The notes under the pieces are model-generated. The model was given only the letters and a program-made list of their open reading frames with translations. It did no database searches and was not told where the DNA came from. Positions 1 to 38,342 of a stretch of DNA of 38,342 bases are shown in pieces; position 1 is the stretch's first letter; every line of letters starts with the position of its first letter. This stretch comes from Chloroflexota bacterium (lineage in GTDB: Bacteria > Chloroflexota > Dehalococcoidia > UBA3495), in assembly GCA_022563275.1 (NCBI GenBank), contig JADFNR010000015.1, forward strand, positions 1 through 38,342. Reading direction: 5' to 3'. A program made the translations under genes and the position numbers.

Positions 1-556
1 CATCGCCGGCGATCTCGTTGGAGGTATCGACGATGATCACCCGCTTCTTGGCTTCTTGAGACAGGACCCGGGCCATCTCCCGCAGCATGGTGGTTTTGCC
101 CACGCCGGGGCGGCCCAAGAGCAGGATATTCTTTCCGGAGAACGCCAGGTCTTCGATGATCTTGATCGTCCCGAAGACTGCCCGGCCCACCCGGCAGGTG
201 ATGCCTATGACCTGTCCTTTCCGGTTGCGGATGGCCGATATCCGGTGGAGAGTACGCTCGATTCCGGCGCGGTTGTCGTCTCCGAAATCGCCGATCCGTT
301 CTATCACGTTCGCCAGGTCCTCGGCGGTAACAGGACTTTCGTCCAGGTCAGCGTCGCCCGACACGAACCTGGCCTCGGGCAAGCGCCCCAGGTCCAGTAC
401 GATCTCCAGCAATTGGTCCAGGTCGTCGCGGGCCCTCAGGACCTCCGCGACTCGGTCGGGCAGCACATTGAGCACCAGGTCAAGTTCAATCTGTTCCCTG
501 CTTTCCCTGGTGCGTTCCGCTTCCTGGATCTCTTCCTGCACCGTTGCCAATATCAC
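1..556 (-). CDS. R3H/SpoIIIAA-like AAA ATPase, N-terminal part (cut by window start)
   Basis: Translating the minus strand from a GTG at 556 gives an uninterrupted frame to the window edge (185 codons seen). It contains a Walker A motif, GRPGVGKTTMLREMAR, followed by VIIVDTSNEIAGD, the Walker B-like segment of the family of single-stranded nucleic-acid-binding R3H ATPases related to SpoIIIAA and chloroplast Ycf45. The preceding 140 residues (LPDRVAEVL.., then RISAIRNRKGQVIGITCRVGR) match the usual N-terminal domain; the R3H domain would lie beyond the window. The GTG overlaps the stop of the upstream gene (GTGA), which suggests translational coupling in the pdxS operon. A TTG at 550 is an alternative start. 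The specific role of this family in non-sporulating bacteria is unknown. Confidence 0.85.
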   Translation of the reverse strand, partial: MILATVQEEIQEAERTRESREQIELDLVLNVLPDRVAEVLRARDDLDQLLEIVLDLGRLPEARFVSGDADLDESPVTAEDLANVIERIGDFGDDNRAGIERTLHRISAIRNRKGQVIGITCRVGRAVFGTIKIIEDLAFSGKNILLLGRPGVGKTTMLREMARVLSQEAKKRVIIVDTSNEIAGD

Positions 557-1461
557 GCCTCCGCATAGGAAAGTTCGCGATTTCCAACCGGTACCGCAAC
601 CGTTTTGATCAACATAGTATAACGCCCGGCCTCGTGCAGGCCCCGCCGGAGCAATAATTGGGCAATGTTCTCCTGATAGTCAGGGACCAGCCAGTTCTGG
701 GTTTGGTAGGAGGTCCGGACCAGATATTCCGATGTTTCCGGATGGCCGGGATGCCCCATCATTTGTCCGGCAGCGGTTTTGCCGAAGGGTTCGCGCATCC
801 GCCAACCAACGATTTTTCCGTCGTGTTTCAGGACCGTTTCGTTTCTGCGCGTTCGGGCCGGCTCCTGTGAATCCCACCACTGGCCGGCTGTCACGCCGAC
901 CCCTTCCCGGACCCGCTGCGGCGTCGCCGCGCAGTATAGCTGGAACAATCCCTGTCTATCCACTGCCGACCGGTCTTCCGCCGTAAAGCGGGCCGCGGTG
1001 TCTTCAGAAACGTGATCGGCGCCGGGCAGCCATTCGCTGCCAGTCAGGTGTAGTTCTTCATAGTAGGGAAAGAACCCGGCCCTCCGCGCCACGTCCACGA
1101 TCTGACTGTCGCTGGGGACCCGGAGGAACACCCTTTCGGCGCCCCGGAAGCCGGCGCCGCGAACGACCTGTTCCAGGAGGTCCAACGCCTGGTCTGACTC
1201 TTGCAAGTGCAGCCGGTCCACTTCCCAGGCGCGGACCCCGCTGCGCACCCGGGCCGACGCGAGACTGGACAGTTTCATGCCTTTCCAATCACCCACTGTT
1301 ACCCGGTTCGAGTCGCGGGTCAATGCTTGCCGCCAGAGGGTGGAGTTGCGCAACGGGCGGCAGCGGACCACCGACTCGATTGGCGCTGCCAGGTTTGCGC
1401 CTCCGGGCGCATCGACCAGCATGCAGCGCAGGGCATCGCTTATCCGGAACGCCGTGATCAT
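553..1461 (-). CDS. GNAT-like protein of unknown substrate
   Basis: Protein of 302 residues. The middle (about residues 90-130) reads as a GNAT-type fold, with LLEQVVRGAGFRGAERVFLRVP followed by a G-F-F-P-Y-Y-E-E strand typical of the end of an acetyltransferase-like domain, but I do not see a clean acetyl-CoA loop (R/Q-x-x-G-x-G/A), so acetyltransferase activity is not shown. The ATG overlaps the pdxT stop (ATGA) and its own stop overlaps the next gene's GTG, so it is the third of four tightly coupled genes. It has no signal peptide or membrane segment. No link to vitamin B6 can be read from the sequence; membership in the operon is the only hint of function. Confidence 0.75.
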   Translation of the reverse strand: MITAFRISDALRCMLVDAPGGANLAAPIESVVRCRPLRNSTLWRQALTRDSNRVTVGDWKGMKLSSLASARVRSGVRAWEVDRLHLQESDQALDLLEQVVRGAGFRGAERVFLRVPSDSQIVDVARRAGFFPYYEELHLTGSEWLPGADHVSEDTAARFTAEDRSAVDRQGLFQLYCAATPQRVREGVGVTAGQWWDSQEPARTRRNETVLKHDGKIVGWRMREPFGKTAAGQMMGHPGHPETSEYLVRTSYQTQNWLVPDYQENIAQLLLRRGLHEAGRYTMLIKTVAVPVGNRELSYAEA

Positions 1462-2081
1462 GAAAGCCCGTTACCGGGTGCGTCTATCAACGATTTGCCA
1501 GGTTTGCCGTGGCCGCAGGCCAGTTCCAAGAAGTAGCTGTGGAAACGGTAATCGTTGGTCAGTTCGGGGTGGAAGGAGGTGGCGATCAGGTTGCCTTGCC
1601 GCACCGCCACCGGCCGGTCTGCGTCCAGAGCGGACAGCACTTCCACGCCTTCGCCGACGCGGATTATGACCGGGGCGCGGATGAAGATCGCGTGGAAGGG
1701 GTCCGGCCCCAGGGCGCTCACTTCCAGAGTCTGTTCGAAGCTGTCCACCTGGCGTCCGAAGGCATTTCGCTGCACGCCGATGTCCATAATGCCCAGGGGG
1801 ATGGGGTCTTTTTCGGTGATTTCCCGGGAGAGCATGATCAAGCCGGCGCAGGTGCCCCAGACCGCGCGGCCCTGCGCGGCCATCTGTTCCACGGGCTCTC
1901 TCAAGTTGTAGATGGTCATCAGGCGGCTGAGCGTCGTGCTTTCGCCCCCTGGAATGATCAGTCCGTCCAGCGAATCCAGCTGTTCCGGCAGCCTAACTTC
2001 CCGGGCTTTGACACCAAGCTTGCCGAGGACGGATATATGTTCGGCGAAATCGCCTTGTATCGCTAAGACGCCTACTTCCAA
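1458..2081 (-). CDS. pdxT: Pyridoxal 5'-phosphate synthase glutaminase subunit PdxT
   Basis: Class I glutamine amidotransferase that frees ammonia from glutamine for the PdxS synthase subunit. In 207 residues it shows all family marks: VGVLAIQGDFAEH at the N-terminus, the oxyanion segment IIPGGESTT (43-50), the nucleophile Cys78 in WGTCAGLI, and the His171/Glu173 pair in FHPELT. Length is typical for the family. The start is a TTG (2081) preceded by an AGCAGG sequence, which gives the conserved N-terminus without extension. It follows pdxS by 90 bp and overlaps the next gene by 4 bp. Function is secure from the complete catalytic triad and the adjacent partner gene. Confidence 0.97.
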   Translation of the reverse strand: MEVGVLAIQGDFAEHISVLGKLGVKAREVRLPEQLDSLDGLIIPGGESTTLSRLMTIYNLREPVEQMAAQGRAVWGTCAGLIMLSREITEKDPIPLGIMDIGVQRNAFGRQVDSFEQTLEVSALGPDPFHAIFIRAPVIIRVGEGVEVLSALDADRPVAVRQGNLIATSFHPELTNDYRFHSYFLELACGHGKPGKSLIDAPGNGLS

Positions 2082-2171
2082 CGCGGCCTGCTGATTCTTC
2101 TTCTTAGAATTCTCGTCCGGTCCGGTCTCCAGATCGGACCGGCGCCCGTTCCCCCCAACCGTGCCAGGTCT

Positions 2172-3062
2172 CTACTTGCTCCGGGCGGCCAGCAATTCCT
2201 CTTCGGGAAGAGACTTGACGCTGATGCCGACCATGGCCTCGCCCAGGCCCTTGGAAACTTCGGCCAGGATCTTTGGGTCCTTGTAGTGGGTTACCGCTTG
2301 GACGATGGCGTAGGCCCGGCTGGCCGGGTCGCCCGACTTAAATACGCCGGAGCCCACGAACACGCCGTCGGCGCCCAGTTGCATCATCAGCGCCGCGTCG
2401 GCCGGGGTGGCCACGCCGCCGGCGGCGAAGTTGACCACGGGCATGCGGCCCATTTCCTTGGTCTTGATCAGCAGGTCCAGGCTCACCTGCATGTCCCGGG
2501 CCTCGACGACCATTTCGTCTTCGGGCATATTTTGAAGCTTCCGGATGGCATCTTGGACGGCGCGCATGTGGCGGACGGCTTCCACCACGTCGCCGGTGCC
2601 CGCCTCGCCCTTGGTGCGGATCATGGCGGCGCCTTCGGAGATGCGGCGCAGGGCCTCTCCCAGGTTGCGGCAGCCGCAGACGAAGGGCACGCTGTAGTCC
2701 TGCTTCCAGATGTGGTGCAGCTCGTCGGCGGGGGTAAGGACCTCGGACTCGTCGATATAATCCACGCCCAGGGACTCCAGTATCTGGGCCTCAACGAAGT
2801 GGCCGATACGGACCTTGGCCATGACGGGGATGCTCACTGTGTCCATGATGTCGCAGATTATCTGCGGGTCGGTCATGCGGGCCACGCCGCCGTCGGCTCG
2901 GATGTCGGCAGGCACGCGCTCCAGCGCCATCACGGCGACCGCGCCGGCCTCGGCGGCTATCTTTGCCTGTTCGACGTTCACCACGTCCATGATGACTCCG
3001 CCCTTGAGCATCTGAGCGTGACCGGCCTTGACCGTAAACGTCCCTGTTAGTACTTCGACCAT
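2172..3062 (-). CDS. pdxS: Pyridoxal 5'-phosphate synthase lyase subunit PdxS
   Basis: Synthase subunit of the ribose-5-phosphate-dependent (DXP-independent) vitamin B6 pathway. With ammonia from PdxT it condenses ribose 5-phosphate and glyceraldehyde 3-phosphate to PLP. The 296-residue product has Asp26 (GGVIMDV), the Schiff-base Lys83 ([13 protein letters not shown]), the second Lys151 with the phosphate loop [10 protein letters not shown], and the C-terminal [16 protein letters not shown] segment. The frame stays open upstream to an ATG at 3173, but that codon lies inside a strong promoter. The ATG at 3062 has GGAGG nine bases ahead and gives the family's usual length (about 294), so I place the start there. 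First gene of the operon. Confidence 0.97.
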
Positions 3063-3143
3063 CTTCGCCGTCCTCCGGGTGTCTGCATAATCGTTGGTGG
3101 CAAGAGGCAATTCCCCTAAGAAATTAGCCTCGGTTGCGTCTGC

Positions 3144-3173
3144 ATTATACGCTTTTGCCGGGTCTATTATCAA
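3144..3173 (-). promoter_or_regulatory. Sigma-70 promoter of the pdxS operon
   Basis: On the minus strand TTGATA (3168-3173) and a perfect TATAAT (3144-3149) are separated by 18 bp. Transcription would begin near 3137, giving a leader of about 75 nt before the pdxS ATG at 3062. It also shows that the longer open frame of pdxS is not translated. Confidence 0.8.
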
Positions 3174-3309
3174 TTGCGCCGCCGGACTGCTCCAGGCTGG
3201 TGATCGCCTTGCCGGCCACTGTACCGGTCCATTGATTCTCGTCCATGTGGTGGGTCGGGAAGCTGACCATTGGGCATCGGAGAGGATAGCGCCAAGCCGG
3301 ATTATTATC

Positions 3310-3339
3310 TTGACAGTCGATGGGGGCAGATTTGATAAT
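3310..3339 (+). promoter_or_regulatory. Promoter of the tRNA-Phe/tRNA-Gly unit
   Basis: A perfect TTGACA (3310-3315) and GATAAT (3334-3339) with an 18-bp spacer end about ten bases before the first tRNA nucleotide. No separate promoter is seen before tRNA-Gly, so the two tRNAs are probably co-transcribed. Confidence 0.8.
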
Positions 3340-3349
3340 AGACCCTACT

Positions 3350-3425
3350 GCCGAGGTAGCTCAGGTGGTAGAGCACGGCACTGAAAATGCCGGTGTCGAC
3401 AGTTCGAGTCTGTCCCTCGGCACCA
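3350..3425 (+). tRNA. tRNA-Phe(GAA)
   Basis: A 76-nt cloverleaf: acceptor GCCGAGG pairs with CCTCGGC, D arm GCTC/GAGC, anticodon stem CGGCA/TGCCG with loop CTGAAAA (anticodon GAA), T arm GACAG/CTGTC with loop TTCGAGT, discriminator A and an encoded CCA. Confidence 0.97.
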
Positions 3426-3467
3426 CTAACAACCTTGGACCCGGTCCAAAAGGCCGGAAAACATCGA

Positions 3468-3542
<75 letters not shown>

Positions 3543-3557
3543 ATTATTAGATACCAA

Positions 3558-3592
3558 ATGGCCCTCGGGATACCTCTCGAGGGCCATTGCTT
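3558..3592 (+). terminator. Terminator of the tRNA pair
   Basis: A perfect 10-bp stem ATGGCCCTCG/CGAGGGCCAT with a 10-nt loop starts 15 bases after tRNA-Gly. The following T tract is weak (TGCTTTGC), so termination efficiency is uncertain. Confidence 0.7.
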
Positions 3593-3852
3593 TGCATCGT
3601 TGGCGCCAATCACGCGGGGGAAAGTTAGAATTGCCTGGAGCCGGTCAACCCTGGTTCAAATGGGCCATCGCCAGCCTGGTCTGTGCCTTTATAGCCCTGG
3701 CCGTCGCGCCCTTGGTGTTCGGGCTAGTGGGGGTAGTAGCTGGCACGGTGGCGGTTGCGGACGGTGAGCGCTGGTGGGGAGCTGCGGGGGTCACTGCCAG
3801 TGGTGGGGCTTTGATTGTGAGCTTTTATTTGGCTGCTAGTCTGGCGGCGTAG
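3592..3852 (+). CDS. Small two-helix membrane protein (paralogue of the gene at 11245)
   Basis: Up to 86 residues; two hydrophobic stretches (WAIASLVCAFIALAVAPLVF and a later GGALIVSFYLAASLAA) flank the conserved turn VADGERWWGAAGV. The gene at 11245-11523 encodes the same layout (IAKGDKWWGVAAV), so the two are paralogues. The fold resembles DUF4190-type small membrane proteins; no function is known. The first possible start is TTG 3592, but the TTG at 3631, preceded by GGGGGAAAG, looks better and would give 73 residues. A stretch (ACGTAAAAGCCGCCAGC) about 60 bp after the stop matches DNA at the end of the paralogue, so the present 3' end may have been shortened. Confidence 0.6.
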   Translation: MHRWRQSRGGKLELPGAGQPWFKWAIASLVCAFIALAVAPLVFGLVGVVAGTVAVADGERWWGAAGVTASGGALIVSFYLAASLAA

Positions 3853-3985
3853 ATGTCTCGGGGAGCGCTGCGGCAGCTGTAACTGGGTATATTTGGGCTG
3901 GTGCACTAATTACGTAAAAGCCGCCAGCAGTCAGCCTGCCGAATATTCCGCATATTCCGCTTTGCTCTTGGGCGGCGATGGCACT

Positions 3986-4156
3986 CTACAAGTCCGGTTT
4001 AAGCGCGAGGCCTACCAGCGAGCTGCCAATCACTAACGCCAACGTTAGGGCCAAAACCGAACTCACTGCTATTATGTCCGCCCCCAAAATAGTCAAAGCA
4101 AAAAACGCCGCCAAGCCAACGAAACTTCCAACAACAAGGAAAAGGAGAATTTTCAT
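3986..4156 (-). CDS. Small two-helix membrane protein, 56 residues
   Basis: An ATG at 4156 on the minus strand opens a 56-residue frame beginning MKILLFLVVGSFVGLAAFFA and ending ALKPDL. Nearly the whole protein is hydrophobic, in two segments (about 3-24 and 29-52) with one acidic turn (GAD), as expected of a small integral membrane protein. A weak GGTGAG precedes the ATG. The opposite strand is also open here, but its product is Arg/Lys/Thr-rich with no membrane or domain pattern, so I take the minus frame as the gene. I do not recognise a family. Confidence 0.5.
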   Translation of the reverse strand: MKILLFLVVGSFVGLAAFFALTILGADIIAVSSVLALTLALVIGSSLVGLALKPDL

Positions 4157-4484
4157 CTTCTCACCACCGGAGAGTCTGAATCGTCGACAGCTAGCCGTTT
4201 TGGGTTGACTGATATTATGTCTTGTTCACTGTTTTGCGTTGTGTGATTTCTGTTTGATATTAGTGGTTCGGATAAGCAAGGGCCTACCAATTCGGAATCT
4301 TTGCGCTCAGGTTAACTTTCGCTGAGGGGACATTGCTGGGGCCACGCAAAAAGACGGCCAACGCCGGAAAACCAAGCTGTTCTAGGCGAGGTGCGCTGCG
4401 GTAGCTAGGTGGGAAGAAAAGCGGGTGTTGCCAGGGGATTTGGGTAGTGCTGTGGCGGAGATAGTGAGGGTCGGGAATGGGCGA
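4157..4484. other. Intergenic stretch with nothing convincing
   Basis: Neither strand offers a convincing coding frame, RNA gene or strong hairpin in these 328 bases. The part next to 4156 is AT-rich and may hold the promoter of the small membrane protein gene on the minus strand, but I see no good -35/-10 pair. Confidence 0.4.
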
Positions 4485-4583
4485 TTATCCCCCAATAACA
4501 GGCATTGCCCCAGACAGCAATAATACCGCGAATACTACCGCTGCCACCAACATGACAACAATCCCGACTCCGGCTCTAAACAT
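4485..4583 (-). CDS. Candidate single-helix micro-protein, 32 residues
   Basis: The minus-strand frame from ATG 4583 encodes 32 residues starting MFRAGVGIVVMLVAAVVFAV and ending PVIGG, one clear transmembrane helix behind a single Arg. It resembles other tiny membrane proteins in this region. No ribosome binding site is visible, and at this length an open hydrophobic frame can arise by chance, so confidence is low. Confidence 0.3.
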   Translation of the reverse strand: MFRAGVGIVVMLVAAVVFAVLLLSGAMPVIGG

Positions 4584-4746
4584 TGTTTATCGCTAGTTGG
4601 CTAGCAGGTAAAAATTTGGTGCCAACTTCAATCTGTGTGTCCATTCAGCGAGTATGATTGACTGGCCGTTGCCAATATATGACCGCTGGTACTAGCAGGA
4701 CGTGATCTTAATCACACAAGGCTGAATACTTCGCCTAGAGCGAGTG

Positions 4747-4944
4747 TTACCCCGCCGCCTCCACCTGGTCCCACCGCACAGTTATAGTCTCATCCGAGTC
4801 TAAGTTCACGTGGTAGCCGTTAGACCACTCGTCTGGGTAGTCCACGGCCCTCTGGTGCACGTTGCTATCGACCGTGCCGGTCCGGCCGGCGTACTTGCCG
4901 TTGGTGATCGTCACCCGGTCGCCGCGGCGCCGCATCCATCGCAT
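4747..4944 (-). CDS. Small KOW-motif protein
   Basis: 65 residues. GDRVTITNGKYAGRTGTVDS (about 8-27) is a KOW motif as found in NusG, RpL24 and related RNA- or ribosome-binding proteins. The remainder, with YHVNLDSDETITVRWDQVE, completes a small SH3-like barrel. Freestanding KOW proteins of this size occur in several bacteria with unknown roles. Two starts are possible (ATG 4944 or ATG 4935) and neither has a good ribosome binding site. RNA or protein binding is inferred from the fold only. Confidence 0.65.
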   Translation of the reverse strand: MRWMRRRGDRVTITNGKYAGRTGTVDSNVHQRAVDYPDEWSNGYHVNLDSDETITVRWDQVEAAG

Positions 4945-5208
4945 GGGTAGACGATATGGAGGTGTAATGCCGCTGGGGAAGAACGGGGTGTCAGCAGCTC
5001 GCGGTTACTGACCTGGCCCTCTCAATGACCTCTATGGTAAAGTACGCCATCAACCCGACTGGAATCAAATTCGATAGGAGGGGAATCATGCACGTAAGAG
5101 TAGCAATTAGTCAGAGAAGATGCAGTAGGTGATATGTAATGGCGATTCAATTACCCACATTGGAAAGAAACAGTTGGTTTATCGCACAAATTATTAAGGA
5201 GGACTGTC

Positions 5209-5850
5209 ATGAGTAGTACGAGAAACAGGTTCAAGTTGGTGATAATCACTTTGTTATTGGTGGGGTTGTTGGGCGCGCTATTTAGCGCCTACGGTGGTGT
5301 AAGCGCCGGGATCAACGCCGCCCCCACCACCACGGTCATGGTCAGGGACTTTAAAAGCTTCGGTGACGTCAGGGTCATGAACCCTCAAAATCGGGGCGCA
5401 TCGGATTTATCAAGGAACCTCGATGGAATAGCCATGAATATCGACACCACAGACCTGCCCGTTGGCGCGTACACAGTTTGGTGGGTGATATTCAACAATC
5501 CCAGTGCCTGCACCGGCGAAAACGGCGCTTGCGTCGCCGCCGATAGTGGAAAGGCGCCAGGGAACCCCACGGAGGCCGGAGTGCTTTGGGCCACCGGTGG
5601 TATTGTTGGCCCCGACCGCATCGGCCACTTCAGCGCGAGCCTCGGGTTAGGTGTAGACGCGGCCCCTGGCCCGGTTCTGCGTGGGCCGGCCTTAACGAAC
5701 CCCATGGGCGCTGATGTACACATCGTAGTGCGGTACCATGGCCCCGCAAAATTCTCCGATGCCATCCCGCTTGCAGAGCAGATTACCACTGTCGGAGGCA
5801 CCTGCGACGAGTTCCCATGCTTCGATGTGCAGGTGGCGATCCACGACTAG
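5209..5850 (+). CDS. Secreted protein of unknown function
   Basis: 213 residues with a strong ribosome binding site (AAGGAGG, 5194-5200) before ATG 5209. Residues 8-30 form a signal peptide (positive MSSTRNRFK, then VIITLLLVGLLGALF, then small residues through GGVSAG). The mature part is Gly/Ala-rich and likely beta-sheet, with four Cys (SACTGENGAC and GGTCDEFPC) that could form two disulfides in the exported protein. I do not recognise a named domain; the GAYTVWWVIFNNPSAC segment is reminiscent of CHRD or superoxide-dismutase-like beta sandwiches but this is not secure. A strong terminator follows at 5884, so the gene is probably monocistronic. Confidence 0.75.
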   Translation: MSSTRNRFKLVIITLLLVGLLGALFSAYGGVSAGINAAPTTTVMVRDFKSFGDVRVMNPQNRGASDLSRNLDGIAMNIDTTDLPVGAYTVWWVIFNNPSACTGENGACVAADSGKAPGNPTEAGVLWATGGIVGPDRIGHFSASLGLGVDAAPGPVLRGPALTNPMGADVHIVVRYHGPAKFSDAIPLAEQITTVGGTCDEFPCFDVQVAIHD

Positions 5851-5883
5851 CAGCAACAGTTCATTTCCAAGGCACCAAGAGTG

Positions 5884-5926
5884 GCGGAGTCCCCGGCTAA
5901 ACAGAGCCGGTGGGCTCCGCTTTATT
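5884..5926 (+). terminator. Rho-independent terminator of the secreted protein gene
   Basis: GCGGAG (5884-5889) and CCGGCT pair with AGCCGG and CTCCGC (to 5920) around the loop AAACAG, with a small internal bulge, followed by TTTATT. It lies 34 bp after the stop codon at 5850. Confidence 0.75.
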
Positions 5927-5940
5927 CTCACAGGCGAAAA

Positions 5941-6015
5941 CGGATTAAATCTACGGTGTTTGACCTGTACCGATTAGTAGAAGGCAGGATTGTTGAACGG
6001 TGGGCCATGCACAAC
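5941..6015 (+). pseudogene. Possible remnant of a SnoaL-like protein
   Basis: About 25 codons read TVFDLYRLVEGRIVERWAMH, which resembles the characteristic end of SnoaL/NTF2-fold proteins (D-x-[FY]-R-x-x-x-G-[KR]-I-V-E-x-W-x). No start or N-terminal part is present because the frame runs back into the terminator of the preceding gene. I interpret it as the tail of a decayed gene. Confidence 0.4.
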
Positions 6016-6063
6016 GCGAAAGAGCCGATGTCTAGCTCACGTGCTATCTACCGCATCGATTGA

Positions 6064-6237
6064 TTACTCATTGTTACTCTCCCGTTCTATCTTTTCTCGG
6101 ATCGCCTCTTCAAGCCACTGCCCAACCTGCTTACCTGCATCTCTGGCCGCCTGCCTGGCAGCGTTCGCCGATTCGGGGGTCGTCCGAACTATGAAGTTGG
6201 GCTTTCTGCCTGTTCGCGGCCTGCCTCTTGCCGCCAT
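6064..6237 (-). CDS. Small basic DNA-binding-like protein, 57 residues
   Basis: The minus-strand frame from ATG 6237 gives 57 residues: an Arg/Gly/Pro-rich head (MAARGRPRTGRKPNF, AT-hook-like RGRP), a strand-like IVRTTPES, then two amphipathic helices ending QWLEEAIREKIERE. A strand followed by two helices is the layout of ribbon-helix-helix repressors such as CopG or the antitoxin partners of small toxins. No toxin gene lies beside it. The upstream promoter places the transcription start on the A of the ATG, suggesting leaderless translation and explaining the absence of a ribosome binding site. Regulatory function is inferred. Confidence 0.6.
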   Translation of the reverse strand: MAARGRPRTGRKPNFIVRTTPESANAARQAARDAGKQVGQWLEEAIREKIERESNNE

Positions 6238-6243
6238 GGATGT

Positions 6244-6272
6244 AGTCTATTTTTGGCAATGCCGAAAATCAA
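6244..6272 (-). promoter_or_regulatory. Promoter of the small DNA-binding-like gene
   Basis: On the minus strand TTGATT (6267-6272) and TAGACT (6244-6249) are separated by exactly 17 bp. The expected start point, about seven bases downstream, falls on or next to 6237, the first base of the ATG. Confidence 0.55.
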
Positions 6273-6529
6273 CAATCGGGCGCCCATGAAAGCAGGTAGG
6301 TTTTAGCTCTAGTGTTTTCTTAGGTATGAAATAACTATAGGTTCAGAGGGGTAGTTTTCATGCCCTGCAGTTGCGCAACAGGCATGAAAAACCGTTCGCC
6401 TCGAAGGTGGGTAGGAAGAGATGTAGGTATTGGCCCATATTTTGTTGAATAAATATACCCGTGGCCCAATCCGGCAGCGCATGTGACCCTAACACGCGGG
6501 CATGGGGCGGCATCGGCGCACCCCCTAAC

Positions 6530-6572
6530 TGAATCGTGTCATAATACCGGCAACTTTTGAGGCAGATACCGC
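6530..6572 (+). promoter_or_regulatory. Conserved 5' region of the multi-GAF kinase gene
   Basis: About 43 bases before the kinase start (including GAATCGTGTCATAATACCGG and GGCAGATACCGC) recur almost unchanged before the kinase N-terminal fragment at 28921 on the minus strand. TGTCATAAT can serve as an extended -10 element, and GAGG nine bases before the ATG as the ribosome binding site. The rest of the 335-base gap upstream (6238-6530) shows nothing else except the promoter on the opposite strand. Confidence 0.5.
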
Positions 6573-9500
6573 ATGAACGACCAACAAAAAACAAAACAGC
6601 AGCTGATTGAAGAGTTGCAGGAACTTCGGGGACGCAAGGATGCTTTCCAGGATATCGCCGAGCAGTCAGCGGACGCCATAGTCACGGCGGACCTCGCCGG
6701 CCGATTTACCTATTTTAGTCCGGGGGCCGAAAGAATCACAGGTTTCTCAGCAGAAGAAGCACTGGAAATGCGTGTAGCGGAGACATACAAAGGAGGCTAC
6801 GAAGAGGCTAGTTCGCTCATGGAGCTGCTCCAACGAGACGGACAGGTCGTCAACTATGAGATAACCCTCCGCAAGAAGGATGGTAGATTGATTGAGTGCA
6901 ACACTTCCATTTCCTTCCTCCGCGACGAAAGCGGCACGGTCATTGGCACAATCGGCATAGTAAAAGACGTAACTGAGCAAAAACGTGCTGAAGAGTCCTT
7001 GCGGAAGAGCGAGGAACGGTCTGACGCCCTCTACCGGGTCTCCAACCTCCTTGCCGGTGCTCACGATACAGATGAAGTGTTGGACCTGATAGTAAACGAG
7101 GCAGCCCGGTTGGTCGGTGCGAAGGCTGGATTTATCAGATTGTGGGAGGGCGGTATAGGAGTGCCGACCGCCGCCACGACGTCTGCGGCTGACTATCTGG
7201 CTGAAATGAAAGCGTTAAACCTGGCCCCGACCATGGAAGACAAGACGGGCGTTGGCCAGGTGATGGCGACCATGAAACCACTAGTCGTGGAAGACGCTAC
7301 CACCTCAGACTCGACAGCACCGCATGTTCGCATCCTGTGTGAAAAGCACGGATTCTATGGGATGGCCATCGTCCCAATGATGGTCAATGGTCAGCCAATC
7401 GGCCTCCTTGCAGTGTTTGATGGGAGCCCACGCCACTTTAATGACGATGAAGTGTCCCTATTAACTGCCTTTGCCGACCAGGCATCGCTCGCTCTGGAGA
7501 AAGCGCGGCTCTTGAAGGCGGCAGAGACGGAGAGAGAACGTGCGGACTCCCTCTACCGTATTTCCAACCAACTGGCTGGCGCACACGACACAGACGAGAT
7601 TCTGGACCTGATCGTGAATGAGGCTGCCCGGCTGATCGATGCGTCCGATGTATATATTCGGCTGTTGGAAAACGAGGTTTTGGTGCCCAGCGCCGCCACA
7701 AGATCCATCGTCCCATTTGTTGCCGATGCGGCCCAGCTTACCCCGGCCCACACCGTAGCTGAAGGCACGAGCCCTGCGGGACATGTGATGGCCACCAAGA
7801 AACCCATGGTATTCGAACCTTCCACGGAATGGGAGTTTGTGTCTCCCGATCTGCGCGCCCTGCTAAAAAAATATGATTATCAGGCATCAGTTATTGTTCC
7901 GCTGTTGGCCAACGACCGGTCCCTAGGCGTTCTCATCGTGATGGACACGCGCGTACGCCGCTTCACAAATGATGAAGTCTCCCTGCTCGCCGCCTTCGCC
8001 GACCAGGCGTCGCTGGCGTTGGAGAAGGCTCGGCTCTTGAACGAGGCTGAGCGGGAGAAGGAGCGCTCGGACGCCCTCTACCGTGTCTCCAACCTACTTG
8101 CTGGAGCACATCACACCGACGAGGTGCTAGATCTAATCGTGAATGAGGCTGCACGGCTTGTTGGCGCACCGTGGGTGTTTATCATATTGGCGGAATCAGG
8201 CAAGCTTGTGCCCAGTGCGGTAGCCGCTACCCAAATTGCAGTTGGTTATCTCGCAGAGCTCACCGAAGCCCTGCCGACACTCGACGCCGAAACCGGCGCG
8301 TCGGCTGTGGGCCATGTACTCGCCACCAAGGCGCCTCACGTACACGATGACATTCAAGAAGACGAGCTGTTTACCCCAACCGGACGGAAACTTGCCAAGA
8401 AATATGGGCTGCACGGCGGTGTGATAGTTCCTTTGTTGGCCAACGACCTGTCCTTAGGTGTGCTAATCGTGGTGGACAATCGAGTCCGTCTCTTCACCGA
8501 CGACGAGGTTTCCCTACTGGCGGCCCTAGCTGATCAGGCGGCCCTAGCCCTGGAGAAAGCCCGGCTATTGAACGAGGCAGAGGCCAGAGAACGTCAGGCC
8601 ACCCAACTCTATGAGGTAACAACCCAACTGGCCTCCAATCACGACTTGGAGAGCGTACTGGACCTGATTACACAACAAGCCGTTGAACTCACCGGAGGGC
8701 GGGGGGGCGTGTTATTCCAATACGACGAAGAAAAAGGCGGACTGGTTGTCGCCACCTTGCACAACTTAGACGCGAAACTGTCGAAATTAGTGGTCCGGCC
8801 CGGGGAGGGGAACGCCGGGAGGGCCTATGTGGAGCGGCGCGCCATCTCGACAAATGACCTTCTGGGTGATTCTTCGGTTGTTTATTCTGATGATAACTCT
8901 GAACATTTAGTCAGGCAGCAAGCTTCAGAATGGGGTGTGGTGGGTGTGGTGGCCGCGCCCATCATCATCAGAGACGAAGTGTATGGAGTCCTCGACGTGG
9001 TGTTTGACCACCATCGAGAGTTCACCTCCGAAGAAGTCAATCTGGTACAGAACCTGGCCGACAGCGCCGCCGTGGCCATCAATAACGCCCGGTTCATCGA
9101 AGAAACCGAGCAGGCGCGAGAAGCCGCCGAAGAAGCCAACCGGACCAAGAGCCAGTTCCTGGCCAACATGAGCCACGAACTGCGCACTCCTCTGAACGCC
9201 ATCATCGGCTACAGCGAGATGCTTCAAGAGGAAGCCGAAGAATTAGGGAACGAGGAGTTCGAGGAGGACCTAGGGCGGATCAACGGCGCTGGCAAACACC
9301 TCCTTGGCCTGATTAACGACGTACTGGACATCTCAAAGATCGAGGCCGGGGCCATGGACATCTACCTGGAGACGTTCCCTGTAGAACCCATGGTCCAAGA
9401 CGTAGCCACCACCATGAAGACATTGGTAGAAAAGAACTCAAACACCTTGGAGATTGATTGCCCCGACTCGGTAGGGTCTATACACGCCGATACCACCAAG

Positions 9501-9866
9501 ATCAGACAATGCCTGTTCAATCTGCTCAGCAACGCCAGCAAGTTCACGGACCAGGGGACGATCTCATTGACCGTCAGCCGACATACCGAAGACGGTCAAG
9601 AGTGGATCAACTTCGCCGTTGGTGACACCGGCATCGGCATGACCGAAGAACAGATGGGACGGCTCTTTGAAGCGTTCGCACAGGCCGAAGCCTCGACCAG
9701 GCGCAACTATGGCGGCACGGGGCTAGGGTTGGCAATCACCCGCCATTTCTGCGAGATGATGGGCGGGACGGTGCTGGTGGAGAGCGAAACAGGCAAGGGT
9801 TCTACGTTCACGATGAAGCTGCCTGCATTTGTGGACGACTCATTAGGGACAGCGGCCCTAAAGTAA
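6573..9866 (+). CDS. Soluble PAS-GAFx4 sensor histidine kinase
   Basis: 1097 residues without membrane segments, hence a cytoplasmic sensor. Order: short coiled coil (1-22), PAS (about 23-135, ending in the PAC-like [13 protein letters not shown]), GAF1 (148-320), GAF2 (324-495), GAF3 (498-670), GAF4 (675-845), coiled coil, HisKA with phospho-acceptor His868 in [20 protein letters not shown], and HATPase_c with N box (NLLSNASKF), G1 (GDTGIGM), F box and G2 (GGTGLGLAI). There is no receiver domain, so it needs a separate regulator; a single-domain regulator lies at 30005. GAF1-3 begin with almost the same sequence ([20 protein letters not shown]) at a 174-177-residue period, evidence of internal duplication. 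Ligands cannot be read. Confidence 0.93.
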
Positions 9867-10016
9867 GAGGACCGACGCTTCTAGTCTGTATTAGGGGTAT
9901 GAAACCCTTAGGCATTTCCGATTCATGCTTTCATGGGTGCAGCTGCCAGAGGGGTTGTATGCGCGCTAAGTGCATAAGGAGGGGTTGTGCGAACGAGTGA
10001 CTGAGGTCCGGCCTGA

Positions 10017-10181
10017 TCAAGTGACGACAAATGCAATCACGGCCCACCCAATACCCATCGCCGCCAGGGCAAGAAATAAGGCGAGGATCGGCACACCTAA
10101 AGGACGGCCTTCTGGCTGGGTAGGGTCGTACCTACCGGGGTCATTGGGCTGGAACCGATCAGGGTAGTTTGGGTCTTCAAT
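10017..10181 (-). CDS. Candidate single-helix membrane protein with unclear start
   Basis: The minus strand carries 54 codons: a Pro/Asp/Gly-rich polar segment (EDPNYPDRFQPNDPGRYDP) followed by a helix (VPILALFLALAAMGIGWAVI) and a short tail. The composition looks like a real tail-anchored membrane protein. The frame closes upstream at a TAG at 10193-10191, and no ATG, GTG or TTG precedes the polar segment. An ATT at 10181, eight bases after AGG, would be needed, or the start has been lost by mutation. A GTG inside (VPILAL) would give only the helix. Confidence 0.35.
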   Translation of the reverse strand: MEDPNYPDRFQPNDPGRYDPTQPEGRPLGVPILALFLALAAMGIGWAVIAFVVT

Positions 10182-10259
10182 TGAAGTAACCTAAACGCTT
10201 TCGGCGGTTATCGCAAGTGGCGTCGGTACTTCCCTGGGCCCCTGCATACGATGCCATTC

Positions 10260-11093
10260 TCAGGCCAGGCGCACCTTTTTGGTGAAGTCGTAGTCTGGGG
10301 CGATGTCGGACTGGAACCGCCACACCACCCGTTCCTTGGGAAATCCCCCGGCGTACGCCCGCTCCATGAACTCCAGGATCATCGACCAGGCCTGTTCCGA
10401 TTCCCTGGGACGGTAGCGGCCCGGCATCGTCGAATTCATCCAGCCGTGGGGCATGCCGGAAAACAGGGTGAACTCGTAGGTCTTTCGCTTGGATTCCAGG
10501 GCGTCTCTCAAGCGGCGCATGTCCTCCACCGAGACCACGGAGTCGTCCTCTCCCCAGATCCCCAGGACCGGCGCTTGGACCCTTTCCAGGATCGACTCGT
10601 AAGGCTCGGGCCGGTTCTCGTCAACTTCCCATACCCTGGCTTGCGCTCCGCCGTAGACGACGATATTGGCTGCCAGCTCGTGGCGCACGCTGTTCAGGAC
10701 CAGCGGATAATCGCCGCTCTGGCAAACTCCCATGGCGGAGATACGGTCGGGGTCCACTTGGCGATGGGCCAGCAGGTAATCCAGGCTGTCGCCCATGTAT
10801 GACCTGATGTCCTCGTCGGAGATGCTCACCCGGATGTCGCCCCGGCTCAGGGCCTCTTTATCCCCGTTCCACCGGGAAAACATGTCGGGCGCCAGGCCGA
10901 TATAGCCGTGAGCGGCAAACTTGGCCACCAAGTCCAGGGTGTGTTGCACCAGTCCGTACCTCTCGTGCCCCAGGACCACCGCGCCGAAGGGACCCGGCTG
11001 GTTCTCCGGTACGGCAAGAAACCCTTGGACCCGGTCGCCGTAGCTGATCATCGAGGTCACGGCGCCGGGATAGGGATTTTGCTGACTGCTCAT
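10260..11093 (-). CDS. Dienelactone hydrolase family protein
   Basis: Alpha/beta hydrolase of 277 residues from ATG 11093, which has GAAGG seven bases ahead; an ATG at 11135 is possible but lacks such a site. Catalytic positions expected of dienelactone hydrolases are present: Glu44 (LGHERYG), nucleophile Cys124 (GVCQSGDYP in place of the usual G-F-C-x-G-G), Asp183 or 184 (GEDD) and His216 (MPHGW). Such enzymes open cyclic ester (lactone) bonds in aromatic degradation, but many relatives act on other esters, so the substrate is open. It is longer than classical enzymes (about 236 residues) because of a C-terminal extension with KERVVWRFQSDIAPDYDF. Convergent with nothing; likely its own transcript. 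Confidence 0.88.
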   Translation of the reverse strand: MSSQQNPYPGAVTSMISYGDRVQGFLAVPENQPGPFGAVVLGHERYGLVQHTLDLVAKFAAHGYIGLAPDMFSRWNGDKEALSRGDIRVSISDEDIRSYMGDSLDYLLAHRQVDPDRISAMGVCQSGDYPLVLNSVRHELAANIVVYGGAQARVWEVDENRPEPYESILERVQAPVLGIWGEDDSVVSVEDMRRLRDALESKRKTYEFTLFSGMPHGWMNSTMPGRYRPRESEQAWSMILEFMERAYAGGFPKERVVWRFQSDIAPDYDFTKKVRLA

Positions 11094-11244
11094 AAAGAAG
11101 CCTTCATATGCCTTGGAGACCGCTTCGGGCAGCATGCCGGCGGTGTCAATATCATGGCGAGCTCTCCTTCACGCTTCCTGAGTCTACTGGGAGCAAATTT
11201 CAAGTTTACCAGAGGCTGCCCGCCGACCTATATACTTGGGACAT

Positions 11245-11523
11245 ATGCGCGCCCCGATGCTGCCAGATGATCACCGGTACGACCTGGAGAAGGCACGTCA
11301 AAGGTCATCGACCGCCAAGCCCGGCCGGATGTGGGCACGCGCCAGCCTCATATGCGGCGGCTGGTCGCTGGTTTTTGCGCCAACGATTTTAGGGCCGTTG
11401 GCCGTTGCGGCCGGGTGCGTGGCGATCGCCAAGGGGGACAAGTGGTGGGGAGTGGCCGCCGTCTCCGGCAGCGCCGTGGCGGCGTTTGTTGGTCACTACT
11501 GGGTTGCTGGGCTGGTCACGTAA
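11245..11523 (+). CDS. Small two-helix membrane protein (paralogue of the gene at 3592)
   Basis: 92 residues from ATG 11245 (a TTG at 11236 would add three). An Arg/Lys-rich head (DDHRYDLEKARQRSS) precedes two helices, ASLICGGWSLVFAPTILGPL and SGSAVAAFVGHYWVAGLV, on either side of the conserved turn AKGDKWWGVAAV. The match with the protein at 3592 in turn, helix order and spacing identifies a paralogous pair about 8 kb apart. The head is longer than in the other copy. Function unknown; topology suggests both termini in the cytoplasm. Confidence 0.65.
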   Translation: MRAPMLPDDHRYDLEKARQRSSTAKPGRMWARASLICGGWSLVFAPTILGPLAVAAGCVAIAKGDKWWGVAAVSGSAVAAFVGHYWVAGLVT

Positions 11524-11581
11524 AAAGCCGCCAGCCGGACCTGGCAGTCCGCCAGCGGTTCAGCGCGGGTCGCTCCCTGAG

Positions 11582-11743
11582 ATGGACGTAAAAGAGGTGT
11601 TCGTGGCGCCGGGTAATTCAGAAGAAACCTTTGTGACCGTGGAACTTCAGAAAGAACCCAGGGCCGGCGGCCAGGGCCTCAGAGACGCCTATGTGGCGGG
11701 CATCGCGTATGCCACCGTTGCCGCTGAGACACGATTGGTCTAG
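11582..11743 (+). CDS. Small hypothetical protein, 53 residues
   Basis: From ATG 11582 the frame encodes MDVKEVFVAPGNSEETFVTV and ends in ATVAAETRLV. It has the codon pattern of a GC-rich gene and a possible strand-strand-helix layout, but no ribosome binding site and no recognised domain. It lies 45 bp before the M24-family gene in the same direction. The reverse strand is also open through this stretch as an antisense frame of the M24 gene. Confidence 0.4.
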   Translation: MDVKEVFVAPGNSEETFVTVELQKEPRAGGQGLRDAYVAGIAYATVAAETRLV

Positions 11744-11788
11744 ACTCATCGAGTTCAGCCCAGGCGATCCAGAGCCGGGAGGCCCGCC

Positions 11789-12922
11789 ATGGCAGGTAAT
11801 CAGGGCAAGATCATCGCCAACATCGAACGCTTGAACCGACTGATGGACAAGAACCGGTGTTCGGCCGTTGTTGCCCGTTCGGGGAAAAACTTCACCTATC
11901 TGGCGGGTTTCGCCTATCCGGGAACCCTGGCCCGGCACCTGGATTTCCCCGACTCCCCCAGAGGGGTGCTGGTGGTCTGGCCGCGCCACGGAGACCCGGT
12001 ATTGGTTGTGAATGAGATCGCCGCGCCCCTGGCCCGCCGGGACGGTTGGATCGAGAATATCCAGGTCTACGACGGCTACGCCGAGTCGCCCTATGCCAAG
12101 ACCGCGGAGATCCTCAAAGAGATGGGCCTGGAGAAGAAAAAGATCGGCCTGGAAAAGGACTACCTGAGCGCCCTTCAGTGGGAGGAGCTAACCTCGCTGC
12201 TGCCCAAGGCCAAGCTCATGGATTGCACCGACATGATGGACCGGGTGCGCTGGATCAAGACCCCGGCGGAGGTGGAGCTACTGGAGAAGGGGGCGAACCT
12301 TCTGGATGAAGTGTATCTGGAGGTCTTCCCCGCAGTCCGGCCCGGCGACACCGAACGCGAGGTGCATTCCCGCATCATCGAGGGGTGCATCAGGCGCGGC
12401 GCCAACTGGGCCCACGGCATCCTCAACACCAGCCGCAATAACGTGGCCTACGGCGGCGAGGGCGACATGGTTTTTCAGGCCGGCGACATCATCCGAAACG
12501 ACTACGTCTCCTACCTGAACGGTTACCCCGGCCACCAGTCGCGCACGGTGGTGGTGGGGGAGCCCAGCCGCGAACTCCAAGAGACCTACAAGATTCACCG
12601 GGATATCTACCGGGCGACCATCGACCATTGCCGTCCGGGGGTGAGGGCGTCGGACATCTATTACTTCGCCAACAATGCCTTCAATGACGCCGGTATCGAG
12701 GGGAAGGTCGCCCTGGCCGGCCACGGTGTCGGCGCCTGGTGGCACCAGCAAGAGCCCTACATGGTGCCCTCTAGTAAGCACACCCTGGAGAAGGGGATGG
12801 TGGTTGCGCTGGAGCCGCACATCGGACACTGGCACCTGCAGGATATGGTGCTGATCACCGATGACGCGCCACGGCTGCTCTCTCCTCTGTTCAACACCGA
12901 CGAGATGCTGGTGGCGGGGTAG
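11789..12922 (+). CDS. M24 (pita-bread) family protein, possibly not a classical metallopeptidase
   Basis: 377 residues: an N-terminal creatinase-type domain (about 10-150) and a C-terminal pita-bread domain (about 160-377). The five metal ligands of M24 aminopeptidases would be Asp, Asp, His, Glu, Glu. Here Asp238 (RNDYVSYLNGY), His312 (GHGVGAWWHQQEP) and Glu342 (ALEPHIG) are kept. The second Asp is replaced by His249 (GYPGHQSRT where G-Y-x-S-D-x-T-R-T is usual) and the last Glu by Gln351 (HLQDMVLIT). That is closer to metal-free or altered relatives such as creatinase than to Xaa-Pro dipeptidase. Substrate unknown. A start with MAGNQGKII fits the family. Confidence 0.85.
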   Translation: MAGNQGKIIANIERLNRLMDKNRCSAVVARSGKNFTYLAGFAYPGTLARHLDFPDSPRGVLVVWPRHGDPVLVVNEIAAPLARRDGWIENIQVYDGYAESPYAKTAEILKEMGLEKKKIGLEKDYLSALQWEELTSLLPKAKLMDCTDMMDRVRWIKTPAEVELLEKGANLLDEVYLEVFPAVRPGDTEREVHSRIIEGCIRRGANWAHGILNTSRNNVAYGGEGDMVFQAGDIIRNDYVSYLNGYPGHQSRTVVVGEPSRELQETYKIHRDIYRATIDHCRPGVRASDIYYFANNAFNDAGIEGKVALAGHGVGAWWHQQEPYMVPSSKHTLEKGMVVALEPHIGHWHLQDMVLITDDAPRLLSPLFNTDEMLVAG

Positions 12923-13070
12923 CCTTTGTTGGCTCTGTACCGGCACGGGGATTGCGGCTATAATCCCTGCCAGCTTGGCCCGGTCAGGCGTGCCGCACGC
13001 GCCAAACGTGTCCGGCGCGGCCGACAGCATAATCTCAGACACCAAGGCCGATAGCTAAGGGGGCGAACCC

Positions 13071-13520
13071 ATGCCGCAGCGCACTCTGTGGATGCACGGC
13101 GTAAATATGCAGGTGGAATACCCCTCCCGCCTAACCTCGGTCCGCGCCACCGGCCCTTTCGTCCGTATCGAAGGAGCGCGGGGTCAGAACACCTGGCTCC
13201 ATTTTCCCCTGCCCACTCCCGCTGTGGTTGACGGCGTCAAGATGCGGATCGAGGGGGCCATCGTCAGCTTCCGGACCCGGGACCACGCCTCGGTCCACGA
13301 AGTCATCATCTACGACGGCGAGTCCCGCATCGCCGAGCACATGGACCTGGACCTGCGGGGCGACCACTTGGAACACAGGTTCGACGTGCCGGGCAACCCG
13401 GAGATTCACAGAGGTATCAACGTCACACTTGGGGTACGCTTCGACGATGCCGCACCGGATGTACGGTCGATGCAGATCGAAGTTATTGGCGTTGGACTGG
13501 AATATTCGGGCGGCGATTAG
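13071..13520 (+). CDS. Conserved hypothetical beta-rich protein
   Basis: 149 residues, with AGGGGG eight bases before ATG 13071. The sequence alternates strands with turns (WLHFPLPTP, VKMRIEGAIVSFRTR, ASVHEVIIYDGE, INVTLGVRFDD), as in a carbohydrate-binding-like or jelly-roll beta sandwich. It has no signal peptide, so it is probably cytoplasmic. DUF6623-like proteins have a comparable appearance, but I cannot confirm membership. It precedes the aldehyde dehydrogenase gene by 68 bp in the same direction, so the two may be co-transcribed. Confidence 0.7.
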   Translation: MPQRTLWMHGVNMQVEYPSRLTSVRATGPFVRIEGARGQNTWLHFPLPTPAVVDGVKMRIEGAIVSFRTRDHASVHEVIIYDGESRIAEHMDLDLRGDHLEHRFDVPGNPEIHRGINVTLGVRFDDAAPDVRSMQIEVIGVGLEYSGGD

Positions 13521-13588
13521 CCGGCGGCTGAGGTCCCGCGCCCGTTCCACATCCAAGGCATCTCACGCATAGCCGGAGGAAAGAAATC

Positions 13589-15085
13589 ATGGCGGAGACG
13601 CAGATCAAGACACATAAGAATTACATCGGCGGCCAGTGGGTTGAGTCGGTGACCGGCCGGACCTATCAGGTCCACAACCCCGCCCACACCGATCAGATAA
13701 TCGGCGAATTCCAGACCTCCGGCGCCGACGACGCGCTGCGGGCCGTTGCCGCCGCCAAAGAAGGCCTGGCCGTCTGGGCCGCCACCCCCGCGCCGGCCCG
13801 GGCCAGCATCATCTTCAAAGCCCTTGAGATCTTGGGCCGCCGTGGGGACGAGATGGCCCAAACCATCACCACGGAAGAGGGCAAACCCATCGCCGACGCC
13901 CACGGCGAGGTCAAGCGGTCCATGAACATCATGGAGTACGCCGCCGGCGAGGGCCGCCGCATGTTCGGCTATACGACACCCTCCGAGCTGCCCAACACCG
14001 TGGCCTACACCGTCCGCCGCCCGCTGGGAGTGGTGGGGATAATCACGCCCTGGAACTTTCCCCTGGCCATCCCGGCCTGGAAGATAGCCCCGGCCCTCAT
14101 CTGCGGGAATGCCCTGGTCTTCAAGCCGGCCTCGGCCACACCCCACAGCGCGGTGAAATTGGTTGAGATCTACGAGGAGGCGGGCCTCCCCGCCGGCGTG
14201 CTGAACCTGGTCACCGGACCGGGCGCCCAGGTGGGCAACGCCCTGGTGGAGAGCCGCGACGTTAAAGGCATATCATTCACCGGCTCCACCGAGATCGGCA
14301 CCGAGATATACGCCGAAAGCGCCAAGAGGCTGAAGAAAGTCCAGGCCGAGATGGGCGGCAAGAACGCCGTGATCGTATTGGCCGACGCCGACATGGACAA
14401 GGCCATGACTGGCATCGTGCAGGGCGCTTTCGGGTCCACCGGCCAACGCTGCACCGCCACCAGCCGGGTCATCGTGGAAGAGGGCGTGTACGACCAGTTC
14501 ATGGCCGAACTCATCGACCGGACCGGCAAGCTGACCATCGGCGACGGCATCGACCCTGCCATCGATATCGCGCCCCTGGCCAGCCAGAGCCAGAAAGACA
14601 AGGTCATGGAATACATCGGCATCGGCACGGAAGAGGGGGCCAACCTGGTCTACGGCGGCCGCGCGCTGAGCGGCGGCGACTTCGACCAGGGGTATTACGT
14701 GGAACCCACCATCTTCACCGGCGTCTCGCCCGGCATGCGCATCGCCCAGGAGGAGATATTCGGCCCGGTGCTGACGGTGTTCAAGGCCAAGGACCTGAAA
14801 GAGGCCATCGAGATCTCCAACTCCGTGGAGTTCGGCCTTTCGTCCTCGGTCTACACCAAGGACATCACCAAGGCCTACGAATACATCAACACGGTGGAAG
14901 CAGGCATGGTCCACGTCAACGCCTCAACCCTGGGCGGCGAGGTGCATCTGCCCTTCGGCGGTCTCAACTCCTCCGGTGTGGGGCAGCGGGAGCAGGGCAC
15001 GGCGGCGGTGGATTTCTTCACCGAGGTCATCACCGTCTACATCGACCACGCCGCCGAGGCAACGGAGCGGGCGCGGTTCATCTAA
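13589..15085 (+). CDS. NAD(P)-dependent aldehyde dehydrogenase
   Basis: 498 residues of the ALDH superfamily, oxidising an aldehyde to the carboxylate. Key residues are all present: Asn156 in ITPWNFPLA, the cofactor loop FTGSTEIG (230-237), general base Glu254 in AEMGGKNAV, nucleophile Cys288 in GSTGQRCTATSR, and EEIFGPVL. The overall pattern, including RRPLGVVGIITPWNFP and the GGLNSSGVGQREQG ending, is nearest to 2,5-dioxovalerate (alpha-ketoglutaric semialdehyde) or succinate-semialdehyde dehydrogenases, but subfamily and substrate need a tree. GGAGG lies seven to eight bases before the ATG. No partner gene of a sugar-acid pathway is next to it. Confidence 0.93.
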   Translation: MAETQIKTHKNYIGGQWVESVTGRTYQVHNPAHTDQIIGEFQTSGADDALRAVAAAKEGLAVWAATPAPARASIIFKALEILGRRGDEMAQTITTEEGKPIADAHGEVKRSMNIMEYAAGEGRRMFGYTTPSELPNTVAYTVRRPLGVVGIITPWNFPLAIPAWKIAPALICGNALVFKPASATPHSAVKLVEIYEEAGLPAGVLNLVTGPGAQVGNALVESRDVKGISFTGSTEIGTEIYAESAKRLKKVQAEMGGKNAVIVLADADMDKAMTGIVQGAFGSTGQRCTATSRVIVEEGVYDQFMAELIDRTGKLTIGDGIDPAIDIAPLASQSQKDKVMEYIGIGTEEGANLVYGGRALSGGDFDQGYYVEPTIFTGVSPGMRIAQEEIFGPVLTVFKAKDLKEAIEISNSVEFGLSSSVYTKDITKAYEYINTVEAGMVHVNASTLGGEVHLPFGGLNSSGVGQREQGTAAVDFFTEVITVYIDHAAEATERARFI

Positions 15086-15139
15086 CGCACTTTGGGTCGC
15101 CGTGAGCGATTTTGCCCGGCCCAACCGAGGCAGACCGTT

Positions 15140-15538
15140 CTACAGCGGCTCCCGGTGGGCGAACCCCCGGTCGGTCTCGTGCCAGAACTCGATCCGTTCT
15201 TCCCCGCCGATCCAGCACAGATAGACCTCCCGGGCTTCGCGCTGAGATGGGAAATCCACCAGGCCGCGGACCACGTCCCGGACGATGATGCCCCGGTCCA
15301 ATATCTCCTGGACCCCCTCTTGCAGCAGCCGGGCCAGCCGGTCGACGTTCTCTTGGGCCTGGTCCATCTCTTCGCTGCTGCTGGAGGAACCGTTGCTACC
15401 CCGTTGCCGCAGCAACTCGTTGAGCCGCGTGTGGAGCACCCCATGCTCCTCGCCCACCCGTCCCAGGCGCTGAAACGTCTCTTCCAGCCAGGGCACCAAT
15501 GCGTTGGCTTCTTCTAACGTAAACTGGCGATGTTCCAT
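15140..15538 (-). CDS. DUF2203 family protein
   Basis: 132 residues with the family's N-terminal FTLEEANALVPWLEETF and C-terminal RGLVDFPSQREAREVYLCW followed by EERIEFWHETDRGFAHREPL. The middle is a long helical segment with a Ser-rich insert (SNGSSSSSEE). The family is widespread in Chloroflexota, Actinobacteria and Deinococcus with no known function; the WHE-x-D-x-G ending is highly conserved and may be an active or binding site. Length is typical. Confidence 0.9.
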   Translation of the reverse strand: MEHRQFTLEEANALVPWLEETFQRLGRVGEEHGVLHTRLNELLRQRGSNGSSSSSEEMDQAQENVDRLARLLQEGVQEILDRGIIVRDVVRGLVDFPSQREAREVYLCWIGGEERIEFWHETDRGFAHREPL

Positions 15539-15765
15539 GATTCAGCCGTACCGTTGATGCGAATCGGCGGCGTTCTATTTCTTGGCCGTACTGTAGCCCA
15601 TGCGGTCTCTACTGTAAAAGGAGGGGCTTCAGCCGGGTTGGGTCAGTCTTCGGAGAGCCCACCGGCACCGGCAAATGGCGTACAATGTCTGCCACCGGCG
15701 GGAAGAGCCGATTGGTCCAAGCGCCGCCGGTTACTCGACCCCATCCGACTTAACCGAGAGCATAC

Positions 15766-16158
15766 ATGCCTATCATTGACCATAATGACCTCCCGGAAGT
15801 CCCCTGGCGGCCCGGCTACCGAAAATGGGACGTCACCCTTGCGGAGCACGGCGTTTCCAGTTCTCTCAGCCTGAACACCGCCGAACCGGGCACCGGGGCG
15901 CCCCTCCACACTCACAAGATCGACGAACTCATCATGATCATGGAAGGCACCCTGGAGGTGCGCGTCAACGGCGAGACCCACACTGTGGGGAAGGACCATA
16001 CCGTGGTCATCCCGCCGGGCGCCGAGCATGGGTTCAAAGTGGTGGGCGAAACCAACGCCAGATTGATAGTTTTCTTCCCTCACATGGACCCCTACTCCCC
16101 GGAGAACACCACCTACCTGGAGGGCAGCCGTCCGGCCACGGCCGCGGCCTCGGAATAA
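15766..16158 (+). CDS. Cupin-domain protein
   Basis: 130 residues forming a single small cupin barrel. Motif 1 appears as HTHKIDELIMIMEGTLEV (His, His, Glu ligands) and motif 2 as PPGAEHGFKVVGETNARLIV with a His ligand, so a divalent metal is probably bound. Small single-domain cupins include isomerases, dioxygenases and sensors, so the reaction cannot be named. It ends 25 bp before the TTG of the trmI-like gene, so the two are likely co-transcribed. Confidence 0.88.
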   Translation: MPIIDHNDLPEVPWRPGYRKWDVTLAEHGVSSSLSLNTAEPGTGAPLHTHKIDELIMIMEGTLEVRVNGETHTVGKDHTVVIPPGAEHGFKVVGETNARLIVFFPHMDPYSPENTTYLEGSRPATAAASE

Positions 16159-16183
16159 TCTCCAACCAAGGCAGACCCTAGAT

Positions 16184-17074
16184 TTGAACCAGACTCAGAC
16201 CGACAAAAACTGTTTCCAAGCCGGCGACCTGGCCCTGCTCATCGACCGCAAATCCCGCCGCTATATGATCACCCTGACTGAAGGGGAGACCTACCACTGC
16301 CATCTGGGGAGGCTGTCTCACGACCAATTGATCGGGAGCAGCATCGGCGGTTGGTACCGGACCGACAAGAGCCACACACTGCTGGCGGTGCGCCCCACCC
16401 TTGGCGACTTCGTGCGGCAGATGCCCCGTGGTCCCCAGATCATCTACCCCAAAGACCTGGGCAATATCGTAAATTTCGCCGATATATTCCCGGGCGCCAC
16501 GGTGATCGAGGGAGGCCTGGGCTCCGGCGCCCTGACCGCGGCGCTGCTCCGTGCGGTGGGAAACACCGGCAAGGTGATCAACTACGAGATCGATGAAGCG
16601 GTGCTGCCCAAGGCGATGCGGAACATCGAACGGGTGATCCCCGACACATCCAACCTCGAGGTCAAGATCGGCGACATCTACCAAGACATCACCGAACGGG
16701 ACGTTGACCGAGTGGTGTTAGACGTTCCGGAGCCGTGGCAGGCCATACCCGGTATCGGCGACGCCTTGGCCATGGGCGGGATACTGCTCAGCTTCGTGCC
16801 CACGATCCTGCAGGTGCAGCGCCTGGTTCTGGGCCTGGAAGAAGACGGCCGGTTCCAGATGATCGAGTCTCTTGAGACCCTGTTGCGCACCTGGCACATC
16901 ACCGAACGGAGCGTCCGTCCGGACCATCGAATGATCGCCCACAGCGGTTTTCTGACCACGGCGGTCCGCTGTCAGCCCAAGCCGGGGGGACGGGTTCAGG
17001 CAGCGAGCGGTCCCCCAGATGATGACTCGGCTGAAGAGCCGAAGGAGGCCAGCGCAGATGGACGTGATGAGTAG
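16184..17074 (+). CDS. trmI: tRNA (adenine-N1)-methyltransferase TrmI
   Basis: 296 residues. Family features are the N-terminal beta domain (GDLALLIDRKSRRYMITLTEGETYH), the linker motif YPKDLGNIV, SAM-binding loop EGGLGSGALT (109-118), acidic end of strand 2 (INYEID) and the motif LDVPEPW (179-185) that replaces the N/D-P-P-Y of other methyltransferases. TrmI makes m1A58 (and in some species m1A57) in the T loop of tRNAs and stabilises them. The start is TTG 16184, because no other start allows the whole N-terminal domain; AAGG lies 12 bases before it. Its end overlaps the HD-domain gene by 17 bp. Confidence 0.92.
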   Translation: MNQTQTDKNCFQAGDLALLIDRKSRRYMITLTEGETYHCHLGRLSHDQLIGSSIGGWYRTDKSHTLLAVRPTLGDFVRQMPRGPQIIYPKDLGNIVNFADIFPGATVIEGGLGSGALTAALLRAVGNTGKVINYEIDEAVLPKAMRNIERVIPDTSNLEVKIGDIYQDITERDVDRVVLDVPEPWQAIPGIGDALAMGGILLSFVPTILQVQRLVLGLEEDGRFQMIESLETLLRTWHITERSVRPDHRMIAHSGFLTTAVRCQPKPGGRVQAASGPPDDDSAEEPKEASADGRDE

Positions 17075-17630
17075 GGAGCATACCCTGGAATTTCTGCAAA
17101 CCCACGTGAAGACCGAGATGCTGATGAAACATCTTTATTCCGTTGAGGCCTCCATGCGGGGTTACGCCCGCAAATTTGACGGCGACGAAGAGCGGTGGGC
17201 CATCGCCGGACTGCTCCACGACTTTGACTGGGAGATCTGTCCCACTCCCCAGGACCATCCGACCTACGGGGCCCAGATACTCAGGGACCACGGCTATCCC
17301 GAAGACATCGTCCGGGCGGTGCTTACCCACGGAGAGCACACGGGGATCCCGCGCGAATCCCAGATGGAGCATACCCTCTTCGCCGTGGACGAACTTTCCG
17401 GCTTCATCCGGGCCGTGGGGTTGGTCCGCCCGTCAAAATCCCTGGATGAAGTGACGCCCAAGTCGGTGCGTAAGAAGATGAAAGACAAGGCCTTCGCCAA
17501 GGATGTCAGCCGGGACGACATCCAGAAGGGCGCCGACGAACTGGGGATAGACCTGGACGAACACATCACGTTCATCGTGGAGAGCATGAAGCCCATCGCC
17601 GAACAGATCGGCCTGGCGCCTTCGGCGTAG
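17058..17630 (+). CDS. HD-domain phosphohydrolase family protein
   Basis: 190 residues from ATG 17058, which has GAAGGAGG nine bases before it; the frame is open to 17019 but that start has no such site. HD-type metal ligands are visible: His25 (MKHLYSVEASM), His54-Asp55 (GLLHDFDWE), His91 (LTHGEHTG) and a later Asp in AVDELSGF. Such proteins usually hydrolyse nucleotides or phosphate esters. This one belongs to a compact group often annotated as HDIG or HAD-like hydrolase without defined substrate. It overlaps trmI and is presumably translated from the same mRNA. Confidence 0.85.
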   Translation: MDVMSREHTLEFLQTHVKTEMLMKHLYSVEASMRGYARKFDGDEERWAIAGLLHDFDWEICPTPQDHPTYGAQILRDHGYPEDIVRAVLTHGEHTGIPRESQMEHTLFAVDELSGFIRAVGLVRPSKSLDEVTPKSVRKKMKDKAFAKDVSRDDIQKGADELGIDLDEHITFIVESMKPIAEQIGLAPSA

Positions 17631-17658
17631 GACGGACGGATTCGCCTTTCGTCCTCCA

Positions 17659-17921
17659 GCCGTTCCGTTCGTGGTGAGCTCCGACCGCAGTCGAGAGTCA
17701 CGATGGAATCGGACCCGTCGAACCACTGCTCGAGTTAAGACTGTTCTCCACCATGAGCATGACTGATGCACATCCTTCGACAAGCTCAGGACGAACGGAT
17801 TTGCCATTTGTTCCCCGACCGTTCCGTTCGTGGTGAGCCCGTCGAACCATCGCCCTAAGCAGTCATTTCCGCCATCAGCATGACTTATCCACATAATTCG
17901 ACGAGCTCAGGACGAACGGAA
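17659..17921. repeat. Two copies of a MITE/REP-like inverted-terminal repeat
   Basis: Unit 1 (17659-17800) and unit 2 (17818-17921) both begin with CGTTCCGTTCGTGGTGAGC and end with GCTCAGGACGAACGGA, the reverse complement of their own start apart from a few bases. Inside, both carry GTCGAACCA and a shared stretch near the right end (AGCATGACT, CACAT). The units fill the 308-base gap between the convergent HD and MidA genes. Very similar short repeats are scattered through many Chloroflexota and other genomes. Confidence 0.8.
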
Positions 17922-17938
17922 TAACCCGGCGGCGTTTT

Positions 17939-19171
17939 CTAATTAAAGGAATCCGGGGCCGGCCGAAAATCCTCGAATTCTAACTCGCCACCAGGGTATC
18001 TGCCCTCTGGCAAAGATAAGTGGTGGCCGGTCAACAATGGGACCGGCAGGCTCTCGACGAGGGCTGCGGCTTCGGATGAACGCTCCAGTCCCCACAACGC
18101 CGTATTCCCTACGTTTTTCCCCTGGGCAAGCACCTTGAAGTCACCCAGACCTCCGGGCCGCACCAGGTCCAATAGGCCGGCTCGGTTGGCCTGCATCTGC
18201 CGTGAAGAGAGGCCCTGGTTTTTGAGTTGTTGCTGCAATCGGTCCAGGGCCAGGTTGGACAGGAAGTTCCGCTGCGTGACCAACCCCAATGTATCCAGAC
18301 CGGCCATCTCCCCAGCGCGCGCCACCGACGTGAAATCCACCTGCGCTGTGATATCCTGGCGGCCGATCAGTGTCAACGGAGCGTCGGTCTGGACGTGCTG
18401 GCGGTAGGTGACCAGGGTCCCTCTGCGCCGCTTTTCCGGGTCATAGAGGTCTTTGGCGGTGCGGCCGTAGTCGATGGTGAGCACGAAGCCCCGGTCCAAC
18501 GCCGTTGCGACGTCCTGGGACCACCGTTTCAGCGCCAGGTTGAGCTCAGCGGTCTGACCTTGGGCAAGTTCGATCCCAAGGTCATTTAAACGGCCGGCCA
18601 AGGCCGGGTCCGAGGGCTCACCGGTCAGTTCCACGAGACCCCCGTCTTCCATGCCTACGTAGACCTCTTTCAGGCCATCGCCCGTCATCACCACCTGGTG
18701 CACCGGGAAGGCGTCCAGGTATTCGTTGGACAGGACGCAGCCCGTAAGACCCTTGAATGGCAACCCGTCCGCCAAAACCATGCTCGTCCGCGGCGTCCCC
18801 GGCTCAGCCGTAAATGCCGGCCGGCGGTCCAAACAGATGTAGTGCAAAGCCGCGGCGAATCCCTCCGGAAGTCCGGTGGCGTAGGAGCTGACATCCCGGC
18901 AAAGGAGCCCGTTTCCCGCCCCGAGTTCCAGCACCGTAAAGGGAGAGGGACGGCCCATCTCACCCCACATCTGAAAGAGCTGGACCGCCAGAAGCGCTCC
19001 AAAGGACGGATGCACCGCCGGGCTGGTGTAATAGTCTCCGTGCGCCCCGATGGGTTCCCGGTCCGTGTAATAACCGCCGTGGGGCCAATAAAGGGCAACC
19101 TGCATGAACTCGGCAAAGGTTATCTTGCCGCGTTCCTGTATGCGCCGCCTGACTTCAGATTCCGCATCCAT
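17939..19171 (-). CDS. MidA/NDUFAF7-family SAM-dependent methyltransferase
   Basis: 410 residues from ATG 19171. The family (formerly DUF185) shows here as ITFAEFMQVALYWPHGGYYT at the N-terminus, the glycine-rich SAM loop VLELGAGNGLLCRDV, CVLSNEYLDAFPVH, and TIDYGRTAKDLYD. The human member NDUFAF7 methylates an arginine of a complex I subunit; bacterial members are assumed to act on proteins. The frame is open to ATG 19201, but this stretch is a duplicated copy of the following 23 bases, so the start at 19171 is preferred. It faces the HD-domain gene and follows citrate synthase by a terminator. Confidence 0.88.
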   Translation of the reverse strand: MDAESEVRRRIQERGKITFAEFMQVALYWPHGGYYTDREPIGAHGDYYTSPAVHPSFGALLAVQLFQMWGEMGRPSPFTVLELGAGNGLLCRDVSSYATGLPEGFAAALHYICLDRRPAFTAEPGTPRTSMVLADGLPFKGLTGCVLSNEYLDAFPVHQVVMTGDGLKEVYVGMEDGGLVELTGEPSDPALAGRLNDLGIELAQGQTAELNLALKRWSQDVATALDRGFVLTIDYGRTAKDLYDPEKRRRGTLVTYRQHVQTDAPLTLIGRQDITAQVDFTSVARAGEMAGLDTLGLVTQRNFLSNLALDRLQQQLKNQGLSSRQMQANRAGLLDLVRPGGLGDFKVLAQGKNVGNTALWGLERSSEAAALVESLPVPLLTGHHLSLPEGRYPGGELEFEDFRPAPDSFN

Positions 19172-19236
19172 TGATGCCCCGCCTGACTTCACATTCCGCA
19201 TTTGATGGGGCGCCGGCTTATAAACGTGTTCAGCGC

Positions 19237-19268
19237 CAAAACAAAAGGGGCCAAAACGGCCCCCTTAG
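19237..19268 (-). terminator. Terminator of the citrate synthase gene
   Basis: On the minus strand AAGGGGGCC, a GTTTT loop and GGCCCCTT form a stem with one bulged G, followed by TTGTTTT. It begins about 27 bases after the citrate synthase stop at 19295. Confidence 0.75.
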
Positions 19269-19294
19269 TCATGATTTCGCCGGGCGCTGCCGGC

Positions 19295-20428
19295 CTAGGT
19301 CCGCTGCTCTATGGGAGTGTATTCCAGGTCCATCTCTCCGATATATTCCGTGAGCGGCCGGAGCAATATGTTGTCTTTGTACTGCTCCACGCACTGCAGC
19401 GTCCATCCAGGGATGCGTCCCAGCGCGAAGATGGAGATGAACAGGTCGTCTGGAATATCCAGCAGGTAGTAGATCGACCCGGCAAAGAAGTCCACGTTCA
19501 CGCAGATGCCCTTGGAACGGTAGGGGACCATGGCGTCCTCTTCCAAGTGCTGGAGGATCTGGAACCATTCCGGGTGGCCCTTCTTCTCGCCAAGTGCCCG
19601 CGAGCGGTCCCGCAAATGCCTGGCCCTGGGGTCTTCCGCCTTGTAGACCCGGTGGCCGAATCCCATGATGCGGCCGCCATCGTCCAGAATGTTCTTGGCG
19701 TACTCGGCGGCGTTCTCCGGGTTGCCGATTTCCAAGGCCATCTTCATGACCTCTTCGGCAGCTCCGCCGTGGGCGGGACCCTTCAATGTCCCCACGCCGG
19801 TGACGACGCAAGAGTGGAGGTCTGAGACCGTGGAGGCGGTCACCCTGGCGGCAAAGGCCGATGCGTTGGGACCGTGCTCCGCATGTAGGATAAAATCCAC
19901 GTCTAGCAGGTCGGTGGTCTCCTGGTCTGGCAGTTCGTTAAAGAGCATGTAAAGGAAGTTCCCAGCGTGGTTCAGGTCCGGGTTGGGCGCCACCGGTTCC
20001 TGCCCCCGCCTCAGGCGGTGGTGGGCGGCGACGATGGTCGGCCCCATAGCCGTGAGGCGGATGCCCTTGCGGATGGTGGCTTCCACCGAGTTGTCAGTCA
20101 CCTCGGAATCGAACGCGCTAAGGGCTGAGATGCCGGTCCGGAGCGCGTCCATGGGATGGCTGTTCTTAACCAGGTCCAGCACCTGGATAACCTCGTTGGG
20201 GATGATCCGGTTGGCCCGCAGCAGGGAGTCGAAATCAGCCAGTTCCTTCTTGTTGGGTAGCTTGCCGTAAAGAAGGAGATAGACCACTTCTTCGAAGGTC
20301 GACTTCTCGGCCAAGTCGTGGATGTTGTAGCCGCGGTAGAGCAGCTTACCTTCGATGCCGTCGATGAAGCTGGACTCGGTCGTGTCGAAATAGACATCCT
20401 TGAGTCCTTTGATGATCTCTGGGGGCAT
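19295..20428 (-). CDS. Citrate synthase (or 2-methylcitrate synthase)
   Basis: 377 residues. Condenses acetyl-CoA and oxaloacetate to citrate at the entry of the TCA cycle. Catalytic residues are His220 (GPAHGGAAEEV), His259 (GFGHRVYKAEDPRA) and Asp313 (NVDFFAGSIY), with the substrate helix LHAEHGPNASAFAAR at 181-195. The length of about 375 is that of the type I dimeric enzymes of Gram-positives and archaea, a group that also holds 2-methylcitrate synthases, so the exact substrate is open. ATG 20428 with AAGGA nine bases ahead is the likely start; the frame is open to 20464. A 9-bp palindrome sits upstream in the likely promoter. Confidence 0.94.
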   Translation of the reverse strand: MPPEIIKGLKDVYFDTTESSFIDGIEGKLLYRGYNIHDLAEKSTFEEVVYLLLYGKLPNKKELADFDSLLRANRIIPNEVIQVLDLVKNSHPMDALRTGISALSAFDSEVTDNSVEATIRKGIRLTAMGPTIVAAHHRLRRGQEPVAPNPDLNHAGNFLYMLFNELPDQETTDLLDVDFILHAEHGPNASAFAARVTASTVSDLHSCVVTGVGTLKGPAHGGAAEEVMKMALEIGNPENAAEYAKNILDDGGRIMGFGHRVYKAEDPRARHLRDRSRALGEKKGHPEWFQILQHLEEDAMVPYRSKGICVNVDFFAGSIYYLLDIPDDLFISIFALGRIPGWTLQCVEQYKDNILLRPLTEYIGEMDLEYTPIEQRT

Positions 20429-20525
20429 GGTCCACCGTCCTTCAAGGCATGCGGCCGAGTCCACTGAGGTGGCCTCCGCAATAACGATCGCGGGTTATTC
20501 CGGGGAGAAAATGGCCGGAAAAGAG

Positions 20526-20551
20526 GTGCGGAATCACATAATATTCCGCAC
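20526..20551 (-). promoter_or_regulatory. Palindromic operator candidate upstream of citrate synthase
   Basis: GTGCGGAAT and ATTCCGCAC form a perfect 9-bp inverted repeat with an 8-bp spacer that holds TATTAT, a -10-like hexamer on the minus strand. It is about 100 bp before the citrate synthase start. A repressor dimer bound here would block transcription. The rest of the 345-base gap to tRNA-Ser shows only the tRNA promoter. Confidence 0.5.
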
Positions 20552-20701
20552 TCGAATCGTGCCTGATTTTAGCATTGCCCCATAGGGGTGTCAAGCGAAA
20601 ACAAGCGTGGCGGCAGCCTACGGAGGGCGCTCGATTTCGCCGTTCTCCTGATGCCCTCAGGGCTGTTCTGTTGGACCCGCAGTCTGTACGGCTGAACGCC
20701 T

Positions 20702-20729
20702 TTGACGGAGGCCCGGCAGTGGTTACAAT
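20702..20729 (+). promoter_or_regulatory. Promoter of tRNA-Ser
   Basis: TTGACG (20702-20707) and TACAAT (20724-20729) with a 16-bp spacer lie about 44 bases before the tRNA-Ser gene. Confidence 0.65.
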
Positions 20730-20773
20730 ATAGAGGCGGTCCGCCGGCGTTCACACCGGAGTCCGTGCTCAAC

Positions 20774-20863
20774 GGAGGGATGGCTGAGCGGACGAAAGCG
20801 ACGGTCTTGAAAACCGTTATAGGGGCAACTCTATCGTGGGTTCGAATCCCACTCCCTCCGCCA
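20774..20863 (+). tRNA. tRNA-Ser(TGA), island insertion site
   Basis: A 90-nt class II tRNA: acceptor GGAGGGA/TCCCTCC, D arm with GGCTGAGCGG, anticodon stem ACGGT/ACCGT with loop CTTGAAA (anticodon TGA), long variable arm ATAGGGG/CTCTAT, T arm GTGGG/CCCAC with TTCGAAT, discriminator G and encoded CCA. Only this copy is complete. Its last 58 bases recur at 23004 and 29804, marking it as the integration target of the island. Unlike those copies it is not followed by a hairpin, because the original downstream DNA has been displaced. Confidence 0.97.
20806..20863 (+). repeat. att repeat 1 (3' end of tRNA-Ser)
   Basis: The 58 bases from the anticodon loop (CTTGAAAACCGTT) to the CCA end are repeated exactly at 23004-23061 and with one mismatch at 29804-29861. 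Integration by tyrosine recombinases into the 3' half of tRNA genes produces such direct repeats and keeps one functional tRNA. Confidence 0.9.
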
Positions 20864-21028
20864 TTTCCCCCTGATCTCTCCTTTACGAAAGTGTCCCACT
20901 TTTGCTGGTTGCCAACAGTCACTATGCAACAGACTACCGATGAATAGTCGAATGTATAGACCCATCATTGACCGCTAAGCCCCTGCGAAAAGACAAGACA
21001 GCTCAGACACCTAACTTCGGAAACAACC

Positions 21029-22210
21029 ATGCCCGAAGAAAACCTTTACGAACTACTTCAGGTACAGCCTACCGCTGACGCGGAGATAATTCAGGCTGCG
21101 TTCCGTAGGTTAATACTGCGGTTTCACCCTGACCGAAGTCCAGCTCCTAACGCTCAGGAGATGACCCAACGGCTCAATCACGCCTATGAGATTCTAAGCG
21201 ACCCTCGAAAAAGGGCAGATTACGATAGGGAGCTTCTCCTTAACGCAGGAAGGGCGGTAAGGAGTACAGGTCAAGAAGCACGACGCCCATCTTCGCGTCC
21301 TCCACCTAAGGCGCCGCAATCCCCGCCGCCTGGCCCCAGGTCCTCCACCGAGGACATTAGAGGGTTCCCAAGATGGGTTTGGTTGGCCGGCGCTGGAATC
21401 GTTGTAGCGATAGTTGCCATCGTGGCACTTAATGCAGAGGGCACGAGCACTGGTAGGTCTTCTGGAGATGGCGTACCTTTTGCTGGACCGTTGCCTACAA
21501 GTACCCCTGTGCCGAATCTTGCCTCTTTACCCACACCTTCCCCGATGCCGACCCTTGTTCCGAGCCTGACGGTTAGTGCAACTCCTACGCCAAGCCCGAC
21601 GTCTACACCAATTGCGCACTACGACAACGGTGCAGCATTTTACGAAAGCAAACAATACTCCCAAGCTATTATCGAATTTACGAGCGCGATTCTCTTAAAC
21701 CCAAATTACTCGGACGCCTACAACTATCGCGGAGTCGCATATCAAGAGATTGGCCGACTCGAACAGGCCATCGAGGACTACGACAAGGCTATTCAGCTAA
21801 ATCCGGACGATAGCTTGGCATTCAATAATCGAGGAACTGCCTACCTTGAGCTTGGCCAAACACAAGAGGCTCTTCTAGACTATGACAAGGCCATACAACT
21901 AGACCCGGGATTTCCATTAGCCTCTGTGCCGAGAAGCCCAAACGCAACGCTAGAACCACCAATACTTTCGGTGGGCGCGAACGCGACACCAGGTCTAACG
22001 CCAGAACCGCCAGTTCCTTCCGAAAGCTCTAACCTCACCTTTTTCACCCTTGGTTCCACGAAAGACGAGGTTCTTGCCCTTCACGGGTCCCCCCCTTCCT
22101 TCAATGACAACAATTGGTATTACACCAACGGCAACGTTAGCTTCTCAGGCGGTCTAGTCACGACTTGGACCGGCGATATGAAGGCTCGCATAGTTCCTTC
22201 AGGGCCGTAG
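21029..22210 (+). CDS. Membrane-anchored J-domain TPR protein
   Basis: 393 residues. J-domain (3-68) with the DnaK-activating HPD at 33-35, a Pro-rich linker, one transmembrane helix (about 116-134, WVWLAGAGIVVAIVAIVAL), a long Pro/Thr/Ser spacer (about 150-190), about three TPR repeats (FTSAILLNPNYSDAYNYRGV and AIEDYDKAIQLNPDDSLAFN among them, 195-295), a second Pro-rich spacer, and a C-terminal 60-residue module with FFTLGSTKDEVLALHGSPP that resembles a SmpA/OmlA-like module seen in other Chloroflexota proteins. The J-domain would be cytoplasmic and the TPR part outside. No chaperone gene is adjacent. First gene inside the island; the start has only a weak ribosome binding site. Confidence 0.85.
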   Translation: MPEENLYELLQVQPTADAEIIQAAFRRLILRFHPDRSPAPNAQEMTQRLNHAYEILSDPRKRADYDRELLLNAGRAVRSTGQEARRPSSRPPPKAPQSPPPGPRSSTEDIRGFPRWVWLAGAGIVVAIVAIVALNAEGTSTGRSSGDGVPFAGPLPTSTPVPNLASLPTPSPMPTLVPSLTVSATPTPSPTSTPIAHYDNGAAFYESKQYSQAIIEFTSAILLNPNYSDAYNYRGVAYQEIGRLEQAIEDYDKAIQLNPDDSLAFNNRGTAYLELGQTQEALLDYDKAIQLDPGFPLASVPRSPNATLEPPILSVGANATPGLTPEPPVPSESSNLTFFTLGSTKDEVLALHGSPPSFNDNNWYYTNGNVSFSGGLVTTWTGDMKARIVPSGP

Positions 22211-22249
22211 TCATATTGTAGGGGCAAGAATTTCAGATAAGGGGGTGCA

Positions 22250-22844
22250 ATGTTGGGTTTTAAAGGCAGCAAGAGGTGGCGTCGCTATGTTAAGAGCTTC
22301 AGATGGCCATCATTGAACGCTGTGGACTTCTCCTGGTGACCAATTTGCCTACCAAAGCTCTGCTGATGGTTTATCTTCAGAACAAAAACGCCGTCTCGAG
22401 GATCTCCCAGGATGGGCTTGGGATGTTATTCATTATTCGTGGGAAGAAGGTTTTGCTGCATTGCAACTATTCATTGCGAGGGAAGGCCACGCAAGGCCCC
22501 CCCAGACACACCTGGAAGCCGGATACCGTCTAGGTTGGTGGGTCCAAAATCGGAGAAATAGAAGAGAAATTCAAACCACTGAACATGTAGCTCAACTGGA
22601 ATCTCTACCTGGCTGGACTTGGGATACCAGGCAAGTATGGTGGGACGAAGGGTTTGCTACCTTGCAACAATTCGTATCACGAGAAGGGCACGCCCAGTCT
22701 CCGCAAAAATGCATCGAGGATGGGTTCAAATTAGGGATTTGGGTAGCTAACGTGAAAAACAGAAAGGATACCCTCAGTCCTCAAAGGATAACGCTTTTGG
22801 AATCCCTCCCAGGGTGGAAGTGGCGAATCCCCACTCGTATATGA
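22250..22844 (+). pseudogene. Helicase-associated-domain protein in two frames
   Basis: An ATG at 22250 with AAGGGGG ahead begins a 29-residue basic frame (KRWRRYVKSFRWPSLN) that stops at a TGA at 22337. In the +1 frame, open from 22317 to 22844, two helicase-associated (HA, PF03457-like) repeats follow: LEDLPGWAWD..EGFAALQLFIAREGHARPP and LESLPGWTWD..EGFATLQQFVSREGHAQSP, each about 67 residues with a Trp-rich core, then a third partial LESLPGWKW. The +1 frame has no ATG before 22461. Either a frameshift broke the gene or ribosomes shift at the TGA, which is followed by C as in prfB. HA repeats probably bind nucleic acid; no helicase core is present. Confidence 0.6.
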
Positions 22845-22944
22845 AGCATTAGTACATCCATCCTTACCGACACCACTCTTGGCCCCTAAAAGTGCACGAA
22901 CTTAAGACAACCAGCCAAGGTCACGAGGACGCATCAGGGGATAT

Positions 22945-22958
22945 AGGCACGAAATTGG
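22945..22958 (+). repeat. AGGCACGAAATTGG motif before att repeat 2
   Basis: The 14-mer AGGCACGAAATTGG occurs here and again exactly at 23066-23079, on either side of att repeat 2. Related forms lie after att repeat 3 (29866-29879) and, on the minus strand, on both sides of the tRNA-like remnant at 26428 (26409-26422, 26499-26508). Candidate recombinase binding site. Confidence 0.5.
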
Positions 22959-23003
22959 AACGCTACAGCACTAGATAAACCGATTAGTACGCCTACCAAC
23001 AGA

Positions 23004-23061
23004 CTTGAAAACCGTTATAGGGGCAACTCTATCGTGGGTTCGAATCCCACTCCCTCCGCCA
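23004..23061 (+). repeat. att repeat 2 (tRNA-Ser 3' end)
   Basis: An exact 58-bp copy of 20806-20863 without the 5' half of a tRNA gene. It divides the island into a first segment of about 2.2 kb and a second of about 6.8 kb. Confidence 0.9.
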
Positions 23062-23077
23062 GATCAGGCACGAAATT

Positions 23078-23111
23078 GGCCCAGACCTCAATTAAGTGGT
23101 CTGGGCCTTTT
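23078..23111 (+). terminator. Hairpin terminator after att repeat 2
   Basis: A perfect stem GGCCCAGACC/GGTCTGGGCC with a 10-nt loop, followed by TTTT, starts 17 bases after the att copy. A tRNA-terminator-like hairpin in the same position follows att repeat 3. Confidence 0.8.
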
Positions 23112-23224
23112 GCTGCAATGTCCACGGATTGTCCACGAACTTTTCCTGGATGCCGTTCCTCAGGCACAGATTGCTGGATCGTCTGGCGCTATCGAATTCC
23201 GCTGCAGGGCCATCAAGGTGTACT

Positions 23225-23270
23225 CCCGGCAGGGCTTAAGAGATTTCGGTATCTGGAAAGTTAGCCGGCG
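23225..23270 (+). repeat. 5' cassette element, copy a
   Basis: Shares CCCGGCAGGGCTTAAGA with copy b (23794) and nearly with copy c (26636). In all three a CCGGC is followed 33-35 bases later by GCCGG, so they can form the same closing helix. In this copy AGAT and ATCT form an inner hairpin. No gene follows it on the plus strand; the ABM gene ends next to it on the minus strand. Confidence 0.6.
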
Positions 23271-23273
23271 ACG

Positions 23274-23567
23274 CTAGTAATCGGCGCTTATCTCGTAGTA
23301 CTCAGTGATGGGAGGGCCTTCTAACACTGCTCCGAACCTGGCCATGACATCATCCATGACGCTTGGGGTCGCCGCCGCTCTGGCGTCGGCCTCTGTCGCC
23401 CATATGGTCACCGCTAAGGCCTTGTTGGTGCTGAGGTCCGTCAGTACGCGCGCACTTTGAAATCCCTGCGTCCCCTGGTTGACGGACTTTTGAGTCTCGA
23501 TATAAATCTTATTAAATTCGTCCATTTTGCCCGGTTGAACCTGTCCCGTTGCTACCCTTGCCCACAT
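23274..23567 (-). CDS. ABM-domain (monooxygenase-like) protein
   Basis: 97 residues forming the dimeric alpha/beta barrel of the antibiotic biosynthesis monooxygenase (ABM) superfamily: MWARVATGQVQPGKMDEFNK, FQSARVLTDLSTNKALAVTIWATEADA, ending EYYEISADY. Members include quinol monooxygenases, heme-degrading enzymes and small proteins without known activity; the heme-ligand residues of IsdG-type enzymes are not obvious. The ATG at 23567 has GGAG eight bases before it. It is the only leftward gene in this part of the island. Confidence 0.8.
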   Translation of the reverse strand: MWARVATGQVQPGKMDEFNKIYIETQKSVNQGTQGFQSARVLTDLSTNKALAVTIWATEADARAAATPSVMDDVMARFGAVLEGPPITEYYEISADY

Positions 23568-23793
23568 AATGTATCTCCTGTACTAAACATGAATTCGCCA
23601 GCCTGCTGGCGAGCCACCGGAGTATATGCCAACTTACCAATGCAGGCAACAGACTTTTACCGATCTGCAAATACTTGTGGGACCAGTGATTCCGCAAGAT
23701 AGCATCATGGGCCAGGTGACACCAAGGTCCAGAGGTACAAGGATCGCCGGTCTTGTAGTGGCCGAAGGGAGCCAGGGAATGGGCACCAGTGTC

Positions 23794-23853
23794 GCCCCCC
23801 GGCAGGGCTTAAGACACCTGATTACATGGATAGTTGTCGCCGGAAATATTTTG
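23794..23853 (+). repeat. 5' cassette element, copy b
   Basis: Contains CCCCCCGGCAGGGCTTAAGA, then GTCGCCGGAAATATTTT. It matches copy c (26636-26697) over about 60 bp with identical spacing (35 bases) between CCGGC and GCCGG. It lies about 80 bp before the YdjM-like gene. The T-rich tail suggests a terminator-like or structured RNA. The rest of the 366-base gap (23568-23933) shows no gene. Confidence 0.7.
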
Positions 23854-23933
23854 GCAGAGATCCATCGCCCAACGCCTGGACTGACGTTTGCCTAGCCTTG
23901 CTACAAGTCGGAGGCACCTGTATTATTTTGTAG

Positions 23934-24476
23934 ATGGGACCAGTTGGACACACCGTTATCTCTACCGCAGTAGGGGCCTCCGTCTGGGGAGCCACAGGGT
24001 CGGAACTGGCGGGAGGCATCGCCGTAGGGGTGGGTGTGTTCGTGGATGTCGACCACCTCGTTGACCTCTATCAGTCTTGGATTAGACGCGATCCAACTAA
24101 AATCATCGTACCTTTCCACGGCTGGGAATACTCGATTGCTGGCCTTCTGGTACTGGTTTTGGTGTTCTACCACCCTATTCTACTTGCGGTGGTCTTGGGT
24201 CATTTGAGCCATGTAGCGACGGACCATTTCCACAACCGCCTGACTCTCTTAGGATATTTCGTCCTCTATCGGGCTTGGGTCCGCTTTGACGCCCAGAAGA
24301 TCGCTCCGCAAAGAGACTCGGAATATTTTCATCACAACCTCCCTTCATATTTCCCGTTTAGGCGTCTATGGGAGCCGTGGTATAAACGGAAGATTGAACC
24401 TTGGTTTTCTGACAAGTCTCCTGCGGCCTCCGAGGAAGAAGCTGCCAACCAAAATAACCGAACGTCCCTGAGGTAA
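23934..24476 (+). CDS. YdjM-like membrane-bound metal-dependent hydrolase family protein
   Basis: 180 residues. MGPVGHTVISTAVGASVW at the N-terminus, the metal-type cluster FVDVDHLVDLY, and GHLSHVATDHFHN match the YdjM/DUF457-type family of small membrane proteins with conserved His/Asp residues. Hydrophobic segments lie at about 7-40 and 68-90. The C-terminal tail (KSPAASEEEAANQNN) is polar. The enzymatic activity of the family is predicted, not shown. The gene is framed by a 5' repeat (23794) and a 3' hairpin repeat that begins right after the stop, the same arrangement as the gene at 26789. Confidence 0.8.
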   Translation: MGPVGHTVISTAVGASVWGATGSELAGGIAVGVGVFVDVDHLVDLYQSWIRRDPTKIIVPFHGWEYSIAGLLVLVLVFYHPILLAVVLGHLSHVATDHFHNRLTLLGYFVLYRAWVRFDAQKIAPQRDSEYFHHNLPSYFPFRRLWEPWYKRKIEPWFSDKSPAASEEEAANQNNRTSLR

Positions 24477-24538
24477 GCCCGTTGGCATGCGGCTACCCAC
24501 TGTTGGAGTAGGGTGGGGGCGGACGGGAGATTTGTTGG
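24477..24538 (+). repeat. 3' cassette hairpin element, copy 1
   Basis: Begins at the base after the stop codon: GCCCGTTGGCATGCGGCTAC, later GGACGGGAGATTTGTTGG. CCCGT pairs with ACGGG and GGCTACCC with GGGTGG inside, forming a two-helix structure. Copy 2 at 27791-27849 keeps both helices although the loop differs. Confidence 0.7.
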
Positions 24539-24542
24539 TAGG

Positions 24543-24875
24543 CTACTTTTGAACCGGTGTTCCGAGTGAGTCGTCCACGATTGCAGGCAACGTTATCGTG
24601 AACGTAGACCCTTTACCTGCCTCACTCTCCACTAATACCGTGCCGCCCATCATCTCGCAGAAGTGGCGGGTGATGGCCAAGCCCAGGCCCGTACCACCAT
24701 AATCTCGCCTGGTTGAGGCTTCTGCCTGGGCGAATGCTTCAAAGAGCCGTCCCATCTGTTCTTCGGTCATGCCGATACCTGTGTCACCTACGGAGAAGTT
24801 GATCCACTCTCTGCCGTCTTCGGTATCTCGGCTAACGGTCAATGAGATGGTCCCCTGATCAGTGAACTTGCTGGC
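24543..24875 (-). pseudogene. C-terminal fragment of a multi-GAF histidine kinase
   Basis: 110 residues, from [16 protein letters not shown] to [10 protein letters not shown], align almost without gaps with residues 988-1097 of the kinase at 6573 and include the G1 (GDTGIGM), F (EAFAQAEAS) and G2 (GGTGLGLAI) boxes. DNA similarity is also high. The N box, HisKA domain and sensor part are missing: upstream the frame continues into unrelated sequence ([15 protein letters not shown]). It cannot make a working kinase. The matching N-terminal fragment of a paralogue lies at 28921 on the same strand. Confidence 0.85.
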
Positions 24876-25045
24876 GTATTGGGCCTTCCACAGTTGCAGT
24901 GGCGGGAATTGGATGACCAACCCAGGGCATGAAGGAATTCCTGCTCACATGAAATTCAAACCATACCAGCGCTCCCAATGGTGCATATTGGATTGATACT
25001 ACTTCCGCCGATCGGATCGGCAAAGAAATCGCAAAGGCGCCAAAG

Positions 25046-26281
25046 ATGGAACAGTTGGCGGACCGGCATGGACGGGGTTATCGTGACCCACAGAACGCCT
25101 CATCCCGAATTAAGCGATTCGCTGCATCCGTTCGTTTGATTGCCGGTCTCCTTTTTGTCGGCTTTGTTGTTTTGGGCGCCGCCCCACCCCAGGCACAGAC
25201 CCCTAGCTTAACGGTGATCCCTTCCAGCGGACCCAGAGGGACCGTGATCATCATCGTCGGTGAAAACTTTACCGGCAACGGCTCGGTCGCCAACGGGATA
25301 GCAATAGATGGCGTTTCGACGGGCAACCCACTTTTCTCTCTGACCACAGACGGTAATTTTGTCTACAACGGTATTGTGGTGCTGGCCGCCGGAACCGGTC
25401 CCAAGGCTGTGACGGTAACCGACTCTGGGGGTCTGACCGGGTCGGCCACATTCACGGTGACCCGGCCCACGATCACGTTAAGTCCTGCTACGGTGACCTT
25501 GGGCGAAACGGTGACTATCGCCGGAGCGGGTTGGGTGCCCCTGTCTTCGGTCTTCATCACGTTGGATGCTGATTTCCGGGAGGTAGCGGGCAGTGTCGCC
25601 ATTGTCGATGCCACCGGCGGCTTTGCAACGACGATGGAAATTCCCAGAGCGGTTGGCATCGGAAAAAAGGTAATATCGTTCGAAGCTGCCGACACCAGTA
25701 ATCTTGGGAACACCGCTGAAGCGCGGGAGCTTACGATACCCGCACCCAAGATAACGATCTCGGCGACCGAGGCCGTGGTGGGTTCCACCGTGACTCTCGA
25801 TGCCTCAGCCTTCCTGCCTAACTCGGCTTTAACCGATCTCTCCATAGGAGGGTTGGATGTCGGAGAAGGCGTGCCAACGACCGACTCGGTCGGTAGCTTA
25901 ACCGTGTCTTTCACGGTGCCCGGCCTTAACGGCGGCCAAATAGTGTCAGTAAGCATTGGCGGGACCACGATCACCATGGCCCTGATAGTGGACAATTCCA
26001 CCGTGCCTCCGGTATCTGATCCGGCGCCAGAACCGGTTGCCAGCCAAACGACTGAAGTGTTCGCCGATCTCATATCCAACGGCGGCAACCTGATTCGAAT
26101 ATTCCGCTTCGACAACGCTACTCAGGCGTGGGACTTCTTCGATCCGAGGCCGGAGTTCGCCGGGGCAAACAGCTTAACCACAACCGTGCCCGGCGATATC
26201 GTCTGGGTGAAGGTGGTTACCCGACAGGACTTCCAAGGCGAGACCTTGTTCCCGGGTTGGAACCTGATCTCTCTTAAGTAA
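25046..26281 (+). CDS. Secreted Ig-like/TIG-repeat protein
   Basis: 411 residues. After a basic 27-residue head there is a signal-anchor or signal peptide (about 28-51, VRLIAGLLFVGFVVLGAAPP followed by QAQT). The mature part contains about three beta-sandwich repeats beginning ITLSPATVTLGETVTIAGAG, ITISATEAVVGSTVTLDASA and the more divergent LTVIPSSGPRGTVIIIVGEN, like IPT/TIG or Ig folds. A C-terminal module (LISNGGNLIRIFRFDNATQA to GWNLISLK) is of a type found at the end of secreted Chloroflexota proteins. The head may have been fused on: the frame is open with coding-like sequence (DTTSADRIGKEIAKAPK) before the ATG. A surface or cell-envelope role is likely. Confidence 0.75.
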   Translation: MEQLADRHGRGYRDPQNASSRIKRFAASVRLIAGLLFVGFVVLGAAPPQAQTPSLTVIPSSGPRGTVIIIVGENFTGNGSVANGIAIDGVSTGNPLFSLTTDGNFVYNGIVVLAAGTGPKAVTVTDSGGLTGSATFTVTRPTITLSPATVTLGETVTIAGAGWVPLSSVFITLDADFREVAGSVAIVDATGGFATTMEIPRAVGIGKKVISFEAADTSNLGNTAEARELTIPAPKITISATEAVVGSTVTLDASAFLPNSALTDLSIGGLDVGEGVPTTDSVGSLTVSFTVPGLNGGQIVSVSIGGTTITMALIVDNSTVPPVSDPAPEPVASQTTEVFADLISNGGNLIRIFRFDNATQAWDFFDPRPEFAGANSLTTTVPGDIVWVKVVTRQDFQGETLFPGWNLISLK

Positions 26282-26384
26282 GTGGAAGACGACTCAGGGT
26301 TTTATACTTACACCGGTCATCTGTTGGCTCCAAAGACCTGAGCGGCCCAGGCCGTTGGCAAACTGGCGTTAAGTCCCGAAATCG

Positions 26385-26415
26385 AAATGCTCCCGGATTT
26401 CACTGGGAGCATTTT
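26385..26415. terminator. Bidirectional terminator-like hairpin
   Basis: AAATGCTCCC and GGGAGCATTT form a perfect 10-bp stem with a 10-nt loop, flanked by TTTT on the plus strand and a short T run on the minus strand. It lies about 100 bp after the secreted protein gene and, read on the minus strand, directly behind the tRNA-like remnant. Confidence 0.75.
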
Positions 26416-26427
26416 CGTGCCTACAAA

Positions 26428-26477
26428 TGGAGGAGCGAGAGGATTCGAACCCCCGGCCACTAGTTTTGGAGTTCTGC
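26428..26477 (-). pseudogene. 3' half of a tRNA, Trp-like (possible att remnant)
   Basis: Read on the minus strand: anticodon loop CTCCAAA (anticodon CCA), 3' anticodon stem ACTAG, five variable bases, T arm GGGGG-TTCGAAT-CCTCT, and acceptor CGCTCCT followed by CCA without a clear discriminator base. The 5' half is missing (AGAA where CTAGT is expected). The lengths fit a tRNA-Trp 3' half. It lies inside the island next to paired direct repeats, so it may be the end of another integrated element. Confidence 0.5.
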
Positions 26478-26489
26478 GGGGAAAGGTAC

Positions 26490-26610
26490 TTAACGGCCTT
26501 TCGTGCCTAGGGATGTACTTGGACGTTTAGATGTGAAACGGTTATTCGTGTCTAACGGCCTTTGATGTCCTCGCTTACCCTTGGATGGATGTCGGCAAAA
26601 TGTCGGCAAG
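26490..26610. repeat. Short direct repeats next to the tRNA-like remnant
   Basis: TAACGGCCTTT occurs at 26491-26501 and 26553-26563. ATGTCGGCAAAATGTCGGCA near 26590 is a tandem pair with an 11-bp period, like the TGTCCACG repeats near 23118 and 29682. These resemble recombinase arm-type sites. The 507-base gap 26282-26788 otherwise holds only the hairpin, the tRNA remnant and cassette element c. Confidence 0.45.
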
Positions 26611-26635
26611 ATCGATTGGCTGTCACAGACTACTC

Positions 26636-26697
26636 CACCCCCCGGCAGGGCTTAGGAAACCTCGCAAGCTGAATAGCTATCGCCGGAAATATTTTTG
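26636..26697 (+). repeat. 5' cassette element, copy c
   Basis: CCCCCCGGCAGGGCTTAGGA, then ATCGCCGGAAATATTTTT; matches copy b at 23794. An inner hairpin AGCT-GAAT-AGCT is specific to this copy. It lies about 90 bp before the polytopic membrane protein gene. Confidence 0.7.
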
Positions 26698-26788
26698 GGG
26701 GAATTCAGTCGCGTCGTTTACTAATCGTTAGGGAAGATCCGCGTTACGTTGGATTGCCCTTCGAATCACCTTGTGAGAGATTAGACCG

Positions 26789-27784
26789 GTGTTAAATAGG
26801 CTAGATATAAAAACATCGTTGGCAGGCCTGGTGGCCACAGGTAATCACAAGTTACCGGAGCGGCGGATTCCATTTCGAGAGAAGCCGATACCGCGCTACG
26901 TACTTCCTTACCGAGGTCTATTTGGTCTGGCGTTGATCGGCCTTTTTTGGCCTGCCTCGTGGCTCAAGATGGGATTTATTGGTCATTACTCCTTCTTCCC
27001 TCTTTGGCTCGGCTATATCCTGACCGTAGAAGGCCTCGTTCTGCGCCGCACTGGGACTTCACTGATCCAACGAAACTTTAAGACATTCGTCGGCATGTTT
27101 ATCATCGCCAGCCCGTTCTGGTGGTTCTTTGAAGGAGTCAACCACTTCACCGAGAGCTGGCATTACCTAGGCAACGAAGGCCGGTCCACCGCGTATTTCA
27201 TCCTGCTTTCATCCTGGGCTTTCTCAATTGTCGTTCCGGCCATCCTAGAGACCGCCGAATTATTGGGATCCACCAAGTTCATACAGCGGCTGAGTACTGG
27301 GCCGGTTATAAAACCCTCAAACACACTCATTGTTGGTGAGGTATCGGTAGGCGTCGCGTGTCTGATGGCCCTGGCAATCTGGCCCCATTACGCCTTTCCG
27401 GTGACCTGGCTGGGGGTGTTCTTTATCTTAGACCCGATCAATTACGTTCAAGGCCGGCCAAGCGTTCTGGCCACAGTGAGACACGGCGACTGGAGGCTGC
27501 CATGTTCGTTGGCCTTCGGGGCGCTAGTTTGTGGCTGGTTCTGGGAGATGTGGAACTTCTACGCCATCCCTAAATGGGAATACACCATTGGCTTCTTCGA
27601 CTTCGTCCACATATTCGAGATGCCGCTTTTGGGCTACGGCGGTTACTTGCCCTTCGGCCTGGAGACATTCGCGGCTTACCACTTTGCCGCCGGCCTTGTT
27701 GGCTGGTCCTCTGGCGCCAGCATTCCCATCAACAGTGATGAGCAGGCAAACTTTGATATAGATAGGGCCGGTCTCGCACCTTAA
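26789..27784 (+). CDS. Polytopic membrane protein of unknown function
   Basis: 331 residues with about eight or nine hydrophobic helices from residue 42 to 310 (for example GLFGLALIGLFWPASWL, FVGMFIIASPFWWFFEG, AYFILLSSWAFSIVVPAIL, SLAFGALVCGWFWEMWNFY). Aromatic and charged residues in helix ends (WWFFEGVNHF, FWEMWNFYAIPKWEY) are typical of a conserved but uncharacterised family. The start is GTG 26789. A polar head and tail (INSDEQANFDIDRAG) frame the membrane part. It is the second gene in the island with the 5' and 3' cassette repeats. Transport or enzymatic function cannot be decided. Confidence 0.75.
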   Translation: MLNRLDIKTSLAGLVATGNHKLPERRIPFREKPIPRYVLPYRGLFGLALIGLFWPASWLKMGFIGHYSFFPLWLGYILTVEGLVLRRTGTSLIQRNFKTFVGMFIIASPFWWFFEGVNHFTESWHYLGNEGRSTAYFILLSSWAFSIVVPAILETAELLGSTKFIQRLSTGPVIKPSNTLIVGEVSVGVACLMALAIWPHYAFPVTWLGVFFILDPINYVQGRPSVLATVRHGDWRLPCSLAFGALVCGWFWEMWNFYAIPKWEYTIGFFDFVHIFEMPLLGYGGYLPFGLETFAAYHFAAGLVGWSSGASIPINSDEQANFDIDRAGLAP

Positions 27785-27790
27785 GCCACA

Positions 27791-27849
27791 GCCCGTTGGC
27801 ATGTGGCTACCCCCTGAAGTATTGTGGGGTCGGACGGGAGATTTGTTGG
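27791..27849 (+). repeat. 3' cassette hairpin element, copy 2
   Basis: GCCCGTTGGCATGTGGCTAC, later GGACGGGAGATTTGTTGG, beginning six bases after the stop codon. The outer helix CCCGT/ACGGG and inner CCCC/GGGG are preserved compared with copy 1 at 24477 while the loop sequence has changed. Confidence 0.7.
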
Positions 27850-28055
27850 CTGAAATCGTGCGGTGGTCGCGTTCACCAGTGGCGAGTAAAAAAGCAATGG
27901 AAGCCCAGACATCAAAACGGAATTGTCCGAAGTTCCAGACTCGTAATCCTCAGGAAAGGATTTGTTTGATCAATAAACCTATCGGCGGCCCACGTAGCCA
28001 CTGCCCGTGTCGAAAGCGGGAGCGGAGACTGAGCGGTGTCATCTTCGCGAGCTGC

Positions 28056-28718
28056 TCAGGAGATACACAGGTTCACCATGGCCTGGACCACCTGAGGCGA
28101 CCGGTCCAGGTCATCTTGCACTGCCAGTCCTAGCTTCTCGCAGAGCGAGGTGGCGAGGGCATCCACCGTCTCGAGCGGCAGCCTAAGAGTCTGGGCTATA
28201 CCGGCCGCATTATAGCCTTCAAGCATATATCTCAGGACGCGTTCCTCTGTTTCGGTCAGAGGCCTGTCCCGTGTGGCGGGCAGTCGATTGTATATGCCGA
28301 TGAGGTTCTGGGCTATTGTCCCATGCAATACGGCGCCGCCTTCGGCAACAACCTCCACCACTCTGATGAACTCGGCAATATCGTCCAGGGAGTTTTTCAA
28401 GATGTAAGCCTTTCGTGAAGCGCCGTTATGCATAATGGCCCGTACAAACGCCAGATCGTCGTAGGCGGATATGAGAACGATGGCGGTTTGGGAATTTCGT
28501 TCCACTATGCGATTGGCTACCGCCAAGCCATCCAACTTCGGCATCCTCACGTCGAGAACGACCACATCAGGCGCCAGTTCAATGGATTTTTCCAAAGCTT
28601 CCTGGCCATCCGATGCAATGGCCACCACTTCAATATCGTCCTTGGTCCGTAGGATATTCCGGTAGGCGTTACGCATCGCCTTGCTGTCGTCAGCAACCAG
28701 TACCCGTAGGAGACTCAT
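28056..28718 (-). CDS. NarL/FixJ-type response regulator
   Basis: 220 residues. Receiver domain (1-125) with Asp10/Asp11, phospho-acceptor Asp56 (VVVLDVRMPKLDG), Ser84 and Lys108 (YILKNS), then a LuxR-type helix-turn-helix (about 150-205, LTETEERVLRYMLEGYNAAG and LRLPLETVDALATSLCEKLG). AGGAGG lies six bases before the ATG. A transcription factor switched by phosphorylation. The kinase-derived fragment 54 bp upstream on the same strand suggests it once had a kinase partner in front; a functional partner would have to act in trans. The last helix of the HTH is less basic than usual, so DNA contact residues may be atypical. Confidence 0.88.
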   Translation of the reverse strand: MSLLRVLVADDSKAMRNAYRNILRTKDDIEVVAIASDGQEALEKSIELAPDVVVLDVRMPKLDGLAVANRIVERNSQTAIVLISAYDDLAFVRAIMHNGASRKAYILKNSLDDIAEFIRVVEVVAEGGAVLHGTIAQNLIGIYNRLPATRDRPLTETEERVLRYMLEGYNAAGIAQTLRLPLETVDALATSLCEKLGLAVQDDLDRSPQVVQAMVNLCIS

Positions 28719-28771
28719 TCCGACCTCCTATGTTCCTCCGGCAGTTACGGTGGTAAAGTCTTGGTCGGCCA

Positions 28772-28921
28772 TCAAAGCCGTGCAATGAACACGCTATGTA
28801 GTGTGAGCTTGCTTGAGACCTCCTGAAGGGCCACCGAGCGTTCTCGTTCTCGCCCGACGAGTTCTCGCTCCCGCTGTAGGTCTTCCAGTAGCTGCTTCTT
28901 GGTTTTTCGCTGGTCGTTCAT
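28772..28921 (-). pseudogene. N-terminal fragment of a multi-GAF histidine kinase
   Basis: From ATG 28921 the 49-residue frame begins MNDQRKTKKQLLEDLQ, matching the start of the kinase at 6573 ([16 protein letters not shown]), then jumps to a linker with ERSVALQEVSSKLTL, like the coiled coil before a GAF domain, and stops. The PAS domain is missing and everything after the linker is lost. The 45 bases before the ATG are nearly identical to those before the intact kinase gene, so the promoter and leader are preserved. Confidence 0.8.
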
Positions 28922-29325
28922 GCGGTATCTGCCTAGAATGTTGCCGGTATTATGACACGATTCGGTAAGGCGGTGCCCATACCCACTGTCACACTGAAAA
29001 CATGCCACCAATATCCTGAGGAAGTCCAACAGAGAGCCGTAAGGGAACCACGCCATTGTGTGCAGAAAGTTAGCAGGCTCGGAGCACAAGGGTAGGGCGA
29101 GGGGGTAGGGCTTACGTTCTGGCGCGATCCCTATATATGGATGGTCCGACGGCATTTTTTAAACAAAAGGAGTTTGTCGCTTGGCACAGGGCTGCAATCC
29201 CTGATGTCTTCCTAGGGGATGGAAGTTTCATGCTGACTCGTTCTTGTTCCAAAAGCGGCGTTGCAAGCGGTCCTACTCAGTTGCAGGGATCGCAGCCGTG
29301 TGTCAGCAGGCACGGAGTTAGCGGC

Positions 29326-29667
29326 CAGCAGATCGAGAATCAGTTGGACTACGGCGATCTCTGGACCAACACTGGGTACGTGTTTACTCAGCCGGATGGT
29401 ATACCGGTGGTTCCAGACCGGGTCACCCAGGATTTCGCGCGGTTGGTGCGAGAAGCTGGATTACCTCATCTGACCCTTCACGGACTCCGACATGCCCACG
29501 CAACGTTGATGCTCACGTCTGGCGTACACCTGAAGATTGTTAGTGAGCGATTGGGCCACAGCAATATCGCGATCACAGCCGATACTTATTCCCACGTCCT
29601 GCCTGGGATGCAGGAGGCTGCTGCGGAAGCTGTAGAACTGCTACTCCGTCGGTCAGACTCAGTTTAG
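29326..29667 (+). pseudogene. Tyrosine recombinase (integrase), C-terminal part
   Basis: Recognisable sequence starts near 29326 (IENQLDYGDLWTNTGYVFTQ) and contains HGLRHAHATLMLTSGVHLKI (the His-x-x-Arg pair), RLGHSNIAITADTYSHVLPG with the later His and the nucleophilic Tyr, ending at 29667. The N-terminal DNA-binding domain and the first catalytic Arg are missing; the frame upstream (from 29137) is unrelated. So the enzyme is broken and the island cannot excise by itself. It sits 136 bp before att repeat 3, as expected of an integrase next to its attachment site, and repeats TGTCCACG follow its stop. Confidence 0.85.
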
Positions 29668-29679
29668 CTTCAGGAAAAT

Positions 29680-29765
29680 GTCCACGAAATGTCCACGGAG
29701 TCCACGTGGTCAGAGTTGACCAGATGGGTGGATTAAGGGATTCTAGGCGTAGATTATCAAGAGGA
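29680..29765 (+). repeat. Arm-type direct repeats and a promoter-like palindrome
   Basis: ATGTCCACGAAATGTCCACG followed by GAGTCCACG (about 29681-29705) gives three TGTCCACG-like units. Next is the palindrome TGGTCAGAGTTGACCA (29708-29723). TTGACCAGAT, GGATT and GGGATTCTAGG then match the sequence before msrB at 35624. Together these lie between the recombinase fragment and att repeat 3 and may be binding sites of the integration machinery. Confidence 0.45.
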
Positions 29766-29803
29766 CTGGACTAGAAAAACGCATCGATATGCGTGATGTA
29801 CAA

Positions 29804-29861
29804 CTTGAAAACCGTTATAGGGGCGACTCTATCGTGGGTTCGAATCCCACTCCCTCCGCCA
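29804..29861 (+). repeat. att repeat 3 (tRNA-Ser 3' end), right end of the island
   Basis: 58 bases identical to 20806-20863 except one A-to-G change in the variable arm (GGGGCGACTCT). No 5' half is present. It is the rightmost junction, about 9 kb from the intact tRNA gene. Confidence 0.9.
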
Positions 29862-29877
29862 GTTCAGGCATGAAATC

Positions 29878-29914
29878 GGCCCCGGCCACATCACTGAGGC
29901 CGGGGCCGTTTGTT
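29878..29914 (+). terminator. Hairpin terminator after att repeat 3
   Basis: A perfect 10-bp stem GGCCCCGGCC/GGCCGGGGCC, loop of 10, followed by GTTTGTT. It is at the same distance from the CCA end as the hairpin after repeat 2. It is probably the original terminator of tRNA-Ser, pushed away by the insertions. Confidence 0.8.
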
Positions 29915-30004
29915 CGGTTGTCTTCGGAATAGCCAGGAACAATTGCTCAGGCTGTCGTCCCAGACCCCGAATAGTTCCATTTTTGCTCGGGCCGCCGGGA
30001 CACC

Positions 30005-30382
30005 CTAGTTTCCGTTTGTTAGATTCAGGGCCTGATCGAACACAAAGTCCAATTCTTTCTGTTCCCAAGGCTTGGCTAGGCGGTACTTCACTCCCAACTC
30101 CACTGCCCTCATCGTTACGTCGGGGAGACTGACAGCGGTAACCAGCACCACGGGGATCCCGGTGGTTTCCGGGCTTTCCTGCAGCTCTGAAATGAAAAGG
30201 AGACCGTCCATCACTGGCATCACGATGTCCACGAAGATAATGTCGGGTTTCTGTTCGCTGACACGCTGCAAAGCAACCGCGCCATTGTTGGCTTTCCGGA
30301 CTTGGCAGCCTTTGTCCCGCAATTGTTCGACCAATAAATTCCTGATGTCTACCTCGTCCTCAACAACCAGTGCGTTGACCAT
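30005..30382 (-). CDS. Single-domain response regulator (CheY-like)
   Basis: 125 residues, a receiver domain only: Glu9/Asp11 (VVEDEVD), phospho-acceptor Asp52 (IIFVDIVMPVMDG), Thr82 (VVLVTAV) and Lys104 (RLAKPWE). AGGAGG lies eight bases before the ATG. Without an output domain it must act by protein contact or as a phosphate relay. It could serve the soluble kinases of this window that lack receivers (6573, 32658), but no gene order supports a specific pair. It lies just outside the island. Confidence 0.9.
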   Translation of the reverse strand: MVNALVVEDEVDIRNLLVEQLRDKGCQVRKANNGAVALQRVSEQKPDIIFVDIVMPVMDGLLFISELQESPETTGIPVVLVTAVSLPDVTMRAVELGVKYRLAKPWEQKELDFVFDQALNLTNGN

Positions 30383-30985
30383 CCACTGACCTCCTCAGCA
30401 TCCGTAACCTTGAACTCAGGGTAACAATTTCCATGCTAAGTGCAATCCGCACCCAACTCTATCGGCGGGCCGGAGGGCACAATTCGATCAACCGATTCGC
30501 GGCCGGTTCGGCCATTATCCGACTCTATCTGAGGCGGGTAGCGGTGATTGGTTTTTCACGTACCAGCACCCTTTGAAGATAGTTTTTGTCGCCTGATAAA
30601 ATTCGCCAAACTTTGAAGCCGGTGTCGTTGAGTCAGGTCGATTCTACGTTGATCCAATTATCCGGCAGTTTGATGATCCAGTTCTATGATTCGGCGTGAA
30701 TCAAATGACTTAGATTCCGAATACAGGGTTCGGGTTAAAGAGGCCGCTAAGGGCGTGTGGTTGCTAGTGCTAGAGCAGTTCTGAAGGGAATGATGCCACG
30801 TTCTCTGCGATGAAGGTGGTCGATTCCGGGAGGTCCACCCCAGATGTGCCCCATACCCACTCCGATATAATCGGATGGGTCCAGGGTTAGCCTGGTTCAC
30901 AAGCGATTAAAGCTTGTCCAACGTAGAAACCGGGGCGGGAAAGCGTGGCGCCAAATATTTCGGTGAAGATTTTGGGAAATTCCAC
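30383..30985. other. Long intergenic region, one palindrome with a -10-like core
   Basis: 603 bases without a convincing gene. TCCGAT-ATA-ATCGGA (30861-30875) is a perfect 6-bp inverted repeat whose centre reads TATAAT, about 110 bp before the lipoprotein start. It may be a promoter with an overlapping operator, but no good -35 element is seen. A leftward frame at 30658-30900 has random-looking composition. Confidence 0.4.
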
Positions 30986-31678
30986 ATGAGCATCAAACTT
31001 GCGCTGTTTGTCTTTGTGATTGCTGGTCTACTTGCTTGCGGATCATCGAGCGAACTTGCTCCGCTTCCCATAATCCATACTGTGGTCGTAACGGCCACTC
31101 CGAAACCAACCGTAGTTCAGAGAGCAACTCAGGCTCCAACTCCGATAATCCATACGGTCGTTGTCACCGCTACGCCCGTCCCCACCGCGCCAACAACCCC
31201 CACACCAACCCCTCCACCGGCCCAGGTCCCAACTCCTACAGCCACGATGGCGCCTACCCCTACGCCGCTGCCTACGCCAACGCCCACCCCGGAACCCACC
31301 AGCACGCCGATTCCGGACGATCATGGCGACGATCGAACTACTTCAACCTCTGCCGGCTTAACCTTGGACAACTCGCCACTATTTATTCGCGGGAATTTCG
31401 AGAAACCTGGTGATACCGATACGTTCTCTTTTCAGGGCTTGAATGGAGAAACATTCGTCTTCAGCGCCAACTTTCTATTGAGCGGCGCGATCGTGACTGC
31501 GGTCGGTCATCCAAAATTGATCCTGTATAGTGCGTCGCCCTCCTCGCCGTTTGCAATCGACGACGGGGCGGGGAACATGTTATACGTGACCGGTGGGGGC
31601 ACGATGTACCTTGATGTGTCGAGCTATAACGCGAAATATACCGGCAATTACCAGATAGTGGTGGACCGCATCAAATAA
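30986..31678 (+). CDS. Lipoprotein with Pro/Thr-rich stalk and pre-peptidase-like domain
   Basis: 230 residues from ATG 30986. MSIKLALFVFVIAGLLACGS is a lipoprotein signal with the lipobox L-L-A-C. The stalk (about 25-130) contains IIHTVVVTATP twice and then runs of P-T-P-T-P. The C-terminal 100 residues (from DNSPLFIRGNFEKPGDTDTF to GNYQIVVDRIK) resemble the bacterial pre-peptidase C-terminal (PPC) beta sandwich, a domain usually attached to secreted enzymes and here present alone. An earlier ATG (30914) is in frame but would bury the signal peptide. Surface anchored; binding target unknown. Confidence 0.82.
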   Translation: MSIKLALFVFVIAGLLACGSSSELAPLPIIHTVVVTATPKPTVVQRATQAPTPIIHTVVVTATPVPTAPTTPTPTPPPAQVPTPTATMAPTPTPLPTPTPTPEPTSTPIPDDHGDDRTTSTSAGLTLDNSPLFIRGNFEKPGDTDTFSFQGLNGETFVFSANFLLSGAIVTAVGHPKLILYSASPSSPFAIDDGAGNMLYVTGGGTMYLDVSSYNAKYTGNYQIVVDRIK

Positions 31679-31753
31679 TCGAATGGCGCTTTAGAAGCGT
31701 GGAAGGGAGGCGAGCTGCTTCACTTCGAGGGATCACAGAGGCGGTTGAAACCC

Positions 31754-31960
31754 CTACTGCAAGTCTGAGATATCGTCAGAATGACTTCCTCTTAAAGCGC
31801 AGTGGCCACACACCCGGCAAACCGGATGTAGATCGTTGTATTGAGGATGCCTTTGTTTGCAAAACCCGGCACCGTCATCCCGGCACCTGGGACACCCTTC
31901 GCAATAGCGTCCACCGGCCCTCTGGGATCGTTGAGTTTCTTTATCTGTAACTGTGACCAT
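31754..31960 (-). CDS. Small Cys-rich zinc-ribbon-like protein
   Basis: 68 residues from ATG 31960. Seven Cys (20, 23, 26, 34, 48, 51, 54) and two His occur as RYCEGCPRCRDDGAGFC and HPVCRVCGHCALR, two C-x2-C-type knuckles suited to one or two zinc ions. The frame is open further upstream (32038), but the shorter start has AGTAGG a suitable distance ahead. The remaining sequence is polar and probably flexible. I do not recognise a named family; it may be a chance frame, though the regular Cys spacing argues against that. Confidence 0.45.
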   Translation of the reverse strand: MVTVTDKETQRSQRAGGRYCEGCPRCRDDGAGFCKQRHPQYNDLHPVCRVCGHCALRGSHSDDISDLQ

Positions 31961-32061
31961 AGATTGACCTACTGGAAGAACTAAACCTTTATCTAGCTTG
32001 TTTGACTGATCGGCGATGCGGTTACAGGAGAATATCACAAGCTATATCATCGGTTGGGGTT

Positions 32062-32328
32062 TCAGTGAATGTCCCCGCGGACTATTTTTGTGGAAATCAG
32101 CAAAAGCTTCGCTTTTCTGTCCAACGACTTTATCTCGGCCTCACGTTTTGAGGCGGGTCCCCTGCCCTGGTGATCTTCCTGGTAAACGAGCTGAAGCGGA
32201 CCACGGCCTTTGGTGTACTTCGCGCCTTGCCCCGCTACATGCTCCGCCATGCGGCGCTCTAGATCATTGGTGATGCCCGTATACAGGGTTCCGTCGGCGC
32301 ACCGCAGAACATAAACGGTCCAGTTCAA
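32062..32328 (-). CDS. GIY-YIG domain protein (YhbQ/UPF0213-like)
   Basis: 88 residues from TTG 32328: NWTVYVLRCADGTLYTGITN (the GIY-YIG motif appears as VYVLRC and YTGIT), Arg in LERRMAEH, GQGAKYTKGRGP and the conserved Glu in ASKREAEIKSL. Stand-alone small GIY-YIG proteins are predicted DNA nucleases or repair factors. The ORF is open upstream but the extension has no family similarity, so TTG, with GGGG just ahead, is the probable start. Codes leftward between two rightward genes. Confidence 0.85.
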   Translation of the reverse strand: MNWTVYVLRCADGTLYTGITNDLERRMAEHVAGQGAKYTKGRGPLQLVYQEDHQGRGPASKREAEIKSLDRKAKLLLISTKIVRGDIH

Positions 32329-32657
32329 ACGCCCCTGCCATATCCAAATAGAGTTTGCACCACTGGCCTGATGATGAGGCCCCTGCTGTGCCCAGAAGTT
32401 CACAGGACGAGCCCATGTTGTTGACCATATGGGCCAGCCTGGTTGCCGCACCCTGGCTGCAGCCATTATGCCATATGATCCCGCCCCTATTCCTCTCGGA
32501 ATTCTACCGCTTGGCTGGCTGCTTGGTCTCTTTCCAACTCGGGTGGAACCCACGGGCCGTTTTACAAGTATAATTAACGCCGTTAACGCATGGATGGGAC
32601 TTCCAATCGACCAGAGCGGGCCGCCCGGCGGGGTTGGCGCCACCGGGGTTAATGTGT

Positions 32658-33902
32658 ATGGCAGACAATGTGGAAGGCGCGACGAAAGAGGCCTTGCTGG
32701 ACCTGCAGATACAGACCTTCTATCAGGTAAACCGGTTCATCAGTTCGATCCACGATATGGACCAACTGCTGATCCTGATCATGCAGGAATCTGAATCGGC
32801 GGTTAGCGCTGAGGCCAGTTGCATCGCCATCCGCGATCCAGAAGATGGCAGGCTTCACATCGAATTCGCCATCGGTGAGGCCAGCGAGGACGTGCGGCAT
32901 ATAACTCTGGCCATGGGTCAGGGTGTGCTGGGCACCGTGGCCGCCACCGGCAAAACGCTACGGGTCGACGATGTGACATTGGACTCTCGTTTCGACTCGT
33001 CCGTGGACCAAATATCCGGCTTCGTGACCCGGTCTCTTTTGGCAACTCCCATTCAATGGCGCGGCGAGCTGTTGGGCGTCTTGGAGGTGGTCAATAAACG
33101 GGACGGAGCGCACTTCAACGAAAACGACGAACGACTTTTGGAGATCGTGGCCAACCAGGCGGCGATCGCGGTGGAGAACAGCCGGCTGGTGGAAGGGATG
33201 GTGCGGTCGGAGCGGCTTTCGGCCATCGGAAACATGGCGGCGTCTCTGATGAACGATTTTAAAAGCCCGCTAACCGATATCCGCGGGTTCGCTCAACTCC
33301 TGGCAAACCCGGAGATAGATACCGAAAGGCGAAAATGGCTCTCCGACATGATTCTTGACGACATCGACCGCTACGTGGGTATGGCCCAAGAGTTGCTGGA
33401 CTACTCCAAAGGAGTAATCAGCCTTAACTTCAAGGTCGTGCAGTTGGGTGCCTGGCTGGACCGGCTAACGGACCGCATGGGGGATGATTTGGGCGAGGCC
33501 AACATCCGTTTTTCCAAGAATCTCAACTTCGTCCGCGACGTGATCATGGACGAGGCCCGGGTCCGGCGGGCCGTACTGAACCTGGTGGCAAATGCGGTTA
33601 ATGCGATGCCGGAAGGTGGTGAACTGACCATTGCCACAGATGGAACCGAAGGCCGGTGGCGATTGTCGGTGGCGGATACCGGGCCGGGTATTCCTCTGGA
33701 TCTCCGCTCCCGGATCTTCGAGCCATTCGTCCGCCTGGGCAGGGAATATGAAACCGGGCTGGGCTTGGCCATCGCCAAGGAAGTTGTCGAGGGTCACGGT
33801 GGCAGCTTGAGCTTCGAAACGCGGACCTCCGGTGAGGCCGATGGACGGGAATCAGGAACTATTTTTCAGATCGAGATTCCGGTATCGCCAGCCGGGTCAT
33901 AA
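32658..33902 (+). CDS. GAF-domain histidine-kinase-like protein lacking the phospho-acceptor His
   Basis: 414 residues from ATG 32658 (ATG 32652 also possible). A GAF domain (about 20-170, ending NEDDERLLEIVANQAAIAVEN-like) is followed by a dimerisation helix, NMAASLMNDFKSPLTDIRGF. Family members have His where Asn199 stands here (usual pattern H-D-[LF]-K-[NS]-P-L-T). The ATP-binding domain is intact: N box (NLVANAVNAMP), G1 (DTGPGIP), F and G2 (GLGLAIAK). It may be a regulator that binds ATP without autophosphorylating, or it may use a partner kinase. No signal peptide. It lies downstream of the convergent GIY-YIG gene. Confidence 0.87.
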   Translation: MADNVEGATKEALLDLQIQTFYQVNRFISSIHDMDQLLILIMQESESAVSAEASCIAIRDPEDGRLHIEFAIGEASEDVRHITLAMGQGVLGTVAATGKTLRVDDVTLDSRFDSSVDQISGFVTRSLLATPIQWRGELLGVLEVVNKRDGAHFNENDERLLEIVANQAAIAVENSRLVEGMVRSERLSAIGNMAASLMNDFKSPLTDIRGFAQLLANPEIDTERRKWLSDMILDDIDRYVGMAQELLDYSKGVISLNFKVVQLGAWLDRLTDRMGDDLGEANIRFSKNLNFVRDVIMDEARVRRAVLNLVANAVNAMPEGGELTIATDGTEGRWRLSVADTGPGIPLDLRSRIFEPFVRLGREYETGLGLAIAKEVVEGHGGSLSFETRTSGEADGRESGTIFQIEIPVSPAGS

Positions 33903-33961
33903 ACAGGTGGCTGAGGCCCGTTGACCCAGCGGGCGCCCATCTCACGCGGTGTCACTTGGAA

Positions 33962-35005
33962 CTAGAAGGGCGTTCCGCCACAGGTGCGCGCGCCTCCGAT
34001 AAAGAGAATCGCAACCGCGTCTTTGAACTCCGCCGCCTCGAAACTTGCCCTGGCATCGCAGAACGCGGGCTCCAATTTCAGTAATTCCGCGCGGGCGCCG
34101 TCAAGATCACCTCCCCGGCCAAGCCGGTCCACCTCCGTAACGATCTTCACCACTCGGCTGAAGAACGCGCGTAGCCGTTCATGGTCGGCGCTCAGCTCGC
34201 CTGGAGGAGTGATCGTCTCCAGAGCAGAGGCGAATCCCTGAAACGCGTCCCGGGCGCTGGCGGCCGTCTCCGACAAGATCTGATTCAACTCCTCTGGGGT
34301 CAGAGAAAGGCGGAACCCGATGTTGCCCTGTGAAGCCGAGAATGTGGGCATGAATCCTCGTATGAGGTCATTTATAACGGTCTCGAATTCGCCATCCAGG
34401 GCCGAATCATCTGGGGTGCAGATCGCTAACTGCTGATCCGATAGTCCGACGCGTTGGCAAAAGACGGGAGACAGAGCGATTCGGGCGGTGACATCGAAAC
34501 CGCTTAGTTGACCGTTGAGGATGGAAAATCTAACCAGGTCTCCGGCTTCAACTGCTTCGGCGGCTGCAGTGTCGGTCCGAAGTTGCTCTTTGGAGGCTTC
34601 CAGCCATATCTTGTGGTCTTCACGGAAGCGTTCCGGTGGGACAAGGGCTTCTAGGATGGCCGTTTTTTCGATGAAGGGTGTGCCTACGCCGGCTTGGAGT
34701 AGTGCGGCTATCAAAGCCTCCCGAACGGGATAAGTCTGTGTAAAGATCGTGCCGAAAGCTTGAAATATCGCCATCGCCGATTGCTCCGCCCTCACGACTT
34801 CGCTCAGGTAAGTGGACTCTTCGGAACTCAGCCCCGGCGAACCCTGCTGAGAGGCTGGCTCGACCGTGGGACTAATAGTAGCAGCCGGTATCGGCGTGGC
34901 CGTGGCATCGGACCCGCAGGCGGCCAGTGCCAATGAAGCGATTACGGCAATTAATCCTGGCATCCAAATTGCCTTACCAAAGCGCATATAGTGCCTCTTG
35001 CTCAA
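33962..35005 (-). CDS. Lipoprotein with duplicated helical domain
   Basis: 347 residues. The signal peptide has a lipobox at SLALAACGS; a short Ser/Thr/Pro linker follows. The rest is helical and apparently duplicated: EALVPPERFREDHKIWLEAS..AVEAGDLV..SPVFC resembles ETITPPGELSADHERLRAFF..RGGDLDGA..EPAFC. Each half places a Cys at its end, and another Cys pair (CQRVGLSDQQLAIC) may form a disulfide. Function unknown. Start ATG 35005 or 34987; both keep the signal. The coding strand opposes msrB. Confidence 0.75.
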   Translation of the reverse strand: MSKRHYMRFGKAIWMPGLIAVIASLALAACGSDATATPIPAATISPTVEPASQQGSPGLSSEESTYLSEVVRAEQSAMAIFQAFGTIFTQTYPVREALIAALLQAGVGTPFIEKTAILEALVPPERFREDHKIWLEASKEQLRTDTAAAEAVEAGDLVRFSILNGQLSGFDVTARIALSPVFCQRVGLSDQQLAICTPDDSALDGEFETVINDLIRGFMPTFSASQGNIGFRLSLTPEELNQILSETAASARDAFQGFASALETITPPGELSADHERLRAFFSRVVKIVTEVDRLGRGGDLDGARAELLKLEPAFCDARASFEAAEFKDAVAILFIGGARTCGGTPF

Positions 35006-35104
35006 GAATGTAGGTCAATCGCCAGATTGAGATGCGTTAAGAGGCCTTAAGATGCACCGCCGGCCAATTCCGCCGGCTATATCGTATCCGGCGAAGTCCG
35101 ATCC

Positions 35105-35149
35105 GCAAAAAAATACACCGCCGCCACCGGGGGGATGGTGGCGGCGGCG
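35105..35149 (-). terminator. Strong terminator of the gene at 35205-35486
   Basis: On the minus strand GCCGCCGCCACC pairs with GGTGGCGGCGG around an ATCCCCCC loop and is followed by TGTATTTTTTT. It lies about 55 bases after the stop codon at 35205. Confidence 0.85.
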
Positions 35150-35204
35150 TTGGCGGTGATGAGAATAGTCCGGTTAAACCGCGCCCTTTTCAGAACGCCG
35201 CGAG

Positions 35205-35486
35205 TCAGCGGGTTCGGCGAGTCCTATTTTGCCGCAGGGACGCCGGCGCCCCGAGATTGGAGGGGCCGTTCGGATTCCCACGGGAGAGCAGGAAAAGGGC
35301 CGTTGACCACCAGACCGCCATGACACCGCCACCGGCGGTCCGAAGGACAAATATGGGGCTGACAAGCAGAAGCCGCAGACACCAGCGAAGGAAAACGACG
35401 GGGGCGAGGACCACCGTCAGGGCCCCGGCGAAAATGGATGATAAAAGATACCGCGGGGGCGATTTGATCCGCATGGTGAATTGCAT
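35205..35486 (-). CDS. Small membrane protein
   Basis: 93 residues from ATG 35486; the frame is open to 35564. Two hydrophobic stretches (about 15-45, SSIFAGALTVVLAPVVFLRW and LRLLLVSPIFVL) and a third around residues 53-66 (GGGVMAVWWSTALFLL) precede a basic, Asn/Arg-rich tail (LRQNRTRRTR). A strong terminator follows, which supports a real transcript. No recognised family. Confidence 0.5.
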   Translation of the reverse strand: MQFTMRIKSPPRYLLSSIFAGALTVVLAPVVFLRWCLRLLLVSPIFVLRTAGGGVMAVWWSTALFLLSRGNPNGPSNLGAPASLRQNRTRRTR

Positions 35487-35623
35487 GGCCCCAGTATTTA
35501 GCCGCCGTGGGCCTGCATCCAGTACCATCGCGGCCATCTCAATGGCCGTAATGGGCCACACCATAGGCCCTTAAGGGCCGGACCCGGCTCCGCCTTTGGG
35601 CAAAGGCCGGCGAGGGTGCACTT

Positions 35624-35662
35624 GACCAGATCAACCGGATGAGGGATTCTAGGATTAGAATC
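35624..35662 (+). promoter_or_regulatory. Palindrome upstream of msrB
   Basis: GATTCTA (35645-35651), four bases, TAGAATC (35656-35662) is a perfect 7-bp inverted repeat, 63 bp before msrB. It is preceded by TTGACCAGAT (35624). The same run of TTGACCAGAT, GGATNAGGGATTCTAGG and TAGA occurs at 29716-29758 near att repeat 3. It may be an operator or a mobile-element trace. Confidence 0.45.
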
Positions 35663-35724
35663 TAAAGAGCCTACTTATCTGCATTCTATCCCATCGATTC
35701 AAGCCCAAATGGCAAAGAGATAAC

Positions 35725-36096
35725 ATGACCAACCAAAGCTATAACTCCCTAACCGCCGAAGAGCGGAATGTGATTGAGCACAGGGGGACCGAACGGCCCT
35801 TCACCGGAGAATACGACAATTTCTATGAAGCCGGCTCTTATGTTTGCCGCAAATGCGACGCCGAGGTCTACCGGTCGGTTGATAAATTCGACGCCCATTG
35901 CGGCTGGCCGGCTTTCGATAAAGAGGTCGAGGGGGCCGTGAAACATCTCACCGACGCCGATGGCCGGCGGATCGAGGTGGAGTGCGCCAATTGCGGCGGC
36001 CACCTGGGCCACGTCTTCATGGGAGAGGGGTTCACCCCCACCAATGCCCGCCACTGCATAAATTCAATATCTATGAAGTTCATACCGGCGGAATAG
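35725..36096 (+). CDS. msrB: Peptide-methionine (R)-S-oxide reductase MsrB
   Basis: 123 residues. Reduces the R form of methionine sulfoxide in proteins. The zinc site is complete (Cys41, Cys44, Cys87, Cys90 in YVCRKC and ECANC), the catalytic Cys111 stands in RHCINS, and Cys59 (DAHCGWPAF) is at the usual resolving position. HLGHVFMGEG is also typical. AAAGAGA lies shortly before the ATG. The enzyme has no signal peptide and works in the cytoplasm. A palindrome upstream could regulate it in response to oxidative stress, but this is a guess. Confidence 0.95.
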   Translation: MTNQSYNSLTAEERNVIEHRGTERPFTGEYDNFYEAGSYVCRKCDAEVYRSVDKFDAHCGWPAFDKEVEGAVKHLTDADGRRIEVECANCGGHLGHVFMGEGFTPTNARHCINSISMKFIPAE

Positions 36097-36169
36097 GTCA
36101 GCGGCAAGCCGGAAAGAGAGCGTATCCTTCTGGCGGGACGGAGAATCCCATATCCCGAAATGGTCCGGC

Positions 36170-36874
36170 TCATCTTTTCGCTTTCATCAACTCCATCGCC
36201 ACGTACCGGGTCAGCGTAATCTCCCCTGGAGTGAGGCTCATGCCATTGGTGCCGGGGTAAAGCAGCCGGCCGGGGTCCTCAAAGACGTGCCGCAGTCCCA
36301 ATATGTGACCGACTTCGTGGCTGCTGACCCGGCGGTCGAATACGCTGGGCTCGTCCATCACCATGTACCAACCGGTGCCCAGCGGCGTGATCCCGTTGGA
36401 CCCGCCGATTCTCCTGGTGTAGAAGCCGCTGATCAGACTGGACTCAGGGCCGGTCACATTGAATGCGATGGTCCCGCCCAAGCGGTCGAAGAAAGCCCGG
36501 ATGTCCCCCACCGCCACCTGTGCCAGCACATCCGCCTCCACCACGATCGTTTCCAGGTTCGCCAATTCCAGGTGTATCCCGGCCTGGCCCCAGATCTCGT
36601 TCATCCCCGCCAGTATGACGGCCAACTCTTCTTCGCTGCGGTGGCTGGATAGTGTGGTGTCCGGATTCTCAAGGTCGTCCACCAAGAGGTACATCGATAT
36701 CCCAACGGTGATCTCTTCGGCGAATGCTTTAGCCGAGGATTCAGGCGTGCCCAGGACGGCCGCGGATTGGCCTCCGCAAGCTGCCAGGGCTGCAACCCCG
36801 GTGATGAAAACCACGGAAATTAGTCCGGTCCATCGTTTTTTGCGTCCTGGCCGGTCAAGCAAGATTCGTTCCAT
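36170..36874 (-). CDS. Matrixin-like lipoprotein metalloprotease
   Basis: 234 residues from ATG 36874. Lipoprotein signal ITGVAALAACGG with a lipobox. The zinc motif SSHEVGHILGLRH (H-E-x-x-H-x-x-G-x-x-H) is complete, as in matrixins, astacins and other metzincins, and a Met-turn-like NGMSLTPGE follows. Pro-domain or substrate sites are not visible. It probably cleaves proteins or peptides at the cell surface. The frame extends upstream to 37039, but that part has no homology and would destroy the signal peptide. Divergent from the DUF2277 gene, with a 57-bp shared promoter region. Confidence 0.88.
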   Translation of the reverse strand: MERILLDRPGRKKRWTGLISVVFITGVAALAACGGQSAAVLGTPESSAKAFAEEITVGISMYLLVDDLENPDTTLSSHRSEEELAVILAGMNEIWGQAGIHLELANLETIVVEADVLAQVAVGDIRAFFDRLGGTIAFNVTGPESSLISGFYTRRIGGSNGITPLGTGWYMVMDEPSVFDRRVSSHEVGHILGLRHVFEDPGRLLYPGTNGMSLTPGEITLTRYVAMELMKAKR

Positions 36875-36931
36875 CCCATTGTTTTGGATTGGGTACAATA
36901 ACCAGACATACGTCAATGGTGGGGGCAAGAG

Positions 36932-37159
36932 ATGTGCCGGAGCATCAAGACACTGCGAAACTTTGAACAAGAAGCGTCGGATACCGAAGTGCGCGAGGCC
37001 GCGCTGCAGTTCGTGCGCAAGATCAGCGGCTACCGCCACCCGTCTCAGGCCAACACTGAAGCGTTTGAGAAAGCCGTGGACGACATCTCAATGATTTCTC
37101 GGAGGCTGCTTGGTTCGCTGATCAGTCGTACCCCGGCGGCGGCGAGGAAGCCCAGCTAG
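36932..37159 (+). CDS. DUF2277 family protein
   Basis: 75 residues. MCRSIKTLRNFEQEASDTEV at the N-terminus and REAALQFVRKISGYRHPSQAN match the small helical DUF2277 family, in which MCR-x-IKTL and F-VRK-SG are nearly invariant. Members are common in Chloroflexota and Actinobacteria; function unknown. GGGGG lies close to the ATG, a plausible ribosome binding site. The C-terminal tail (RTPAAARKPS) is variable in the family. Confidence 0.93.
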   Translation: MCRSIKTLRNFEQEASDTEVREAALQFVRKISGYRHPSQANTEAFEKAVDDISMISRRLLGSLISRTPAAARKPS

Positions 37160-37164
37160 CTGGC

Positions 37165-37692
37165 TTAACCGGCGGCGGGGGCGTACTTGTCGCCTTCTTG
37201 GCGGGTGATGCGGCCCGAAGCCATGAGCCACATGCGCGATATCTCCGGTCCCATGAATTTGAACGTGGAGCGCAACTCCTTCTGCAATGACGGATAATCG
37301 GCGCCCGGCAGCAGGTCGTAGAACCAACCGCAGAAGCCGCCGTGCTCTTTCTGGATCCCCTGGATGATCCCCGCGTTGGCGATGACGGCCTGGATCTTCT
37401 GCCGGTTGCGGATGATTCCCGGGTCCTCCCGCAGCCGCTCCACGTCGGGCAGGCCCATGGCCGCCACAACGCCGATCTTCCAATCGGCGAAGGCGGCGCG
37501 GAAACTGTCCCGCCGGGAGAGCACCATCCGCCAGGTGAGGCCGGCCTGAAACACCTGCAGGCTCATCACCTCGAATAGAGCGTCGTCATCGGATGCCCGT
37601 TTGCCCCAGATCTCGTTGGAGTACCACTCGCGGAACGGGTCGCCCGATACCCTTTCCTTGGCCTCCCATTCTTCCGTCGTTTCTTCAGGCAT
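37165..37692 (-). CDS. DNA-3-methyladenine glycosylase I (Tag)-like protein with altered active site
   Basis: 175 residues of the Tag family of base-excision repair glycosylases: DDALFEVMSLQVFQAGLTWRMVL, FRAAFADW, REDPGIIRNRQKIQAVIANA. Trp54 and the aromatic residues that stack the base are kept. The catalytic Glu38 of E. coli Tag corresponds to Gln46 here (SLQVFQAG). The zinc ligands His17, His175 and Cys179 have no equivalents (EWYSNEIWG; tail RITRQEGDKYAPAAG). It may have a different substrate or be a DNA-binding relative without glycosylase activity. Typical length. Adjacent to the CocE-like gene on the same strand (32 bp). Confidence 0.85.
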   Translation of the reverse strand: MPEETTEEWEAKERVSGDPFREWYSNEIWGKRASDDDALFEVMSLQVFQAGLTWRMVLSRRDSFRAAFADWKIGVVAAMGLPDVERLREDPGIIRNRQKIQAVIANAGIIQGIQKEHGGFCGWFYDLLPGADYPSLQKELRSTFKFMGPEISRMWLMASGRITRQEGDKYAPAAG

Positions 37693-37724
37693 TTATCTTT
37701 CCCTTTCTGATGATGCCGAATCTT

Positions 37725-38342
37725 TTATCTGGGCACTATGGCCAGGGTGACGTAGGACGCCTGCTGGCTGTCGTGGAACACGGTCTGGAGCGCCGGCCGC
37801 AGTTCGGTGTCTTCGGCGATGATGTTTCCGGTATTGGTGTTGCGGTCGAACCTGGGGAAATTGCTGCTGGATATCTCCAGGCGTATCCGGTGTCCGGCCT
37901 TGAACACGTTGCTGGTGGCCCAGAGGTCTATCTCGTAACGATAGGGCCGGCCCGGCTCCAGCAGCGTGGGGTTGGACATGGAGTCGCGGTAGCGGGCGCG
38001 TATGATCCCGTCGGTCAGGTTCCGGGCGCAGCCGTCTTCGCAAACGTCCACCAGCTTTGCGGTGAAGTCGGTGTCCGTCGCCGACGTGGCCGCCCACAGC
38101 GTCACCGTCACCGGCCCGGTAACCTCCACATCCCGCTCCAGGGGCGGTGTGGTGTAGACCAATACATCCTGGCGCTCTTCCACCTGGTTCTGGTCGTAGG
38201 CGCCGTTGGCCGCGAAGTAGGGGTTGCAGCACAGCGCGCCGCCGGTGGTGGGCACCGGGTCGGCCGGGTTGTACAGGAACACGTCCGGCGGCTCACCGTC
38301 CGGAGCTTGGGCGCCCAAGCTGCCGTCGCCGTTCTTGGAGTT
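37725..38342 (-). CDS. CocE/NonD hydrolase (X-Pro dipeptidyl-peptidase type), C-terminal part
   Basis: The frame runs from the window end to the stop at 37725 (205 codons seen). It is the C-terminal jelly-roll domain of CocE/NonD family hydrolases: DVLVYTTPPLERDVEVTGPV, WAATSATDTDFTAKLVDV, GRPYRYEIDLWATSNVFKAG, HRIRLEISSSNFPRFDRN. The catalytic alpha/beta-hydrolase part lies outside the window. The family includes cocaine esterase, glutaryl acylases and X-Pro peptidases; substrate unknown. Since the Tag-like gene follows 32 bp downstream in the same direction, they may share a transcript. Confidence 0.88.
   Translation of the reverse strand, partial: NSKNGDGSLGAQAPDGEPPDVFLYNPADPVPTTGGALCCNPYFAANGAYDQNQVEERQDVLVYTTPPLERDVEVTGPVTVTLWAATSATDTDFTAKLVDVCEDGCARNLTDGIIRARYRDSMSNPTLLEPGRPYRYEIDLWATSNVFKAGHRIRLEISSSNFPRFDRNTNTGNIIAEDTELRPALQTVFHDSQQASYVTLAIVPR

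Follow-up and report, generated by a model that had tools for sequence, protein, structure and literature searches.

Probable layered integration at tRNA-Ser(TGA) in a SAR202-type bacterium

Introduction

The systems nearest to the locus described here are the tandem ssrA islands of Dehalococcoides and the additive islands found at tRNA genes. In Dehalococcoides, islands at ssrA are described as lying in tandem, separated by direct repeats of the 3' end of the RNA gene, with crossover in the ssrA T-loop and a serine (CcrB-like) recombinase (PMC3146451). Many of these islands have no integration module and have been proposed to travel with their neighbours, and the oldest, outer region is thought to have become fixed (PMC3146451). 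At tRNA-Lys of 'Ca. Methylopumilus', additive flexible genomic islands are described with 20-bp repeats (PMC10872708), and tycheposons are described as recombinase-bearing carriers of cargo, 4-200 kb in size (PMC10872708, PMC11389934).

Here we analyse a stretch of 38,342 nucleotides from a Dehalococcoidia bacterium (contig JADFNR010000015.1), referred to below as the window. SAR202 bacteria are abundant in the deep ocean. Islands have been predicted in a SAR202 isolate; our literature searches, judged by titles and abstract openings, returned nothing on tRNA-targeted SAR202 islands and listed little on gene exchange in SAR202. We consider it likely that tRNA-Ser(TGA) serves as an integration hotspot in this marine SAR202-type bacterium, with tyrosine-recombinase elements layered there and the newest next to the tRNA.

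Results

Three copies of the tRNA-Ser 3' end

ARAGORN and Rfam recognized one intact tRNA-Ser(TGA) (Table 1), and a 58-bp repeat begins at its anticodon loop and ends at its CCA. The initial annotation had reported this 3' end three times, with flank sequence and a 10-bp hairpin behind each extra copy, and both observations held: the second copy has no differences from the tRNA and the third has one. Four nucleotides past the extra copies lie AGGCACGAAATTGG and AGGCATGAAATCGG, respectively, each followed by a 10-bp stem (23078-23107 and 29878-29907). Fold z-scores against shuffles were -4.96 and -3.83 for these two flanks versus -0.79 for the flank of the intact tRNA. A terminator scan of 20700-30100 listed neither hairpin and returned 9 sites against a shuffle mean of 9.4, which is no excess. 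The array has an intact tRNA at one end and a tRNA 3' repeat at the other, a feature of tRNA-targeting elements.

Table 1. Features of the tRNA-Ser(TGA) locus (positions are those of the window)
Feature	Positions	Strand	Basis or remark
tRNA-Ser(TGA), intact, target gene	20774-20863	+	ARAGORN and Rfam; core 20806-20863, anticodon loop to CCA
Module 1, 2.2 kb, including att copy 2	20864-23061	+	Absent in L001, L002, L005, L006, L008, L010
DnaJ-TPR protein gene	21029-22210	+	Pfam DnaJ, TPR
Helicase-associated-domain (HA) ORF, start perhaps incomplete	22461-22844	+	Pfam HA
Module 1 arm-like repeat AAAAGTGCACGAACTT	22888-22903	+	AAGTGCACGA twice beside a G001 tRNA-Ser fragment (L090, L206)
P-arm site AGGCACGAAATTGG	22945-22958	+	-59 from core copy 2
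att core copy 2	23004-23061	+	Identical to 3' end of tRNA (58-mer 20806-20863)
Module 2, 6.8 kb, including att copy 3, composite	23062-29861	+	Repeats, tRNA-Trp fragment, arms
P' site AGGCACGAAATTGG and 10-bp hairpin	23066-23107	+	4 nt behind core copy 2; folding
Arm repeats TGTCCACGGATTGTCCACGAA, module 2 left end	23117-23142	+	
tRNA-Trp-like 3' fragment (26428-26471), inverted, flanked by AGGCACGAAA at 26412-26422 and at 26498-26508	26412-26508	-	
Tyrosine-recombinase ORF, C-terminal catalytic part only	29137-29667	+	Pfam Phage_integrase, C-terminal part
Arm repeats TGTCCACG, module 2 right end	29679-29712	+	
P-arm site AGGCGTAGA	29745-29753	+	-59 from core copy 3
att core copy 3	29804-29861	+	One change versus 58-mer 20806-20863
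Probable third, oldest, decayed layer	29862-35669		Inferred from P'-like end, decayed arm repeats (29914-29942) and shared genes
msrB-like gene (named by eye), hotspot right border	35725-36096	+	Matches near tRNA-Ser in L001, L003-L007

The tRNA-Ser-msrB interval as an insertion hotspot

We compared the neighbourhood of tRNA-Ser in relatives, with 29 of 75 loci listed; another scan of these loci covered 72 of the 75, two genome surveys covered 11 of 17 genomes, and others covered 6, 5 and 2. In six relatives, tRNA-Ser is joined directly to the type of flank found behind copies 2 and 3, and module 1 is therefore absent from them. These matches run for 72-235 nt at 82-92% identity, 58 nt of which is core; in L002, the match extends just 14 nt beyond the core. 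The interval from tRNA-Ser to msrB, taken from seven sequences, ranged from 73 nt in L003, where the whole array is missing, to 14.9 kb in the window. Empty sites thus exist, and the possibility raised initially, that these genes and repeats are fixed core genome with no empty site, was not borne out. Integrase genes lie beside tRNA-Ser in at least four relatives (L002, L006, L015 and L051). Judged from these sequence comparisons, the region between tRNA-Ser and msrB is an insertion hotspot in SAR202/Dehalococcoidia relatives.

Module 1 and module 2

As initially annotated, module 1 has no recombinase of its own that we could find. Its proteins had no match near the tRNA among the 29 of 75 loci listed, the sole target of the DnaJ-TPR protein there being a TPR protein in L015; for the HA ORF, whose start is perhaps incomplete, 13 of 31 other relatives measure 200-223 aa. 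At its left end, from 20864 on, module 1 carries neither an AGGC site nor a strong hairpin; this is therefore no standard element end, which speaks against the layered reading. An arm-like repeat belonging to a different type of element closes module 1, which may plausibly have been mobilized in trans by another integrase. Ten proteins were searched against PADLOC, which returned nothing, and PHROGs, which gave matches for just two of them, the integrase and the DnaJ-TPR protein, the latter in families of no known function. In viral contigs, the integrase had no pattern match, and the HA protein had three, none of which was confirmed.

Module 2 is a composite, holding a tRNA-Trp-like 3' fragment in inverted orientation, which matches the end of tRNA-Trp in L067 at 85%, and the C-terminus alone of an integrase. 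The latter is the truncated tyrosine recombinase noted initially, whose stop lies 136 bp before copy 3. Residues 277-394 of the 395-aa integrase of L051 match 29311-29664, and residues 1-276 match nowhere in the window. No complete integrase gene was found in either module, module 2 having the C-terminal remnant only and module 1 none; the modules are therefore remnants or dependent elements rather than autonomous ones. Both ends of module 2 show attachment-site anatomy and carry TGTCCACG arms. In relatives, such arms follow terminators beside tRNA-Ser(CGA) and beside fragments of tRNA-Leu. Of the modules of 2.2 and 6.8 kb proposed initially, the second proved to be composite, with an integrase that is a remnant.

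A probable decayed layer behind copy 3

From 29862 to about 35.7 kb, a decayed layer probably follows copy 3 and abuts msrB. Consistent with this, the flank of copy 3, whose arms are decayed, can be aligned with P' ends, and positions 29687-29763 are 79% identical to L001 18890-18966, located just before msrB. The right core of this third layer is missing. Beside msrB, 35622-35669 is 73% identical to 29716-29763. This P-arm-like relic adjoins msrB, and could instead be an ordinary promoter that happens to be shared through ancestry.

An AGGC motif near cores and tRNA ends

Within the window, AGGCAYGAAAT with at most one mismatch has 8 matches against 1.02 expected, and none of 100 shuffles has 8. 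Start codons preceded by a ribosome site may account for part of the AGGCATGAAA excess. Two AGGC sites, at 22945 and 29745, each lie 59 bp upstream of an extra core. An AGGC site at -59, -60 or -79, offsets that were picked post hoc, accompanies 11 of 19 tRNA-Ser/Lys fragments (both window fragments included) versus 0 of 28 full genes, a count in which 4 of 51 rows were dropped with an unrecognized core start (L316, L326, L328, L341), one of the 11 sites (L327) falls inside an inverted tRNA-Sec fragment, and the Lys P arms are a few related sequences. Behind full tRNAs, the broader motif AGGC[AG][CT][AG]A showed no significant association with a nearby integrase, up to 2.5 kb away (3/12 versus 6/75, p = 0.105). 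Looser variants of the motif (L218, L266, L274) would raise this link, post hoc.

The flank motif is not peculiar to the copies in the window: AGGCAYGAAATYGG with its hairpin recurs in relatives, where AGGCAYGAAA and a hairpin accompany the 3' ends of tRNAs and tRNA 3' fragments alike. Insertions of this kind thus seem to occur at further tRNA genes in related genomes, with the short motif next to the insertion point. We weighed whether motif and hairpin are a tRNA trailer and terminator that act at the RNA level and are carried along by elements, rather than a DNA motif of the attachment site. The placement of the motif, which lies 3-9 nt past the tRNA end with a hairpin after it, fits such a trailer. 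So does its occurrence behind full genes, in 6 of 8 cases for tRNA-Lys and 12 of 22 for tRNA-Ser, a frequency about equal to that behind fragments (18/30 versus 10/18). Yet the broader AGGC[AG][CT][AG]A occurs within 28 nt of only 9 of 87 tRNAs of the two genomes G005 and G008, where at least five flanks that are mostly unknown or missing were scored as motif-less; the motif is absent from the near-empty L003 site; and AGGC sites without hairpins stand at fixed distances upstream of fragments. A general trailer role was rejected on the count of 87 tRNAs in these two genomes, and we regard the trailer reading as a whole as less likely than not.

Homologous recombination or segmental duplication might also have copied the tRNA tail and the neighbouring interval in tandem, with no site-specific recombinase involved. 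Beyond the core, 23003-23147 and 29803-29947 are indeed 79% alike, and relatives of the tRNA-msrB interval lie inside both modules. However, the repeats start at the anticodon loop, the layers differ in gene content, module 2 has arm repeats at either end and four relatives have integrase genes next to tRNA-Ser, making either process improbable. Still less credible is a metagenome contig misjoined at tRNA repeats. The contig of one relative (L077) does stop just past such a repeat, but both outer flanks of the array are syntenic with relatives, the arms match across module 2, and two further protein clusters contain the truncated integrase again, at 99% (longest contigs 10,133 and 13,966 bases).

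Discussion

Under layered integration, tyrosine-recombinase elements would cross over at the anticodon loop, each incoming element bringing a tRNA 3' half of its own together with an AGGCRYRA site, a hairpin that acts as terminator, and arm repeats. Because the element would supply the 3' half, the tRNA would be kept whole and the old 3' half displaced outward. Counted from the tRNA, the order from newest to oldest would be module 1, module 2 and the decayed layer, the last with the same arm type as module 2. A foreign integrase may have moved module 1, and some factor may bind the AGGC sites.

The repeats, the sites without module 1, the hotspot, the matching arms and the AGGC sites are direct observations. 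Overall, the pattern described in the initial annotation is confirmed and its interpretation is partly supported: sites without module 1, the variable tRNA-msrB interval and the attachment anatomy at both ends of module 2 argue for successive integration at tRNA-Ser, but a limit of two insertions does not fit with a probable third, decayed layer.

We tentatively suggest, as one possibility, a SAR202 lineage-wide family of tRNA-hopping elements that, whatever their target tRNA or arm repeats, share the accessory site AGGCRYRA, placed roughly 60 or 79 bp upstream of the crossover in the anticodon loop and some 5 bp past the end of the tRNA. Such sharing would point to a single factor, perhaps encoded by the host, on which many integrases draw, and a portable tRNA tail with terminator would keep the target correctly transcribed and allow modules that have no integrase, module 1 among them, to move in trans. 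If this shared grammar of attachment sites is true, small islands, recombinase-less ones included, could be found by sequence in SAR202 genomes, and the AGGC site would be a candidate, open to testing, for an accessory site that recombination of many elements has in common.

The array resembles the ssrA islands of Dehalococcoides, a member of the same bacterial class, in its tandem layout, 3'-end repeats, integrase-less islands and probable oldest outer region. It differs from them, as they are described, in its tRNA-Ser target, its anticodon-loop site and its tyrosine-recombinase remnant. Recurring tRNA-end repeats that bound variable gene sets, the feature of additive tRNA islands, are present here as in 'Ca. 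Methylopumilus' (PMC10872708). Those islands belong to another phylum and have a 20-bp repeat, and they are not known to share an accessory motif. With tycheposons, the locus has in common a tRNA border and an aquatic host; of the tyrosine recombinase, it has just a remnant. Unlike tycheposons as described, its layers are small, one with that remnant and one without any recombinase. The integrases of Williams 2002 reportedly cross over in the anticodon loop, and the core at this locus likewise begins there.

Copies of the tRNA-Ser 3' end

The repeated 58 bp, here called the core, begins with the first anticodon-loop base and ends with the CCA of tRNA-Ser. The two extra copies described in the initial annotation are indeed present, and so are the motif and hairpin assigned to them: each copy is followed by a 4-nt gap, AGGCAYGAAATYGG and a 10-bp stem. 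Compared with shuffled sequences, the flanks of the extra copies fold far better (z = -4.96 and -3.83), whereas the one behind the intact tRNA shows no such advantage (-0.79). Neither hairpin was among the sites reported by a consensus terminator scan, which were no more numerous than in shuffles.

Features of the tRNA-Ser array
Feature	Position	Remark
Intact tRNA-Ser(TGA)	20774-20863	only intact one in window
Module 1	20864-23061	2.2 kb
Core copy 2	23004-23061	identical to tRNA-Ser 3' end
Module 2	23062-29861	6.8 kb
TGTCCACG repeats	23117-23142	left end of module 2
Inverted tRNA-Trp-like 3' fragment	26412-26508	AGGCACGAAA either side
Integrase ORF	29137-29667	C-terminal remnant
TGTCCACG repeats	29679-29712	right end of module 2
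Core copy 3	29804-29861	one change

A variable interval between tRNA-Ser and msrB

Scanning with the citrate synthase encoded upstream (a name given by eye) yielded 75 loci from relatives (L numbers), the first 10 of which have 89-95% protein identity and belong to MAGs of Chloroflexi, SAR202 cluster or Dehalococcoidia. The right-hand genes, msrB, tag (names by eye) and a further ORF, were matched in L003, L004, L005 and L006, and msrB also in L001 and L007; the L008 locus does not reach msrB. From tRNA-Ser to msrB the window has 14.9 kb; among the relatives this distance climbs from 73 nt (L003) and 386 nt (L004) through 1.5 kb (L006), 3.9 kb (L005) and 6.1 kb (L007) to 7.4 kb (L001). The interval is therefore a hotspot, and L003 supplies the nearly empty site that the initial annotation had proposed to look for.

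With up to 12 differences, the 58-mer occurs in 15 of the 72 loci scanned, and a second copy in L001 only (12 differences), several loci being short enough that copies were possibly missed. Behind msrB, L001 (19411-19503, reversed locus) has a degenerate copy resembling tRNA-Ser (78.5% across 93 nt) that ARAGORN did not call; AGACGCGAAA and a hairpin follow it.

Layers of the array

In six relatives (L001, L002, L005, L006, L008 and L010), a match of 72-235 nt at 82-92% crosses from their own tRNA core into flanking sequence of the type seen behind copies 2 and 3, reaching 14 to 177 nt past the core; module 1 is thus absent there. Its genes encode a DnaJ-TPR protein and a helicase-associated-domain ORF of 127 aa, which may be incomplete, since 13 of 31 other relatives of this ORF have 200-223 aa. 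At its right end, AAAAGTGCACGAACTT resembles repeats of genome G001 (L090, L206) that adjoin a tRNA-Ser fragment and integrase remnants, and a CTAGATAAACC block is common to a tRNA-Sec fragment of G008 (L167). These similarities would be compatible with movement by another element's integrase. The left end has neither the AGGC motif nor a strong hairpin, which argues against a simple complete element.

Across the left end of module 2, 23004-23238 aligns with L008 at 82%. The TGTCCACG repeats also occur in relatives behind the hairpin at tRNA-Leu fragments and tRNA-Ser(CGA). The inverted tRNA-Trp-like fragment inside it indicates that module 2 is composite. The genes at 23934-24476 and 26789-27784 (within 23798-24538 and 26638-27849) are each flanked by the same non-coding pair, CCCGGCAGGGCTTA.. 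before and GCCCGTTGGCATG..GGACGGGAGATTTGTT behind; in L008 these repeats lie ~100 bp apart with no such gene between. By eye, 24543-24920 and 28772-29155 are C-terminal and N-terminal histidine kinase pieces, like the kinase at 6573-9866. Another small module is seen in L203 (G001:C72:58768-60539), where 1.7 kb with an integrase remnant separates a full tRNA-Lys from a 3' fragment of tRNA-Lys.

The recombinase is truncated, as had been claimed, and nothing in the window matches residues 1-276 of the 395-aa integrase of L051. In L051 itself (8650-8760, reversed locus), tRNA-Ser stops just past its anticodon loop and gives way to an integrase gene; this insertion seems not to have restored the tRNA.

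The flank of copy 3 aligns to P' ends (the AGGC site and hairpin behind a core), but its arm repeats are decayed. Adjoining msrB, 35622-35669 is 73% like the P arm (the AGGC-bearing stretch before a core) at 29716-29763. Immediately before msrB in L001, 77 nt that include an arm repeat are 79% like 29687-29763, with an apparent integrase tail (by eye) upstream. Identity of 30016-32975 to L005, L007 or L008 is 68-79%, close to the 75-76% upstream of the tRNA. Because the right core is missing, we can only infer that 29862 to ~35.7 kb is the oldest, vertically kept layer. For the two successive integrations originally claimed, the absence of module 1 in six relatives and the hotspot speak in favor; the composite module 2 and the putative third layer do not fit so simple a history.

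The AGGC motif: attachment site or tRNA trailer

Across six genomes, AGGCAYGAAA has 121 occurrences and its reversed pattern 31. It follows a tRNA 3' end in 20 cases in 9 of 17 genomes (controls, 0), at both full tRNAs and 3' fragments, often with a hairpin and varied direct repeats and sometimes an integrase gene behind. That the motif is a tRNA trailer is kept as a rival. In searches independent of the motif it lies behind 18/30 full tRNA-Ser/Lys genes and 10/18 fragments, so the downstream copy does not discriminate between them. No significant association was seen between the motif and an integrase nearby (p = 0.105). As a general trailer it was rejected, being present 8-11 nt behind 3/40 and 3/47 Rfam tRNAs (broader motif, 9/87).

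An upstream copy does separate the two classes. Measured from the anticodon loop, AGGC[AG][CT][AG] stands at -59, -60 or -79 in 11/19 fragments versus 0/28 full genes, and anywhere within 200 nt upstream in 12/19 versus 3/28 (Fisher p = 4e-6 and 3e-4, both overstated because the P arms are related and the offsets were picked afterwards). In the window, each of the two fragments carries it at -59. We take this copy as belonging to the attachment site, perhaps as the target of a shared binding factor.

Elsewhere in the window, 6322-6390 holds two AGGYATGAAA sites with an inverted partner between (by eye) and no adjoining ARAGORN tRNA. A further such motif may be GARGCTAAA, which lies at similar distance behind other tRNAs in L225, L231, L255 and L271. 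In L182 (G008:C82) and L327, a 3' fragment of tRNA-Ser, in inverted orientation, and one of tRNA-Sec are arranged back to back with ~40 bp between them.

Comparison with known systems

None of the layers has a complete integrase of its own, and they are therefore best described as remnants, or dependent modules, of elements that target tRNA genes. Known systems include tandem islands at one RNA gene, Dehalococcoides ssrA, many of them lacking a recombinase, in a system of the serine-recombinase type (PMC3146451), and additive islands with tRNA-Lys repeats in Methylopumilus (PMC10872708); the array works in the same way. Its target is tRNA-Ser rather than ssrA, so it is no member of the ssrA islands; it would be their tyrosine-recombinase counterpart in SAR202.
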